A stretch of DNA of 64,000 bases from Prochlorococcus sp. AG-409-B05 (GTDB lineage Bacteria; Cyanobacteriota; Cyanobacteriia; PCC-6307; Cyanobiaceae). Every line of letters begins with the position of its first letter. Position 1 is the first letter of the stretch. This document shows, in pieces, positions 1 to 64,000 of the stretch. Under the pieces are notes generated by a model. The model saw only the letters and a list, made by a program, of their open reading frames with translations. It ran no database searches and was not told the DNA's origin. The stretch is taken from contig QCJK01000008.1 of the NCBI GenBank assembly GCA_003216075.1, positions 1-64,000 on the forward strand. Reading direction: 5' to 3'. A program made the position numbers and the translations under genes.

Positions 1-318
1 ATTCCCTATAAGTGTCCAAATAAAAACAAGTCCACCCCCCAAAAAGCCACAAAAAAGCCAGATAAAAATTGCTATAGGCAAACTAATTGGAGCGGGAACA
101 CCTATCCAGTCCAATGGATGAAGAGCCAACAACCATCTATGACTTATCAATACCCCAAGTGCACCCCAAAGAAAAGCCGCTAGAGAGGATCTACTTACTG
201 ACCAAAGTAAAGAAAGTGCCAAGGGCATTAACAACCCAACACCTTTATCAAGACAACATCCAGCAAGGACTCCACCTACAAGCCCACGAATGAGAACAAG
301 GTTTCTTTGTTCCCTCAT
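1..318 (-). CDS. lnt: Apolipoprotein N-acyltransferase, N-terminal part (cut by window edge)
   Basis: Reading the minus strand from an ATG at 318 gives 106 open codons that run off the left edge. The protein starts MREQRNLVLIRGLVGGVLAG and continues as hydrophobic segments with WLLALHPLDWIG, which resembles the membrane N-terminus of Lnt, the enzyme that N-acylates lipoproteins in the inner membrane. The catalytic nitrilase-like domain lies outside the window, so the assignment rests on the membrane part only. An in-frame TGA lies upstream and there is no other canonical start. It is divergent from the FKBP gene. Any plus-strand ORF here is a shadow of this frame. Confidence 0.6.
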   Translation of the reverse strand, partial: MREQRNLVLIRGLVGGVLAGCCLDKGVGLLMPLALSLLWSVSRSSLAAFLWGALGVLISHRWLLALHPLDWIGVPAPISLPIAIFIWLFCGFLGGGLVFIWTLIGN

Positions 319-472
319 AAAAGAACCATTTGCAACGTGATGATCATTGAATAAAGATCAAAAGTCTCAAGAAAATTCAGATCTTCTTAAGCAATCATCA
401 TTGAATAAGAGTTTGAAGAACGCAAAGCTGCTGCAAGAATAATTTTGATTTAACTCCTGAGGTCTTCTTCTC

Positions 473-1078
473 GTGCGCGAAGTATTTATCAGTTCAGCAG
501 TTTTTCTGGCTTGCTTGCTAGTAGCCCTAATGAGCCAAATCATTTCACCGACAACAGTTGGAGCTTCATCATGGAATGAGGGAGCTATTCCAAGTGAAAT
601 CAGAACCGCAGAACAAACACGTTCAGTTAATGATTCATTTGAATTAGATCCAGAGGATCCAAATCCAACCCTTTTTACTATGGCAAGTGACAAATCAAGT
701 TCAGTCAGCTCAGATCTAGGGAAAGGAATTGAATCAAAATCACAAACATTTACCGCCAGTGGTCTAAGTATTACTGAAATCGCTGTAGGAGATGGCGAAG
801 AAGCCAAGCCAGGTCAAAGAGTCTCGGTTAACTACCGAGGGATGCTTGAAAACGGTAAGGAATTTGACAGCAGCTATGAGCGTGGGCCATTCAGCTTTCC
901 ACTTGGGGCTGGACAAGTAATCAAGGGTTGGGATGAAGGAGTAGCAGGGATGAAAGTAGGGGGCAAAAGGAAATTGGTAATACCTTCTGAGCTTGGTTAT
1001 GGGAGCAGAGGGGCAGGTGGCGTGATTCCACCCAATGCAACCTTGATATTTGAAGTTGAACTATTAGAAGTAAATTGA
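473..1078 (+). CDS. FKBP-type peptidyl-prolyl cis-trans isomerase, membrane-anchored or exported
   Basis: 201 residues from a GTG start. A hydrophobic stretch at about residues 5-25 looks like a signal peptide or anchor, followed by a polar linker to about residue 90. The C-terminal 110 residues are a complete FKBP domain, with VSVNYRGML, the GAGQVIKGWDEGV segment, the LGYGSRGAG loop and the ending LIFEVELLEV. It catalyses proline isomerisation in protein folding, here probably on the thylakoid-lumen or periplasmic side. It is divergent from the lnt-like gene, with sodN downstream. Confidence 0.9.
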   Translation: MREVFISSAVFLACLLVALMSQIISPTTVGASSWNEGAIPSEIRTAEQTRSVNDSFELDPEDPNPTLFTMASDKSSSVSSDLGKGIESKSQTFTASGLSITEIAVGDGEEAKPGQRVSVNYRGMLENGKEFDSSYERGPFSFPLGAGQVIKGWDEGVAGMKVGGKRKLVIPSELGYGSRGAGGVIPPNATLIFEVELLEVN

Positions 1079-1139
1079 TCAAATTTAAATCTCAAAGCTG
1101 TTCTAAAGACAAAACACAAAGGGATGTGCCAAGTTAATG

Positions 1140-1145
1140 TATAAC
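1140..1145 (+). promoter_or_regulatory. Possible -10 element of sodN
   Basis: TATAAC lies 23 bases before the sodN ATG, preceded by a TG in extended -10 fashion. No convincing -35 hexamer is seen upstream. This is a pattern match only. Confidence 0.25.
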
Positions 1146-1168
1146 CACTATTAACTACTCACTACAAG

Positions 1169-1642
1169 ATGTTGCGCTCGGTATTTTCTTCAATTGTCAA
1201 CAACTTGCCAGCCAAAGAGGTAAAGGCCCATTGTGATGGGCCTTGTGGGGTTTATGACCCTGCCTCTGCCAGAGTTGCTGCTGAGGCAGTTCTATCTATG
1301 ACTAAAAAACTTCTTGAGCTATCCCCTCCCTTAGGAAACGATAAAGCTGCATGGTCTACTTACAACAACACATTCTCACGTTTTGTCGCAATCAAAGAAG
1401 ATCAAGCACAAGAGACAAAAAAAGAATTATTAATACTTTGGACTGACTATTTCAAGCCAGAGCATCTAGCAACTTTTCCAGACATCCATGAAACCTTCTG
1501 GAAAGCTGCAAAGCTTTGCAGTGCTTGCAAAGTAAATATTGATCAAGTTAAAGCTGAAGAGCTTATGCAAGCTGTAGAAAAAATCCACCACATGTTCTGG
1601 AAGACTAAAGGACGTTCAGATTCCTGGGTTACTGCAAGTTAA
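1169..1642 (+). CDS. sodN: Nickel-containing superoxide dismutase precursor
   Basis: 157 residues. After a 20-residue propeptide the sequence HCDGPCGVY begins. This is the nickel hook, in which His1, Cys2 and Cys6 of the mature protein bind Ni. The rest is the four-helix bundle, with the closing segment KIHHMFWKTKG. The enzyme dismutates superoxide without iron, which fits iron-poor open ocean. The propeptide must be removed to free the N-terminal His, and the gene directly downstream (SodX) is the expected protease. A nickel permease gene lies just beyond that. Confidence 0.97.
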   Translation: MLRSVFSSIVNNLPAKEVKAHCDGPCGVYDPASARVAAEAVLSMTKKLLELSPPLGNDKAAWSTYNNTFSRFVAIKEDQAQETKKELLILWTDYFKPEHLATFPDIHETFWKAAKLCSACKVNIDQVKAEELMQAVEKIHHMFWKTKGRSDSWVTAS

Positions 1643-1658
1643 AAGGAGACTCCATCAA

Positions 1659-2006
1659 ATCAGAGAATTCTGTAAATACGTTTTTCTTATCATTATTGGT
1701 TTAAGAAAATATTTTCGTGTTGTTGGTTGCTCAATGCAACCAACAATTAACCAAGGGGATTTAGTCATATATCGTCCCTTTAAGTCAACCCAAAAAGTAC
1801 TGAAAGAAAGGTCAATAATTTTGGTCAGACATCCCTTGGATGCAAAAACAATTATAATAAAAAGAATTCATAGGAATACTCCGTTTGGGATTGAATTAAA
1901 AGGTGACAATGAAATGGAGAGTATTGACAGTCGTCAATTTGGATTGATTAATTATGATCAGGTCTTAGGGATTGTAGAGAAGATTATTTCTACCAGAAAT
2001 AATTAA
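1659..2006 (+). CDS. sodX: Nickel-SOD maturation protease (S26-like), non-AUG start
   Basis: The first ATG of this frame (1734) would give 90 residues starting MQPTINQGD. The signal-peptidase catalytic motif is GCSMQPT, so the nucleophilic Ser is the codon just before that ATG and the gene must start upstream. The frame stays open back into sodN without ATG, GTG or TTG. A strong Shine-Dalgarno AAGGAG sits at 1643-1648, and an in-frame ATC at 1659 has a 10-base spacer; ATT codons at 1692 and 1695 are alternatives. The Lys of the Ser/Lys dyad is probably in IIIKRIHR. The protein cleaves the SodN propeptide, and the two genes form an operon. The start coordinate given is the best guess. Confidence 0.8.
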   Translation: MREFCKYVFLIIIGLRKYFRVVGCSMQPTINQGDLVIYRPFKSTQKVLKERSIILVRHPLDAKTIIIKRIHRNTPFGIELKGDNEMESIDSRQFGLINYDQVLGIVEKIISTRNN

Positions 2007-2067
2007 GTAAGTTCATGACAACAAACTAGGATTTATTAGGATTTATAATTATAAAATTATCTACTTC

Positions 2068-2736
2068 TTATAAAAACTCAAGAGATGTTTTTTGGAGCCA
2101 CAAAAAACCAGTAATCATTGATAAGCCACCAGTAATACCTATAATTGCTGGCAAAGCTCTTGTACCTGCTCTCAGAGTTGCTACTGAGACAACTAGTACA
2201 ATTAACCCCATAGCCAAAATCGAACCAAAAAGATAAGCAAACATATAGGCTACAGCTCCTATAGGTGGCAATGCTAATGCAGGAATAACAGCCAGAACAT
2301 GACTTGCGCCAGCCATACCATGAAGAAGACCCAAGCTTGTTACAGCATGGGAATGTTTAGTATGTCGATGCCTCCCTCCAAAATGGAAATGAACATGTTC
2401 ATGGGCATTTCCATCTAAATGATTATGTTTATGCGTATGAATATTTAACCCAAAAGATGTTCTAATTGCGATTGCCCCTACAACCAACAAAACAATTCCA
2501 ACACTAAACTCTGCAAAAGAGGACATCCTTTCGATATGAGTCAAATCCTTAACCAGAATTGCTATAGAGGAAAGAACTAAAACCCCACTTGAATGTCCTA
2601 ATCCCCAAGCCAAACCACCTCGCAAAGCAAGACGAGGTCTGCGCATTGCTGATGGTGCCATCGATAAAAGATGATCAACACCACCGACAACATGTATTGC
2701 TCCTGCTGCGAAGCCAGTAAGAATGCTTATGAGCAT
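2068..2736 (-). CDS. Nickel permease of the NicO/UreH type with His-rich loop
   Basis: The protein has about six hydrophobic segments and an unusual central loop rich in histidine (roughly residues 100-130 of this form, HTHKHNH, HEHVHFHF, RHRHTKHSH), a typical metal-binding feature. HVVGGVDHLL in the first helix and LGLLHGMAGASHVL in a later one are His-bearing membrane motifs of nickel and cobalt permeases. The ATG at 2736 is preferred over a TTG at 2787 that would add 17 residues. Lying convergent to sodN-sodX, it probably imports Ni for SOD. The metal is inferred from the neighbours, not measured. Confidence 0.75.
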   Translation of the reverse strand: MLISILTGFAAGAIHVVGGVDHLLSMAPSAMRRPRLALRGGLAWGLGHSSGVLVLSSIAILVKDLTHIERMSSFAEFSVGIVLLVVGAIAIRTSFGLNIHTHKHNHLDGNAHEHVHFHFGGRHRHTKHSHAVTSLGLLHGMAGASHVLAVIPALALPPIGAVAYMFAYLFGSILAMGLIVLVVSVATLRAGTRALPAIIGITGGLSMITGFLWLQKTSLEFL

Positions 2737-2844
2737 ACAAATGAAATTGATGATTAGATTCTGACTTATTAAATAGAACTTGAGCAATTCTTAAGTCGAT
2801 TTCAATGTATATCCCAAAAAACATCCCAACAAAAGTGCTTTACT

Positions 2845-3729
2845 TTAGCCACCAATCAACCTGTTTAATCCAGCTGTGATATCTACCTGACGCATCAGTG
2901 ACTCTCCAACCAACACAGCACTAGCTCCAGCCAAAAGCACTCTATCCAGATCAGCACGAGTAAATAGACCAGATTCACTCACCAAAAGAGTACTTTGTTC
3001 CTCCAATCGAGAACGAAACATCTTTGAGAGAAATTCAGTCGTACCCAAATCAACTTCAAAAGATGCAAGGTCACGATTATTCACCCCTACCAAGGGGAAA
3101 TTACCTAAGTGAAGAATACGTTCCATTTCATCTGCATTATGCACCTCAACCAAGACAGTGAGTTCTAAATTAGAAGCAACTTTCCTTAAGTAAATCAAAT
3201 CTTGATCTGAAAGAATTGCAGCTATCAATAAAATCGCATCTGCTCCAGCTGCCCTGGCCTGATAAATTTGATAAGGGAAAAGAATAAAGTCCTTACACAA
3301 AAGAGGCAATTCAACGTTTTTCCTTACTTCCACAAGGACATCAAAACCTCCTTGAAAAAAAGTCCTATCTGTAAGTACAGATATACAAGATGCGCCTCCT
3401 TTTTGATATGCCTTGGCAATCTCAATAGGGTCAAATTTGTCCCTAATAACTCCTTTACTAGGACTTGCTTTTTTGATCTCAGCTATTACTGCTGGCATAA
3501 CTGAAGCTTGCTTTAAAGATGCTAAAAAACTTTTTGGTTTTGGCAGTTCGACAATTTGCGATTTCAACTTTTCTAATGAGACCCGCTGACGTGCCAAATC
3601 CACTTCACGATCTTTTTCCCAGACTATTTTTTCAAGAATATTTCTAGGCTGACTATCTTCATGAGGAATGGCATATTCCAAATTAGCGACTTTAACTCTT
3701 GGGTTGGGTGGGCGTCGACGAATCTCCAT
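2845..3729 (-). CDS. trpC: Indole-3-glycerol phosphate synthase
   Basis: 294 residues. A TIM-barrel enzyme closing the ring of carboxyphenylaminodeoxyribulose phosphate in tryptophan synthesis. Family signatures are [11 protein letters not shown] (catalytic Lys), [21 protein letters not shown] and the phosphate-binding ending [11 protein letters not shown]. The roughly 45-residue N-terminal extension before the core is usual in cyanobacteria. It lies 64 bases downstream of lpd on the same strand and may be cotranscribed with it. Confidence 0.95.
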
Positions 3730-3793
3730 TGGAAATTTTTTAAATAAAAGTTTTTGAATAAATCCAATTAAAAATATTATGACTACAACTTAG

Positions 3794-5251
3794 TTACTTT
3801 CCTTGCAAAGCTTTTTGTAATTTATGTGCAGCTTGTTTATAAGCCACTTCAACTACTTCACTTAAGGTGGGATGAGTGTGAACTTCACAAGCCAAATCAA
3901 CTACCGTCTGCCTTCTAGAAATCGCATTCGCCACTTCTTGAATTAAGTCCGCAGCATGCAATCCATAAATATGAGCACCCAATACTTCTCCTGTATCCAT
4001 TCTAAAAAGTAATTTCATAAGGCCGTCACCCTCAAGTTCTGCTAAAGCTTTAGAGTTAGCCTTAAAATAACTACGAACATTACCCAATTCAAACCCCTCA
4101 TTAGAAGAGAGTTCCTTAGCTTCAAGTTCACTTAAGCCAACTGAACTAATTTCAGGATGTGTGAAAGTTGCGGCAGGAATGCTTCGATAATCAATTTTTC
4201 TTTGATTGCCAAGAATATTATCAATAGCGACGCATCCTTGTGCCGCCGCTGTATGAGCAAGCATCAACTTTCCTGTTAGATCTCCTACTGCCCATAGATT
4301 TGGCACTGGTTTTCCATTAGACAAAACTCTCATATTGTCATCAATGGGAACAAAGCCTCTATTAGTCTCCACTCCAACTGACTCAAGATTCAACTCTTTA
4401 CTACTAGGTACTCGCCCAGTGGCAACCAGAACTGCATCAACCTCTAAATCTTCAACAAATTCACGACTATTGAAATCTGACAATGTAATTTTCACTGGAC
4501 ATCCTGGAGCAACTTTACTAGCCAACACACCAGAGCGGGCATCAATATCTCTACCATCGATCAAATGGCGAGCAGCCAACTTTGTTATATCTGGATCAAA
4601 CGTTGGCATTACTCTTTCCAAGGCCTCAATCATTGTTACTTCACAACCCAAAGCGGTATAAACATCAGCAAATTCAAGACCTATATACCCACTTCCAATT
4701 ATTGCTATCCATCGAGGAAGCCATTCAAGATTAATTGCTTCGTCACTAGTAAAAACTGTGCGCCCGTCAATTTCAATTCCAGGAGGAACAAATGGGTCTG
4801 AACCTGTTGCCAATATCACATTCTCAGCAGTAAGTATCCTATCGATTCCATTTGCCTCCCTTATACCTACTCTTTGTCGCCCCTCAAGTCTCCCTTGCCC
4901 ACGAAGAATTGTAACCCCAGAACGCTCAAGAGTTTTGGTTAAGTTATTTCGAATGTTTTCAACCAAATTTCTTGCATGATCTGCAATCTTCTGACGTTCA
5001 AACCTCACCGGAGCTGAATGGATACCAAATCCAGATAAATGTTCCGCATCTGCAAGCTCACGTACCTTTCCACTCGCAGCCAATAAAGCTTTTGATGGGA
5101 CGCAACCACGATTAACGCAAGTCCCCCCCATCTCTCGTGATTCAACAATTGCAACCTTCAAATCATTTTCAGCAGCATGCTTGGCAGCATCAAAGCCCCC
5201 ATAACCAGCTCCGATCACAATCACATCAAAATCAGAATTAGTTTCCCTCAC
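3794..5251 (-). CDS. lpd: Dihydrolipoamide dehydrogenase (E3)
   Basis: 485 residues from a GTG start. The order is an FAD-binding GAGYGGF, the redox-active disulfide CVNRGC (Cys45 and Cys50), NAD-binding GSGYIGLEF, a second FAD site AVGDLTG, and the C-terminal dimerisation domain with the catalytic HTHPTLSE His-Glu pair. It reoxidises lipoyl groups of pyruvate dehydrogenase and the glycine cleavage system. The start overlaps the end of the upstream methyltransferase by 14 bases, suggesting translational coupling. Confidence 0.96.
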   Translation of the reverse strand: MRETNSDFDVIVIGAGYGGFDAAKHAAENDLKVAIVESREMGGTCVNRGCVPSKALLAASGKVRELADAEHLSGFGIHSAPVRFERQKIADHARNLVENIRNNLTKTLERSGVTILRGQGRLEGRQRVGIREANGIDRILTAENVILATGSDPFVPPGIEIDGRTVFTSDEAINLEWLPRWIAIIGSGYIGLEFADVYTALGCEVTMIEALERVMPTFDPDITKLAARHLIDGRDIDARSGVLASKVAPGCPVKITLSDFNSREFVEDLEVDAVLVATGRVPSSKELNLESVGVETNRGFVPIDDNMRVLSNGKPVPNLWAVGDLTGKLMLAHTAAAQGCVAIDNILGNQRKIDYRSIPAATFTHPEISSVGLSELEAKELSSNEGFELGNVRSYFKANSKALAELEGDGLMKLLFRMDTGEVLGAHIYGLHAADLIQEVANAISRRQTVVDLACEVHTHPTLSEVVEVAYKQAAHKLQKALQGK

Positions 5252-6083
5252 CGAGATTTAAGCGTTTCAAACACATTGTGGCCCTTTGGCGTTCCAAAAG
5301 CAGAGGAACTGCTGCTGCTGCCACATTTAAAGACTGAACAGCACCGCTATGAGGCAAAGTCACCCCATGTGTGCAACAAGACTGAATACGAGAATGTAAA
5401 CCAGATCCCTCATTCCCCAAGACCAGCACAGTTGGCTTTCTCCAATCAAGATCCCAATAAGGAAGAATCGGGTCAGAATCCCAAAAACCAGGAACCAGAC
5501 TTGCTACTACTTGATAACCGCTCTTGGCAGCAGCTTCCAATCTCAACGCAAGTCTCTCAACAGATTCATTCTCAGAAGCACCCATTCGCTCATAAGGAAG
5601 ATGAAGTATTGCACCAGCTGATGATCTGATCACTTTTTGACTCAATGGATCAGCACCGCAAGCAAGCCAAATAACTTCAATTTCTGCTGCCAGAGCAGTT
5701 CGAAACAAAGTCCCAAGATTCCCTGGGTCCTGCAAGCGATCCAAAGCCAAAATAAAACTACTGTTCTTTTGGGGTCGAGGTAAACGATCTAAAGGGAAAA
5801 GTGTTGCTACTCCATCTGGAGAAACAGTAGTCAATGACGCCTCTAATACAGAAGGAGTGACTTCTTGAAAAAGAATTTCATTAGGAAGCGATCCTAAAAG
5901 ATGTTCATGGGACTTCATCCATGAATCGGTATAAATAATTTCAATAGGAAGTTTTTTAGCTCTCAATGCTTCTTCCAGCAAATGAGTACCTTCTAACAAC
6001 AACATTGAATACTTCTTACGTCCTTCTCGAGAAGAAAGGGCTTTCAATCGACGTACAAGAGGATTACGACGACTTGAAATCAA
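5238..6083 (-). CDS. SpoU (TrmH)-family RNA 2'-O-ribose methyltransferase
   Basis: 281 residues from TTG. The N-terminus is a substrate-binding domain starting NPLVRRLKALSSREGRKK; from about residue 110 it is a SPOUT fold. The three SpoU motifs are present: NLGTLFRTA, VLGNEGSG and SLNVAAAAVPLL. It transfers methyl from SAM to a ribose 2'-OH of rRNA or tRNA; which nucleotide cannot be read from sequence. No ATG is available near the conserved N-terminus and the TTG lacks a clear Shine-Dalgarno. It is upstream of and overlaps lpd. Confidence 0.9.
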   Translation of the reverse strand: MISSRRNPLVRRLKALSSREGRKKYSMLLLEGTHLLEEALRAKKLPIEIIYTDSWMKSHEHLLGSLPNEILFQEVTPSVLEASLTTVSPDGVATLFPLDRLPRPQKNSSFILALDRLQDPGNLGTLFRTALAAEIEVIWLACGADPLSQKVIRSSAGAILHLPYERMGASENESVERLALRLEAAAKSGYQVVASLVPGFWDSDPILPYWDLDWRKPTVLVLGNEGSGLHSRIQSCCTHGVTLPHSGAVQSLNVAAAAVPLLLERQRATMCLKRLNLGEGN

Positions 6084-6121
6084 TGGAGTTTTTATACTCT
6101 TAATTTTTTCGTCCTCAAATC

Positions 6122-6238
6122 TTATACAAGAGCCAAGCTGAATTCAGCATCAATAGTGTGGTTATCACTAGCAATGACTGCATTATATACACTCATTCTT
6201 TCCTCACCTAATCTTTTAGCAGAAATATTTTCAATCAT
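6122..6238 (-). CDS. Possible 38-residue protein
   Basis: An open frame in the 320-base gap before tRNA-Leu. It begins MIENISAKRLGEERMSVYN and ends in TAA. A second ATG (MSVYNAVIAS...) is preceded by a GAGGAAAG that could be a ribosome site, giving 24 residues instead. The mixed hydrophobic and polar composition is not obviously random, but no family is recognised. The rest of the gap, 6239-6402, is A+T rich and I see nothing else in it. Confidence 0.3.
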   Translation of the reverse strand: MIENISAKRLGEERMSVYNAVIASDNHTIDAEFSLALV

Positions 6239-6402
6239 TTATATATTAATTAGATTTTTTAATTATATTTTAAAATGGTTTTCAAGGTTAAATGGTCAAA
6301 GCTCTTATCCATCTTTAAAATAACCTATCTTGAGGATTAATAATATTTAAAGGAAAATCATTTATTACAACTAATCTTTCCTTTTAACCTATTGAATAAA
6401 AA

Positions 6403-6486
6403 TGCGGATGGGGAGACTTGAACTCCCATGACATTGCTGTCACTAGTACCTGAAACTAGCGCGTCTACCAATTCCGCCACATCCGC
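6403..6486 (-). tRNA. tRNA-Leu (anticodon CAG)
   Basis: Read on the minus strand, GCGGATG pairs with CATCCGC in the acceptor stem. The D-loop is GAATTGGTAGACGC, the anticodon loop TTCAGGT is held by CTAGT/ACTAG, a long variable arm marks a class II tRNA, and the T-loop is GTTCAAGTC. Position 6403 is the discriminator A. No CCA is encoded. Confidence 0.95.
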
Positions 6487-6639
6487 TAGAAATTGAACCT
6501 ATTAAACCTAAAAGACGATAAATCATCTATGGTCATTCTTTAGCTTCTCTCCCTAAAAAAATGTTCACTTTCATTGCCGGACATCTAGACGACATGAACT
6601 ACGCTTGTCAAAATACCGGTGAAATAGCGTTCATAAAAC

Positions 6640-7938
6640 ATGTCCATCTTGGCAAGAGCTTCTAAAGATATTGCCAAATCACATCTTGTGATAAGAGGAA
6701 AATGTTCACTTTCGGGAGAATTAAAAGTAAGCGGAGCAAAAAATTCGGCCCTTGTTCTAATGACAGCAGCTCTTCTAACTGAAGAGTCAATTCGAATAAA
6801 AAATGTACCTGAACTAACTGATATTGAAGGGATTGTAGATATCCTTCTTACAATGGGAGTGACCATTAATCGTCATTCAAATGAAATACAGATAACTGCC
6901 GATGACTTACACCATGTAGAACTTCCTTATGAACTAGTCAATGGATTAAGAGCTAGTTTCTTCTGCATAGGCCCTTTACTAGCAAGGCTTGGGAAAGCAA
7001 AAATACCTCTTCCTGGAGGATGCCGCATTGGTGCAAGGCCAGTTGTTGAGCACATAAAAGGATTAAAGGCTCTAGGAGCATTTGTAAATGTTGAACATGG
7101 AGTAGTTACTGCTTCTGTACCTGGAGAATCGAGACGTTTAAAAGGTGCGGATATTGTTTTGGACTGTCCTAGCGTCGGTGCAACTGAAACCATTTTGATG
7201 GCTTCAGTTTTGGCTGAAGGAACGAGCACAATTGAGAACGCAGCTCAAGAACCTGAGGTTCAAGACTTAGCAAAGATGCTAAATAAGATGGGAGCTCAAA
7301 TTTCTGGAGCAGGAGGACCAAAAATCACCATAAAAGGTGTAAAAAAATTAAATGGATGTGATTACACCGTGATACCTGATCGCATAGAAGCAGGAACATT
7401 CCTCATCGCCGCAGCCATAACAAGATCCTCTCTTACTGTCACACCTTTAATACCAGAGCATCTAAGTGCAGTACTTCAAAAGCTAAGGGATTGTGGATGC
7501 AAATTTGAACCCGACAAACAAGGATTGAAAATCATTCCCGGAGAAATTACTGGAGTTGACATAACTACTCAACCTTATCCAGGGTTCCCAACTGACTTGC
7601 AAGCTCCTTTTATGGCCTTGCTAACTACTGCCAAGGGTACAAGCATTGTCACAGAAAAAATATATGAAAATCGTTTACAACATGTCGCAGAATTACAAAG
7701 AATGGGGGCTTCAATTCGTGTTCAAGGGAATGCAGCTGTAATTCAAGGTATTCCAGAGTTAAGTGCTGCCCCTGTCACTGGAGGAGACCTGAGATCTTCA
7801 GCAGCAATGGTTCTAGCCAGCATGGCTGCCAAAGGGACAAGTCAATTAAGAGGACTTGATCATCTTGATAGAGGATATGCGAACTTAGAAGGAAAGCTCA
7901 ATCAAGTTGGGGCTGACATCAAAAGACATCAGCGCTAA
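6640..7938 (+). CDS. murA: UDP-N-acetylglucosamine 1-carboxyvinyltransferase
   Basis: 432 residues, full length for MurA. It transfers enolpyruvate from PEP to UDP-GlcNAc, the first committed step of peptidoglycan synthesis. Seen are SGAKNSAL (substrate Lys), the catalytic [10 protein letters not shown] loop with Cys128, [13 protein letters not shown] and the closing [12 protein letters not shown]-like segment. It is divergent from tRNA-Leu(CAG) and followed 28 bases later by tRNA-Leu(CAA). Confidence 0.97.
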
Positions 7939-7966
7939 AACGTCTATTGGCATAAACTCACAGCAT

Positions 7967-8048
7967 GGGAGCGTGGTGGAATTGGTAGACGCACCGCACT
8001 CAAAATGCGGCACCTTCGGGTTTGTCGGTTCGAGTCCGACCGCTCCCA
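7967..8048 (+). tRNA. tRNA-Leu (anticodon CAA)
   Basis: Acceptor GGGAGCG pairs with CGCTCCC; discriminator A at 8048. The anticodon stem CCGCA/TGCGG holds loop CTCAAAA, giving anticodon CAA (codon UUG). The variable arm CACCTTCGGGTTTG and the T-loop GTTCGAGTC are intact. It starts only 28 bases after murA and ends 8 bases before the argD start, so all three are probably on one transcript. Confidence 0.95.
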
Positions 8049-8056
8049 CTGTTTTA

Positions 8057-9238
8057 ATGGACACCTATAATCGTCTCCCTCTAAAACTCACTAGAGGTAA
8101 GGGTTGTTGGGTTTGGGATGATCGTGGTAATCGATATCTTGATGCAGTAGCTGGTATAGCGACCTGCAACATCGGCCATAGTGACAACGCTCTAAGACGT
8201 TCACTGACAAACCAATTAAACAAACTCCAGCATGTTTCCAACCTATACAAAATCCCTGAACAAGAAGCTTTAGCCAAATGGCTTGTGGATCACAGTTGTG
8301 CCGACAAGATCTTTTTCTGCAATAGTGGAGCTGAAGCCAATGAAAGTGCTATCAAATTAGCCCGCAAATATGGCCATCAAAGAAAAGGTATTGATAGACC
8401 AATAATTCTTACTGCAAAAGCAAGTTTCCATGGCAGAACCCTTGCTGCTATAAGCGCAACTGGTCAGCCTCGATATCACAGAGGTTTTGAACCAACAGTT
8501 GAAGGCTTCGAGTTTTTTGCATATAACAATTGGCAAAACTTTGAATCATTACTTCAAAAAATTGAAAAAGATGGTCCTCGAATTGCAGCTGTTTTAATAG
8601 AACCTCTACAAGGAGAAGGAGGTGTCAATCCTGGTCAAAAAGACTTTTTCATCCGTCTTAGAAATCAATGCTTCAAACATGAAATCTTGTTAATCCTTGA
8701 TGAAGTCCAAACTGGTATGGGTCGTTGTGGATGCTGGTGGGGATACGAAAAACTTGGCATAGAACCAGATGTATTCACAATTGCCAAAGGATTGGGCGGA
8801 GGGCATGCCATAGGAGCATTATTAGTTCAAAACCATGCAAATTTATTTGAGCCAGGAGATCATGCCAGCACATTTGGAGGCAATCCTTTTGCCTGCAGAG
8901 CAGGTCTAACTGTTGCGGAGGAAATCGAAAAAAGACATCTCTTGCCTCAAGTTAGTGCTCGTGGACAACAATTAAGAGAAGGTTTATTGGCATTAATAGG
9001 TCGTTTCCCAAAGTTACTAAGTGAGGCAAGAGGCTGGGGGTTAATCCAAGGATTAGTATTACAAGAAAATACAAATATTACATCTCAAAATATCTCTAAA
9101 GATGCACTAAATGAGAAACTACTTGTTGTACCTGCGGGCCCAAAAGTAGTTCGAATGGTACCGCCTTTAATAATTAATAGACATGAAATCCGTAAACTTA
9201 TCAAAAGACTGGAGGCTACTATTGACAAGCAAATATAA
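8057..9238 (+). CDS. argD: Acetylornithine aminotransferase
   Basis: 393 residues from the ATG at 8057. A class III PLP aminotransferase converting N-acetylglutamate semialdehyde to N-acetylornithine in arginine synthesis. Motifs are YLDAVAGIA, FFCNSGAEANE, LIEPLQGEGG, LDEVQTGMGR and IAKGLGGG with the PLP-binding Lys. The frame is open upstream through the tRNA, but those codons are not protein: the family N-terminus matches the ATG just after the tRNA. Only 8 bases separate tRNA and ATG, leaving no room for a ribosome site outside the tRNA. Confidence 0.94.
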   Translation: MDTYNRLPLKLTRGKGCWVWDDRGNRYLDAVAGIATCNIGHSDNALRRSLTNQLNKLQHVSNLYKIPEQEALAKWLVDHSCADKIFFCNSGAEANESAIKLARKYGHQRKGIDRPIILTAKASFHGRTLAAISATGQPRYHRGFEPTVEGFEFFAYNNWQNFESLLQKIEKDGPRIAAVLIEPLQGEGGVNPGQKDFFIRLRNQCFKHEILLILDEVQTGMGRCGCWWGYEKLGIEPDVFTIAKGLGGGHAIGALLVQNHANLFEPGDHASTFGGNPFACRAGLTVAEEIEKRHLLPQVSARGQQLREGLLALIGRFPKLLSEARGWGLIQGLVLQENTNITSQNISKDALNEKLLVVPAGPKVVRMVPPLIINRHEIRKLIKRLEATIDKQI

Positions 9239-10478
9239 CAATGAGCTTAAAGGATATAAAGAAAGTGTCCTAGATGATTTAATCCCTCGATTCTCCAAGA
9301 GAGGAGTAGATCTCAACCTTGAACGTATAGAAAAAGCCCTTAATGAAATAGGTAAACCATCTTTTAGTATTCCTGCTATACAGATAGCAGGAACCAATGG
9401 AAAAGGATCTATTGCAAATTTCATTCAAAATACTCTCAAAGCAGCAAAAATCAAGGCAGGCGTAACCACATCTCCACATCTGATAAGTTGGTGTGAAAGA
9501 ATATGTGTAGACGGGAAATTAATCTCAACTGATGAGCTTGTGAGTCTAATCACCTCATTAAAGTCAGTTACATCTAAACACAATCTCACCCCCTTTGAGC
9601 TTTTAATAACTGCTGCTTTTCAGCATTTTGAGATTAATAAAGTAAAGCTAATTGTGCTTGAAGTTGGTTTAGGTGGTCGTCTTGATGCAACCACTGCTCA
9701 TCCCTATAGACCAATTATTGCGATGTCATCGATAGGTTTAGATCATTGTGAATGCCTAGGCAAAACATTAAAAGAAATTGCATTAGAAAAAGCTGCAATA
9801 ATAACTCCAGGAAGTTCAGTAATAAGTGCATATCAACATCCTGATGTAGCAAAAGTTTTTGAACACAAGGCAAAAGAAAAAAATGCAATTATCAAATGGG
9901 TATCTCCAATAAGTAAATCCTGGAAACTAGGTCTTTCTGGAAATATACAAAGGCAAAATGCTGCTGTCGCGAAAGCTTCTCTAGAGTCTTTATCTTCTCT
10001 TGGTTGGCGAATTAGTCAAAGAAACATAAAAGAAGGTTTTGCGTTGGCTAAATGGCCAGGAAGACTTCAAATGGCAACATGGCAAACACTTCCTTTGTTA
10101 ATTGATGCAGCACACAATCCTCCTGCAGCAGAACAACTTGCAAGGGAAAGAGAGCACTGGTCTGGTAATAAATCAGGAGTTCAATGGATCCTTGGCATAC
10201 AAGCCAACAAAGAAGGTCCCAATATCATTAGAAGTTTGCTTAAGCCTTTTGACAACGCATGGATTATCCCAGTCCCAGAACATCGCAGTTGGACCGGAAT
10301 GCAGCTTTCAATTAACTGTCCAGAAATGTCAAGTCAAATCCGTCAGGCTAACAATGTTAAAGAAGTCCTTGAAACCATTTCCTCAACTAGTTCTTGGCCA
10401 ACTCCAGTTCCCGTCATATCAGGTTCGATATATCTACTTGGGCATCTAATAGCAAACCAAATCATCTCAACAGATTAA
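9222..10478 (+). CDS. folC: Folylpolyglutamate synthase / dihydrofolate synthase
   Basis: 418 residues if begun at TTG 9222, which sits 6 bases after a perfect GGAGG (9211-9215). This is better than the ATG at 9183 deeper inside argD. The Mur-ligase fold has P-loop GTNGKGSIANF, the GLGGRLDAT segment and DAAHNPPAAEQL. It adds glutamates to folates and makes dihydrofolate from dihydropteroate. It overlaps the end of argD by 17 bases, so translation is probably coupled. Confidence 0.93.
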   Translation: MTSKYNNELKGYKESVLDDLIPRFSKRGVDLNLERIEKALNEIGKPSFSIPAIQIAGTNGKGSIANFIQNTLKAAKIKAGVTTSPHLISWCERICVDGKLISTDELVSLITSLKSVTSKHNLTPFELLITAAFQHFEINKVKLIVLEVGLGGRLDATTAHPYRPIIAMSSIGLDHCECLGKTLKEIALEKAAIITPGSSVISAYQHPDVAKVFEHKAKEKNAIIKWVSPISKSWKLGLSGNIQRQNAAVAKASLESLSSLGWRISQRNIKEGFALAKWPGRLQMATWQTLPLLIDAAHNPPAAEQLAREREHWSGNKSGVQWILGIQANKEGPNIIRSLLKPFDNAWIIPVPEHRSWTGMQLSINCPEMSSQIRQANNVKEVLETISSTSSWPTPVPVISGSIYLLGHLIANQIISTD

Positions 10479-10579
10479 AAACTCTTTCAACTAATATTAA
10501 TTTCCATAGGGCCTAAAGATTTAAATAATTGACCGTATATTGTTACTTATACAACTACATAACAATTATAAAACCCAAT

Positions 10580-11920
10580 CTAGTTCCAGCCTTTTAACTT
10601 CCCTGGGTTAAGTAAACCATTTGGATCAAAACACCTCTTAGCTTCAACCTGGGCTCCATCAATCACGCCCAATCCTCCATCTTCTACTGTTATCACATGA
10701 GGATTGAATAATATAGCTCCAAGCTTTTTACAATCATTTATCAACTCATATAAAGACTCCTTCCCTCTCCATTTCACTATGGGCAAAGCAGCTACTCGCT
10801 GTGAACCATGCTGAAAAACAGCTTCTAAATGCCAAAGAAGATCTTCACCCCATCTAATTTTCAAAGTTTCCAAAATTTCGATTTCAGGTTGAGGTAGTAG
10901 CATTTGCAAATAAGTCCAATCATTATTAACTGCTCTCATATGTAGGGTTGTATGGTTCCAAGAAAGTTCCCGTAATCCAATACCACTAAAGCTATTCTCA
11001 GGTCCTAAACACTTAAAACTAGCGGTAAATTTTTGTGCAAGACGCTCCAAAGTACTAACCCCATCAGCTGCAACCAATATCAACAAGCGATGTTGACCTA
11101 GATATTCTCCACTCCATGTAGGAATTTTTTCAACAATATCTTTCTCTAGCAGAGTACAAAGATGAAGATCAACTGCTGCGCAAACGCAACACTTGAGAAA
11201 ATCAACAGCTTTAGCCCAGTTTTCGCAATCAATGACTACTTCGTGCCAAACCACAGCAGGCGCAGTGGCCATAGTGATAGAAGTAATTATCCCATTAGTT
11301 CCATAAGCATGATTAAGCGCCTCTGAATTACCTGCATCCAACAGTAATTTCCTTGAAGGGTTTTCAACAGTTACTACTTCAAGACCTAACAAATTTCCAG
11401 GATCGCGCAAAAAACCCCACCGAACCGAACCAATTCCTCCTGAACCTCCTGCTAGGAAACCACCGATTGAGGCACTTCGCCATGTACTAGGAAGCAAACG
11501 TAACTGGCGCCCATAAGTAAAAAGTTCTTTTTCCAAATCTCTAAGTAGACATCCACTTTCGACAGTGACTATTCCATTACTTGGGTCAACCTCTTTTACA
11601 TGAGACAACTCGTTCATAATCATTACGACACCTCCATCCAAAGGAACGCACTGTCCATAATTACCAGTACCACTTCCACGAAGGGTTAGAGGAATACCAT
11701 ATTTTGCGCAAGCACTAGCTACTAACAACACTGCTTCCGATGAATAGGGTCTAACAACAAGGTCTGCTAAACAACCTTCTAATTGCTTCAAAAGTATGGG
11801 TGAATAATCAAAGAAATCTCGAGAAAATTTTTCTCTTTCCAAAGAGTTATCAATCAGATCTAAATCAGCAACCTTTTCAAGGTCATTTCGTAGATCCATC
11901 ATCAGATTGGGTGCGATCAT
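10580..11920 (-). CDS. FAD-linked oxidase (GlcD-like)
   Basis: 446 residues. The N-terminal half is an FAD-binding type 4 (PCMH) domain, with LTLRGSGTGNYGQ, DGGVVMIM, LPSTWRSASIGGFLAGGSGGIGS and GLEVVTVE; the C-terminal part resembles the FAD-oxidase cap and ends DPNGLLNPGKL, as in glycolate or D-lactate dehydrogenases. The substrate is unknown. It starts 6 bases after the amidohydrolase, so the two form an operon and may act in one salvage or catabolic step. Confidence 0.82.
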   Translation of the reverse strand: MIAPNLMMDLRNDLEKVADLDLIDNSLEREKFSRDFFDYSPILLKQLEGCLADLVVRPYSSEAVLLVASACAKYGIPLTLRGSGTGNYGQCVPLDGGVVMIMNELSHVKEVDPSNGIVTVESGCLLRDLEKELFTYGRQLRLLPSTWRSASIGGFLAGGSGGIGSVRWGFLRDPGNLLGLEVVTVENPSRKLLLDAGNSEALNHAYGTNGIITSITMATAPAVVWHEVVIDCENWAKAVDFLKCCVCAAVDLHLCTLLEKDIVEKIPTWSGEYLGQHRLLILVAADGVSTLERLAQKFTASFKCLGPENSFSGIGLRELSWNHTTLHMRAVNNDWTYLQMLLPQPEIEILETLKIRWGEDLLWHLEAVFQHGSQRVAALPIVKWRGKESLYELINDCKKLGAILFNPHVITVEDGGLGVIDGAQVEAKRCFDPNGLLNPGKLKGWN

Positions 11921-11926
11921 CTTTAA

Positions 11927-13201
11927 CTAATTATTTTGTTTGGAAATTCCTAAGAATTTCTCTTCCAGCCACTCTCCTTTTATCAAAACCCTTCGATCAG
12001 GAATCTTTACGAGAGTATCGACCCAATTAACAGAATCCAAAAGAATTAAATCTGCTGGACAGCCAATTTCAAAAGTTCCATCCCAATCTAATCCCATAAG
12101 AAAAGCAGCTGACGTAGTAAAAGGTGCAAGACCTAATCTCTGCCATGGTGAGATCTGAGCAAAAGGTAACGCAAAAGCCATTACCGCCAAGGGGTCGAAG
12201 CTTCCTCCAGGGAACCAAAAATCTTGCACGTTATCTCCACCTATAGCAACAGTTACTCCTGCTTTTTGTAGTTGACTAATCGGAGCAAAAGGCCTCTCTA
12301 ATGGAGTATGCATATATTTTTTTCCAAGCAACCATCCATTAGTAAAAGGAAGTGCTACAACATTTATAGAATGATATTCTAGTCGTTCTGCCAAGTCGCT
12401 CAAAGCAGTTGGTCTAATCATTGCCAAGCTACTCAAATGACTGCAGGTAATAGGTATATTGATTTTAGTTTCATCTAAAATCTTCAGTAACTTTTTTATA
12501 CCATAAGCAGGACATTTGCTGGATTCGTCTATATGTAGATCAACTCCACATTCCAATTGATCCGCAATCTTTAACATCTGAATTAATGCAAAGCAAGATT
12601 CTTCTTTGTGAAAAGTTGGACTGATAACAGATCCCAATAACCCCCCTTGCTTTGCAATCTTTGTAGCAAAGGACTTTCCCTCCAAAGTATTCCAATATTC
12701 CACAGGAGCTAACAGAACTAACTGCAAATCGATCAATTCTTTCCAATCTCTCTGAATATCAATCAAAACTTCCCACGTTTGATACATCTCTGGCCCTAAA
12801 GCATCTACATGACTTCTAAGCGCTCTTACTCCATTTTTTAAAGCCAATTCGAGAGAACGCTCTGCTCGTTCTCTTACTTCTAGAGCTGTTCGAGTATTTA
12901 ATTCTCTAAGATTTGCCGCGAGAGCATCAGCATAAGTTCCTTTTAAATTAGGACCATCAGAACAAGTAAAGGCCTTATCTATATGAGCATGAGGCTCTAT
13001 AAGTCTTGGTAAAACTAGCTTTAAAGAAGCTTTGGGAGAAAAATTAATTACCTCAATTCCATTGATTTGGCCTTCATTCCAACTGATTTTCACAGGGAGG
13101 AGTCCTTCAGCAGAGACTTTTGAAGCCAATAAATTATCAGCGCTTTTCACGAGACAACGAGGCAACAAAGCCTCAATGGAACCATTTTGAATCTGCCTCA
13201 C
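11927..13201 (-). CDS. Metal-dependent amidohydrolase, cytosine-deaminase-like
   Basis: 424 residues from GTG. Metal-ligand motifs of the amidohydrolase superfamily appear in order: PHAHIDKAF, LRSHVDA, VDLHIDES, PITCSHLS and VAIGGDNVQDFW. The closing segment GCPADLILLDS and the composite beta domain at both ends are typical of the CodA/atzC-like group. The substrate cannot be read. It precedes the FAD oxidase as a two-gene operon and its start faces tRNA-His. Confidence 0.82.
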   Translation of the reverse strand: MRQIQNGSIEALLPRCLVKSADNLLASKVSAEGLLPVKISWNEGQINGIEVINFSPKASLKLVLPRLIEPHAHIDKAFTCSDGPNLKGTYADALAANLRELNTRTALEVRERAERSLELALKNGVRALRSHVDALGPEMYQTWEVLIDIQRDWKELIDLQLVLLAPVEYWNTLEGKSFATKIAKQGGLLGSVISPTFHKEESCFALIQMLKIADQLECGVDLHIDESSKCPAYGIKKLLKILDETKINIPITCSHLSSLAMIRPTALSDLAERLEYHSINVVALPFTNGWLLGKKYMHTPLERPFAPISQLQKAGVTVAIGGDNVQDFWFPGGSFDPLAVMAFALPFAQISPWQRLGLAPFTTSAAFLMGLDWDGTFEIGCPADLILLDSVNWVDTLVKIPDRRVLIKGEWLEEKFLGISKQNN

Positions 13202-13366
13202 AAGTGATTACCCTCTAAGACTTGAATGTCGAACAAGAGTCAAAAGCATTGCTAAAACAAGCAATTCCTCATTCTCTAACCGATTCAAGAGATTTCATTA
13301 GATTTTGCACCTCATGGTTTTAGATAGTCATTTTCTAGGTGAATTGGTAAATTCATAGTTGACGTG

Positions 13367-13439
13367 GCGGGCGTCGCCAAGTGGTTAAGGCAGCGGCTTG
13401 TGGCGCCGCTATTCGGGGGTTCGAATCCCCTCGCTCGCC
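13367..13439 (+). tRNA. tRNA-His (anticodon GTG)
   Basis: Acceptor GCGGGCG pairs with CGCTCGC (one G-U). The anticodon stem GCGGC/GCCGC holds TTGTGGC with anticodon GTG, and the T-arm GGGGGTTCGAATCCCCT is intact. The discriminator is C, and a genomic G at 13366 could supply the extra G-1 diagnostic of tRNA-His. Confidence 0.95.
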
Positions 13440-13560
13440 CTACATCATCATTCTCCTAGGGATACCAACCCACAGCAACCAACACACCAACAAACAAACC
13501 TCTATTCAAAGCAAGAAGATCCTGCCAATTCATTAAAGATCAATGTGAGCAAAACCAAAA

Positions 13561-14961
13561 GTGATAAAAACTCCATCAACACAAAACACAATCACTCCTG
13601 CCGAATCCAAAGCAAAACAAGACAGTTACTGGATTAAAACCTTTGGATGTCAAATGAATAAAGCAGACTCTGAACGAATGGCAGGAATTCTTCAGGGGAT
13701 GGGTTACCGAGAAGCAAATAACGAACTAGACGCAGATCTAGTCCTTTACAACACATGCACAATTCGTGACAACGCAGAACAAAAGGTATATAGCTATTTA
13801 GGTCGACAAGCAAAAAGAAAACATTCTCTTCCTCACCTCAAATTAATAGTTGCTGGATGTCTGGCACAGCAAGAAGGCGAAGCTTTACTAAGGAGAGTTC
13901 CTGAACTCGATCTTGTGATGGGACCACAACATGCCAATCGGCTAGAGACCCTTCTAAACCAAGTCGAAAATGGTAATCAAGTTTTAGCTACTGAAGAAAA
14001 CCACATCTTTGAAGACCTCACAACAGCAAGAAGAGAGAGCAAAATCTGCGCCTGGGTCAATGTTATCTATGGTTGTAATGAGCGCTGTAGTTATTGTGTA
14101 GTACCTTCTGTAAGAGGCAAAGAACAATCACGCTCACCAGAAGCTATTTATAAAGAAGTTGAAAGTCTTGCTTCATTAGGATACAAAGAAATCACACTAT
14201 TAGGTCAAAATATCGATGCATATGGAAGAGATTTACCAGGGATCTCACCTCAAGGTAGACGTGAAAATACGTTGACAGATCTCCTACATTTCATCCATGA
14301 AATCAAAGGAATAGAACGGATTAGGTTCGCAACAAGTCATCCAAGATATTTCACAGAAAGACTCATAGATACATGCTTTAAACTTCCTAAATTATGTGAG
14401 CACTTTCACATACCATTTCAAAGTGGAGATAATAATATACTTAAATCAATGGGAAGAGGCTATACAATTGAACGTTATAAAAGAATTGTTGATCGAATTA
14501 GATCTTTGATGCCAGACGCATCAATAAGTGCTGACGTAATTGTTGCATTTCCTGGGGAAACAACTGAACAATTTCAAAAAACATTAAACATCATTAAAGA
14601 GATTGGGTTTGACTTAGTTAATACTGCTGCTTATTCTCCTAGGCCTAATACTCCTGCTTCAACTTGGCCAAACCAATTACCAGAAGAAATAAAAATCGAA
14701 AGGTTACTTGAACTAAATTCCATAGTTGAAGCTACTGCTAAAAAAAGGAATGCGCGCTACTTAAATAAAATCGAAGAGATATTAGTTGAGAACTCTAATC
14801 CCAAGAACGAAAAGCAAGTTATGGGTAGGACCAGAACAAATAGACTTACATTTTTTTCAGCTATAAGTCCAAAAGGCCTACAATATAAACCAGGAGATCT
14901 AATAAATGTTCAAATTAATACTATTCGCCCATTCTCTTTGAGTGGAAATCCATTGGAATGA
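13561..14961 (+). CDS. miaB: tRNA-2-methylthio-N6-dimethylallyladenosine synthase
   Basis: 466 residues from GTG, the first canonical start after an in-frame TGA. The N-terminal methylthiotransferase domain has FGCQMN, YNTCTIR and AGCLAQ cysteines for one Fe-S cluster; the radical-SAM core has [10 protein letters not shown] for the other; a TRAM domain ends the protein. It methylthiolates position 37 of tRNAs reading UNN codons. ddl follows 37 bases later. Confidence 0.95.
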
Positions 14962-14998
14962 AATTGCATCAATTCACTGATATCTTTATAGGAGCAAT

Positions 14999-16075
14999 TT
15001 GCAACCCTTTTACATGCCTTCATCCCGCATAAGTGTAGGCGTAGTTTTCGGTGGAGCATCTGGAGAACATAACGTTTCAATAAAATCAGCCACAACCCTA
15101 GTTAAAGCCTTAGAAACAGGGGAAAACCAAACTCGTTTTGAAGTGATCCCTATATATATCGATCTAAAAGGTCGCTGGTGGCCAAAATCAATTGCACAAA
15201 AAGTACTAACGACGGGAGTTTTATTTGATGAAAAAGATCTACCTAAGCCCCTTCCCCCTAAAGGTTTTAGTTCACTTCCCCAAGGTAGCGATGCAATTGA
15301 TGTATGGTTTCCAGCTCTTCATGGCCCCAATGGTGAAGATGGCACAGTACAAGGACTCTTCAAACTTATTGGCAAGCCTTTTATTGGTTCTGACGTCCTT
15401 GGTTCTGCGGTAGGAATGGATAAGATTGCAATGAAGGCTGTTTTTAAAGCTGCAGAATTACCACAAGTGCCTTATTTATCTACAAATATTAAAGAGTTAA
15501 GAGAGGAAAATAACCTTAACAAATTCTTAAAGATTATTCAAAAAGATTTCAAATATCCATTGTTTGTAAAGCCAGCTAATCTGGGTTCCTCTGTTGGGAT
15601 TAGCAAGGTTTGGAATACATATGAATTATTAGATGGATTAAAAGAAGCTGGAGAATATGATTATAGAATTGTTATCGAACAAGGTTTACTTGCAAGAGAG
15701 TTTGAATGTGCAGCTCTTGGTAATCTCGATGTCAAAGTATCAGAAGTGGGCGAAGTTCAATTTAATTCTGAATGGTATGACTATGAAACCAAATACTTAA
15801 AAAATACATCTAAAAGCATAATACCAGCGCCAATTTCTAAGGAACTAAAAGATGACATTCATCAACTCACGTTGAAAGCATTTAAAGCTGTTTCAGCACG
15901 TGGACTAGCAAGGGTGGACTTCTTCTATGAAGAAAGGAAGCATAAACTGTGGATTAATGAGATAAACACACTGCCAGGCTTTACATCTCAAAGCATGTAT
16001 CCAGTCCTCTGGGAAGCATCCGGTGTAACTATCGAACAACTAGTGGCACAATTGGTCGACATGGCTAGAGAATAA
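14999..16075 (+). CDS. ddl: D-alanine--D-alanine ligase
   Basis: 358 residues from TTG 14999, or 353 from ATG 15014. AGGAG at 14990-14994 is only 4 bases from the TTG and 19 from the ATG, so the start is open. Ligase signatures are VVFGGASGEHNVSI at the N-terminus, FPALHGPNGEDGT, the ATP-grasp loop KPANLGSSVGISK and the metal-binding WINEINTLPGFT. It makes the D-Ala-D-Ala of peptidoglycan stem peptides. It begins a division and wall block running to ftsZ. Confidence 0.95.
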   Translation: MQPFYMPSSRISVGVVFGGASGEHNVSIKSATTLVKALETGENQTRFEVIPIYIDLKGRWWPKSIAQKVLTTGVLFDEKDLPKPLPPKGFSSLPQGSDAIDVWFPALHGPNGEDGTVQGLFKLIGKPFIGSDVLGSAVGMDKIAMKAVFKAAELPQVPYLSTNIKELREENNLNKFLKIIQKDFKYPLFVKPANLGSSVGISKVWNTYELLDGLKEAGEYDYRIVIEQGLLAREFECAALGNLDVKVSEVGEVQFNSEWYDYETKYLKNTSKSIIPAPISKELKDDIHQLTLKAFKAVSARGLARVDFFYEERKHKLWINEINTLPGFTSQSMYPVLWEASGVTIEQLVAQLVDMARE

Positions 16076-16122
16076 AGAAACCCTAGTGGATTGCATTCAA
16101 TACTTCCCCTTTTAACCTGCCA

Positions 16123-16533
16123 ATGATTCACGGTCTTCTCTGGTTACCTCTTCTATTAGTCTTTGTCCTATTGACTGGCTTGGGATGGCTCGAAAGACGT
16201 AGACAGGATCTTTATTTGATCTGGGCAAAAGATTCAGAACTTGCCAAATTAGATGATTCAGGAGCCGCGCGTCTTAAAAACGGGATTCTTACTTGGAGTA
16301 GCTTTGAAGCAGGAAGCTTTAAAGAACAAGATCATTTCGAGATTGCAAAACTAGAGCTTGTCGAGCTGATGTCACTGACTTCCGGTGAAGCTCCTCTTAC
16401 CAACGAATCTCAAGGTCGATGCCGATTAAGACTAGTAGGCAGCAAAAAAGAGATGGATGTGCCATTTGCGGATGCTGACCGAGCTCGGTCATGGATGAAC
16501 CAACTCATGAGAAAAGCCCGCTGCGATTTGTGA
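16123..16533 (+). CDS. Conserved small membrane-anchored protein before ftsQ
   Basis: 136 residues. One hydrophobic helix at about residues 5-22 is followed by ERRRQ and a soluble part with no motif I recognise. It lies between ddl and ftsQ and its stop overlaps the preferred ftsQ GTG in a GTGA, so the two are translationally coupled. A role in cell division or wall synthesis is suggested by position only. Confidence 0.75.
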   Translation: MIHGLLWLPLLLVFVLLTGLGWLERRRQDLYLIWAKDSELAKLDDSGAARLKNGILTWSSFEAGSFKEQDHFEIAKLELVELMSLTSGEAPLTNESQGRCRLRLVGSKKEMDVPFADADRARSWMNQLMRKARCDL

Positions 16534-17336
16534 ACTCTCCCAAACCTATAAATAATTCCAAAAATCCTATTAACCCTAGAGAAATAAGACGCCAAAAGTT
16601 AAGGATTGAGCAAAGAAATAATCAACTAGTAGCTCTATGGCGTCTTTTTTTATATGGGAGCATTTCAAGCGGATTAGGATACATCTTTGTTATTAATGCT
16701 TGGAGCCCAATAAATGAAAATAAAATACAAATAAAAGGTAGCAATAGTATCAATCCGAAATCCATAATCAACGCTTCTAATATCAATTTTCCACTTCCAC
16801 TCTTATATATAAATCCACAAGAATTTCAATCGATTCTTTTAAAGGCCTTACCAATTAACTCTATTTCAATTAGAAGACAAATTATCCCTCCGGGGATAGA
16901 AATAGAACTAAGAGAAATGGAATTAATTGCATTAGCAAATAGAAGGTCCTCAAAAGGGTTAGAGAAGGGAATGGTTGATATAAATGGAAAGTGGATCCCA
17001 TTAGCAATGGCCAATCAAATAAGCCCTCCACAAAAAAAAATATATATAGAAGGTTGGAGAGAAAATAATCGACAAATCATCTCAGAAATCCTTAAAAGTC
17101 GTAACAGGCTTGGCAGCCCCCTGGAAAAAATAACGTTCAATCCCAATGGAGAAGTAACCCTTAAGACAAAAACCTTTGAAAGGATTCACTTGGGGACTAA
17201 TAAAGCATTATTAAAAAAACAGATTCAAGCCATAGGGTATTTAACAAGGAAATTGCCCTTAAACTTATATAACCAATCCGCTACATCAATTGACTTAAGA
17301 GACCCTTCTAGACCTGAGCTACAAATATCGAAATAG
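16530..17336 (+). CDS. ftsQ: Cell division protein FtsQ
   Basis: 268 residues from GTG 16530, whose GTGA overlap with the preceding stop makes it the likely start; an in-frame ATG at 16491 would add 13 residues. The order is a basic cytoplasmic tail, one membrane helix near residue 35-55, then a POTRA-like segment (IQIKGSNSINPKSI) and the FtsQ beta domain with NGKWIPL. FtsQ links FtsB/FtsL and septal wall synthesis. The sequence is divergent, as usual for cyanobacterial FtsQ; position in the ddl-ftsZ block supports it. Confidence 0.85.
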   Translation: MNSPKPINNSKNPINPREIRRQKLRIEQRNNQLVALWRLFLYGSISSGLGYIFVINAWSPINENKIQIKGSNSINPKSIINASNINFPLPLLYINPQEFQSILLKALPINSISIRRQIIPPGIEIELREMELIALANRRSSKGLEKGMVDINGKWIPLAMANQISPPQKKIYIEGWRENNRQIISEILKSRNRLGSPLEKITFNPNGEVTLKTKTFERIHLGTNKALLKKQIQAIGYLTRKLPLNLYNQSATSIDLRDPSRPELQISK

Positions 17337-17511
17337 AAAATAAATCGCATACTGAACAAGCAAACAAATTTCTTTATTTCTTATCCAACTTAAAATTTTT
17401 GCTATATCCCATCATAAGAATACTTACTAAAAAATAAACAATCAATTCAATAGACCTAGCCAAGAAACAACTTTCTAGATATCGATAGTGTTGTCAAGCA
17501 CCTCTTAGACA

Positions 17512-17904
17512 ATGACCTCTTCCACCGGTGTTTTTACTTACTGGTCACTTCTAGGTATCAGTCCAGACAGTAATTCAGAGGAACTTAAAAAGGCTTTTAG
17601 GAAGGAAGCAATGCGATGGCATCCAGATCTAAACAAAAATAGTCGAGCAGCAGAAGAACGTTTCAAATGGATCAACGAAGCCTACAAAGTCCTCAGCGAT
17701 CCCAAAAAGAGATTCGAATGGGAGATCGCAGGCAAACCAACCTTTGAAATAAAGGACATTCGTCAAGAAACTCCAACAAGAAAACTTGAAACAAATGACT
17801 ATGGAACTAAGAAAGGCCATTATTCCTTTAATACCAGTGAAAAATTACTATTATTAATTATTTCTATCATTACTTTCTTTTGTATAGACAATTTAACTCT
17901 TTAA
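17512..17904 (+). CDS. J-domain protein with C-terminal membrane tail
   Basis: 130 residues. Residues 8-70 form a complete J domain: YWSLLGISPDSN, the basic helix KKAFRKEAMRW, the HPD that contacts DnaK, and NEAYKVLSDPKKR. A polar linker leads to a hydrophobic end (EKLLLLIISIITFFCI), so it looks tail-anchored. It would recruit Hsp70 to a membrane site. It lies between ftsQ and ftsZ, with 175-base and 166-base spacers in which I see no further gene. Confidence 0.85.
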   Translation: MTSSTGVFTYWSLLGISPDSNSEELKKAFRKEAMRWHPDLNKNSRAAEERFKWINEAYKVLSDPKKRFEWEIAGKPTFEIKDIRQETPTRKLETNDYGTKKGHYSFNTSEKLLLLIISIITFFCIDNLTL

Positions 17905-18070
17905 GCCAAGAAGTATTGCCAGTACTAGCTTTTCGAAGCAATAGTGGTCATCGCTGCTTTCAAAAACTTTGCTTTAAAAAGCTACATATAAAAGTGAACC
18001 TTATTGAAATTCTCTACATATTGCTCTACCGCGAACATAATGCACCAAACCTCAACGCTTAAACCTCAAC

Positions 18071-19195
18071 ATGGGTATAGGTAGCGGAAGCAAGTCCGGG
18101 TTAATGAAACTGGACGGAATAAATCCCAGTCAGTCAGCAAGAATTGAGGTCATAGGAGTTGGTGGCGGCGGAAGCAATGCTGTCAATCGAATGATCCTTA
18201 GTGACCTTCAAGGAGTGACTTATCGAGTCCTAAACACTGATGCTCAGGCGCTATTGCAATCTGCTTCTGAGAATAGAGTTCAGCTTGGACAAAGCCTGAC
18301 TAGAGGGCTAGGTGCAGGAGGAAATCCAACTATTGGTCAAAAAGCAGCCGAAGAGTCTCGAGCAGACCTTCAGCAAACCCTAGAAGGTACAGACCTTGTA
18401 TTTATTGCTGCTGGCATGGGAGGAGGTACAGGAACTGGAGCCGCTCCTGTTGTGGCTGAAGTGGCAAAAGAAAGCGGAGCATTAACCGTTGGAATTGTCA
18501 CTAAACCCTTTGGTTTTGAAGGGAAAAGAAGAATGCGACAAGCTGAAGAAGGAATATCCAGACTTGCAGAAAGCGTTGACACGCTAATAGTTATTCCAAA
18601 TGACAGGTTAAAAGATGTCATTGCTGGAGCTCCTTTACAAGAAGCTTTTAAAAGTGCGGATGATGTTCTTCGAATGGGTGTAAAAGGTATAAGTGACATC
18701 ATCACTTGCCCTGGGCTAGTAAATGTAGATTTTGCTGATGTGCGTTCCGTCATGACTGAAGCCGGAACTGCACTTCTTGGAATCGGAATCGGCTCAGGAC
18801 GATCTAGAGCAATTGAAGCTGCCCAAGCTGCTATAAATAGCCCACTACTAGAAGCAGCTCGAATTGATGGTGCAAAAGGTTGCGTAGTTAATATCAATGG
18901 CGGTAAAGACATGACCCTTGAGGACATGACTTCTGCCTCAGAGGTCATATATGACGTTGTAGATCCTGAGGCAAATATCATCGTGGGAGCAGTAGTTGAC
19001 GAAAAACTCGAAGGGGAAATACAAGTAACCGTTATTGCCACTGGTTTTTCTGGCAATCAACCATATCAAGCTAAAAGAGCAAGAAACAAACTCACTCCAC
19101 CATCAACAGCCTCAGGAAAACAAGAACTTAAAGAACCTGGCGCAAGCATTCCAGAATTCTTACGTATACGACAAATACGAAAAGATAAAAGCTGA
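18071..19195 (+). CDS. ftsZ: Cell division GTPase FtsZ
   Basis: 374 residues. Tubulin-like GTP-binding loop [15 protein letters not shown]-terminal [15 protein letters not shown], the T7 loop [11 protein letters not shown], and a C-terminal conserved peptide IPEFLRIRQ for partner binding. It polymerises into the division ring. The ATG at 18071 has no clear Shine-Dalgarno. A 228-codon minus-strand open frame inside it is a shadow. Confidence 0.97.
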
Positions 19196-19218
19196 ATAAA
19201 AACTAGTTGTAAATTATT

Positions 19219-19316
19219 GGTGACCCGGAATCCACGCCTGCACCAAGCATCCCGTTTGGCTGCTACCTTCCGGTCCTGACCAGATTTAGGCGTTGAAGCC
19301 GCATGGGTCCGAGTCA
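19219..19316 (-). ncRNA. ffs: Signal recognition particle RNA (4.5S type)
   Basis: On the minus strand the invariant SRP apical hairpin is present: TGGTCAGGACCGGAAGGTAGCAGCCA, i.e. GGTCAGG, the GGAA tetraloop, then AGCAGCC. The flanks pair (GACCC near the 5' end with GGGTC near the 3' end) and give about 98 nt, a normal length. The ends are estimated. It binds Ffh for cotranslational membrane targeting. It lies antisense between ftsZ and panB. Confidence 0.93.
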
Positions 19317-19359
19317 ACTAAATTCTAGCAATTAGGTTACTTACTTCTTGCCTCGATAA

Positions 19360-20175
19360 ATGCTTCCTGACGACTTAATTCGCTATAAAAAAACCGGAAG
19401 ACAGATAGCTATCCTGACTGCCTGGGATAGCCTTTCAGCGGCAATAGTTGAGGCTTCAGGAGCTGATGTGGTTCTTGTTGGAGACTCTCTTGCGATGGTG
19501 GCCCTTGGACATGCAACCACCCTCCCAGTGACCCTAGAGCAGATGCTCCATCACACCCAAGCAGTAGAGAGAGGATTCACCACAGCCCTAAAAGATCAAC
19601 CGCTCATCGTATGTGACCTACCTTTCCTCAGCTATCAATGTGGAGAAGAAAAGGCAGTAGCCGCAGCTGGGAGCCTATTAAAAAATTCGTGTGCTGCAGC
19701 CGTAAAAATTGAAGGGGCAGAACCAGAAACAATTGCCGTTATTGAACGACTAATAAGAACAGGGATCCCAGTCATGGGGCATCTTGGGTTGACCCCACAA
19801 GCAGTTCACAGATTGGGGTATCGACGCCAAGCTGAAGACAGCCTTAGTCAACAAAAAATAATCCAACAAGCCTTGCGTTTAGAAGAAGCAGGTTGTTTTT
19901 CTATTGTTCTCGAGCATGTACCTGATGCACTAGGAAGTAGCCTCAAAAAACAATTAAAAATCCCAGTCATAGGAATTGGTGCCGGTGAAGATTGTGATGG
20001 ACAAGTTCGAGTAACTGCTGACCTTATTGGTCTTAATGCTAAACAGCCCCCATTTAGTCCTGCCTTGATTGAAGGGCGTCAAATTTTTATTGAAGTTCTT
20101 CAAGGATGGGTTCATCAACAACATCTTGCAAAGAATTCCACCAAATCATCATCTGAACAAGAATATGATTACTAA
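19360..20175 (+). CDS. panB: 3-methyl-2-oxobutanoate hydroxymethyltransferase
   Basis: 271 residues. First step of pantothenate synthesis, adding a hydroxymethyl from methylene-THF to ketoisovalerate. Motifs are [25 protein letters not shown] (metal and substrate), [16 protein letters not shown] and VIGIGAG. The C-terminal about 20 residues run into hemW on the other strand; the enzyme core ends before that overlap. Confidence 0.95.
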
Positions 20176-21361
20176 TCTCCATACCCTCAGGATCACTTAG
20201 ATATATACGCCGTCCACAGAATTTCAATAATCCTCTATCAATCGATTCTTTCCAGCATAATTTTAAAGCATTTAAATTATTTTCAAATTTGTTTTTGTCC
20301 CAATCACAACTTGTATATAATTCATCCAAAGAGACCCCCTCTCTTCGTCTTAAGCCAACAATCAATAGTTCATCCAAATCCCTAAATTTAAATTGATCAG
20401 AATTAATTGATTGATAAATATCTTTATTTTCTTGGATCTCAATCCATTTTTGATAATCTGCTCTTTTCCTAGGTCGCTTAATTCTTTTACCCCAAGGAGA
20501 ACTGGTCGCACCTAGTCCAAATCCCCACCACCCTCTACCACTCCAATAAACACGATTATGGCGTGAAGCATGTCCAGGCAAAGCAAAATTAGATATTTCA
20601 TATCTTGATAGTCCAACATCTTTAAGCATATAACTTGTCATGTAACTTATCTCTGCAGCGATGTCCTCATTGGGAATAGATAGTTCGCCTTTCTTTTCTT
20701 TCAAAGCAAAAACAGTGCCAGGTTCAATTGTCAGGTCATAAATGGACAAGTGAGGAGCGAAAGAATCAATGGCCTGATTAAGTTGATCTTTCCACGACAA
20801 AATACTTTGTCCTGGGAGATTTTGTATTAGATCCAAACTCCATGTTGAAAGAAACCCATTCTCATGAAAATCATTCAACCATTTGCACGATTGAACTAAA
20901 TGATCTCTAGTATGACGTCTTCCAAGCTTTTTTAAGAATTCATCATCAAAACTTTGTCCTCCAAGACTTATTCTATTTATGCCTGCCTCTATAAAACCTT
21001 CTAAATCATTCTCATTAAAACTAGCAGGGTCCACCTCAAGAGTGATCTCGGCACCACATTGCAATCCAAAGTGTTGCCGTAAAAGAATTATTAAAGATTT
21101 TATTTGAATAGGTGTTAATAATGAAGGTGTACCTCCTCCTATATAAATAGTAGATAAAGGTGTCCCTCCTTTAGCCAGAAGTATCTCTCGGTGCAAAAGT
21201 TTCAAATAAGATTTGATTGATTCACTCCCTGGCCCATTAGTAGCACTTGCTTTATCGCCCAAGGGGACAACGGCAAAATCACAGTAAAAGCAACGTCTAT
21301 GGCAGAAAGGAATATGCAAATATGCACTTCTTGGTGGATCCATAAAATCAAGTTCTTTCAT
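20087..21361 (-). CDS. hemW: HemW/HemN-like radical SAM protein
   Basis: 424 residues. Radical-SAM cluster [14 protein letters not shown] near residue 17-30, then [10 protein letters not shown], the EVDPASF strand, [17 protein letters not shown] and the C-terminal HemN domain. This short form, lacking the HemN N-terminal region, matches HemW, a haem-binding or haem-inserting protein; coproporphyrinogen oxidase activity should not be assumed. The 3' end overlaps panB by 89 bases, convergently. Confidence 0.9.
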
Positions 21362-21458
21362 TACTCAATCTGTATAGGTGCGATGACCTTCACGAGCGAA
21401 GTCCACAAAAATCAATCATGCTGCTTGGAAACCAAAAGGAGATTCACAACCTGATCCA

Positions 21459-22604
21459 ATGGTGGGACTCCTCATCCTGGCTTTATTTCTACTCTCTGGA
21501 GCAGCCAGTGGATGGCTTGGAGCGGACTTGCTACCAAAAGAGATCCTGCAAGCAGTCTTACTAAAAGAAGGGATTTTGGAACAAGTTGGAAGCTTGCAAG
21601 ATCTCAAGTTTCTTCTCGCAGGATTTGGAGCTTTATTTGGTCTTATAGCAGGTTTCTTTTTCCAGCAACTAAGAAATAGGTTGATGAGGCAGATACGAAC
21701 TATGCCTACAGACCTATTAGTCAGCAGGGCATTAGGTCTTATCCTTGGGTTGCTTGTTGCTAATCTTGTACTAGCTCCAATATTACTTTTACCATTACCT
21801 TGGAAAGTAATTTTTGTAAAACCTCTTGCAGCAGTACTTAGCAATATTTTCTTTGGAGTTCTTGGCTATAACCTGGCGGAAGATCATGGCCGAACATTAT
21901 TAAGACTATTCAATCCAAATAGTGCAGAAGCTCTTCTTGTGGCCGAAGGAATACTTACTCCAGCCAGTGCAAAGATATTAGATACAAGCATAATTATCGA
22001 TGGTCGAATAAATTCGCTATTAGCTTCCGGATTAATTGAAGGTCAAGTAATTGTGTCTCAATCAGTGATAGATGAATTGCAAAAACTTGCCGACTCAAGT
22101 AATAATGAAAAAAGGTCAAAAGGACGAAGGGGACTTAAGCTTCTTACTGACTTACGCAGGGACTATGGCAGAAGAGTTGTAGTAAACAATACAAGATATC
22201 AAGGCGAAGGTACAGATGAACGCTTATTAAAGTTAGCAGAAGATACAGGTGGTCTTCTTATAACCTCTGATTTTAATTTGGCTCAAGTAGCTAAGGTAAA
22301 AGAGATCAAGATCTTAAATTTAAGTGAATTAGTAATTGCATTAAGACCTGATGTCCAACCAGGAGAGAAATTAAATCTTAAGATAGTCAGAGAAGGTAAA
22401 GAAGACAATCAAGGTGTTGGATATTTAGAAGATGGGACAATGGTTGTCATAGAAGGAGCCAAAGATGCAATAGGAACACGACTTGAAATCGTTATCACTG
22501 GAGCATTACAAACATCTACCGGCAGAATGATATTTGGCAAGCCAAACAAAAAAACAAATCCACCTTCACAGACATTAAGTAAAACAAATACTCCTTCTGG
22601 CTAG
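21459..22604 (+). CDS. Membrane PIN-TRAM domain protein (YacL-like)
   Basis: 381 residues. Four hydrophobic helices in the first about 135 residues, then a PIN nuclease-like domain with ILDTSIIIDGRI (acidic residues), SQSVIDELQKLADSS and LITSDFNLAQVA, and a C-terminal TRAM RNA-binding domain (GVGYLEDGTMVVIEGA). The acidic PIN residues look intact, so RNase activity is possible. It is upstream of the clp genes and probably cotranscribed, since clpR starts 40 bases later. Confidence 0.88.
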   Translation: MVGLLILALFLLSGAASGWLGADLLPKEILQAVLLKEGILEQVGSLQDLKFLLAGFGALFGLIAGFFFQQLRNRLMRQIRTMPTDLLVSRALGLILGLLVANLVLAPILLLPLPWKVIFVKPLAAVLSNIFFGVLGYNLAEDHGRTLLRLFNPNSAEALLVAEGILTPASAKILDTSIIIDGRINSLLASGLIEGQVIVSQSVIDELQKLADSSNNEKRSKGRRGLKLLTDLRRDYGRRVVVNNTRYQGEGTDERLLKLAEDTGGLLITSDFNLAQVAKVKEIKILNLSELVIALRPDVQPGEKLNLKIVREGKEDNQGVGYLEDGTMVVIEGAKDAIGTRLEIVITGALQTSTGRMIFGKPNKKTNPPSQTLSKTNTPSG

Positions 22605-22644
22605 ATTTAGCTAGGCTCCGAGTTATGCAAAAGCCTTGTTGGAA

Positions 22645-23316
22645 ATGACGGTGTCCGCCCCTTACTACGGCGATTCAACTGTGATGCGCACACCCCCTCC
22701 GGATCTGCCATCACTCTTACTCAAAGAACGAATTGTTTATCTAGGACTTCCATTGTTCTCGGACGATGATTCTAAGCGACAGCTGGGCATTGATGTCACT
22801 GAATTAATCATTGCACAGTTGCTATATCTAGAATTTGACAATCCTGAAAAACCTATTTACTTCTACATCAACTCAACAGGAACCAGCTGGTATACAGGTG
22901 ATGCAATTGGTTTCGAAACAGAAGCTTTTGCTATTTGCGACACCCTCAGTTATATCAAGCCTCCTGTGCACACAATATGTATTGGGCAAGCAATGGGAAC
23001 TGCAGCAGTTATCCTCTCAGCAGGGTCAAAAGGACAAAGAGCTGCGCTTCCACATGCCTCAATAGTTCTTCACCAACCAAGGAGTGGTGCAAAAGGTCAA
23101 GCCACTGATATTCAAATTCGGGCTAAAGAGGTTATACACAATAAACAAGCAATGCTTGGAATCCTTTCTAAAAATACCGGTCGCAGTGTAGAACAACTAT
23201 CCAAAGATTCTGACCGTATGAGTTATCTGAGCCCTCATCAAGCAGTTGAATATGGCCTCATCGATCGCGTTCTAGAAAGTCGTAAGGACCTCCCAACTTC
23301 AAACCCACCTGCTTAA
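22645..23316 (+). CDS. clpR: ClpR, catalytically inactive ClpP-like subunit
   Basis: 223 residues from ATG 22645 (a TTG 9 bases earlier is also in frame). The ClpP fold is complete, but the nucleophile motif GLAASMGAF of the neighbouring ClpP reads GQAMGTAAV here, so the active-site Ser is replaced. The His (IVLHQP) and the Asp region (SDRMSY) remain. In cyanobacteria ClpR forms a mixed ring with a ClpP subunit, probably the one encoded next. A TGTSWYTGD insertion-like segment replaces the usual GG-SVTAG. Confidence 0.92.
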   Translation: MTVSAPYYGDSTVMRTPPPDLPSLLLKERIVYLGLPLFSDDDSKRQLGIDVTELIIAQLLYLEFDNPEKPIYFYINSTGTSWYTGDAIGFETEAFAICDTLSYIKPPVHTICIGQAMGTAAVILSAGSKGQRAALPHASIVLHQPRSGAKGQATDIQIRAKEVIHNKQAMLGILSKNTGRSVEQLSKDSDRMSYLSPHQAVEYGLIDRVLESRKDLPTSNPPA

Positions 23317-23408
23317 AAACATAAATGAACACTTAATAGAACCCGTATCTACCAAATCATCTATCTTTATTACAACGATTTTTTAACTGCCGTTCATCAA
23401 TTTCTACA

Positions 23409-24011
23409 ATGCCAATAGGTACTCCCAGCGTTCCTTATCGACTCCCAGGAAGCCAATTAGAGCGATGGGTTGACATTTATACAAGACTTGGTGCGGAAAG
23501 GATCCTTTTCCTAGGACAAGAAGTTAATGACGGCGTAGCCAATAGTCTTGTAGCTCAAATGCTGTACCTCGATTCAGAGGACAGTAGTAAGCCAATTTAT
23601 TTATATATCAACAGCCCAGGAGGATCAGTTACAGCAGGTTTGGCGATCTACGACACAATGCAATATGTCAAGAGCGATGTAGTAACCATTTGCGTTGGAT
23701 TAGCTGCATCAATGGGTGCATTCTTATTAGGCGCTGGATCAAAAGGGAAAAGAGTTGCCTTACCTCACAGCAGAATAATGATTCATCAACCGCTGGGAGG
23801 AACAGCTCAAAGACAAGCAAGTGACATCGAAATAGAAGCAAAAGAGATTCTTCGAATCAAAGAAATGTTAAATAGATCTATGGCTTCAATGACTGGACAG
23901 ACTTTCGAAAAAATCGAGAAAGATACTGACAGAGACTACTTTCTGAGTGCCGATGAAGCCAAGGAATATGGCTTAATTGATAGAGTCATCTCTCACCCTA
24001 ATGAAGCTTAA
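23409..24011 (+). CDS. clpP: ATP-dependent Clp protease proteolytic subunit
   Basis: 200 residues with intact catalytic triad: Ser101 in GLAASMGAF, His126 in IMIHQPLGG, and Asp in DTDRDYF. It forms the proteolytic chamber fed by ClpC or ClpX, here most likely as a ClpP-ClpR mixed ring (ClpP3 type by context). It lies 92 bases after clpR. Confidence 0.95.
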
Positions 24012-24077
24012 TTTAAATTGGAATTAAATATAAACTCAACATAAACTCAACCATATTCCTAGGGAAATCTTAATTCA

Positions 24078-24179
24078 ATGTCTCCTAGCATTGTTACAAC
24101 TCTAGTATTTTCACGAGAAATGATTCTTGATCATCTGAAAAAAAATCACATTCATCGCCCTCTTTTGCCTAAGCTCTGA
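24078..24179 (+). CDS. Possible 33-residue conserved small protein
   Basis: An open frame in the 198-base gap between clpP and ilvC. It reads MSPSIVTTLVFSREMILDHL and then a basic tail ending RPLLPKL, and ends in TGA 30 bases before ilvC. The amphipathic start and basic tail look protein-like. No family is recognised with confidence. A direct repeat ATAAACTCAAC occurs twice just upstream (about 24,030-24,050). Confidence 0.4.
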   Translation: MSPSIVTTLVFSREMILDHLKKNHIHRPLLPKL

Positions 24180-24197
24180 ACTTGATCTCTTGACTGA

Positions 24198-26221
<2,024 letters not shown>

Positions 26222-26223
26222 GG

Positions 26224-26901
26224 TCAATATGCACCTCGGTCTGAAGGAAGCAACAAGACTCGAAATGTCCTTAATATTATAAAAAAATCAAGAAAGAATG
26301 ATCTGTTTCTTGCATAAGAGATATCAAGATCTACTCTCTTTTGATAGCTAAGATTATTTCTACCACTAACCTGCCATAAACCTGTCAGGCCAGGACGTAC
26401 AGAGGCAACTTCTACCATCTTATTGCCGTACCTTTCAAGTTCCTTTTCGACTATTGGTCTTGGCCCTACAACACTCATATCACCCTTTAAAACATTAAAG
26501 AACTGAGGAAGTTCATCAAGGCTGGAACGTCTTAAGAAACTTCCAATAGAAGTTATTCTTGGATCCTTACGAAGTTTAAAATCTCTCTCAAATTCAATTT
26601 TCAATAAAGGAGATTTATCTAATACATTTAATAACTGATCCTCAGCATCAGCACGCATAGTACGAAATTTAATACACCCAAAACGAGAATTATTTCGACC
26701 TACCCTTTCTTGAACATAAAATATAGGTCCTGGCGAACTAAATTTAACTAACAGAGCGATACAAACAAAAACAGGAAAACCAAAGATTAAGACAATAGCA
26801 GAAAATATCACATCACAGCATCGCTTAATTGATCTTCCCCTAAGAGACTGTTCTCTGCCAAGTAATGGCCGATTGAATTTTGAAGATGAAAGGGGAACCA
26901 C
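26224..26901 (-). CDS. Undecaprenyl-phosphate sugar phosphotransferase (initiating PGT)
   Basis: 225 residues from GTG. One membrane hairpin near residues 30-52 is followed by the bacterial sugar-transferase core: FKFRT-like IKFRTMR, RRSSLDELPQFFNVLKGDMS, VGPRP and RPGLTGLWQVSGR. It transfers a sugar phosphate onto undecaprenyl phosphate, starting a polysaccharide repeat unit. This is the left border of the glycan island; cbiB ends 2 bases away on the other strand. Confidence 0.9.
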   Translation of the reverse strand: MVPLSSSKFNRPLLGREQSLRGRSIKRCCDVIFSAIVLIFGFPVFVCIALLVKFSSPGPIFYVQERVGRNNSRFGCIKFRTMRADAEDQLLNVLDKSPLLKIEFERDFKLRKDPRITSIGSFLRRSSLDELPQFFNVLKGDMSVVGPRPIVEKELERYGNKMVEVASVRPGLTGLWQVSGRNNLSYQKRVDLDISYARNRSFFLDFFIILRTFRVLLLPSDRGAY

Positions 26902-27051
26902 AGAGAAAATTTCCTAGGGTCTATACAAACTGAGGATGGTCAGCAATGGGGACAACCTTAAAGAAGAAGAAGAAAAAAACTCTCCTACCAGTCATAGCTA
27001 AAAAAAACTGCAAACTGTAATCCCTTAATAGAAGGAGGGTCACTTACTTGA

Positions 27052-27123
27052 ATGGCAGTTTGGGCTGCATGGTGTCTCATAATGCTGATCCTATGCATAA
27101 TTAAACAGCCTGAGAAACTTTAA
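27052..27123 (+). CDS. Possible 23-residue membrane miniprotein
   Basis: MAVWAAWCLIMLILCIIKQ then PEKL and TAA: one membrane helix with a short charged tail. An AAGGAGG (27032-27038) lies 13 bases upstream, a long spacer. It sits inside a 698-base gap (26,902-27,599). Apart from two hairpins annotated separately, I see nothing else supportable in the gap. It does not match the small photosystem or cytochrome b6f subunits I know. Confidence 0.35.
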   Translation: MAVWAAWCLIMLILCIIKQPEKL

Positions 27124-27161
27124 GAGTGAACGAATCAACACCATTATTAATACAACTAAAA

Positions 27162-27188
27162 GTTTGCAAGATTGCAACTCTTGCAAAC
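27162..27188 (+). repeat. Perfect 10-bp inverted repeat (hairpin)
   Basis: GTTTGCAAGA and TCTTGCAAAC are separated by a 7-base loop, TTGCAAC, that itself repeats part of the arm. It lies 38 bases after the small membrane ORF. There is no T-run, so an ordinary Rho-independent terminator is unlikely; a protein-binding palindrome or RNA stem is possible. Confidence 0.6.
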
Positions 27189-27462
27189 GCATTATCAAGC
27201 AAGCCAAAAGCAAAAGCGAAAGCCTACAAAAGGCAATTCCACAAGTCTTAATACCACATAGACGTACATACTTAGCCTGATCATATAATCTTGAAAATTC
27301 GTTGCCAAAAGTGCCTTAGAGGTTCTCTAATGGGTTCTAGAATAACCATCAGGAAATAGATCCTTCTCTTCCACCTACAAAGATAAAGCTTTTTTGTAGT
27401 CTGACAAAAATTAAAGCTATTAAATTCAATGCTTCGATGGCAACTTAATAGAGACAAACAAA

Positions 27463-27477
27463 AGTCTACTCTAGACT
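27463..27477 (+). repeat. Short inverted repeat AGTCTA-CTC-TAGACT
   Basis: Two perfect 6-base arms with a 3-base centre, about 120 bases before the start of the next gene. It could be an operator-like site or chance in A+T-rich DNA. Confidence 0.3.
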
Positions 27478-27599
27478 GTCGTAAAAATCTATCGCAATCT
27501 ACAATAGGATAGATAATCTAAAAGAGTTTCAAAAGGGTTTGCACTATTAACTTTGAAAGCAGCTTATAGTGACAATGAAAATCTATAGGACAAAGGAGC

Positions 27600-28031
27600 A
27601 TGTCAAAGCCAATTGAATTCGGAGAATTCTACAAGCTTATAAAAAGCAAAAAGAAAAAGGGCAACAAAGATAACAAAGATTTGGATGTTTTACTTGGAGA
27701 ATATGAGGAAGGAAAAAAAGCCGAGTCTGATTTCGATCAACTTGGACAAATATTTTGTTTTATTGGAATTAAAGAACTATATAACTATACTGGTATTGAA
27801 GACATAAGTGAAATCTCATTATTAGATAAGAACATTTGGGATTATCTTACAATAAGAATGAAAAGAAATTTATCAGAATATATTAAAATAAGGATGATTG
27901 AACATGTAGAATCAACTGATTTACTGGCCGAAATAGCAAATAAGTGGAAATCAGAAGAAGATGTGTTGAAAAAAAACCTAGAAGGATTAGCAGAATACGT
28001 AACCGAGGGTATCGTAGAGATTATTATATGA
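27600..28031 (+). CDS. Hypothetical acidic/basic soluble protein, 143 residues
   Basis: It starts MSKPIEFGEFYKLIKSKKKK, a very basic stretch, then a mostly helical acidic body (LLGEYEEGKKAESDFDQLG, ending EYVTEGIVEIII). No family is recognised. A GGAG sits just 1 base from the ATG, closer than normal, but no other canonical start exists after the in-frame TGA. It is alone at the left end of the glycan island after a long gap, and does not look like a glycan enzyme. Confidence 0.6.
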   Translation: MSKPIEFGEFYKLIKSKKKKGNKDNKDLDVLLGEYEEGKKAESDFDQLGQIFCFIGIKELYNYTGIEDISEISLLDKNIWDYLTIRMKRNLSEYIKIRMIEHVESTDLLAEIANKWKSEEDVLKKNLEGLAEYVTEGIVEIII

Positions 28032-28168
28032 GCATGGAATTTTTGTTTTAACTATTAGGATCAATATACCTAGGAGATGATCACGATTTACCTTTGTGTA
28101 CATAAAGGAGGCTTAACTCAATATCAGAAAGAGTGTTAACATACAATTAGAATGCAATTGTAATTTCA

Positions 28169-29686
28169 GTGAAGTGGGACACAGGGAAACAACTTCTCAA
28201 GGCACATTTATGTACATGTCAACTTATGAAGTTTCAACTTGAATCTGCATTAGCAGTTGATACTCTTCATGCTGACCAGATTGTCGTGCTGCATAATATT
28301 GAGAAATCAATACCAAGCCAAGAAACTAATAATAAATACCTTATAAATTCTCTGATAGATTCATTTCGTACAACATTCCAAGCCATTCCCCCAAATGGTT
28401 CAGTCAGCCTTCCTGATGCAACAAGCTATCCCTACTTTTACGAGGCACTAAAACATTGGGATATAATAAAAATTGACAAAACAAAAAAACTATCACGGCA
28501 TGACAATATAACTTTATACACGGAAATAAGGCAGAATGAGATTTTATTCCTAGATATGCTGGTCGAAAGATCCTTTGGGCATTATCTAAGAATATTTGAG
28601 TGGATATTAATCACATTTTTAATTGGAAGGTGTAATAAGCCATTACATATATTCCTTGGAGATCCAAGGTTATCGACAATACCTAATCTCCCTGAAATTA
28701 TTTATTGGGTTCCAAATCTACATCTACATACTCTTACAGATTCTAAGATTAAAGTATCATTACTAAAGGCATATTGCGATTCTGGCTTTGGATCCAATAT
28801 GGCAAAAGAAGCATTAACATCCTTATATCAAAAAACAGGGATTGAATCAGAGTTCTGTTATTCTAAAGAGACAATCTCACTTTTTGAAAAGAAAAGTGAA
28901 GACGATATAATCCTGAGCAAGGCTCAGCAAGTCCTCAAGAAGAAATTACTTGCAAACAAAAAATTAAACAATTCTATTCTAAATTTCTTTACATCTTCTG
29001 AGACTAATCAAAAGAAAATAGGAGTCATTAATAGAGATTCTTTATACGTAGGTGAAGGGCAAAGTTGGAGAGATTCCGAAATCTCAAAATTCAACAAGGC
29101 AATCAACAGTTGCATCAACAATAAATATGCAATAGTAAGGTTAAACAAAGTTGGTATGCCCGTTGAAATTGAGCATAATCAAATTATAGATTTTACAATG
29201 CATGAAGTATCTTTCATCGATCAACTATATGGAATGAGCAATATTGATTACTTCATAGGTACTTCAACTGGAGCCAGTGATTATCCAACAAGGCTTTTTG
29301 GAATTCCATCACTTTTACTTGATTCTGCTGTTGTTTATGAGTGTGGCTTCTCTGGTCAGATTGTACACGCACCTAAACGTATATTTGTATCAAATACAAA
29401 ACAGTTAAAAGAGTCCAATCTAAAAGAATTGATAAACTTCTTTTTCAGAGGTCAGTGGTCACTTGACCAATGCAATAAATATGGTTTAGGAATTAGGCCT
29501 CTAAATGAAGATGAGATAGATGAAATTATAATAAGGTTTCTATCTCGCAAAGGTTCATATTCTCTATACAAGACATCCTATGGCCTGACATCAAGCTATG
29601 GAGAGTTTCCTGACATATCTAATACATTTTTAGATGACATCACCTATAAAGACATCAAAGATATTCTAATTAGATATGCAGTTTGA
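28169..29686 (+). CDS. Putative glycosyltransferase (TIGR04372-like)
   Basis: 505 residues from GTG, the first canonical start after a TAG; an ATG at 28226 is an alternative. The C-terminal third has IDYFIGTSTGASDYPTRLFGIPSLL, a pattern I associate with a glycosyltransferase-like family of capsule clusters (TIGR04372), with GIPSLLLDS as the nucleotide-sugar side. The N-terminal 270 residues show no recognised domain. It lies alone on the plus strand between the 143-residue gene and the minus-strand operon. Confidence 0.55.
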   Translation: MKWDTGKQLLKAHLCTCQLMKFQLESALAVDTLHADQIVVLHNIEKSIPSQETNNKYLINSLIDSFRTTFQAIPPNGSVSLPDATSYPYFYEALKHWDIIKIDKTKKLSRHDNITLYTEIRQNEILFLDMLVERSFGHYLRIFEWILITFLIGRCNKPLHIFLGDPRLSTIPNLPEIIYWVPNLHLHTLTDSKIKVSLLKAYCDSGFGSNMAKEALTSLYQKTGIESEFCYSKETISLFEKKSEDDIILSKAQQVLKKKLLANKKLNNSILNFFTSSETNQKKIGVINRDSLYVGEGQSWRDSEISKFNKAINSCINNKYAIVRLNKVGMPVEIEHNQIIDFTMHEVSFIDQLYGMSNIDYFIGTSTGASDYPTRLFGIPSLLLDSAVVYECGFSGQIVHAPKRIFVSNTKQLKESNLKELINFFFRGQWSLDQCNKYGLGIRPLNEDEIDEIIIRFLSRKGSYSLYKTSYGLTSSYGEFPDISNTFLDDITYKDIKDILIRYAV

Positions 29687-29777
29687 TTAATTTATAAATA
29701 AAATTAGATCTACACAGATAAATCATTTAGTTAAAAGTCCAAAAGACAACTCAGGTAATTCCTTCACACAAATAACT

Positions 29778-30947
29778 TTACATACAAAAATGATCATCAA
29801 ATTCTCTCAAGTCTATGACCAGTCTCTGCATATCAGTAATAATTCTAGAAGGAATCATTGAATACTTCATATTACTTATACCACTTAAGTACCAATATAA
29901 AGGATGAATTGAATCTTGAGGCATGAATTCAATTATCCTTGTACCTTCTTTCATCCAAAGCAAATGAGTAAGACCGGCACCATGGGGAGCGACTAAATAA
30001 TCAGCAGTTTGCAATATATTGATTTGCTCTGGCAAATTCATTTCTTCAAGAAAAACTGGAGTTAGTGAATAGCGAGAAATTAACTTATCTACTTGCTCCT
30101 CAAAAGCAAAACTACGATAATTACTATTTCTTCTAAGTATTAATAGTCTTTTGTTTGATTTTATATCAAATTTATGATAAGAATTCTCCATTATTCTATC
30201 TGCTACAAATTTTACTATCTTAGATTGCTCTGGAGAAAAACTCTCGGCCATTACCATTGTAGAATGAACTAAGTTTTTTATAGAAATTATACCCTCTAGA
30301 TATTTTATTTCATCTACTTTTATGCCTAATGCTTTTAGAGTTGATAAGTGATAATCTCTTGGTCTATGCTTACCAAGCCACAATAATTGGGTTGAGTCTT
30401 TTATAAACCCATTCCTAATCATCAAACAAATTCTTGGAATGGCCTCATGAATCCAATGATAAAAGTTTGTCGAGGCCCATCTTGTGTTTAGGATAAATGT
30501 CTCCTCACTATTATTGGTGCTTAATAAGTTTGCATTCTCATAAAGCCATTTAACGTATAAACCCAATTTAACTATCTGATTTCTTCGTAAAATCCAAGAA
30601 TAACACTCTCTACCATGATGGCTACAATCTAAGAGTTTTAGTCCAGAATTACTTAAAACGCCAATATCAATCGTCTCAGTGTTTACAATTACATCTCTAA
30701 TTTTATAAACAATAGTACCTTTACTATCAAAGTTATTAAAACTATCAATCTTGATAGAAGTATCTGTATGTCTCTTGATCCATTCCCTCATTTGGAAAGC
30801 AGATGGCCCCGAATAACTTCCCAAATCAAAGGGAATAAGAGAAGGTTCATGAATAGAGTAAGAATAATAAGATATTTTCTTGGCGTCTACAAAATATCTT
30901 GCATTTAGTTCCTTCCATTCCCTTTGTTCTTCATGTTCATGACTCAT
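29778..30947 (-). CDS. Glycosyltransferase family 61-like (DUF563)
   Basis: 389 residues. The C-terminal half has the GT61 pattern: NFYHWIHEAIPRI, LLILRRNSNYRSF, then VAPHGAGLTHLLWMKEGTRIIEFMP. GT61 proteins transfer sugars such as xylose or GlcNAc in cytosol or membrane-facing roles. It is the last gene of the heptose operon direction, 83 bases after the HAD gene, so it could add the sugar made by that operon. Confidence 0.8.
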   Translation of the reverse strand: MSHEHEEQREWKELNARYFVDAKKISYYSYSIHEPSLIPFDLGSYSGPSAFQMREWIKRHTDTSIKIDSFNNFDSKGTIVYKIRDVIVNTETIDIGVLSNSGLKLLDCSHHGRECYSWILRRNQIVKLGLYVKWLYENANLLSTNNSEETFILNTRWASTNFYHWIHEAIPRICLMIRNGFIKDSTQLLWLGKHRPRDYHLSTLKALGIKVDEIKYLEGIISIKNLVHSTMVMAESFSPEQSKIVKFVADRIMENSYHKFDIKSNKRLLILRRNSNYRSFAFEEQVDKLISRYSLTPVFLEEMNLPEQINILQTADYLVAPHGAGLTHLLWMKEGTRIIEFMPQDSIHPLYWYLSGISNMKYSMIPSRIITDMQRLVIDLREFDDHFCM

Positions 30948-31030
30948 AATGTCAGTTTTTTAAAAGAATCAGTGAGAAGTGATAATTTTTCAGTTGCCTT
31001 CTTAAATTAGTGATAATCAATGCTGTCAGA

Positions 31031-31660
31031 TTATACATTTAAATCATTTATGCTTGACTGCAGCTCTTGCCATTTTGTAATTACAGGTCCTCCCGTCCAT
31101 TCACTATTACCATCTGGGCAGTAATGAATTCTGGAAATAGTAGAAGGTAGAGTTTCTAGTATTTCAGGTAAATCATCAATGTAATGCGTACAACCGCAAT
31201 TGATAATTCTATTTTTCTTTTCTTCCTTTGTTTTCTCAAAAAATATTTCATCATGTTTAAAATCTAAAAGATTTTTTTCGAAAAAACCTTGTTCTTTCAT
31301 CCAATGCAAAGCCCATTCGTGTAAATCATAAGCAGGACCTTTATAAGGATTCTTAGTTTTATGACTTATAATCTTCATATCAAGTCCTTTCTTCCTTAGT
31401 TTTGCTAATACTAGAATAGCTCCAGGTTGACTTTTTGCATTAATTATTCCAGGTCCGTACGCTTCAGCCTGAAGAATAGTAAAGTCAGAATCTTTACCTT
31501 TAGATCTTAAATAATTTCTTATTGACAACTTATCACTTGCTATACTATTAGGTATAAGCCCTTTAGATGTTGCCAATTTGTAGAAAATATCATTATAGTT
31601 AATCAATGTATTATCAAAATCAAGTCCTAGAGTAATGTTTTTACCTACGAAGAGATTCAC
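31031..31660 (-). CDS. HAD-superfamily phosphatase
   Basis: 209 residues. HAD motif I is LGLDFDNTL, motif II is MKIISHKT, motif III Lys is probably in KTKEEKKNRI and motif IV is YIDDLPE. A cap-like insert follows motif I. It overlaps the transketolase C gene by 4 bases (ATGA). It probably removes a phosphate from the sugar product of the operon, but the substrate is unknown. Confidence 0.75.
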   Translation of the reverse strand: MNLFVGKNITLGLDFDNTLINYNDIFYKLATSKGLIPNSIASDKLSIRNYLRSKGKDSDFTILQAEAYGPGIINAKSQPGAILVLAKLRKKGLDMKIISHKTKNPYKGPAYDLHEWALHWMKEQGFFEKNLLDFKHDEIFFEKTKEEKKNRIINCGCTHYIDDLPEILETLPSTISRIHYCPDGNSEWTGGPVITKWQELQSSINDLNV

Positions 31661-32580
31661 TGAGTCAACTCCGTTCTAATTGTCTCTATAATGCCTTCGG
31701 AATTCATTCCATACCTTTCTCTGATGTAATCTTGACTACCAAGTCTATGTATAAACTCATCTGGTACTCCAATACCTTTAAGTCTGATTTGATTACATCT
31801 GTTTGCAACTAGCCATTCTGACAAAAGTGAACTAACTCCACCAATCAATCCATGTTCTTCAATAGATATCCATAACTTAAATCTTTTTGATAACTCTCCA
31901 ATGAACTTTTGATCTATAGGTTTAATACCACCTAAAGAAGCTACCGCAACAGAAATATTATCAACTTCAAGAGTTTTAGCTGCTAAAAGTGCCTCACCTA
32001 AGATTGGTCCAACTCCTATAACAACTACATCCTCACCATCTTTAAGCATATTTGCCTTTCCTATTCCAAGGTTTGAATATTCATCATGAAGATTAGGCTC
32101 ACCTTTTTTCCCAATCCTCAGATAAGTTGGATTGGAATCTATTAGGGCTTCTTTTAACTGAGCTGTCAACTCTTTACTATCTGCTGGTGCTAAAACATTC
32201 AATCCAGGAATTGTTCTAAGGATTGCCATATCTTCAAGAGAATGATGAGTAGGGCCTAGCTCTGAATAACTTAACCCGGAACCAGTCCCGACAATTACAA
32301 CCGGTGCTTTGTGGTAAGCAACTCCAATCCGTATTTGTTCAAGACATCTTGTAGTAGTAAAAGGAGTGATTGTATATACAACTGGACGCATACCACTTAA
32401 TGCCATGCCTGAAGCAATGCTCATCATATTTGCTTCAGCTATCCCACAATTGATAAATCGTTCAGGAGATATCTTTTTAAAATCATCAAACATTCTATTT
32501 CCAATATCTCCAGACAGCAAACAAACATCTTTTCTAAGACTTGCTATTTGTGTCATATTTTCAGCAAAGGTATTCCTCAT
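31657..32580 (-). CDS. Transketolase, C-terminal subunit
   Basis: 307 residues, the pyrimidine-binding and C-terminal domains of a transketolase as a separate protein. The catalytic Glu lies in INCGIAEANMMSIASG; PFTTTRCLEQIRIG, GPTHHSLEDMAILR and APADSKEL follow. It overlaps the N-terminal subunit gene by 4 bases. Together they should form a TPP enzyme moving a two-carbon ketol unit. Its operon partners are sugar-nucleotide enzymes, not pentose-phosphate genes. Confidence 0.92.
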   Translation of the reverse strand: MRNTFAENMTQIASLRKDVCLLSGDIGNRMFDDFKKISPERFINCGIAEANMMSIASGMALSGMRPVVYTITPFTTTRCLEQIRIGVAYHKAPVVIVGTGSGLSYSELGPTHHSLEDMAILRTIPGLNVLAPADSKELTAQLKEALIDSNPTYLRIGKKGEPNLHDEYSNLGIGKANMLKDGEDVVVIGVGPILGEALLAAKTLEVDNISVAVASLGGIKPIDQKFIGELSKRFKLWISIEEHGLIGGVSSLLSEWLVANRCNQIRLKGIGVPDEFIHRLGSQDYIRERYGMNSEGIIETIRTELTQ

Positions 32581-33404
32581 GAATAACTCTCCAACTCTTC
32601 TAAAGCTGCTTGAAGTTCATCTGCATTAGGTATTCGATAGTGCCAATTATTATCATCTTCCATAAAAGAAACACCTTTACCTTTTATAGTATGCGCGATG
32701 ATAACACTTGGCCTATCTTTTTCTAATTTTGCACTCAAAAGAGACTTAGATATCTCATCAAAATTATGGCCATCTATTTCTTGAGCATGCCATCCAAAGG
32801 CAATCCACTTATCGGCTAATGGATCAATAGCCATTATTTCTTTACTTCGACCTGTTGCTTGCCATTTATTAAAATCTATTATGGCAGTTAAATGAGATAC
32901 TTTCTTACTCCCCGCAAGCATTGCCGCTTCCCATATAGTACCTTCATTGCACTCACCATCACTTAAAAGTGCATAACATCGAGTATTTTTTGCCTGGACT
33001 TTGTGAGAAATAGCCATGCCTAATGCCATAGGGAAACCATGGCCTAATGATCCCGTTGCTGCCTCAATACCAGGAATATATCCTGGTATTGGAGGGTGTT
33101 CATGGAAAATACTACCGTCTTTGCCAAATTCTAAAAGTTTTGTTATTGGAAAAAAACCTCTTTCTGCAAGCACTTGAATCCAAGCAGGAGAGGCATGACC
33201 CTTGCTAAGTATAAATCTATCTCTATCTGGATCTTCAGAAAAATCTGGATCTATCCTGAGTTCTTTCCAGTAAAGATATACAAGTATATCTACACATGAA
33301 AGACATGAGCCTAGATGAGGGATTTTAGAATTTGCAGATGTTTCTACTATCCTTTTGCGAATAAGGTTCGATATAACTTTTAAATTGTTATATTTGTCTG
33401 GCAT
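32577..33404 (-). CDS. Transketolase, N-terminal (TPP-binding) subunit
   Basis: 275 residues. TPP pyrophosphate motif SDGECNEGTIWEAA with NKWQATG, the early LSKGHASPAW, and GSLGHGFPMALG. The next gene supplies the other half, so together they equal one transketolase. Its stop overlaps the following ATG by 4 bases; its own start shares one base (TAATG) with the preceding SDR stop. Confidence 0.92.
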   Translation of the reverse strand: MPDKYNNLKVISNLIRKRIVETSANSKIPHLGSCLSCVDILVYLYWKELRIDPDFSEDPDRDRFILSKGHASPAWIQVLAERGFFPITKLLEFGKDGSIFHEHPPIPGYIPGIEAATGSLGHGFPMALGMAISHKVQAKNTRCYALLSDGECNEGTIWEAAMLAGSKKVSHLTAIIDFNKWQATGRSKEIMAIDPLADKWIAFGWHAQEIDGHNFDEISKSLLSAKLEKDRPSVIIAHTIKGKGVSFMEDDNNWHYRIPNADELQAALEELESYS

Positions 33405-34360
33405 TATTTATTAAATGAACTGTCAAGATTTAATTTTTTCATCCACTTTACTGTATAAGAATTTGCTTCATCATGTAATTCACCTTTATGATACGAATCA
33501 ATTATCTCCTGAATTGCATTGTTGACATTGTATTTTTGAACAAAACCTGTTTTCAAAAGCTTTGTTGAATCTTGCCTATAGGAACGAGGATCATTAGATT
33601 CAGTAATAACTAATTCACTCGAAGTCAGATCACTAATCATTTCAGCAATATCTAAAATTGTTAGATTCTCAAATCCTGCATTATAGCAACCAGATGGAAT
33701 ATTCCTTTGATTTAGAAAATGTCTATAAACATTTGCCATGTCTTTTATATGTATGTTAGGCCTTGTCTGATTACCTCCAAAAACAGTTATTCTTCGATTC
33801 TTTAATGCTTGATAGGTAAGCATGTTAACACTTACATCCAATCTCATACGAGGTGAAATACCACAAACTGTTGCAGGCCTAAGGCAATGTATTTTCATCT
33901 CTTTTGCATAAGACAAAAAAACTCTTTCTGCAACCATCTTTGTTTTATTATATACAGAAATGGGCAATAGTTCAAGTTCCTCAGTGACTTTTTCTTCTTC
34001 TTTGACACCATATACACTTCCTGAACTTGCATAAATCAACTGCTTCACCCCTGATCTCAATGCCTTGTCTGCAAGTTGTTGTGCTATCAAAACATTAACT
34101 TCCCAACTTAATAATGGGTTTAAATCTACTGCTGGATCATTTGCAATATTAGCCAAATGAATAATAGTATCTATATCATCCATTGGAATTTGATCAATAT
34201 TTCTTACGTCTAGTTTGATGTTGATCAGTCGTGGATGTTCTTCTAAATAATTACCAAACCACTGATTATCAATATTAATAACGTCATGACCATCTTTTAA
34301 TAATAAGGGTATCAAAACCGAGCCCTTATATCCGCATCCACCTGTGACTAATAATTTCAT
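33404..34360 (-). CDS. NAD-dependent epimerase/dehydratase (extended SDR)
   Basis: 318 residues from ATG 34360, whose ATGA overlaps the previous stop; a TTG at 34381 is less likely. Rossmann TGGCGYKGS, ASSGSVYG, catalytic YNKTK, and the RPATVCG substrate strand. It is a nucleotide-sugar epimerase, dehydratase or reductase. Placed beside the transketolase pair, it may act before or after two-carbon transfer. Confidence 0.88.
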   Translation of the reverse strand: MKLLVTGGCGYKGSVLIPLLLKDGHDVINIDNQWFGNYLEEHPRLINIKLDVRNIDQIPMDDIDTIIHLANIANDPAVDLNPLLSWEVNVLIAQQLADKALRSGVKQLIYASSGSVYGVKEEEKVTEELELLPISVYNKTKMVAERVFLSYAKEMKIHCLRPATVCGISPRMRLDVSVNMLTYQALKNRRITVFGGNQTRPNIHIKDMANVYRHFLNQRNIPSGCYNAGFENLTILDIAEMISDLTSSELVITESNDPRSYRQDSTKLLKTGFVQKYNVNNAIQEIIDSYHKGELHDEANSYTVKWMKKLNLDSSFNK

Positions 34361-35379
34361 GATTTGTGTTGGTACTCCCAAGGAAGATCTTTAAGAATAT
34401 TGAAATGCCTATCAACCCAATCAAGAGTTTCATTTAGGCCTTGATCAAGATCAATCTTATCTGACCAACCAAACCTGTCTCGAATATTGCTGCTATCCAA
34501 AAGATAGCTCTGATCCTTGCCTAGTCTTTCTTCACCCACCTCAACCACTGAATTGAACTCTATATTTGCTATTTTACAAATTCTTTTAACTAAGGCCCTT
34601 ATAGATATGACCTCTTTAGTTGAAAGGTGCCAAGTAGTTCCTGGCTCAGCACTTAAAGCCAACTGCAATGTAGCCGAAACAACATCTCTTATATGTATAA
34701 ATGAACGTTCTGAGAGTCCCCCACCATGTAATTGCATAGATTTTCCAGTACGTGCGCTCAATATTGTTCTAGGAACTATGCGATAAAGTTGTTGGCCAGG
34801 ACCATAAACATTTGCTGCTCTAGTAAATATCACAGGAAATCCATATGCCTTATAAAAACTTTGTAAATGCATATCACATGCTGCCCGACTTACAGCATAT
34901 GGAGTACTGGGTGAAAAATTAGTATTCTCTTTTATCCATCCATTATCTGTGCTTCCATAAACTTCAGGAGTCGTCACATGAACATATTTCTCAATAAAAG
35001 GCCTCTTCCTTAACTCATCATGAAAGGCGACTTGAGATAAGAGATTTGTACGATACCACTGCAGTGGATTAAGCCAACTTTCAGCGACCATTCCTTGAGC
35101 TGCAAAATTAACAATAAACCCTGGTTGATATTTGTCAACCAAATCAATTAAATCAGTTAAATTAGTATTTATATCAAGTATATGATGCTGAAAATTATCT
35201 TTGTTGGCAATGGCTCCACTAATAGATGAATCACTCCATCGATAAGGTAAAAATACAGCATTAGGCTCTCTAGAGCGACTAACACCACATACGGAGTTAC
35301 CTAATTTTAATGTTTCAGCAACGAAATGCGATCCACTAAAACTATTGCTTCCAACAACTAAAAACTTATTACTATTCAT
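34357..35379 (-). CDS. Extended SDR resembling NDP-sugar 4,6-dehydratase, altered active site
   Basis: 340 residues. It resembles RfbB/GMD enzymes: VVGSNSFSGSH, NFAAQGMVAESW, TTPEVYG, YAVSRAA and RAANVYGPGQ. The catalytic YxxxK Lys is Arg here (YAVSR), and TDEVYG is TPEVYG, losing the acid that dehydratases use. It may therefore be a reductase, an epimerase or a changed enzyme. It overlaps both neighbours by 4 bases. Confidence 0.82.
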   Translation of the reverse strand: MNSNKFLVVGSNSFSGSHFVAETLKLGNSVCGVSRSREPNAVFLPYRWSDSSISGAIANKDNFQHHILDINTNLTDLIDLVDKYQPGFIVNFAAQGMVAESWLNPLQWYRTNLLSQVAFHDELRKRPFIEKYVHVTTPEVYGSTDNGWIKENTNFSPSTPYAVSRAACDMHLQSFYKAYGFPVIFTRAANVYGPGQQLYRIVPRTILSARTGKSMQLHGGGLSERSFIHIRDVVSATLQLALSAEPGTTWHLSTKEVISIRALVKRICKIANIEFNSVVEVGEERLGKDQSYLLDSSNIRDRFGWSDKIDLDQGLNETLDWVDRHFNILKDLPWEYQHKS

Positions 35380-36878
35380 GAGCTTAATACCTCTATCAAA
35401 TTTAAACGTAATGACTCATTTGTTATGGATTTATTTCCCATAGTTTCAACAGAAAGTGCTGCCATACAACATCCTAAAGCTGCTGTTGGCATCATTTTTT
35501 GACCACTAGCCAATCCAGTTGCCATAACAGCAAGCAAAGAATCTCCTGCTCCGGCAACATCTACTGGATTAACTGAAAGTGCTGGAAAGGCCTGGCTCAC
35601 AAGCTCACCAGAGGAATTACGGTCATAGGTAATAAATCCTTCTGCTCCAAGTTTCATGATCAACTTATCAGTATTTGTATTCTCCAATAATCTCTGACTA
35701 AGAAGCTCCAAACCTATGTCATTATCTTGTAAAGCAATTCTTGCTTCTCGTTCATTTGGACAAAGCAATGAAAAATTCTTAAATCTAGTTACTGTTCCTA
35801 CTTGACTACTACATTGGAGATCACCAAATAATAAAAGATTATATTTTATAGCCATTTCCTGTACAACTTCCAAAATATTATTTGTAACTACTCCATACAC
35901 AAAATCCGAGATCACTATTCCCTGAACATTAGGTGCTATAGCTTTCAATCGTTGAATAAATTGATCCTCTAGTTCGGGATCTAGACTATGATCCTCAACA
36001 CGACTAACTCTAAAAAGCTTTTGATTTTCGACTACATAACGCTTTTTAAATGTAGTTGGCCTAGAGGAGTCTTCAAATAATTCATCACCAATTCCTTGCT
36101 CAACTAATCCTTGACGGACAAGCTCAGACGTTTTGTCAGAACCTACAACAGAAAGAAGATCACAAGAAGCACCCAATGCTTTTATATGAGATGCCACAAC
36201 AGCTGCACCACCAATAAAATTTCTTGTTTCAAGTTCTCTTACTACAACTACTGGTGCCTCAGCACTCATTCCAATTGCCTCGCAAGCTGCATATTGATCA
36301 ACAATAGTGTCTCCCAAAACAAGCAACTTTGCCGACTTCCACGCGTTCATAGAATCCAAAAGTTTCTTTTTGTCCAAACCCTGCCTTTTACAAGCTGCCA
36401 TAAATTGCTTACGACGCTGCTCACTCAACTCTCTTTCAGATCTACTTAACAAATCAGTACTCGCATAATTAATTTCCCCTGCATGAAACTGGACTATATT
36501 TTTTTGTTTTCTTTGGAGAAAAATGGCCTCATTAACATCAACATCCTCTGAGCATTGAAATTCTTTCCCTAAGACAAGAATTGCAGGATCTAGTTCTCTT
36601 ACAACTTGAATAAGTTCCTTGTACTCAAGAAGAATAATTGAATCGGCAATACCAAGCATTGCAACAGCTTCAGCCCTCTCTGACTGAGAAAATTGAAAGG
36701 ATGGATTTTCTTTAGATAATCCATCTCCCATCAAAGCAATCACAAATTTTTCTCCTTGATCACGAGCATTTCGCAAATAACGAATATGACCAGGATGGAT
36801 TGTATTGAAGTGGCCATAGCCCAAAACACATTTTCTTAAATGTGTCGCTTCTTTTAAAGTAATAATAGATGTTTTCAC
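35376..36878 (-). CDS. HldE-like bifunctional protein, domain order reversed
   Basis: 500 residues. Residues 10-140 are a cytidylyltransferase-like domain (GHFNTIHPGHIRYLRNAR, with the HxGH motif, and LVLGKEF). Residues 180-500 are a PfkB sugar kinase (NFIGGAAVVASHI, SDFVYGVV, PNEREARIAL, and VDVAGAGDSLLAVMA with the catalytic Asp). E. coli HldE has kinase first, nucleotidyltransferase second. A role in phosphorylating heptose 7-phosphate and activating heptose 1-phosphate is inferred. It overlaps both neighbours by 4 bases. Confidence 0.88.
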   Translation of the reverse strand: MKTSIITLKEATHLRKCVLGYGHFNTIHPGHIRYLRNARDQGEKFVIALMGDGLSKENPSFQFSQSERAEAVAMLGIADSIILLEYKELIQVVRELDPAILVLGKEFQCSEDVDVNEAIFLQRKQKNIVQFHAGEINYASTDLLSRSERELSEQRRKQFMAACKRQGLDKKKLLDSMNAWKSAKLLVLGDTIVDQYAACEAIGMSAEAPVVVVRELETRNFIGGAAVVASHIKALGASCDLLSVVGSDKTSELVRQGLVEQGIGDELFEDSSRPTTFKKRYVVENQKLFRVSRVEDHSLDPELEDQFIQRLKAIAPNVQGIVISDFVYGVVTNNILEVVQEMAIKYNLLLFGDLQCSSQVGTVTRFKNFSLLCPNEREARIALQDNDIGLELLSQRLLENTNTDKLIMKLGAEGFITYDRNSSGELVSQAFPALSVNPVDVAGAGDSLLAVMATGLASGQKMMPTAALGCCMAALSVETMGNKSITNESLRLNLIEVLSS

Positions 36879-37927
36879 AAGTCAATCATAACTCGTCCAG
36901 CAGTTGATCCATCTTTCATTGATTTAATAGCTAAATTAATATTATCTAAAGAGAAACGAGAACTAATTAATTTTTCAAAACTCAGCTTTCCATTCCTAAT
37001 TAATTTCATGTATCTAGGGATATCAATATGAGGGTGAGACTCTCCTCCATGAGAACCTGAAATGCTCTTGCCAAAGTGGAGATCTAATGAATGTATCAAT
37101 ATATCAGATCCTTTTCTTGGAACACCAACTAAAACTACACGTCCCTGAGGACAAATCAATTTATAACCCAATTCAATTATATTTGTAGATCCTGTGTTAT
37201 CTATAAACACATCAAGTTTATCATCTTTCAAGGCATTTCTAATTCCAAGGACTGGATCAATATTTTTAGTATTTATGACATGAGTAGCTCCTAAGTGCTT
37301 TGCCAATTCCAAACGGTTATCAAAAAGATCAACTGCAATTATGGGGAAAGCAGATAATAAAGAACAAGCTTGAATGATATTTAAGCCTATACCTCCAGCC
37401 CCAAAAACGACCACTGACTCTCCTAGTTTTATATTACTGTTATTTTCAACAACTCCAAATCCAGTTGTCACAGCGCACCCAAACAAAGCTGCAGTATCAG
37501 GATTAGTATCCGAAGGAACCTTTGTACATCGATTCTCGCTAATCACAGCATACTCATTAAAAGTTGTAACCCATCCAGCATTTACTTTATTCCCACGCCA
37601 TAAATATTTAGGAGGATCTGACTGAATTCCCACTCCTTTTCTCCAATGTAGTACTACATAATCCCCAACTTGAACATGTTTAACCCCAGGGCCTATTCCT
37701 TCAACCAAAGCAAATCCTTCATGTCCCATGAGATGAGGAAGATATGGATCAGAACCTTTTATGCCAGAAATTTCTCCCAATTGTGATCCACAAATTCCAC
37801 TTACTTGAATCTTCACCAAAACCTGTCCAACATGTAACTGATCAGGTAGTTCTATGTGATCAATCACAAGAGGTTTATTTTGCTCTACCAGAATTGCTGC
37901 CTTTGTTTGCCTAGGATAAGCATTCAT
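36875..37927 (-). CDS. Zinc-type alcohol dehydrogenase (MDR family)
   Basis: 350 residues from ATG 37927 (MNAYPRQTKAAILVEQ); an earlier start would overlap the methyltransferase and add a hydrophobic tail. GICGSQ and GHEGFALVEGIG bear zinc ligands, VVFGAGGIGLNIIQ binds NAD(P). The four-Cys structural zinc loop is not evident. In this operon it may oxidise or reduce a sugar or sugar-nucleotide carbon. Confidence 0.85.
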   Translation of the reverse strand: MNAYPRQTKAAILVEQNKPLVIDHIELPDQLHVGQVLVKIQVSGICGSQLGEISGIKGSDPYLPHLMGHEGFALVEGIGPGVKHVQVGDYVVLHWRKGVGIQSDPPKYLWRGNKVNAGWVTTFNEYAVISENRCTKVPSDTNPDTAALFGCAVTTGFGVVENNSNIKLGESVVVFGAGGIGLNIIQACSLLSAFPIIAVDLFDNRLELAKHLGATHVINTKNIDPVLGIRNALKDDKLDVFIDNTGSTNIIELGYKLICPQGRVVLVGVPRKGSDILIHSLDLHFGKSISGSHGGESHPHIDIPRYMKLIRNGKLSFEKLISSRFSLDNINLAIKSMKDGSTAGRVMIDL

Positions 37928-37934
37928 AATAAAA

Positions 37935-38609
37935 CTACTCAAAAAATATAAAAGAATAATCACCTGTATAACCCGTCTTTTCAAACCACCATTTCCATTC
38001 CAAAGGGGTATTAAAAGCCTCACAAGTCACTTGCCAGTATAATAAGTTTGCTTTTTCAAGCTCATTACGGTAACTCTCGACACACAAATACTTATTATCT
38101 TTTGCTACCCTTTCCATTTCATTAAGTGCATTTTCAAGGTCATAAGAGTGAAGATTGTGGAAGGTATTGATTGATAAGACAAGGTCAAAGAACTTATCTG
38201 GCCAAGGCAATTTATTTGCATTCCCTACCTTTAGACAATTTCTAATTTCTTCATGGCTATTATTTATAGCATACTCAGAGATATCTATCCCATACACCTT
38301 TGCATTGGGGATCACTTTTAAAAAATCATAAAGCAAATATCCCTTACCACAACCAATATCAAGAATTCTTGGGCTTTCGGGTAGTGGATAATGATTCACA
38401 ATTGATCTAGCAATTTTCTCCCATCGACCCTCTATATAGTGGTAGCCTCCATAACAAATCCGTCTATCACCGTCCCAATAATTGTAATCAAATTTCTTAG
38501 CTAATTCTGCCGCCTTATGCTTAGGAAAGGCTATATCATTTACCCTGGCAAGGTAATCGCGATTCGTACTTTTATGAAGTACGCTCATGAAATCTATTTC
38601 AGGCATCAA
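37935..38609 (-). CDS. Class I SAM-dependent methyltransferase
   Basis: 224 residues. Glycine-rich SAM site ILDIGCGKGYLLYDF, acidic VYGIDISEYA and LVLSINTFHN. It overlaps the upstream GmhA gene by 4 bases. It probably O-, N- or C-methylates a sugar or intermediate; the target is not readable. Confidence 0.85.
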   Translation of the reverse strand: MMPEIDFMSVLHKSTNRDYLARVNDIAFPKHKAAELAKKFDYNYWDGDRRICYGGYHYIEGRWEKIARSIVNHYPLPESPRILDIGCGKGYLLYDFLKVIPNAKVYGIDISEYAINNSHEEIRNCLKVGNANKLPWPDKFFDLVLSINTFHNLHSYDLENALNEMERVAKDNKYLCVESYRNELEKANLLYWQVTCEAFNTPLEWKWWFEKTGYTGDYSFIFFE

Positions 38610-39220
38610 TTCAAAGTAAGAAGTTCAGATGGTTTATTTGTATTCAACCATTGCATGCATAAATGGCCAACAACAAGTTGAATATCTTCTGCTATTTGCA
38701 TATCATCTACATCAAAATGTATTGGAACATCGGCAAGTTTAAGGCAACTCCCCCCGCTATAAGCAAGAATTGCAAAACTACGCATGCCGATCTTAGTAGC
38801 AGTATGAATAGCATTTACGACATTCTCAGAGTTCCCGCTCCCTGACAAAACTATAAGCAGATCACCCTTTCGAGCTTTTACTTGAAGCTGATGCGCATAA
38901 ATATTCCCATAATCAGTGTCATTAGCTAAGCATGTGATAATACTTGAATTGGCTGATAAAGCTTCAACCCTTATCCCTGGAAGAATGGGGCCCAATCCAC
39001 ATGCACCAATTCCATAATGTAGGTCATTAGCCATATGAATAGCATTGGCAGCACTGCCCCCATTACCACATATGTAAACAGTACGGCCATCTATCCAAGC
39101 TTGACGGAGATCTAAAGCCAAAACCTCTATGGCTGCAAAGATTGCATTACTGAAAGAGCCAGCAAGTCTATTTATATATCTTTCTGCATTTAGCTCAAAG
39201 TCTGAGGGCTGCTCTTTCAT
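38606..39220 (-). CDS. SIS-domain phosphoheptose isomerase-like (GmhA-type 1)
   Basis: 204 residues. The SIS fold has YICGNGGSAANAIHMANDL, ITCLANDTDYGN, LLIVLSGSGNSENVV and the C-terminal AEDIQLVVGHL with the putative catalytic His. GmhA turns sedoheptulose 7-phosphate into D-glycero-D-manno-heptose 7-phosphate. It differs clearly from the second copy at 48,378. It overlaps both neighbours by 4 bases. Confidence 0.85.
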   Translation of the reverse strand: MKEQPSDFELNAERYINRLAGSFSNAIFAAIEVLALDLRQAWIDGRTVYICGNGGSAANAIHMANDLHYGIGACGLGPILPGIRVEALSANSSIITCLANDTDYGNIYAHQLQVKARKGDLLIVLSGSGNSENVVNAIHTATKIGMRSFAILAYSGGSCLKLADVPIHFDVDDMQIAEDIQLVVGHLCMQWLNTNKPSELLTLN

Positions 39221-39948
39221 TGCTTATCTCCTAAAACGATTTTAAAAACTTCTTGGGCTTTTCGCAAAGCCTCTGGTGTACCAATATCCATATAAGGTTC
39301 ATTGGTGTGAAAAGTCTGAACCCTTCCCACGAGATTAGGTAGCACTTGAGTACTGAAGTCAGTCAATTCAGGGCCTAAGTCATCAAGAAAGTCAAATAAG
39401 GATGGCTCAAAAAGGTATAAAGCACCGTTAGCACAATTACCAGGAGGTCTTGCTACTTTTTCATGAAAAGCCGTCATCAAACCATCTGAATTCTTTTCAA
39501 CAATCCCACAACTACTAGGGTTCTCAGTAGTAAAGGTGAGCATAGTTAGCAGGCTCTTACTAGAACGATGTCGATGGGCTTCTAATAACAACGTTAGATC
39601 TGCATTAGTAATGTTATCTGCATGGATCAAGAGACCTGTAGCATTCATGAAGAATTTTCTATTGGCAAGTAATGTTCCTGCTGTGCCAAGAAGAGACTGT
39701 TCATGCACAATCTCTATGCGCATTGATTTAGTCACAGAGCTCTTTACGAACTCATTAACCTGTGCCGCGAGATAGTGAGTATTCACAAGTGCGGCTTCAC
39801 AACCTATTGCATCAAGTGCTCGAAACCACCGACCTAAAAGTGGTTCCCTGGAAATAGGAACTAAACATTTCGGAGTGTATAAAGTGATTGGTCTCAAACG
39901 AGTTCCAAGACCAGCAGCTAAAAGGAGTGCTCTTAAAGGCTTAATCAT
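39217..39948 (-). CDS. Sugar-1-phosphate nucleotidylyltransferase (HddC-like)
   Basis: 243 residues. Signature LLLAAGLGTRLRPITLYTPKCLVPI at the N-terminus, then LGTAGTLLANR and IHADNI (metal Asp). The closest-looking group is the mannose- or heptose-1-phosphate guanylyltransferases. Activation of heptose 1-phosphate fits its neighbours GmhA and GmhB. It overlaps both flanking genes by 4 bases. Confidence 0.85.
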   Translation of the reverse strand: MIKPLRALLLAAGLGTRLRPITLYTPKCLVPISREPLLGRWFRALDAIGCEAALVNTHYLAAQVNEFVKSSVTKSMRIEIVHEQSLLGTAGTLLANRKFFMNATGLLIHADNITNADLTLLLEAHRHRSSKSLLTMLTFTTENPSSCGIVEKNSDGLMTAFHEKVARPPGNCANGALYLFEPSLFDFLDDLGPELTDFSTQVLPNLVGRVQTFHTNEPYMDIGTPEALRKAQEVFKIVLGDKQ

Positions 39949-41177
39949 CTAGAGATCTTAGTAAATCCAGCCTTACTGATAATCAAATCGGCTAGCGCAA
40001 AGCTTGCTGTAAAGGCTGGAGAAATAGAGTTAAGAACATGCGTACTACTTGGTCCAGGCAGGCAAAGAAAGTCATCTTCTAAACTTTGCGTATTGCCATT
40101 GAAAAGCTGAGATCTAATGCCGACTTTCTGACTGATTTCTATATCATTTAATGTAAGTTTAGGTATAAGTTTTTTTGCTGATTTGAGCAGAAAAGGGGCC
40201 AAAGAGAGAAGTGCTTGCTGATGAACATAATTGCGGAAATGTCCTCTATTTAAAACATACTGTTTAGCTAAAATATCTAGACTTCTTAAAGCCACACCAA
40301 ATTCAAAATCTTTAAAACCTTTATAGTTTTCTCTTCCCCATGCAGGGGTTGCAGTTGGGCCAATACTTATTGTTGGAACTTTATCAGCACTTGGCGTAAA
40401 ATGAACACCAAGGAAGGGTAAATCTAAATCTGGTACAGGATAAAGATTAGTTCTGATTTTAATAGGAGAATCTTTTTTTAATTGCCAATACAAACCTTTA
40501 AAAGGTAACAAGCTATATTCTAAACCTACACCATACTGGTGAGCCAAACGATCTGCCTGAAGGCCTGCACAATTAATAAGATGTCCATAAGAAATAACAG
40601 ATCCATCTTGCATTATAAGTTGCTTATCAAATGGCTTTGGACGCCAGTTTTTTTGACCAGTAAAGATACGAACTCCATTAATTTCTAATTCTTCTCTCAG
40701 TTTAGACATTATTAGCTTAGGAATCACTACTGAAGTGTCAGGTGTCCACAATGCTCTGCCAGTAGAGCTACGAGCTTCGGGAATAAGTTCCTGTAACTGC
40801 TTTTGATCTAAGATTTCCAATTTTGCTCCATTTTGTCTGCCACGTTTAGCTATTAAATCAAGTTGTCCATCTAAAGATGGATCTTGAGGAACAATTATCT
40901 TCCCACATTTACTGATTGGCAATGATCGCTGATCTATCCATCGTTTAAGTCTTTTTGACCCAGCGACACAAACATTTGCCTTTAAAGAATCAGGCTTATA
41001 GTAAAGGCCAGCATGTAATACTCCACTATTACGTCCCGAACTATGAAAACCAATTTTATCTTCTTTTTCTAAAAGCACTATATTTGCGAAGAGTTTTCTT
41101 TCTAGTAGCTGATAAGCAACACAAACCCCTACAATGCCCCCACCAACAATAACAATATCTGCATTCGTTGAATTCAT
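39945..41177 (-). CDS. FAD-dependent oxidoreductase, L-2-hydroxyglutarate oxidase (LhgO)-like
   Basis: 410 residues of the DAO fold: VIVGGGIVGVCVAYQLL, LEKEDKIGFHSSGRNSGVLHAGLYYKPDS, and GHLINCAGLQADRLA. This pattern is typical of LhgO/YgaF. The early HSSGRNSG motif and IGPTATPAW fit. In this operon it may instead oxidise a sugar-acid or hydroxy-acid side group; the canonical substrate is not assured. Confidence 0.82.
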   Translation of the reverse strand: MNSTNADIVIVGGGIVGVCVAYQLLERKLFANIVLLEKEDKIGFHSSGRNSGVLHAGLYYKPDSLKANVCVAGSKRLKRWIDQRSLPISKCGKIIVPQDPSLDGQLDLIAKRGRQNGAKLEILDQKQLQELIPEARSSTGRALWTPDTSVVIPKLIMSKLREELEINGVRIFTGQKNWRPKPFDKQLIMQDGSVISYGHLINCAGLQADRLAHQYGVGLEYSLLPFKGLYWQLKKDSPIKIRTNLYPVPDLDLPFLGVHFTPSADKVPTISIGPTATPAWGRENYKGFKDFEFGVALRSLDILAKQYVLNRGHFRNYVHQQALLSLAPFLLKSAKKLIPKLTLNDIEISQKVGIRSQLFNGNTQSLEDDFLCLPGPSSTHVLNSISPAFTASFALADLIISKAGFTKISR

Positions 41178-41192
41178 AAGTAGAAAGATAAA

Positions 41193-41858
41193 TCAATCTA
41201 ATGTTCTCAAGATAGAAAAAGGAAATTCGTTCAGGGTATTAATCAAATATAAATGAGACTCAAACCTATCATCCACAAAGAAGTAATTCTTCTTACCATC
41301 AGAATCGTTACAGATGAAAGGTCTAGTATGTTTTTTTATAAGACTTCTCTCATCTGATCCGTGACCAGTCATTACATGAATAACTGATGAAATCCCTGCT
41401 CTGGCTCCCGCCAAAAGATCGGAGCATCGGTCACCAATCAAAATAGACTGAGACACATCCAAGGAAAGATCATTAACTGCGGCTAAAACCATCGAAGGGC
41501 TTGGCTTACGCCAAGAGTCTCTAGGTGCATCTGGCCCATATCCATTCGCATATATAGCTGAAATAGGACAGGGTTGACCTAAAAGTTCAAGCATACGTGC
41601 AGTAACCAAGCCATAATCATTCCAAGTCAGCAGACCTCTAGATATTCCAGATTGATTTGTAACCAATACGACCTCCCATCCAAAATTAAAAGCGTAAGTT
41701 AATAAGTCGAAAGCTCCCGGCATAAGTTCAACATCATCAGGGTTAGAGATATAATTCCGATCTTGTATGACAACACCATCTCGGTCTAAAAATAAAGCTG
41801 GCTTTTTACGCAGTTCAAGAGAGTATTTTTGTGGTTTAATAATTTTGCAATCTCTCAT
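41193..41858 (-). CDS. gmhB: D-glycero-D-manno-heptose-1,7-bisphosphate 7-phosphatase (GmhB)
   Basis: 221 residues from ATG 41858 (GTG 41879 and ATG 41864 are in frame upstream). HAD motif I FLDRDGVVIQDRNYI, motif II VTNQSGISRGLL, SWRKPSPSMVLAA and motif IV ILIGDRCSDLLAGARAG. The DxD-containing motif I with the NYI and NQSGI signatures is diagnostic for the histidinol-phosphatase/GmhB group. It begins the heptose operon. Confidence 0.9.
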   Translation of the reverse strand: MRDCKIIKPQKYSLELRKKPALFLDRDGVVIQDRNYISNPDDVELMPGAFDLLTYAFNFGWEVVLVTNQSGISRGLLTWNDYGLVTARMLELLGQPCPISAIYANGYGPDAPRDSWRKPSPSMVLAAVNDLSLDVSQSILIGDRCSDLLAGARAGISSVIHVMTGHGSDERSLIKKHTRPFICNDSDGKKNYFFVDDRFESHLYLINTLNEFPFSILRTLD

Positions 41859-41929
41859 ATACATGAGAATTAATGCCACTATTATAATTTTATTTAGCTA
41901 TATATGGCTAAATATTCCCTATTATATGC

Positions 41930-42619
41930 TCATACCGTATACGTGTCGAATGGAGTTTCATAGACCTCATTACCTGGAAGTCCACCCCATTTTTTTTTAT
42001 AATAAAGCTTATTCCGGCTGTAAAGGCACCAATGCATCCTCCTGTAGGACTCTGTAGAGGCACTAAGTGTAGAAGAATTATCATGAAACCAATCTGCTAA
42101 TTGAACTTTCAGGACTGGATTTCCGTTGAGGGATAGGCGATACCTACAATCATTATCTTCAAAATATGCAGGACTTAAAAGCTCATCAAATCCCCCTAAT
42201 CTAATCCATTCTTCTGGGCGATTTACCAAAAATGTTGAGAAGCCAGCGATTGTATCGTGGTTTTCAAAAATAATTGTTTGCGGATTATTCAAAGATGCCT
42301 TTTCAAAGCATTCTATTGCTATTTTAGAGAAGACTACGTCATCGTTTGCAATAATACATCTTCCATAATTGCGAATAAAGAAATTCCAACTTGAAGGCAC
42401 TCCAAGGTTATAAGCTGGTGTTATTAAGTTTATTTTTTTTGTGATCTCAGAATCAATATTCTTCTCAAGGTAATTAGAAGCAGATAATTTTCCACCATTA
42501 TCCAATACAACAACCTCTAATTTATTAAAATAGTAAATATCTCTAGAAAGCTTAATTAATAACCTTATAAGAAGATCATATCTAGTTAAGGTTGGGATTC
42601 CAATCACTAATTTAGTCAT
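41930..42619 (-). CDS. Family 2 glycosyltransferase
   Basis: 229 residues. GT-A start LVIGIPTLTRYDLLIRLL, VVVLDNGG, and CIIANDDVVF with the metal-binding DxD-like acids; PAYFEDNDCRYRL later is the acceptor-side ED motif. It would transfer a sugar from a nucleotide sugar to the growing glycan. Confidence 0.85.
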   Translation of the reverse strand: MTKLVIGIPTLTRYDLLIRLLIKLSRDIYYFNKLEVVVLDNGGKLSASNYLEKNIDSEITKKINLITPAYNLGVPSSWNFFIRNYGRCIIANDDVVFSKIAIECFEKASLNNPQTIIFENHDTIAGFSTFLVNRPEEWIRLGGFDELLSPAYFEDNDCRYRLSLNGNPVLKVQLADWFHDNSSTLSASTESYRRMHWCLYSRNKLYYKKKWGGLPGNEVYETPFDTYTV

Positions 42620-42705
42620 GGAATTAAAAGGATTTTAGGGGAAGACAGAAACAAACATAGTTTAAATTATATAGAAAACCTAAAGCAATTTACAAAAGCA
42701 ACATT

Positions 42706-43425
42706 CTAGATTGCCAACGAATTAAATCTAGAAATTTTAATCTGCCTTTGTAATTCTATAGCATATGAAGACCAATCGACAAATGGAGACAAATGGGAAC
42801 GTTCACAGTGAGTTGATCTCCCAGGAAGAGATGTGCCCAAAGTATAACCAGATTCATACAAGTTCAAGAATAGATTGTGATCATCAGGATAGGATCTATC
42901 TAAACCTGTAAATCTATTGTCTAAAAATATGTTTCTTGTTTTTTTTAATGTGCTTTGCATACAAGCAAAAGTCATTACTGTTGAGGGTGATGAAGCAAAA
43001 TGTCCCTTTTTTGTGGCGAAGATTTTACGATGTAAATCTTTGTAGTCATAATAAGTATATTTATCAGGATGATCATATAGGCTGACAAAATCAAAAAATC
43101 TTAGGCCTTCTAATAACCATTCCTTTTGTTGTGGCAAATGTAGATGATCATCTTCTACAAAATAATAGATATTTGCTGGATGGAGTTTTGACAGTTCTAA
43201 AGCTAATCTAAAAGAGCCACAGTTTCCTCTCTTGGTAAGATAGACATAAGGCATTCTTTCGGCAAACCACTTATACTGACTATGACTAGTATTGTCACAT
43301 ATAACAACTAGTTCAGAAGGTAAAAAGCTTTTCAATAAGGAGAATAAAGTAACTTTTGATGATACATTTTTTATGGGTTTTCTACCAAAAACCTTAGAGG
43401 TCCTAAAAAAAACACAAAATTTCAT
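42706..43425 (-). CDS. Putative GT-A type glycosyltransferase
   Basis: 239 residues. FCVFFRTSKVF at the N-terminus, ELVVICDNTS and YYFVEDDHLHL suggest a GT-A nucleotide-binding fold with an EDDH metal motif; YPDDHNLFLNLYE may be the C-terminal acidic loop. No exact family is recognised. It lies 86 bases upstream of the GT2 gene on the same strand. The 323-base divergent gap to the next gene (43,426-43,748) is A+T rich and I see no gene in it. Confidence 0.65.
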   Translation of the reverse strand: MKFCVFFRTSKVFGRKPIKNVSSKVTLFSLLKSFLPSELVVICDNTSHSQYKWFAERMPYVYLTKRGNCGSFRLALELSKLHPANIYYFVEDDHLHLPQQKEWLLEGLRFFDFVSLYDHPDKYTYYDYKDLHRKIFATKKGHFASSPSTVMTFACMQSTLKKTRNIFLDNRFTGLDRSYPDDHNLFLNLYESGYTLGTSLPGRSTHCERSHLSPFVDWSSYAIELQRQIKISRFNSLAI

Positions 43426-43748
43426 TCAAAATCACTTAGGAGCCCAATTGCCATATTGTAGATTCACAATAGTGAACAATAACGTCAGGTTGATAGTTCA
43501 AAATATTTAGTTATATCGAAAACACAGTCTAGAAGACAAATCAAGTCATTGTGATTGGTAATACATGATATAAAAGAACAAAGTTTTAACACTATACGCT
43601 AGTTTGTAAAGCCAATAAATGTTGGTTTAAACTTTTCTTATTCTAATATACTGGAAATAAAATAGATCTGAAATAGCTCATCTGTTAAAATATTGGATAT
43701 TTGTTTCAATTGCTTTGGCTTTATTATCAAAAAAACCATTAAATTAAA

Positions 43749-45821
43749 ATGATCGGCCACAAAAGGCTAACAGCTAAAGCTGTCACGCTATTAAAAAAAG
43801 GTGATTTAGTTGAAGCTAAAATTATATTCAATAGGCTAATTAAGAATGGCTTAGGGGAAGCACATACTTACAATTACTTAGGGACGATCTACATATTTGA
43901 AATGGAGTGGGAAAAATGCATAAGAGCTCTTCAAATAGCAATTTCGATTGACTCAAATTATGTAGAAGCTATTATCAATTTAGGAATAGCATTAGAAAAA
44001 TCTGGGCAAATTAAAGATGCTATTACTTCATATAAAAAGGTTTTAAATCTAGAAAAAAATAATATAGCTGCATTAACAAATCTAGGTATCGCCTTGGAAC
44101 ATAGTGGAGATATCAAAGGGGCTATTAAGTATATAAAAGAAGCAACACTCATCAAAACTCAGGATCCAAATTTGATCTGCAATTTAGGTCACTGCTATCA
44201 ATTAGATGGCAATTACAAAGAATCCATCAATGTTTACAATAAAGCCCTGGAAATAGATCCATTCCACTATAGATCAATAAATAATCTAAGCAGTGTCTAT
44301 ATACAAAAAGGAGGCTTAAGAGAAGCAAAACTATTATTAAAGAAATGTCTAGCTATTAACCCTAGATATGCGGAGGCTTTCTATCATTTAGGATTAGTAG
44401 AACAACTTCAAGGAAGTTACTATGAAGCTATAGATGCCTACCAAAAGGCTCTTAATATAGAAAGTAATTATGGTGAAGCAATCGCCTCTCTTTTTGAGTG
44501 CAAAGGAAGAATATGTGATTGGAGTTTAGTAGATAATTATAAACAGAAATATACTGAAATTGATTTTTCGGGTAAAGCCATTCCACCACTGGGGGTACTT
44601 ATCTACGACGATAATCCTTACTCACAAATGATAAGAGCAAAAAGATTTTTCGAGAAGGAATTTAAAAGATTGGAAATAGAAGGCATAAAGCTATACAAAA
44701 AGAAGAAAATACGAATTTGCTATTTCTCTGCAAACTTCTATAACCATCCTGTAATGCAGTTAATTGCTAGATTGTTTGAATTGCATGATAAAAATACCTT
44801 CGAGGTATACGGATATAGTTTTGGGCTTCAAAAAAAAGATGCCTATAGAAATAGAATTGAAAATAGCCTTGATGTATTCAAAGAAGTTGATCATCTAGAC
44901 GATTCAGAGATAGCCTTGTTAGCAAGAAAGGATAAAATTGATATAGCGATTGACCTGATGGGGCATACAAAAGATTCTAGGTTAGGAATCTTTTCCTATA
45001 GAGCAGCACCTATACAAATAAACTATCTAGGTTACCCTGGGACGAATGGAGATAGTTGTTTTGATTACATTATTGCCGATGATGTGCTTATTAAAAAGGA
45101 GGAAAGAAAATACTATCAAGAAGAAGTTATAACACTACCAGGCTCATATCAATGTAATGATGATACAAAAACAATCAGCAAAAAACTGTTTAATCGGAAT
45201 GAACTAGGGATTCCCTTAAATACTTTTGTATTTACTTGTTTTAATGAAAACTATAAAATCACTAAAAGTGAATTTTCTGCATGGATGAATATATTAAAAA
45301 GGGTTGAGATGAGTGTGCTCTGGCTTTACAGCTCAAATCAGATATCTGAATCTAATTTAAAGAAAGAAGCTGCCAAGGCAGGTGTGGATAGTGGGAGGAT
45401 AATTTTTGGAGAAAGGATGAATAATGACGATCATCTTGCAAGACACTCTTGTGGTGATTTATTTCTAGATACCTTCAATTATGGAGCTCATACCACTGCA
45501 TCAGATGCTTTGTGGTCAGGCATGCCACTACTTACACTTACAGGCAAAAGTTTTTCATCTAGAGTCGCTGAAAGCCTTCTAAGAGCCTTGGAAATGGAAG
45601 AGTTGATTTGTAATAAAATAGAAGAATACGAAGATAAAGCAATAGAAATAGCTACTAAAAGGGACTTATTCATAAAGATTAGAGAGAAACTATCTCAAAA
45701 AATAAAAGAAAGTGGTTTATACAATTCGAAAAACTTCAGTAAAAACTTCGAGGAAATCCTTAAAAAGGTATACAAACAATATATAAATTATAAAGCCAAT
45801 AATATCATACTGGAGGTTTAG
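43749..45821 (+). CDS. TPR protein with OGT/SPINDLY-type glycosyltransferase domain (GT41)
   Basis: 690 residues. About seven tetratricopeptide repeats fill residues 5-260 (repeated AxxNLGxALExxGxxxxAIxxY). The rest is a GT41 domain: RICYFSANFYNHPVMQLIARLF, IDLMGHTKDSRLGIFSYRAAPIQINYLGYPGTNG and the UDP-binding HTTASDALWSGMPLLTLTG. Such enzymes O-glycosylate proteins or act in polysaccharide synthesis. TPRs recognise the acceptor. It is followed by the aminotransferase gene. Confidence 0.92.
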   Translation: MIGHKRLTAKAVTLLKKGDLVEAKIIFNRLIKNGLGEAHTYNYLGTIYIFEMEWEKCIRALQIAISIDSNYVEAIINLGIALEKSGQIKDAITSYKKVLNLEKNNIAALTNLGIALEHSGDIKGAIKYIKEATLIKTQDPNLICNLGHCYQLDGNYKESINVYNKALEIDPFHYRSINNLSSVYIQKGGLREAKLLLKKCLAINPRYAEAFYHLGLVEQLQGSYYEAIDAYQKALNIESNYGEAIASLFECKGRICDWSLVDNYKQKYTEIDFSGKAIPPLGVLIYDDNPYSQMIRAKRFFEKEFKRLEIEGIKLYKKKKIRICYFSANFYNHPVMQLIARLFELHDKNTFEVYGYSFGLQKKDAYRNRIENSLDVFKEVDHLDDSEIALLARKDKIDIAIDLMGHTKDSRLGIFSYRAAPIQINYLGYPGTNGDSCFDYIIADDVLIKKEERKYYQEEVITLPGSYQCNDDTKTISKKLFNRNELGIPLNTFVFTCFNENYKITKSEFSAWMNILKRVEMSVLWLYSSNQISESNLKKEAAKAGVDSGRIIFGERMNNDDHLARHSCGDLFLDTFNYGAHTTASDALWSGMPLLTLTGKSFSSRVAESLLRALEMEELICNKIEEYEDKAIEIATKRDLFIKIREKLSQKIKESGLYNSKNFSKNFEEILKKVYKQYINYKANNIILEV

Positions 45822-45912
45822 ATCATTAAGTTACATTGCCTAAGAATATTATACGCCTGCTAAAATATGTTTGAGATCCATAAAAAGTTGGCTACAATAA
45901 AATGATTATGAC

Positions 45913-47085
45913 ATGGATAAATTCATGGAAATAGAAAACAGCCTTGAATGGCCATTATTTGGAGAGGAGGAAGAGGAAGCCGTTCTAAGGGTAATAAGAT
46001 CGAATCAATTATTTGCAGCAAATGAAGTAAGAAGCTTTGAGGAGCAATATAGTGATTTTATAGGTGTTGATTTTAGTATTGGAGTAGGTAATGCGACGCA
46101 AGGTCTACATCTGGCACTGGCCGCATTAGAAATAGGAGTTGGAGATGAAGTTATAGTGACACCCTATTCCTGGATATCAAGTGCATCATGCACTTTAATG
46201 CAGAATTCAGTACCAATTTTCTGTGATATTGAGGATAAAACATTTGGCCTAGACCCTAAGCAAGTTGAAAAGTTAATAACGAAGAGAACCAAAGCTGTTG
46301 TTTGTGTCCATATGTTCGGATACCCATGCAGAGCAATAGAACTAAAAGAAGTCTGCAAGGAAAACAACTTACATCTAATAGAAGATAACTCTCATGCGCA
46401 TGGAGCAAAAATAAGAAATAATTATACAGGGACTATAGGGAGTATATCAGTAGCAAGTTTACATCAAAGAAAATCACTATGCGTCGGAGATGGAGGGATT
46501 GTCTGTACTAACAACAGAGAACTAAGAGATAAGATATATAGACTAAGATCATTTGGAGATAAAGAACTAAGTTATAATTACAGAATGACAGAATTCGCAG
46601 CAGCCATAGGTAAAGTAAGACTTGCTAAATTAAATCACCACAACGCAAAGCGAATAAGTAATGCAAGGTTGCTTGAAAAAATATTTGAAGATAACAACTT
46701 TGTAAAAGTATTAAAAGCAGAAAAAGACACTCAAAGTGTATATTACGCTGTTTTATTGGTCCTTAATAGGAGTTTGGATCTGGAATTTGAACAACTGCCT
46801 TATTGTAATAATCCAAAAACAGCCATCGTAAGATGGACATGGGAACCACTTCACAAAAATTCTAATTTTGATATTAATAATATACCTGCGAGAGGATATC
46901 CCTGGGAATTTGAGCACTATAAAAATGAGAAGAGATGGAATGTCCCAAAATTAAAAATAGCTGAAAAATACTTAAACAAAAGAATTATAGAATTTTACGT
47001 CCATCCAACTTTCGATAAAGATAAGATCAAAACTATTGGAGAGCAGCTTAATCTACAAATAAAGAGAAAAGCTATTTCAGTATAA
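45913..47085 (+). CDS. DegT/DnrJ/EryC1/StrS-type sugar aminotransferase
   Basis: 390 residues. PLP-fold motifs: GVGNATQGLHLALAAL, ADEVIVTPY-like DEVIVTPYSW, LIEDNSHAHGA, the Lys in HQRKSLCVGDGGI, and NYRMTEFAAAIGKVR. It aminates a keto-sugar nucleotide using glutamate. It is 92 bases after the GT41 gene and 16 before the kinase gene. Confidence 0.92.
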   Translation: MDKFMEIENSLEWPLFGEEEEEAVLRVIRSNQLFAANEVRSFEEQYSDFIGVDFSIGVGNATQGLHLALAALEIGVGDEVIVTPYSWISSASCTLMQNSVPIFCDIEDKTFGLDPKQVEKLITKRTKAVVCVHMFGYPCRAIELKEVCKENNLHLIEDNSHAHGAKIRNNYTGTIGSISVASLHQRKSLCVGDGGIVCTNNRELRDKIYRLRSFGDKELSYNYRMTEFAAAIGKVRLAKLNHHNAKRISNARLLEKIFEDNNFVKVLKAEKDTQSVYYAVLLVLNRSLDLEFEQLPYCNNPKTAIVRWTWEPLHKNSNFDINNIPARGYPWEFEHYKNEKRWNVPKLKIAEKYLNKRIIEFYVHPTFDKDKIKTIGEQLNLQIKRKAISV

Positions 47086-47101
47086 AACAATATACTTTAT
47101 C

Positions 47102-48187
47102 ATGACATCTAATTCTATAAATAGAGATATAAGCTTTAATAAGCCTATATCGTTTGAGAAGTTTTACCATTGGAAAACAATACAATCTAGATTAGATGAA
47201 ATTTCACCAAAGAAATCAACAATATCAAATATTATCAGCCTAAATAATGGAGGAAATAGCTCTGTATACAAGTTCAATTATAATGAGTGCGTTTATATCC
47301 TAAAAGTATTTCCTGATATAAAAAATGTAGACTATTCAATTAGACTAAAACGCGAGCTAGACTTCCTTTATATACTAGAAAAAATGAAGGTTAATAATGT
47401 GCCAAGAATTATCAGTCATGACAAATCAAAGCTTTGGATATTAGAAACATACCTGAACGGAGAGCGGGTAAGTACCCCCAATATATGGCAAATAAAATCA
47501 GTGGCTAGTTTTATTAGGGAAATAAATACTTACAGCCCATTTATACAAGACTGCAAAATTCAACTCGCCTCAGAAGCATGTTTTAGCCTTAGAGATCATG
47601 TTGAGATAGTTATTCAAAGAATGCAAAGGATAAAAGAAACATTGATTGAAAAACACAAAAAAGATAACTGCATTAGAGCTTGGGTGGAGAATGAGTTTTG
47701 TTCAAGTCTTAATAAAATAATAAATACTAGTCTTCAAGAAAATGAACAGGAAGACTGTTTTATATATTCAAATAATTTCAAGAAAATCCTTTCACCTTCT
47801 GATATTGGATTTCATAATATTATAAATAATAATGGTAAATTATATTTTTTTGACTTCGAACATGCAGGATGGGACGATATTTCAAAATTAATCTGTGACT
47901 TTTGCAATCAGCCTGAATATACATTGAACCGAAGAGAAACTCAAATTTTCATAGAAGGACTAAGAATCAATAAATTAATAGATAAAAATACATTAAAGAG
48001 GTGTTTAAGAATCCGAGAAATTCTAATTGTAAAGTGGGTTCTGATTATCCTTGACCGAGCAATCAATAGAGAACAATGCAACAAAGAAGAAGGTTATGAT
48101 TACATCCTCAACAAATGCAAGTTATACTATGAAAATACTTTAAAGAATAATTACCTTCAAGAGATAGAACATCATACTAACTTTTAA
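47102..48187 (+). CDS. APH/choline-kinase-like phosphotransferase
   Basis: 361 residues. N-lobe LNNGGNSSVYKF and YILKVF (ATP Lys), catalytic loop LSPSDIGFHNII and metal-binding DFEHAGWDD match the aminoglycoside phosphotransferase fold. It probably phosphorylates a sugar hydroxyl at the start of an anomeric activation path, given the adjacent aminotransferase, GmhA and KdsC-like genes. Confidence 0.8.
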   Translation: MTSNSINRDISFNKPISFEKFYHWKTIQSRLDEISPKKSTISNIISLNNGGNSSVYKFNYNECVYILKVFPDIKNVDYSIRLKRELDFLYILEKMKVNNVPRIISHDKSKLWILETYLNGERVSTPNIWQIKSVASFIREINTYSPFIQDCKIQLASEACFSLRDHVEIVIQRMQRIKETLIEKHKKDNCIRAWVENEFCSSLNKIINTSLQENEQEDCFIYSNNFKKILSPSDIGFHNIINNNGKLYFFDFEHAGWDDISKLICDFCNQPEYTLNRRETQIFIEGLRINKLIDKNTLKRCLRIREILIVKWVLIILDRAINREQCNKEEGYDYILNKCKLYYENTLKNNYLQEIEHHTNF

Positions 48188-48239
48188 ATCAAAATAAAAA
48201 AACAAAGGACCGGCTTTACTTAAAACTTGCTAATTTAAA

Positions 48240-48371
48240 ATGGTTGCAAAAAACAAAGAATGTAATTATAATAGCAGTAATAAAATTCTTAGCCAAATGA
48301 AAGTCTATTCTACATATAATAAAGCATTTAAATACGGCAATGCCTCAACTGAAAAAAAATTGGCCGGTTAA
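48240..48371 (+). CDS. Possible 43-residue ORF between kinase and gmhA genes
   Basis: The frame begins MVAKNKECNYNSSNKILSQ and ends KKLAG before TAA, just 6 bases ahead of the isomerase start. It is lysine- and asparagine-rich, as expected for chance coding in A+T-rich DNA. No domain is recognised; it could also be the remnant of a gene. Confidence 0.22.
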   Translation: MVAKNKECNYNSSNKILSQMKVYSTYNKAFKYGNASTEKKLAG

Positions 48372-48377
48372 TTAGCA

Positions 48378-48992
48378 ATGCATGATCTAGGGTTTAATAC
48401 TGAAAAGGTTAATAAGCTGTTTCAGGATAGCATTGAAGTCAAGTTGAAAACCGCTAAGTACGAAGCTAAAACCCTTGTTCAAATGGCGGTAAAAGCTGTG
48501 AGCGTAATTAAATCTGGAGGAAAGATAATGTTATTTGGTAATGGAGGTTCAGCTGCAGATGCGCAACATATAGCTGCTGAGATGGTTGTACGGCTGAAGT
48601 CATCAATACAGCGCGAAGCATTGCCAGCCTTATCTCTGGCTATAGATACCTCAACCATTACAGCCTGCGCTAATGACATCGGATACGAGCATATTTACTC
48701 AAGAGCTTTAGAAGCTCTTGGCAATCAAGGTGATATAGCATTTGGATTAAGTACTTCTGGTAATTCCCCGAGTATTGTTAACTGCCTAAAAGCAGCTAAG
48801 CAGAAAGAAATAATTACATTTGGCTTCCTGGGAGCGGGAGGAGGGAGGTGTAAAGTCCTGTGCGACTATCACCTAAATGTCCCATCTGATAATACTGCCA
48901 GGATTCAAGAAACACATATCACGGCTGGGCACATTCTTATAGAAATCATTGAAGATCAGCTGATTCAAGAAGGTTTTCTAAACGCTATATAG
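48378..48992 (+). CDS. gmhA: Phosphoheptose isomerase (GmhA-type 2)
   Basis: 204 residues. Canonical GmhA features: MLFGNGGSAADAQHIAAEMV, ITACANDIGYEHIYSRALEALG, FGLSTSGNSPSIVN and IQETHITAGHILIE with the catalytic Glu and His. It interconverts sedoheptulose 7-phosphate and heptose 7-phosphate. It lies 7 bases before the KdsC-like gene. It is more typical than the other copy at 38,606. Confidence 0.92.
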   Translation: MHDLGFNTEKVNKLFQDSIEVKLKTAKYEAKTLVQMAVKAVSVIKSGGKIMLFGNGGSAADAQHIAAEMVVRLKSSIQREALPALSLAIDTSTITACANDIGYEHIYSRALEALGNQGDIAFGLSTSGNSPSIVNCLKAAKQKEIITFGFLGAGGGRCKVLCDYHLNVPSDNTARIQETHITAGHILIEIIEDQLIQEGFLNAI

Positions 48993-48999
48993 CAAATCA

Positions 49000-49497
49000 A
49001 TGATTTATCCAGAGGATATAGATTTAATTGTATTTGATTTTGATGGTGTACTGACAGACAATGCAGTGTACGTAGATTCTTCTGGCAATGAAACCGTGAA
49101 GTGCTCAAGGTCAGATGGCCTTGCATTTGATGCTATTAGAAAACTTGAGATTGACTGCTATATATTATCTACAGAAAAAAATAAAGTCGTCGAGTCAAGA
49201 TCTGCAAAGATAAATATTCCTTGTATTTCAGGGGAAAGCTGCAAAGAGAATAGATTAAGTAAACTCTGTTCAGAAAATAACTATAGGCTCGAGAATACCC
49301 TTTATATTGGAAATGATCTGAATGATCTAAATGCAATGAAACTTTGTAAATATAAAGTATGTCCTAAGGATAGCCACCCTGTAATTCTTAAGATCTCTGA
49401 CTATATACTAACAACATGTGGAGGGTATGGGGTGGCACGTGAAATAGTAGAGAAAGTATTAGATATAGATATTTATGAATTATTGTATAATAATTAA
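49000..49497 (+). CDS. KdsC-like HAD phosphatase
   Basis: 165 residues, the size of KdsC. Motif I VFDFDGVLTDN, SRSDGLAFDAIRKL, a Thr/Ser motif LSTEKN, Lys in SCKENRL, and motif IV IGNDLNDLNAM. KdsC removes the 8-phosphate of KDO-8-P; the same fold also occurs in NulO phosphatases. No KDO or NulO synthase is seen here, so another phosphorylated sugar (perhaps heptose bisphosphate) may be its substrate. Confidence 0.85.
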   Translation: MIYPEDIDLIVFDFDGVLTDNAVYVDSSGNETVKCSRSDGLAFDAIRKLEIDCYILSTEKNKVVESRSAKINIPCISGESCKENRLSKLCSENNYRLENTLYIGNDLNDLNAMKLCKYKVCPKDSHPVILKISDYILTTCGGYGVAREIVEKVLDIDIYELLYNN

Positions 49498-49542
49498 CTA
49501 TGACTATAGAGTAATTTATACTTGTAGAATCATAGTTAATTA
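49491..49542. terminator. 13-bp inverted repeat between convergent genes
   Basis: TAATTAACTATGA (49491-49503) and TCATAGTTAATTA (49530-49542) are perfect complements around a 26-base centre. It spans the stops of both the KdsC-like gene and the convergent sulfotransferase-like gene, so a bidirectional terminator or mRNA-end stem is likely. No long T-run follows. Confidence 0.5.
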
Positions 49543-50627
49543 AGAGACAATCTTTTTGCATGCTCAAACAAGATATATTCATCCTGGATAAGCTTTGATA
49601 ATTGTGGGTGTTGAATAATCAAATTAGAAATATTAGCTCTTAATTCTTCCTTATCACTATAATCTACTGGAGGATGTGGCCTTTGAACATCTATTTTTAG
49701 TGAGAGATCACTTGATAATTTGTCTGACCATGTAGAGGATTGCTCCAAAATAAGTACCCTTGAGATTGATTCTAGTTGTATTATGGCTTTGCTCAAATTA
49801 CATTCTTGATTGAAAAAATATAACTGACCAACGATAAAATCAGGATGACAATTAAAAATAAAATCCTCAACTGAATTAAATTTATTACTAAAAAACCTAT
49901 AAATAGAGCATATTCTGTCAATAGGATCCCTCAAAGAAACCAACGAATAAGTAGATTTTGTAGGTTTATTCATATCAAATATAGGGTAATGTGAATGTGC
50001 AAAATTATATGATCTAGTAGCATACGCAATAGGATTCCAAGAACATTCTACAAAACCATTTTGAGAGATTTGACCATGTAGTTGAATGTTAGTTCTGTCA
50101 GCAGCTGGCAAGAAGGTGGATTGATAAGGAGGATCACCCAATATGCTTTTACGTAAACTATGTTCTAGTGTTGAAGTACCGGTTTTCATGATTCTAAAAA
50201 GGGAAACTCGCTTATAGCCACTGTTAGATAATTTTGAAAAGTTCCTAGAAGCTAAACTTGAGTAATGTTTGCTAATTGAACAACTTAAGATAATGCAAAA
50301 GAGAAAATTCTGGTCTTCTTGAGAATAATCTAAAAATTTATACTCTAAGGGAAGATGGTTGATATTAATGGAGTTGTTTTGTGCATAGGAAGAGTTGATT
50401 TGAATCGCAGACTGAATCAACTCAGGTTCTATATGACCCTTTAATATAATTGAAAGATATAAAAAATCAATTGGAGTTTTAACCAAATTCTTAATAGTTG
50501 ATACAGTAGCTGGACTATCTAATGAAATTGGAATATTACAAGTTGGGTCATCCCTTTGCATGGTTGGATGTCCTGGATCAGAATTCCTACCAAAGTAACT
50601 ATCGAAAAATCTAGCTATTGTTAGCAT
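49536..50627 (-). CDS. P-loop sulfotransferase-like protein (1)
   Basis: 363 residues. From about residue 145: KRVSLFRIMKTGTSTLEHSLR looks like the 5'-phosphosulfate binding loop and SLRDPIDRICSIYRFF like the 3'-phosphate site of PAPS-using sulfotransferases. The first 140 residues are not recognised. It would sulfate a glycan hydroxyl. The adjacent gene encodes a second, only distantly similar protein in the same direction. Confidence 0.72.
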   Translation of the reverse strand: MLTIARFFDSYFGRNSDPGHPTMQRDDPTCNIPISLDSPATVSTIKNLVKTPIDFLYLSIILKGHIEPELIQSAIQINSSYAQNNSININHLPLEYKFLDYSQEDQNFLFCIILSCSISKHYSSLASRNFSKLSNSGYKRVSLFRIMKTGTSTLEHSLRKSILGDPPYQSTFLPAADRTNIQLHGQISQNGFVECSWNPIAYATRSYNFAHSHYPIFDMNKPTKSTYSLVSLRDPIDRICSIYRFFSNKFNSVEDFIFNCHPDFIVGQLYFFNQECNLSKAIIQLESISRVLILEQSSTWSDKLSSDLSLKIDVQRPHPPVDYSDKEELRANISNLIIQHPQLSKLIQDEYILFEHAKRLSLN

Positions 50628-50681
50628 GATTCAAAAAAAATATTTTGTTGAGAAGAAGAATTTTGTGTTTAATTAAGAATT

Positions 50682-51686
50682 TCATTGCTTTGCACTAGAT
50701 AGTTTGTGGATCAAATATAGTGATCTATATAAAGATGATGTCCAGAGTTTATAATCTTTAGTAGAATAACGATAGTAAAGCAATCTATTCTTAGCACTCA
50801 GTTGGCCTTTGGGGTCTTTTCGGTAATTCTCGTCAGTAACATTTTGCCTTAAATTATTGATTCCTGAGACAATCTGATTAAAATAGATTTGGTCGTCGGG
50901 AAGGTCATTAAATATAGTAAATTCCCGAAATGATTTGTTAAGTGTAATATAAGATGCCAAAGCATTGTCGAGGATTTCAGTCGGTAAAAGAATTAACTGT
51001 GGTGCTGTATCTGGTTTATCCAGAAACCCAAAAAATGAACTTGAGAAATGTTGTTCAAGTTGTAGATATTGGCGATTAAATAGACCTGGGTCCCAACCAG
51101 GTAGATATAGCGGATTATTAAAATACCAATATAAATTTTTAGTATCATGTGCTATAGGGAATCTATATTGTTGAATCTGTGAAGTTCGATCTGAATAGGG
51201 GTTATCACCTTTCAAAGCTTCTCGTTCAATATCTAATATAATTTCAAACCATTCATTTATATCTAATTGCTTATTGGGTTCTCTTTCTAAATAGTCGCAC
51301 ATGGAGTTTATTCCTGGTTCACAACCCAATTTTTCTTTATTAAAGATTGGGTCAAACGGAATATGATGGATTCTCTCTCCCTGCGTGTGCTTAATTTGAA
51401 ACTGAAAACGCCATTCACTTTCAAATAATTCAATAGGGTTCCTAATTATTGATATGAAAATTGTTTCTGTTAATAGTTCATCCCAATATTCTCCAAGCCT
51501 CTTTTTGAATGAAAGATCGAAAGCCATGAAATGTGTAATATCATGGGCTTGTATCATATTAAATATCTCCTTTGGAGGAACATCAGACGGTACTGAGGCC
51601 AAACTTAGTTGAGTTTTATTTTGTGAGAATATTTTCCTAAAAGTAGTTCCTGCAGTTTTTGGCTGGTGTACAAATAAAAGTCTCAT
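50682..51686 (-). CDS. P-loop sulfotransferase-like protein (2)
   Basis: 334 residues. The motif is at the very N-terminus, MRLLFVHQPKTAGTTFRKIF, followed by FISIIRNPIELFESEW as the 3'-phosphate site. The C-terminal two-thirds are acidic and unassigned. It is like bacterial Sulfotransfer_2 members found in exopolysaccharide clusters. It is 54 bases upstream of the other sulfotransferase-like gene. Confidence 0.75.
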   Translation of the reverse strand: MRLLFVHQPKTAGTTFRKIFSQNKTQLSLASVPSDVPPKEIFNMIQAHDITHFMAFDLSFKKRLGEYWDELLTETIFISIIRNPIELFESEWRFQFQIKHTQGERIHHIPFDPIFNKEKLGCEPGINSMCDYLEREPNKQLDINEWFEIILDIEREALKGDNPYSDRTSQIQQYRFPIAHDTKNLYWYFNNPLYLPGWDPGLFNRQYLQLEQHFSSSFFGFLDKPDTAPQLILLPTEILDNALASYITLNKSFREFTIFNDLPDDQIYFNQIVSGINNLRQNVTDENYRKDPKGQLSAKNRLLYYRYSTKDYKLWTSSLYRSLYLIHKLSSAKQ

Positions 51687-51851
51687 CTATAAATTTTTAA
51701 TCAAACTAGAGGTATACTAACAGGCGCATGTGAAATCTATCAAAATCCAGCAATATATTACATGCTAGTAATCATAAAATTCATTAGTAAAGCATAACTC
51801 TTAAAAGGTTTAGCCTATTCGAAGTCCTAATAACTGAAAAGACAAGATAGT

Positions 51852-52748
51852 TTGACCTCAAGAAAGAAATGCTTTACAATCTTTGGGTTGGCAAATCATA
51901 CAATGAATAATGTAAGCTCATTAGACATTTCTAATACTCTAGAATTCAAGGAGTTATCTAATATCGTAATCAAGTCAATCTGCAAAAGATATCAAGTTAA
52001 ATGCCTTGAAGATATTGAAAATCTAGGAAGTGATTGGTTCTATAGCAAAGGGATAGACTTACGGGATGATACCAATACTACACTTGAAATTGATAATAAG
52101 TTAAGGATATTACTTGACAAGTTAAAGGTAAAAGCAGACTTTATGCAGTTTCCAGTAAATATTAGACTATATATGCCTAAACCAATGAAAAATAGTAAAT
52201 TGAAAGAATATAATACAGATGAATTACATTGTGATCACTGGTCAGGTTCTCCTAGCGACTCTACAAATTGTTTTTTATATATCCATAAGAAGTTTGATAG
52301 TACATATTTGGCATTTTATGATTTCGAAGAAAAAGATCTAGAAAAGGTAAGAAGTTATAGAGGATCGTATCTAAATGCACCTAAATTAGAAGTTAAGGAG
52401 TTAAAACAAATTAATAAAACAGGAATACTCCATTTATGGAATTGTCAAACTCCACATAAAACAGTGAGGATTGGACCTTCGTGCACCGTAAGTATTGACT
52501 TTCGTCTAAGGAGTGCAACAAAGATATTTAACGAAGACTTAAATAAGAAAGAAGAGGTTTGGATTAAATCTCGTATGACATCTCTGGGCGTATATTGGAT
52601 AATATCAGATCAGATACATACTAGGATGGAAGAGAAAATCAAGTCAGAATTAGAATTGTCAAAAAATTATGGAACAAAATATACTAATCTAAGAAGAGAA
52701 TATTTGAAATCACATTATAATCAAGAGAACTACATCGAATCACCTTGA
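51852..52748 (+). CDS. Putative Fe(II)/2-oxoglutarate oxygenase-like protein
   Basis: 298 residues from TTG; an ATG at 51903 is an alternative. DELHCDHWSG gives an HxD pair, and PHKTVRIGPSCTVSIDFRLR gives a distal His and an Arg in the spacing expected for a double-stranded beta-helix oxygenase. This is a motif-level guess. The 3' end overlaps the convergent GNAT gene by 19 bases. Confidence 0.5.
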   Translation: MTSRKKCFTIFGLANHTMNNVSSLDISNTLEFKELSNIVIKSICKRYQVKCLEDIENLGSDWFYSKGIDLRDDTNTTLEIDNKLRILLDKLKVKADFMQFPVNIRLYMPKPMKNSKLKEYNTDELHCDHWSGSPSDSTNCFLYIHKKFDSTYLAFYDFEEKDLEKVRSYRGSYLNAPKLEVKELKQINKTGILHLWNCQTPHKTVRIGPSCTVSIDFRLRSATKIFNEDLNKKEEVWIKSRMTSLGVYWIISDQIHTRMEEKIKSELELSKNYGTKYTNLRREYLKSHYNQENYIESP

Positions 52749-53890
52749 AGTAAAAATGTTTTTCTATAGTCTAAATAACTAATATTAGAAAAGTCAAAAG
52801 GATAGAGATATCTTGATGAAAGAATACGCAAGTCCCAATGGCCAGTCAGGAGTCCAGGCAGGAGATAATCTTTAACATTAAAGTTAGTACAAAAAAAAGA
52901 AATAGTCTGATTACGGTCAAGTTTTCTATAGAAGTCTATGATGGTTTCTAAATAATGAGAAGCTGGATTTGATTTGCCAACACGTGAAATACAATTAAAC
53001 AGAGAATCAGGATTGACTATCTTCATAAGTCCTCGAGCAGTTGGATGTGGATAGGCTGAAAAGGTAAAAGGTAGGGTTGTAGATAAATTATTAAACAAAA
53101 AAGAGTCTTGGCTAGAGTGAATTTCAACACTGCTATATTGATCAGTCTTAAGTTTTAATAAATTAAGTAGACTTCCAAAGGAAGGAAGATCATTTACAAC
53201 TTCTTCTCTAACTAGTAGGATATTATTATTAATTTCATAGGTACAATAATTAGATTGCGATTCTTTATAATTTTGATCTGATAAAGAAGTAGGATTCGGA
53301 AAATAATAAGAAGCAGAACCTATTTTTTCTAACCAGTCCCATTCAGACTTAGTTCTTGTTATATAAAATAATTGAGATGGTTTAGACAATTTGTACTTTT
53401 TTGTATTGGTTATAGAAAAAGAGTCAATCAAATCTTGATTGAGATAGGAAGAAATATCTTCCTTGGAAATCGTCACTTTAGATTTTTGATAACAAGGGTA
53501 GTAACCTAGCTTTAAATAGAATTGAGGAATTCCAGAAAGTATTATGATTTCTATATCTTCTAAAATAGCTATTTCATCAAGCTTAGATAATAGGGAGGTG
53601 GCTAGACCCTTCCCCCTGTAGCTTAACTGAGTAGCTATAGGGCCAACGGAAAATAAGGAAGAAGAAACATCGCCCAGATTGAAATTGCGTCTTTGAAAAA
53701 ATAAAGCTGATATTATTTCTCGTTGTTCTTGAATAAAACATATTCTAGAAATATTACCATTTAAATGTGCAAGTACTTGCCTGTTCTGGCTAGCATCTGG
53801 AAAAGCATGGGAAAAAGTAGAAATTACAGATTCCCTTAGATCACTATTCAACTGACATGCATCACTAACAAAAACATTGAATTGATTCAT
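52730..53890 (-). CDS. GNAT N-acetyltransferase, Eis-like layout
   Basis: 386 residues from ATG 53890 (a TTG 9 bases earlier is in frame). Residues 65-130 hold the acetyl-CoA motif (GPIATQLSYRGKGLATSLL) and LKLGYYPCYQKS. A second, degenerate acetyltransferase-like half follows, as in Eis-type proteins. It may acetylate an amino sugar of the glycan. It is convergent with the oxygenase-like gene. Confidence 0.75.
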   Translation of the reverse strand: MNQFNVFVSDACQLNSDLRESVISTFSHAFPDASQNRQVLAHLNGNISRICFIQEQREIISALFFQRRNFNLGDVSSSLFSVGPIATQLSYRGKGLATSLLSKLDEIAILEDIEIIILSGIPQFYLKLGYYPCYQKSKVTISKEDISSYLNQDLIDSFSITNTKKYKLSKPSQLFYITRTKSEWDWLEKIGSASYYFPNPTSLSDQNYKESQSNYCTYEINNNILLVREEVVNDLPSFGSLLNLLKLKTDQYSSVEIHSSQDSFLFNNLSTTLPFTFSAYPHPTARGLMKIVNPDSLFNCISRVGKSNPASHYLETIIDFYRKLDRNQTISFFCTNFNVKDYLLPGLLTGHWDLRILSSRYLYPFDFSNISYLDYRKTFLLQGDSM

Positions 53891-53951
53891 AGTTCTCAAA
53901 TTTCATAATTACAGGAAAAATATGCTATTATAGATAAATAGAGTAAATTAA

Positions 53952-55124
53952 ATGAATTGCAGTATCTGCTATTCCTTGAACCTAGAAGAGGTCCTTAACC
54001 TTGGCGAAATTTCGCTTTGCGATAAAATATGTGCTGAAAAAGTTAGTGCCCTAGGAGTAAAGAAATACCCTGTCACTCTATGCCAATGTAAAGACTGTGG
54101 TCATGCTGAGTTAAAAGAGAAACCTCCTGAAGATGAAATATATTCAAATTATACATATAGAACATCATTGTCGCCAGAATTAGAAATCCATTTCAGTCAG
54201 TTTTCCGATGAGATCATTAATCTAAATTCTAATACTAAGGTTAACAACGAAAGCAAAAAGTTCCTTGATATTGGAGGGAATGATGGTGTGCTGGCCAGGC
54301 ATATGAATAAAAGAGGCTACAAAAGTTACGTACTAGACCCATCTCCAACAGCCAAATTTTGTCCTAAGGAAATCATTGTAATAAATGATTATCTGAATTC
54401 AGAAAATGCTACTAAGCTTAATGAAGAAGAAGGAAAATTTGATATTATAAGTTGCAATAATTGCATCGCCAATGTAAGAGATTTGCACTCCTTTGCAGAT
54501 TGTATAAGTAGACTTTTATCAATAAATGGATTAGTAGCAATAGAGACTGGTTATCTCAAAAAGCAAATAGAATCTAGGACTATAGAAATGATAAACCATG
54601 AACACTATCACTACTTTACAATGTCTTCGATTGGATTACTGTTTCAACAATATGGAATACAGCCTATTAATTCTAAACTTATCCAAACTAAGGGTGGTTC
54701 ATTTAGGTTTTATGGTATTAAAGTATCTGATAAGAAAATAGAAAATAATTTAGCTAATGACAATATTAGATATAGTAGCTACGAAGAACTTATATCTTTT
54801 ATAAAAATACGTAAAATCCAACTAGAGACTTTAATTCAAGGCAAGAAGGTTATAGGCTTTGGCAGCTCGGCTGGTACAACTATACTTTCAAAAGTCTTTA
54901 ATCTAAATAGTCAAATTGAATATATAGTTGACGACAATCAGAGTAGGCACAACAAATACATGCCTGGTTTAGGGGCGAAGATAATGCCTCCAAGTTACTG
55001 GTATAAAAATCAAGGTGACCTATGTATTAACTTTGCTTGGAGATTTGGGGATATGATAAGGTCTAAGCATTTACCACTGCTTGGGAATAATTATAGATTA
55101 GAAAACATAATAGGATTAGAATAA
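53952..55124 (+). CDS. Sugar C-methyltransferase (three-domain, zinc-binding N-terminus)
   Basis: 390 residues. N-terminal CSICYSLNLEEVL with CQCKDCGH forms a zinc knuckle; the middle has SAM motif LDIGGNDGVLARHM; the C-terminal domain (GKKVIGFGSSAGTTIL, YIVDDNQSRHNKYMPG) matches the Methyltransf_14 type. This layout is typical of NDP-hexose C-methyltransferases such as those making branched deoxysugars. Confidence 0.85.
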   Translation: MNCSICYSLNLEEVLNLGEISLCDKICAEKVSALGVKKYPVTLCQCKDCGHAELKEKPPEDEIYSNYTYRTSLSPELEIHFSQFSDEIINLNSNTKVNNESKKFLDIGGNDGVLARHMNKRGYKSYVLDPSPTAKFCPKEIIVINDYLNSENATKLNEEEGKFDIISCNNCIANVRDLHSFADCISRLLSINGLVAIETGYLKKQIESRTIEMINHEHYHYFTMSSIGLLFQQYGIQPINSKLIQTKGGSFRFYGIKVSDKKIENNLANDNIRYSSYEELISFIKIRKIQLETLIQGKKVIGFGSSAGTTILSKVFNLNSQIEYIVDDNQSRHNKYMPGLGAKIMPPSYWYKNQGDLCINFAWRFGDMIRSKHLPLLGNNYRLENIIGLE

Positions 55125-55165
55125 ATAAGACTATGCATGCCATGTTCTAGTTCAAATGATGCTAT

Positions 55166-55834
55166 CTATGCAATCAAGTCTCCAATAGAATAATCTTCAT
55201 CTTGACATTTCTGTAACCAACATTGACGACTCTGCCCAGAGTCAAAAAGAAATATCTTGTCTCTATTACAATTAATAAAAGACTCTATTGCAAGTCTTGG
55301 AGTATGCAGCGGATTTCTATCTTTACTATGCCAGAGAAAGTCATCAAAACATATAACACCCTTTTCCTTTAATAATGAAAAAGATAAAACGGCATCAAAA
55401 AGAACATCACTAGCATCATGACTACCATCAACATATATGAAGTCATAAGTGGGTATATGATTATTTAATGCATATAGATTTGTAAGAGCTACAGAAGATT
55501 TACTTTTAATCTTTTGTATACTAATTTGTTGAGAATATTTAGATTTAAGCTTATGTAGATTTTGATCAAAAAGCTCTTCTACTTTACTCATAGAAGTATT
55601 GAGGTGTTCTCTACTTCCTTGCCAAGTATCTATACATACAATATGAAGCTGAGTGTTTATTAGTTGCTTACCTAAAATTATATCGGCAAGAAATACAGTA
55701 CTTTGTCCCTCGAAAGAACCTATCTCTAGGATATTTTTAGGTTTCAGCTGAGTAATTATGCGTTCCCAGACGCTGAAGTGAGATGAAAACCACCAGTCAT
55801 TGGTGAAATAAAAATCTGCCTCGACCATGCACAA
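55166..55834 (-). CDS. Class I SAM methyltransferase (Methyltransf_24-like)
   Basis: 222 residues; ATG at 55828 is an alternative start. SAM site NILEIGSFEGQSTVFLAD, acidic VCIDTWQG, YDFIYVDGSHDASDVLFDA and ICFDDFLWH are typical of the CmcI/rhamnosyl O-methyltransferase group. It likely O-methylates a glycan sugar. Confidence 0.82.
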   Translation of the reverse strand: MCMVEADFYFTNDWWFSSHFSVWERIITQLKPKNILEIGSFEGQSTVFLADIILGKQLINTQLHIVCIDTWQGSREHLNTSMSKVEELFDQNLHKLKSKYSQQISIQKIKSKSSVALTNLYALNNHIPTYDFIYVDGSHDASDVLFDAVLSFSLLKEKGVICFDDFLWHSKDRNPLHTPRLAIESFINCNRDKIFLFDSGQSRQCWLQKCQDEDYSIGDLIA

Positions 55835-56359
55835 ACAATCTTAATGATATGGATCAATATAATATATTTAGATTATTTTGCTATAGTTGTTTGAGATTAG
55901 ATAGAAACATTTAGAGCTTGTATTTTGTAGGCTAATGATGATTTAGCATAGTGCTGTAAGATATCATATCAAAAAATCTAATTACGAGTTCTTAAGCAAT
56001 TTATTAATAGAAGGATTGCAATCAGAACCAATACAAATAAATCATTTAAATCAAAAAGGAACATAGCGCTTAATAGAGCGGTAATAGAACAGATGAAGGG
56101 AGGAAAGACATACCTACAGAATTACTATAACAATACATATTGATTAAGGGAATCTCAATAGACCTGTAGAATAATTTCTATACAAACATTACATTCTATT
56201 AGTACAGGTAAAGATTAAACATGTTGGTTCATGGACATATTAAACAATAGAAAAAGAAAACTTAAAAAATTGCTTTCGCAACTAGATTATTATTTGAGCT
56301 ATTTGTAGTATTTACAAAGCTATTATGTAGATATAATTTTTAAAGAAGCCAGCTAGAAT
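55835..56359. other. 525-base A+T-rich spacer with no supportable gene
   Basis: Between the methyltransferase start and the glycosyltransferase end. Stops are frequent in all frames and I see no tRNA, hairpin or conserved motif. Confidence 0.5.
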
Positions 56360-57343
56360 CTAAATTTTGATGTTATAAGGTTGCAATAACGAAGAAAGGA
56401 TATTTCTAACTTGTGGAGCAAAATAATATTCGAGATTTTCATAAGGTATTTGTCCTGCAAAAAAGCCTAGTTTATCTAAAGTTAGAGAACATAGGATAGT
56501 ATATAAATCCTCAGGCATATTATAAAAGATAACAGATTGGCCTCCAAGTAGTATATGATTTCTCTCCCTAGATCCAGACCAAGTAATAATGGGTTTACCT
56601 CTAATCAAAAACTCTGCACAAGCAAGTCCAAAAGTTTCACCTTCCCATCGAGCGTGCAGCATACAATTAGAAGCTGCAAGAAAAATATCCCTTTCTGCAG
56701 AACTCGATGTCGCCTCTAAGAAAAGAACATTCTTAAGATCACAAAATTTTGGTGTATTCATAAAAAGAAAATATAGATCTTTTCTTGATTTTGCTACTTC
56801 ATAAACAACTTTAGTTACCCAGGGAAGATTCCAAGTGTCAAAGCCACCGTGACGAGAAAATACTATTGAATCTTGAGGAATCCCTAATGCTTCACGGGCA
56901 TTATTTTGACTCGGTTGATCTTTAGGCTTACTAATAACATGAGGCAATACATTTTTAGATGAACATGAAAAGTGGTAATTTTGCCAATGACTTACATAGG
57001 CAGTAATAGAGCCTTCAACATCCTTAATTCTATTAAAGCCGCATTGATGAATAATGCTTAAATCAGCTAAGCCATTAACCCAGCCTAGCGATGAGTGAGG
57101 TGCTCCAGTAATGTGGTAAAGCAAATCTAAGTTGTGCCCTTTAATCTCTTCATAATTAGAAATCGGATGCAACTCTATTCCTAATTTCAAGATCTGAGGA
57201 CATATAGATAATTGATTCCATTTGCTCTCTTTTATAAAAAAGAATTTTATATTATTTACGGGAGAGAATAGCAAGGCATATTCAATCATCGCTCTTGTAG
57301 TTCCTCTGAAACCTATTCCATTATCAAAGAATCCGATCTTCAT
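56360..57343 (-). CDS. GT4-type (group 1) glycosyltransferase-like protein
   Basis: 327 residues. N-terminal KIGFFDNGIGFRGTTRAMIEY, a central GIPQDSIVFSRHGGFDTWNLPWV, and C-terminal HARWEGETFGLACAEFLIRGKPIITW, the E-x7-E nucleotide-sugar motif of GT4 enzymes. It is monocistronic, with long spacers on both sides (525 and 376 bases). Confidence 0.78.
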   Translation of the reverse strand: MKIGFFDNGIGFRGTTRAMIEYALLFSPVNNIKFFFIKESKWNQLSICPQILKLGIELHPISNYEEIKGHNLDLLYHITGAPHSSLGWVNGLADLSIIHQCGFNRIKDVEGSITAYVSHWQNYHFSCSSKNVLPHVISKPKDQPSQNNAREALGIPQDSIVFSRHGGFDTWNLPWVTKVVYEVAKSRKDLYFLFMNTPKFCDLKNVLFLEATSSSAERDIFLAASNCMLHARWEGETFGLACAEFLIRGKPIITWSGSRERNHILLGGQSVIFYNMPEDLYTILCSLTLDKLGFFAGQIPYENLEYYFAPQVRNILSSLLQPYNIKI

Positions 57344-57719
57344 TTATTGAATTGGCATAATAAAAGCTTTATTTATAATACAATGGAAAGTTTATCTAAG
57401 TAAATATTTAATATGTTATTAATACTTAAGGGTATGGGTAGAAAGATTAATTGCAAATAGTTACCTAGTCGAATGTCCTATGGGTTCATTTTGCCGCCGA
57501 CAATAATCTGATAAGTATTTACATTGTCACTGATTATGATTGGAATCAAAAGTAAATATTAGATCACTCTCATTAAATCTTGCATTAACTTTTAATTCAT
57601 AAATCCTATATATAAGAAATATAAATGTAATGGGGTGTAATAAGAGAAAGTTGTCTGGCAATAATACATTGTCTATAAAATAATCCTATTAAATTATACG
57701 TAGTTGAGGTGATAAATAT
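57344..57719. other. 376-base A+T-rich spacer with no supportable gene
   Basis: No conserved ORF, RNA or terminator-like hairpin was found between the glycosyltransferase start and the oxygenase-like stop. Confidence 0.5.
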
Positions 57720-58754
57720 CTAAAGGAATGGTTGTGAACAAACCAAGATAGAAAGTATTAGTCGTGTTCCAGAATAAATAGGTGATCCCTTATGTAAACC
57801 ATATGTATCCTCAACCCAAGTCATACCTTGTTCTCCACCAATCTTTATTTCTTTAGATTCTCCAAAAATATTTAGGATAGAATCACGATTAAATCTACCT
57901 AAACATAAATGAGTATCCCACTCAGTAAGTGGCTTAAACTGCATGTAGTGCATTGGTGTATGCAGCAAATAGTTGTTTTGATGAGCACTTAACAATGCAC
58001 TTCTTGTTTCCGTATCTCTAAGCCTATGACTACCTCTTATGAAATTATGAAAGCCAGATCCTATCGGTTTATTTAATTGTACAAATACTTTTACAAATCT
58101 CAGAGCATCCATATCTCGATGATAAGCAAATGCATATGAGCTTGCCTTCATCTCATCAAGATTTATTCCAGCTTCTTCGTTACTACATAATAACTTAGGT
58201 GAATATATAAAAAGTTGTTCAGAATTTAAATAAGCTTTTAAAAGAACTTGTATATCAGGAGTAATACTCAACTTCATTAAAGGTAAAAGTGCAGAAGGTA
58301 CATCCAAAAATCTCACTTTTTCAGAGTGATCAATAGAACTTATGAAATCATTGACCTCATTTCTTAATTGCTTATATTCATTAGACTTCTCAAAAATATT
58401 AGCCATCATTAAATATCCATTTTCCCTCAATGAGCTCAAATCATCTTGATTGAGATTAGGGACATCATTAGATATCCCTGTTGATTCTATATAATCAGTT
58501 GCATGAGTAGGTCTAGAATAGCCAAGCGTCATTCCCGTCATTAGTCTATGATCTCCTCCAAAGTTATCACTACACTTACGTAATTTATCCAAATAAAAAA
58601 TATCTTCTTCTATTTTTCGAAGTTGATTGAAACAACAATCCAATAGTTTAAGTTGTTCCCCATGATGTGTCTCATATATTGAGTACAAGTCTGGCCTAAT
58701 TGACCTATTGAGGTCGATGTCTTCATTGGTAATATCATCTAAATATATGACCAT
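57720..58754 (-). CDS. Phytanoyl-CoA dioxygenase (PhyH)-like oxygenase
   Basis: 344 residues. The PhyH-like core has YAFAYHRDMDALRFVKVFVQL (His and Asp metal ligands), GFHNFIRGSHRLRDTE, and a distal His and Arg in GLHKGSPIYSGTRLILS. It is a likely Fe(II)/2-oxoglutarate oxygenase that hydroxylates a small molecule or glycan. The N-terminal 100 residues are not recognised. Confidence 0.78.
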   Translation of the reverse strand: MVIYLDDITNEDIDLNRSIRPDLYSIYETHHGEQLKLLDCCFNQLRKIEEDIFYLDKLRKCSDNFGGDHRLMTGMTLGYSRPTHATDYIESTGISNDVPNLNQDDLSSLRENGYLMMANIFEKSNEYKQLRNEVNDFISSIDHSEKVRFLDVPSALLPLMKLSITPDIQVLLKAYLNSEQLFIYSPKLLCSNEEAGINLDEMKASSYAFAYHRDMDALRFVKVFVQLNKPIGSGFHNFIRGSHRLRDTETRSALLSAHQNNYLLHTPMHYMQFKPLTEWDTHLCLGRFNRDSILNIFGESKEIKIGGEQGMTWVEDTYGLHKGSPIYSGTRLILSILVCSQPFL

Positions 58755-58943
58755 ATAAAAATTGGACTATTAATTATAATTGTACTATAAACTAGGATTG
58801 CAATTCAAGGTCATCAACATAGATCTATAACATGTATTCAGCAAAGCAAATGGGTGTACACGCTAAAATATAAATTAATGCACTACATTTATAAATAATG
58901 ACAACTAATGTAAATTGTATAGGTTCTAATCAAAACAAAATAG

Positions 58944-59786
58944 TCACCTCTCCAGATTGATATCCGCCATCACATCCTCTAAGACAAAGGCTTTTCCTTG
59001 ATCAAAAAAAGACATATTATACGAATATCTTTTCTCAATTTCTTCAATCAAAACCTGTTGATTACTTTCTAGTAGTTGTTTCATTGCATTATCAGATGCT
59101 TCTTTTAATGAGTCAATAACTTTTTGCCGCATTGAAAAGCTATTAGAGTTTAGTTTATAAGAAAGGGAAGGAGAACAATAAAATTTATGTAAAAGTCCCT
59201 TATAGTGACCTATTCGATCAGAAATAAATTTCCATGCTTCTAATTCAATCAAAAGTTTAAATCCCGTTTCTTTTTCAACTACCTCATTTAGTTCATTTGA
59301 CCCAATACCTAGACAATCTGCTATTCCTGATGGAGAGGTGTGGTCTTCAGGAGACCAATCTAAAATTATAATTGAATCGTCATGAAGCCAAGTTGTTGTT
59401 GCCTTAATGAATTTCTCCAAGCTATAGCAATGATCATATGAATTCGAGTAAGCCAAACCATATTTACCAGCTATTTCAGGTTTCACTTCATGAAAATCAT
59501 GACTATACATATTTGGAATTAGCCCCACCGTTGGACATATATCAAGTCCTAAAGCTCTACTAGCTCCGAGCAATTCAAAGTAATAAGGTTCCATACCATT
59601 ACGAGATCCTAAACATATTATTGAAGTATTTGTTTCTATTCCAGCAATTTCATATGCTCTTTTACTAACTGCAAGAATACATTTAGCGGATGGCCAAGAG
59701 ATCCATGTGATCGCAATTTTTTTTAAATGTGTAACTATTTGAGCCTGTTTATACATTTTATAATTTTCATAATTTATTTTTTCCAT
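58944..59786 (-). CDS. Possible methyltransferase-like protein
   Basis: 280 residues. TSIICLGSRNGMEPYYFELLGASRALGLDICP resembles a Rossmann SAM site (glycine motif and acidic strand end), followed by a central helix-rich part. The middle SIIILDWSPEDHTSPSG fits a substrate strand. The C-terminal 80 residues are helical and unassigned. The call is tentative. Confidence 0.45.
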   Translation of the reverse strand: MEKINYENYKMYKQAQIVTHLKKIAITWISWPSAKCILAVSKRAYEIAGIETNTSIICLGSRNGMEPYYFELLGASRALGLDICPTVGLIPNMYSHDFHEVKPEIAGKYGLAYSNSYDHCYSLEKFIKATTTWLHDDSIIILDWSPEDHTSPSGIADCLGIGSNELNEVVEKETGFKLLIELEAWKFISDRIGHYKGLLHKFYCSPSLSYKLNSNSFSMRQKVIDSLKEASDNAMKQLLESNQQVLIEEIEKRYSYNMSFFDQGKAFVLEDVMADINLER

Positions 59787-59913
59787 AATGTTTTTCTAGT
59801 CCTAGAATTAATTCTAAATTATAATAATTCAATTATAGCATAATCCTTGATATTTTTCGTAACAATCAATTGCTTATTATTGAAAACTAAATTGTCATAC
59901 CTCTAATCAAAGA

Positions 59914-61065
59914 TTACTCGACTGATTTGCTACTGTAGAATTCCTTTATACAAGCTATTACATAATCTAAGTCTTCATCTTTTAGATCTGGACCTCCAGG
60001 GAAGCCAATACCATGGCTATCCAGCCTAGAACTATTAACCTGTGGTCCAATACAATTAAAATCATGTATTCTTTTATTTAGATAATGCAAGCTTACAAAT
60101 AGCCTTGTCGCTTGAATTGATTTATGTTCAAGATATTTAATTAAGTCATCTCTACTCTTAACTAGAAATTCAGGATATACTCCATATTCTCCACCTAAGT
60201 ATGGCCGAAAACTTTCAATTTCTTGAACAGATGAAAGTTCTTTTTGATATTTTAATATTATAGAATTAGTCTTTTGTACTCTGAGATGCATTTTATCTAA
60301 CATACAATCAGCTAAAGCAGCATGCATATCGGTTAATCTTGAGTTATGTCCCAAAATCAATTGTTCATCTCTCATCTCTGGTGACGATATTCCATGCACT
60401 CGTGTGAGCCGTAAGGCTTGCGCTAATTGATCATTATCAGTTTGAGCAAATCCTCCTTGACCAGCAGAGATTAATTTAGTAATACCAATAGAATATATTT
60501 GTATATCACTATCAACTTGATCTAATTCATTTAAAGAGCCTAAGCTCTGAGCCCTATCATCAATAATATAGGCTCCAACTTTTCTTGCCGCGGATCGAAT
60601 TTTTTCGGCTCTTGACCAAAAGCCATTAATATGAGTAATTAAAATCACTCTAGGCCTATTATTTATAATCCAATCGCATACCTTTTTAGTATCTTTAATT
60701 ATAGGAGCCCTTTCCTCCACATCGCAAATAATAGACCTTAAACGTAGAATAGAGTGTGCGTTAATACAATTGATCCAACTTCTATTGGCGGTTAATATTT
60801 TTTCAAAGGGTTCAAGTTGTAAACTAATAAGTGCAGAGAGATATGCAGAACTTCCACTAGAAAAGCATATAGTGTGTTTCCTTCCTAAAGTTTTCGACAA
60901 CCGATCTTCTAAGTCATAAGTCAATTTACCCATAGAAACAGAATTGTCGGAAACACATCGACTAACTGCATCTATGGATCGTTGATCAAAAAAAGTATTC
61001 CATTTCTTGATCAAAGAGGAAGGTGGATTTTTCAATTTAAAATAGACTAAAGATACCCCTAGCAA
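59914..61065 (-). CDS. DegT-type PLP aminotransferase-like protein, start uncertain
   Basis: 383 residues from TTG 61065; TTG 61035 is also in frame and no ATG is available. PLP-fold motifs: CFSSGSSAYLSALISL, YIIDDRAQSLGS and SIGITKLISAGQGG with the Lys. Upstream, a strong AGGAG and ATG at 61121 open a 9-codon frame in a different phase that ends before this gene. It lies at the right end of the glycan island. Confidence 0.78.
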   Translation of the reverse strand: MLGVSLVYFKLKNPPSSLIKKWNTFFDQRSIDAVSRCVSDNSVSMGKLTYDLEDRLSKTLGRKHTICFSSGSSAYLSALISLQLEPFEKILTANRSWINCINAHSILRLRSIICDVEERAPIIKDTKKVCDWIINNRPRVILITHINGFWSRAEKIRSAARKVGAYIIDDRAQSLGSLNELDQVDSDIQIYSIGITKLISAGQGGFAQTDNDQLAQALRLTRVHGISSPEMRDEQLILGHNSRLTDMHAALADCMLDKMHLRVQKTNSIILKYQKELSSVQEIESFRPYLGGEYGVYPEFLVKSRDDLIKYLEHKSIQATRLFVSLHYLNKRIHDFNCIGPQVNSSRLDSHGIGFPGGPDLKDEDLDYVIACIKEFYSSKSVE

Positions 61066-61188
61066 GTTGGAGCAAGGATCTACACGTATCCTTATGGCCT
61101 GTAAGAGTTGCTTAATAACATTTTAATCTCCTAAAGAGCCTTTGCAAATCAGCAATTCGTCATGCTTTGAGTAATCATTCATAGTTTT

Positions 61189-61425
61189 TTAACTTCCACC
61201 ATTACAAAAACTAACTGCTTCAGATACGCTTCTACTTCCTTCAACACTTTCTTCAACACAAGAATTGAAAAATCTTGCTTGATTCTTTAATGGCTGAATT
61301 TTGCAGGCAATCACAAGAAGAGTAATTGCCGTAATGCACCTTAAACCGAAGGAACCTACAGAAAAGCTGTACCATAAAAATTGCCGAGCTCTAGAGCATT
61401 TCTTGTTTTTCTTGGTCTTAGGCAT
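61189..61425 (-). CDS. Conserved small membrane protein
   Basis: 78 residues. A basic N-terminus (KTKKNKKCSRARQ), one hydrophobic segment (SFGLRCITAITLLVIACK), then a Cys-containing tail (FFNSCVEESVEG, AVSFCNGGS) outside. It looks like a picocyanobacterial conserved small protein of unknown role. The two tail cysteines could form a disulfide. Confidence 0.7.
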   Translation of the reverse strand: MPKTKKNKKCSRARQFLWYSFSVGSFGLRCITAITLLVIACKIQPLKNQARFFNSCVEESVEGSRSVSEAVSFCNGGS

Positions 61426-61599
61426 TTTTCAATTCTAATTCCTACCAGTTTAGATTAATAGGGTTGACTTGCTATAAAAAGTGTAGATAAATAATTATTC
61501 TGCAAAGTGATCTACAGCACCCCATCCAACAAATAACTAAAAAGACCTTGCTATCCCATAAATCCACAGGATGATTAGGTGTACATGGGTTAGCAGTCT

Positions 61600-61821
61600 A
61601 TGAATGATGAAGCCTGGATAGAGCAATACAAGCAATGGAACACAGGCCTGCAACCATTCGAGATTAAATTGCTTGATGAAGGTGCTCAGAGTCAATCCCA
61701 ACAATGGTTACGTAACAAGATGTGGTGCGAATGGAACGAACTAAAAAAGAACAAAGACACCAAGCTTCATCTTCATAATAAACTTATTCAAGATCCATGG
61801 GATGACGAGGTAGCATGCTAA
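61600..61821 (+). CDS. Small LLDEGA-motif protein (copy 1)
   Basis: 73 residues. WIEQYKQWNTGLQPFEIKLLDEGA then an amphipathic helix with Trp residues and a charged tail. It matches the protein at 63,134 over the same region (WxE-x-[FY]K...[FI]E-x-[IK]-x-LLDEGA-x-W). The function is unknown. Its stop overlaps the next ORF by 7 bases. Confidence 0.7.
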   Translation: MNDEAWIEQYKQWNTGLQPFEIKLLDEGAQSQSQQWLRNKMWCEWNELKKNKDTKLHLHNKLIQDPWDDEVAC

Positions 61822-62000
61822 GAATCATCTTACTTATCTTAATCACTTTTGGTTTTTGGTCATCACCTGAACTGCGAAACTATTCTGCAAAAGGTCTACG
61901 CTGGACAGCAAATTGGATGGAAACTGAAGACAAGAGCTTAAGAAATTCAAACCAAATAAGAATCAGAAATCCCTTCTATACAAAAGATTCTTCAGATTAA
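61815..62000 (+). CDS. Single-helix membrane miniprotein coupled to copy 1
   Basis: 61 residues. MLRIILLILITFGFWSSPEL is a membrane helix at the very start, followed by YSAKGLRWTANWMETED and a polar tail. The ATG lies inside the end of the LLDEGA gene, so translation is probably coupled. The 171-base spacer after it (62,001-62,171) holds only a weak ATAGCC/GGCTAT inverted repeat. Confidence 0.68.
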   Translation: MLRIILLILITFGFWSSPELRNYSAKGLRWTANWMETEDKSLRNSNQIRIRNPFYTKDSSD

Positions 62001-62237
62001 CTTTTTTTTATAAATAATATTGACCAACACTTGTCATTAAGTTAATTAGATCAAGCCCCCCTAGAGCAATAGCCAAAACTAGGCTATCAGGAATAACAAT
62101 TTAATAGGACAGCTTGATCAAATTTCAATTAGTTTTCATATAAACAAATAATATTAATTAAACTAAACTATTTGCAGGTTTTATTGCGTATTAAATTCAT
62201 ATTTGTTAAAAGGGTATTAAGTGTTAACAGGGTTTCA

Positions 62238-62393
62238 ATGAAAAGACTCCTTCAAGCGCTGAAAACCTGGTTCAAAAGTCTTGGTGGTGGCATGAGCGAT
62301 GCTGTTCTGCATCCATACAAAGACAATGAGCCTCCTGAAATCGGCGCCCAACCTTATTCTGGGGACCCATACGATTCAAAAAAAGGGGCCTAA
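62238..62393 (+). CDS. Conserved 51-residue small protein
   Basis: From ATG 62238: MKRLLQALKTWFKSLGGG, then MSDAVLHPYKDNEPPEIG and a Pro/Gly-rich end (QPYSGDPYDSKKGA). A longer frame from TTG 62172 is open but does not look coding. The amphipathic N-terminus suggests membrane association. The function is unknown. Confidence 0.65.
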   Translation: MKRLLQALKTWFKSLGGGMSDAVLHPYKDNEPPEIGAQPYSGDPYDSKKGA

Positions 62394-62517
62394 TGAAGCA
62401 AATAAATTTTCGGATAAACTCCCTGCGCCCAGAGCATGAAAACTAAATCCTAATAGATTTACAGTGTTATGATTAATTTATATTGACTTTACAGCCTATT
62501 TGGGCATTACCTTCCTA

Positions 62518-62976
62518 ATGCATTCTGCACTAAACATTCTCCCAAGGGAAATCTTAACTATTGAACCATTAGATATAGAAGGATTGAATTCAGATCAGCT
62601 GTTGAATGGAGATTTACAAGTGGTAGCCATACAACTTCCTCAGACAATGGTTTGGCTTGGGGGGTTATTAGTTATAATGTTTACAATATTATTCGTTCGC
62701 ACACTACAGATCAAACTTAAAGCATTTGAAGTTAAAAAGATCTCGCCATTACCATTAGGAAATTTCTATACAGTAACAAGCTGGATCGGAACACTTTCTG
62801 GGTTGACAATTCTATTCACCGGAGGGTTACAAATTTATAATTTTTCTGCGCTAAATTCGCTAATTGCCTCATTAGTCTTAGCATTGTCAACAGGTATACC
62901 AATGTGGAATGTAGTTAAAAATTTACTCTCAGAAATTGAAACAGGTACGATAAAAGAAATAGATCAATATTTCTAA
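62518..62976 (+). CDS. Three-helix membrane protein, unknown function
   Basis: 152 residues from ATG 62518; TTG 62500 is in frame. Hydrophobic segments are at VWLGGLLVIMFTILFV, FYTVTSWIGTLSGLTILFTG and LIASLVLALSTGIPMW, with an extended acidic N-terminus (TIEPLDIEGLNSDQ). No family is recognised. It sits between the two LLDEGA modules. Confidence 0.6.
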   Translation: MHSALNILPREILTIEPLDIEGLNSDQLLNGDLQVVAIQLPQTMVWLGGLLVIMFTILFVRTLQIKLKAFEVKKISPLPLGNFYTVTSWIGTLSGLTILFTGGLQIYNFSALNSLIASLVLALSTGIPMWNVVKNLLSEIETGTIKEIDQYF

Positions 62977-63133
62977 TTGATTAACAAATTTAAAAATATA
63001 GCAGAAAATATGAGTAAATAATCAAATGTATATGAAAAATAAATAAAAAATTCCTTGCATTTTTTACAGAGGTGTACTGAAATTGGCTCATAATAAGCCA
63101 TAAAGCTGTTAATTCACCCATCAAGGAGGCGAA

Positions 63134-63340
63134 ATGACTGTTGACTGGAAAGAGTCCGATGGAACAGATTGGAGAGAAGAATTCAAAGGACTCAAAGGAT
63201 CTCTCCCAATAGAAGAAATACGCCTGCTAGATGAAGGGGCAAGCACAATGAAAGAAGCCTGGAAATTGGGTGCTATGCATGCTGAATACAAGAGGCTAAA
63301 GAGAAGACAAATTCCGAAACTTCCAGATCTAAATCAATGA
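63134..63340 (+). CDS. Small LLDEGA-motif protein (copy 2)
   Basis: 68 residues: DWREEFKGLKGSLPIEEIRLLDEGAS, then WKLGAMHAEYKRLKRR and a Pro-rich tail. An ideal AAGGAGG is at 63123-63129, 4 bases before the ATG. It resembles copy 1 in the core motif and in the layout with a coupled membrane miniprotein. Confidence 0.7.
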   Translation: MTVDWKESDGTDWREEFKGLKGSLPIEEIRLLDEGASTMKEAWKLGAMHAEYKRLKRRQIPKLPDLNQ

Positions 63341-63414
63341 GCTATTTACGCACCTTACAGATTTTCAACCCTGTCATTGTTTTGATGATCCTAATCATGG
63401 TGAAGAACCTTTAA
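63337..63414 (+). CDS. 25-residue membrane miniprotein coupled to copy 2
   Basis: ATG overlaps the preceding TGA in a 4-base ATGA, an arrangement that usually means coupled translation. The product MSYLRTLQIFNPVIVLMILI continues MVKNL: one membrane helix. It has the same position relative to the LLDEGA gene as the miniprotein at 61,815, which supports it as real. Confidence 0.55.
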   Translation: MSYLRTLQIFNPVIVLMILIMVKNL

Positions 63415-63545
63415 ATACAAAAACTTATCTAAAACCCCGCAAGATGGCTAACCAATTCTTTCAATATTAGCAAAGGGAAAAAAGATCATCAAAGCAACTA
63501 TCTTTATTCCTCCTTTCGGGTTTATATACAATGAGTATGTGAATA

Positions 63546-63582
63546 GAAAAAGAGGTGACCCAACAGGCATCACCTCTTTTTC
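63546..63582. terminator. Strong bidirectional hairpin terminator
   Basis: GAAAAAGAGGTGA pairs perfectly with TCACCTCTTTTTC over 13 bases around an 11-base loop (CCCAACAGGCA). A T-rich arm on either strand makes it a good Rho-independent terminator in both directions. Confidence 0.8.
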
Positions 63583-63752
63583 TAACGACAGTCTTGGGGA
63601 CAAATCGCTTGTATCTTTTTAGACAGTCAAAAACTTCTTGGATACAAAAAATGCTTATGCCCTGACAAGACAAGGTTTTTTTCTTGTTGACTCCTGGGGC
63701 ATGGAGGCAGTAGAACTGTTATACGACACTCCTCACACAAGTTTGTCGGGAT

Positions 63753-63780
63753 AGGCGCTACTCGATGAGGGCGCCTTTTT
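63753..63780 (+). terminator. Rho-independent terminator
   Basis: AGGCGC/GCGCCT stem with a 12-base loop, followed by a run of five T. It implies a plus-strand transcript between 63,583 and 63,753 that is not an ORF I can support; a small RNA is possible. Confidence 0.7.
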
Positions 63781-63811
63781 CATGGGCTACCAGCCGTTTG
63801 GTAGCCCCATG
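63781..63811 (+). repeat. Long hairpin CATGGGCTACCA / TGGTAGCCCCATG
   Basis: Twelve base pairs with one bulged base and a 6-base loop (GCCGTT), starting directly after the T-run of the terminator before it. There is no T-run on the plus side; on the minus strand the hairpin is followed by AAAAAGGCGCC. It may be the 5' end of the next RNA. Confidence 0.7.
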
Positions 63812-63909
63812 AAAATACTCAAGCGAGGAGTTGAAGTTCTCCGGGCAGTGGAAACAAGGGAACACGTGCTCAAGATCTCAACAAAGATCATGCCTTTGAG
63901 CGGTTTTTT
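63812..63909 (+). ncRNA. Candidate small RNA, Yfr2-like (GGAAACA)
   Basis: Structured, non-coding region. GGAG/CTCC hairpin first; then GGGCAGTG pairs with CAC-G-TGCTC around a loop GAAACAAGGGAA, with TGGAAACA at 63849-63856; then GCTCAA (63868-63873) pairs with TTGAGC (63896-63901), followed by six T (63904-63909). From memory, the Yfr2-Yfr5 family of cyanobacterial RNAs carries GGAAACA in its main loop and ends in a terminator. The promoter and 5' end are not determined. Confidence 0.45.
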
Positions 63910-64000
63910 CGTGGCTTTTCCTTGAACTTTAGATATCCACGTTTAATTAATAATGACTCTCAAAGGTGCACAGGCCAAACTTGCAAACAAAGGTTGAAAT

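Follow-up and report, generated by a model that had tools for sequence, protein, structure and literature searches.

The question raised by this locus is what a Prochlorococcus cell makes with a compact operon in which heptose-phosphate genes are joined to a split transketolase. In the window (the whole 64,000-nucleotide stretch that was analysed), open reading frames and sequence place 13 genes on the minus strand from 41879 to 29778, transcribed from the GmhB-like gene to the GT61 gene (Table 1). Adjacent genes overlap at nine junctions, by 4 bases (LhgO/NTase, NTase/SIS, MDR/HldE-like, HldE-like/SDR1, SDR1/SDR2, TK-N/TK-C, and TK-C/HAD) or by 1 base (SIS/MT and SDR2/TK-N), while 7 bases separate MT from MDR, 15 separate GmhB from LhgO, and 83 separate HAD from GT61. 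A previous reading from the letters alone (the sequence-only reading) had described this same-direction layout with nine overlaps and the 7-base gap exactly, and its gene family labels agree with Pfam and NCBIfam. Homology and gene content indicate that the probable product of the operon is a bradyrhizose-type sugar, activated by a nucleotide and branched at C4, that is destined for a surface glycan. GT61, which lies outside the conserved module, is a possible candidate for the enzyme that uses the finished sugar.

Table 1. Genes of the operon in transcription order, followed by the detached kinase gene.
Product	Position	Strand	Supporting match
GmhB-like heptose-1,7-bisphosphate 7-phosphatase	41193..41879	-	NF006506 109 bits, TIGR00213 99 bits
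LhgO / L-2-hydroxyglutarate oxidase-like	39945..41177	-	NF008726 290.9 bits; best PDB match 8w75
Sugar-1-phosphate nucleotidylyltransferase (NTase; HddC/MurU/RmlA fold)	39217..39948	-	PF00483
SIS / GmhA-like sedoheptulose-7-phosphate isomerase	38606..39220	-	TIGR00441 98 bits
SAM-dependent methyltransferase (MT)	37935..38606	-	PF13847
Zinc MDR alcohol dehydrogenase	36875..37927	-	PF08240/PF00107
HldE-like fusion	35376..36878	-	PF01467 + PF00294; TIGR02198 192 bits; PDB 4e84
SDR1, Bradyrhizobium gdh homologue	34357..35379	-	dTDP-glucose 4,6-dehydratase-like, below cut-off
SDR2, Cj1427-like putative NDP-heptose C4-dehydrogenase	33404..34360	-	best PDB match 6vo6/6vo8
TK-N, split transketolase N-terminal (ThDP-binding) subunit	32577..33404	-	PF00456 125 bits
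TK-C, split transketolase pyrimidine-binding + C-terminal domains	31657..32580	-	PF02779 + PF02780
Small HAD phosphatase	31031..31660	-	HAD motifs from alignment
GT61-family glycosyltransferase	29778..30947	-	PF04577 76.5 bits
APH-family kinase, detached from operon	47102..48187	+	module APH HMM 233 bits

Judged by their families, SIS, the HldE kinase, GmhB, and NTase would convert sedoheptulose 7-phosphate into NDP-D-glycero-D-manno-heptose. GmhB scores below the equivalog cut-offs of NF006506 and TIGR00213, and its family points to D,D-heptose as the substrate class, the specificity being putative. The HldE-like protein combines a cytidylyltransferase-like N-terminal domain with a C-terminal PfkB heptose kinase domain, and its PDB match is a heptose-7-P kinase. 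The Campylobacter heptose kinase is a GHMP kinase, in place of which a PfkB/HldE kinase is found here. Two nucleotidyltransferase domains are present in the operon.

The heptose would next be oxidised at C4. SDR2 has Cj1427 as its closest solved relative (E 7.6e-34), shares the GISPRMRLD motif with it, and has a catalytic pair, Tyr137/Lys141, that is invariant among homologues. As described in PMC10680097, Cj1427 is a Campylobacter GDP-heptose C4-dehydrogenase whose electrons pass to 2-oxoglutarate, giving L-2-hydroxyglutarate. The kinship is distant, and it is by analogy that SDR2 would oxidise C4 via tightly bound NAD, with 2-oxoglutarate re-oxidising the NADH and LhgO returning the resulting L-2-hydroxyglutarate to 2-oxoglutarate. 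The C. jejuni GDP-heptose pathway likewise leads through isomerase, kinase, phosphatase, and nucleotidyltransferase to an NDP-heptose and then to Cj1427-type C4 oxidation with 2-oxoglutarate; a C3/C5 epimerase and a C4 reductase follow there, whereas a ThDP two-carbon transferase, MDR, SDR1, HAD, and APH follow here.

The operon LhgO most likely recycles the L-2-hydroxyglutarate by-product of SDR2, because the six residues with which Drosophila L2HGDH contacts 2-oxoglutarate (8w75; Ser88, His92, Tyr289, Leu299, His302, and Arg393 in Drosophila numbering) are all conserved in it and because it tracks SDR2 across genomes (19/22, against 14/229 genomes without a close SDR2). The two also occur together in 10 of 11 genomes that lack the transketolase, and LhgO is missing in most non-cyanobacterial copies of the module. 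The protein is classed as LhgO-like since it falls just short of the NF008726 equivalog cut-off of 299 bits. This slight shortfall, the diverse substrates of DAO-family flavoenzymes, and the 14 genomes that carry LhgO without a close SDR2 would fit an enzyme that acts on the sugar itself, for example on a 2-hydroxy acid intermediate, which we consider improbable given the complete set of L2HGDH contact residues and the association with SDR2, the sole enzyme expected to yield L-2-hydroxyglutarate.

For the transketolase, the sequence-only reading had offered two roles, local supply of the heptose precursor or addition of a two-carbon branch to the NDP-heptose. The ThDP motifs of TK-N are conserved, Glu49 of TK-C is invariant among homologues, and TK-C matches the split transketolase 6yaj. 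Both subunits score below the NCBIfam transketolase equivalog cut-offs (258 and 167 bits versus 488), which together with the split genes sets them apart from a housekeeping transketolase. The TK-N subunits of the module form one clade (50 rows, support 99/95) that includes Bradyrhizobium, with other split transketolases standing apart. The sequence-only reading had also suggested a search for the same set in other genomes, and the module indeed recurs in more than 10 phyla, its carriers including Prochlorococcus/Synechococcus relatives, Verrucomicrobia, Planctomycetes, Chlamydiae, Acidobacteria, and Proteobacteria. All six core partners were present in 25 of 39 long loci around related transketolases. 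Viral contigs with split transketolases served as a negative control, and none of 58 such loci had more than one core partner; the phage records searched for relatives of this transketolase held distant split transketolases only, with less than 40% identity. Recurrence of the same set across so many phyla indicates that the arrangement is not due to chance.

Supply of sedoheptulose 7-phosphate, or of another ketose for heptose synthesis, is a reaction that transketolase can perform, and the operon does contain heptose-phosphate genes. A separate full-length transketolase of the housekeeping type is, however, encoded elsewhere in the genome (C11). Moreover, within its family this transketolase was present only alongside SDR2 (11/11), yet 11 genomes have the heptose-phosphate genes and SDR2 without it. 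Six related genomes have a pyruvate-dehydrogenase-E1-like alpha/beta pair, a type not known for sedoheptulose 7-phosphate production, in the transketolase slot behind SDR2 of the same operon. We therefore regard precursor supply as very unlikely, the transketolase clade also remaining with the C4-dehydrogenase and sugar-modifying genes, and the two-carbon branch is the strongly favoured option on comparative grounds. The branch is supported by the adjoining Cj1427-like SDR2, which would form a 4-keto sugar, by the replacement of the transketolase with another ThDP enzyme in the slot of sister operons, and by the branched tertiary C4 in the product of the homologous bradyrhizose cluster.

In the proposed reaction, the split transketolase would move a ketol (CO-CH2OH) from a ketose phosphate onto the C4 ketone, so that C4 becomes a tertiary alcohol bearing a two-carbon branch and the sugar has nine carbons in total. 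Known transketolases use aldehyde acceptors, and attack on a ketone would be unusual, though other ThDP enzymes manage ketones. In yersiniose (YerE), avilamycin (AviB1/AviB2), and paulomycin (Pau11/Pau12) biosynthesis, a ThDP enzyme puts a two-carbon unit on C4 of an NDP-4-keto sugar, and it has been proposed that enzymes of the E1-alpha/beta type attach acetyl branches to 4-keto sugars (PMC4753412). These systems resemble the sister operons with E1-alpha/beta in the transketolase slot; they differ in taking pyruvate as donor and placing acetyl or hydroxyethyl on a deoxyhexose, whereas here hydroxyacetyl would be placed on a heptose. A literature search on transketolase with heptose, O-antigen, or branched sugars returned no equivalent system, and within the literature searched the claim that such a sugar is not described in cyanobacteria holds.

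Bradyrhizose is a ten-carbon, double-ring (inositol-fused) surface sugar of nitrogen-fixing Bradyrhizobium. Its hemiacetals close through O4, O5, and O9, and it therefore needs a tertiary C4 with a carbon branch. Disruption of gdh removes the bradyrhizose O-antigen, an effect that the authors noted could be polar; the same 2016 mutant paper stated that the bradyrhizose genes were unknown and proposed a cluster (PMC4743980). Both published gdh primers have exact matches in the Bradyrhizobium locus L197, where they lie within SDR1 of a cluster of 11 genes in the order HldE-NTase-SDR2-SIS-SDR1-TKN-TKC-MDR-HAD-APH-MT. All 11 families occur in the window, ten in the operon and the eleventh as the detached APH gene. 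By homology, the bradyrhizose O-antigen cluster of photosynthetic Bradyrhizobium (ORS285, ORS278, BTAi1; PMC4743980) has a cyanobacterial relative in this operon, which shares with it these families, the transketolase clade, SDR1/gdh, and part of the gene order. The operon differs in the addition of LhgO and GmhB, in its other gene order, and in the detachment of APH. Identity to the Bradyrhizobium counterparts is 60% for SDR2, 55% for MT, 51% for NTase, and 49% for SIS, while MDR (41%), HldE-like (34%), and APH (29%) are lower; the first two of these are among the more diverged module members, a divergence that could reflect a different product. The sequence-only reading mentioned neither bradyrhizose, electron recycling by LhgO, nor the separate APH kinase.

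Comparison of many genomes suggests that the split transketolase adds the two-carbon branch with which the second ring starts, and the product may be bradyrhizose or a close relative. Of the branched octose or nonose proposed earlier, the octose is rejected, as a heptose plus two carbons gives C9; a C9 or C10 product, probably carbocyclic, is more likely. A heptose (7), the transketolase unit (2), and a SAM-derived methyl (1, as a candidate) sum to the ten carbons of bradyrhizose. MT, which has a strongly conserved C-terminal motif, is the candidate source of the tenth carbon in a speculative last step, and both C- and O-methylation are possible.

Ring closure is the most speculative part of the route. 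C7 would be oxidised by MDR, or in other strains by a 2-oxoglutarate oxygenase, and SDR1 would assist an intramolecular aldol between C7 and the branch end to give an inositol-like ring. MDR, proposed here to oxidise the C7-OH, has invariant zinc ligands Cys46 and His69, with Cys151 in 88% of homologues. SDR1 (49% identical to that of L200) has Pro at the 4,6-dehydratase Asp position in 98% of homologues, keeps the Glu, and has Arg for the YxxxK Lys in 71%; the loss of the catalytic Asp rules out an ordinary dTDP-glucose 4,6-dehydratase. APH and HAD may handle the extra hydroxyl that only a transketolase-derived branch carries. Both genes were found only with the transketolase and are missing where E1-alpha/beta replaces it, HAD occurring in 11/11 transketolase operons and 0/8 E1-type operons. 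The small HAD has no match in Pfam, NCBIfam, or PDB, and its motifs DxDNT (DFDNT here), S99, and DD162-163 are invariant in 68 homologues. The APH kinase, which belongs to the module as its eleventh family, lies about 5.2 kb past the GmhB end of the operon on the opposite strand and is this genome's single match to the L036 APH.

The pathway might instead stop after the two-carbon branch, at an open C4-(hydroxyacetyl or dihydroxyethyl) heptose, that is, a branched and perhaps methylated nonose that is not carbocyclic. The logic of the slot after SDR2 would be equally valid for such a product, the cyanobacterial versions of MDR, HldE, and HAD are diverged from those of Bradyrhizobium, and an obvious cyclase is absent among the enzymes. 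We nevertheless consider it unlikely, as no family of the bradyrhizose cluster is missing, with SDR1/gdh, MDR, HAD, and APH all in place, and the Bradyrhizobium gene set itself offers no extra gene as a cyclase. More broadly, and with somewhat less confidence than doubt, the operon can be seen as the cyanobacterial form of a carbocyclic-sugar pathway that is widespread and had not been recognised before, with heptose C4 oxidation coupled to 2-oxoglutarate/L-2-hydroxyglutarate cycling, ketol transfer from the split transketolase to a nucleotide-sugar ketone, intramolecular aldol closure to an inositol-fused C10 sugar, and a swappable TK/E1 slot that diversifies the branch.

Bradyrhizose biosynthesis has been an open question since the discovery of the sugar, and its symbiotic role is debated. 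What is new here, all as proposals, is a stepwise route, a transketolase that acts on a ketone as the likely enzyme of branch formation, and LhgO as electron-recycling partner. If true, a class of sugars regarded as a peculiarity of a few symbionts would be widespread on the surfaces of microbes, among them ocean picocyanobacteria, whose surface glycans are thought to be relevant to phage attack and grazing.

The NCBIfam “sporadic carbohydrate cluster” families (TIGR04323/TIGR04324), for which the literature searched gave no published function, occur with the transketolase, SDR2, MT, HAD, and APH in the sister loci L034, L035, L039, and L088. SpoChoClust_2 (TIGR04324) had no match in the genome of the window, a result to be read with the fact that all control genomes were negative too; MDR occupies its position. 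In L034 and L035, conversely, SpoChoClust_1/2 genes stand in place of MDR.

The operon proposed in the sequence-only reading was borne out by an ORF and sequence check for all thirteen genes, their order, strand and junctions, and domain searches agreed with the gene labels. The small HAD gene had no match in Pfam, NCBIfam or the PDB, and across 68 homologues its three HAD motifs show no variation. The source genome (1.8 Mb, 52 contigs) carries a second, full-length transketolase on another contig (C11), and the split pair (TK-N and TK-C) is therefore not the housekeeping enzyme. An APH-family kinase immediately follows HAD in most relatives; in the window it is detached from the operon, and it is the sole match in the source genome to the kinase of locus L036. 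The genes surrounding it suggest that the glycan island extends past the operon on this side.

The operon recurs within the same cyanobacterial family at roughly 60-70% identity. In G276 (locus L037) it is kept from the L-2-hydroxyglutarate oxidase-like gene (LhgO) through HAD. In G257 (L034), two genes between the methyltransferase (MT) and HldE replace the dehydrogenase MDR, namely SpoChoClust_1 (NCBIfam TIGR04323) and SpoChoClust_2 (TIGR04324), a 2-oxoglutarate/Fe(II) oxygenase.

The proposed search for the same gene set elsewhere found it across many phyla: a TK-N alignment searched against one genome per species returned 80 loci, in which profiles built from the cyanobacterial genes repeatedly placed SDR2, TK-C, HAD, APH, MT, MDR, SDR1 and HldE-type genes beside TK-N. 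All six core partners (SDR2, SDR1, HAD, APH, MT, and MDR or SpoChoClust_2) were present in 25 of the 39 loci of at least 18 kb, and among 58 viral split-transketolase loci, 56 had no core partner and two had one. Maximum-likelihood analysis of 119 TK-N sequences grouped 50 of 52 module transketolases, including those of the window and Bradyrhizobium, into a single clade (support 99/95). The exceptions, L045 and L048, carry an unrelated split transketolase, as if the module enzyme had been displaced. Split transketolases from viral contigs (L130, L134, L139, L141) are sister to the module clade (98/94), and their loci nearly all lack module partners.

Coordinates of the operon and of further features in the window and the compared loci
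Locus	Position	Strand	Feature
Window	29778-41879	minus	Thirteen-gene operon
Window	43749-48992	plus	Past operon: TPR-GT41 glycosyltransferase, DegT aminotransferase, APH kinase, second SIS isomerase
Window	47102-48187	plus	Detached APH-family kinase
L037	3996-7924	opposite to TK module	Second heptose operon next to, but separate from, the TK module: kinase resembling GHMP (HddA-like) by eye, GmhB, SIS, Cj1427-like SDR (33% to SDR2), nucleotidyltransferase
L045	10301-11206		Other-clade split transketolase, cyanobacterial locus with SDR2
L048	10508-11320		As L045
L208	109-1959		Further ThDP enzyme (TPP_enzyme_N/M/C, acetolactate-synthase-like) downstream in E1-type operon
L209	15937-17766		As L208
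L041	2900-10525		Other split transketolase adjoining rfbF/rfbG/rfbH-like genes (CDP-4-keto-3,6-dideoxyglucose); labels by eye and weak BLAST
L042	10014-18496		As L041

Disruption of gdh in Bradyrhizobium removes the bradyrhizose O-antigen, although the authors could not exclude polarity. They describe the genes for bradyrhizose biosynthesis as unknown, and their main text never uses the word transketolase (PMC4743980). Among 272 Bradyrhizobium genomes, the forward gdh primer matched exactly in one, G643; the reverse primer is an exact match in that genome too, and both lie within SDR1. In G643 and seven related genomes the cluster comprises exactly eleven genes, HldE-NTase-SDR2-SIS-SDR1-TKN-TKC-MDR-HAD-APH-MT. 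Identities between the window and the Bradyrhizobium locus L200 were 60% for SDR2, 55% for MT, 51% for NTase, 50% for TK-N, 49% for SIS and SDR1, 48% for TK-C, 41% for MDR, 34% for HldE and HAD, and 29% for APH. The transketolase clade is restricted to 17 of the 272 Bradyrhizobium species.

Bradyrhizose, an inositol-fused bicyclic sugar, has ten carbons, and its C1 aldehyde can form a furanose by closing on O4 or a pyranose by closing on O5 or O9 (PMC9912281, PMC9042403). C4 must therefore carry a hydroxyl as well as a carbon branch (C9), as would be expected from two-carbon addition to a heptose C4 ketone. Ten carbons would correspond to seven from heptose, two from a ketol unit and one from a SAM methyl, putatively C10. 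The two-carbon branch on NDP-heptose suggested earlier is well supported by comparison, with its chemistry inferred, and the octose gives way to a likelier C10 product, bradyrhizose or a relative. The new elements comprise the connection of a cyanobacterium to bradyrhizose, the wide distribution of the module, a recycling role for LhgO and an interchangeable C2 slot.

In six genomes (G669, G684, G139, G694, G274, G845) an E1-like (pyruvate-dehydrogenase) alpha/beta pair, which occurs as a fusion in two cases, replaces the transketolase directly after SDR2, while MT, MDR, HldE, SDR1, SDR2 and neighbours are unchanged; in G742 and G757 the pair lies elsewhere in the cluster. HAD is present in 11/11 transketolase operons and APH in 10/11 (in the remaining one, G693, the contig stops inside HAD), and both are absent from all eight E1-type clusters. 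AviB1/AviB2 are E1-like. ThDP alpha/beta complexes such as these two have been proposed to attach an acetyl branch to sugar C4 from pyruvate (PMC4753412). The simplest reading is that the slot holds a C2-transferase acting on the 4-keto product of SDR2, and that the kinase/phosphatase pair would handle the hydroxyl carried by the transketolase-derived unit and absent from an acetyl unit. Two E1-type operons have a further ThDP enzyme downstream.

The best solved relative of SDR2 is PDB 6vo6/6vo8, which we take to be Cj1427, and LhgO, the FAD enzyme of the operon, is closest to PDB 8w75/8w78/8w7f, presumably Drosophila L-2-hydroxyglutarate dehydrogenase. Cj1427 oxidizes C4 of GDP-heptose, and its tightly bound NADH is recycled by converting 2-oxoglutarate to L-2-hydroxyglutarate (PMC10680097). 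The six residues contacting 2-oxoglutarate in the Drosophila enzyme (Ser88, His92, Tyr289, Leu299, His302, Arg393; PMC10726252) are all conserved in an alignment with LhgO, with positions counted by hand. Among 251 family genomes, LhgO occurs in 19/22 with SDR2 versus 14/229 without (Fisher p 6.6e-17, uncorrected for relatedness). Since LhgO tracks SDR2 with (9/11) or without (10/11) the transketolase, which itself never occurs without SDR2 (11/11), LhgO most likely serves the C4 oxidation by SDR2. Six LhgO genes (L217, L218, L219, L220, L222, L223) come from members of the family that lack a close SDR2, and about 1 kb from each lies a weak SDR1-like match; another sugar dehydrogenase possibly uses the same recycling there.

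SDR1 keeps the active-site Glu, and is probably not a standard dehydratase because the Asp of 4,6-dehydratases is missing and Lys is often Arg; as a guess, it would take part in a ring-closing aldol step. MDR retains its catalytic zinc ligands and is largely exclusive with SpoChoClust_2 (MDR only in 33 long loci, both only in L077), which fits two routes for oxidizing one carbon, possibly C7. The operon carries two nucleotidyltransferase domains. Outside the module, the arrangement at L041 and L042 suggests a counterpart of the yersiniose pathway that uses a transketolase.
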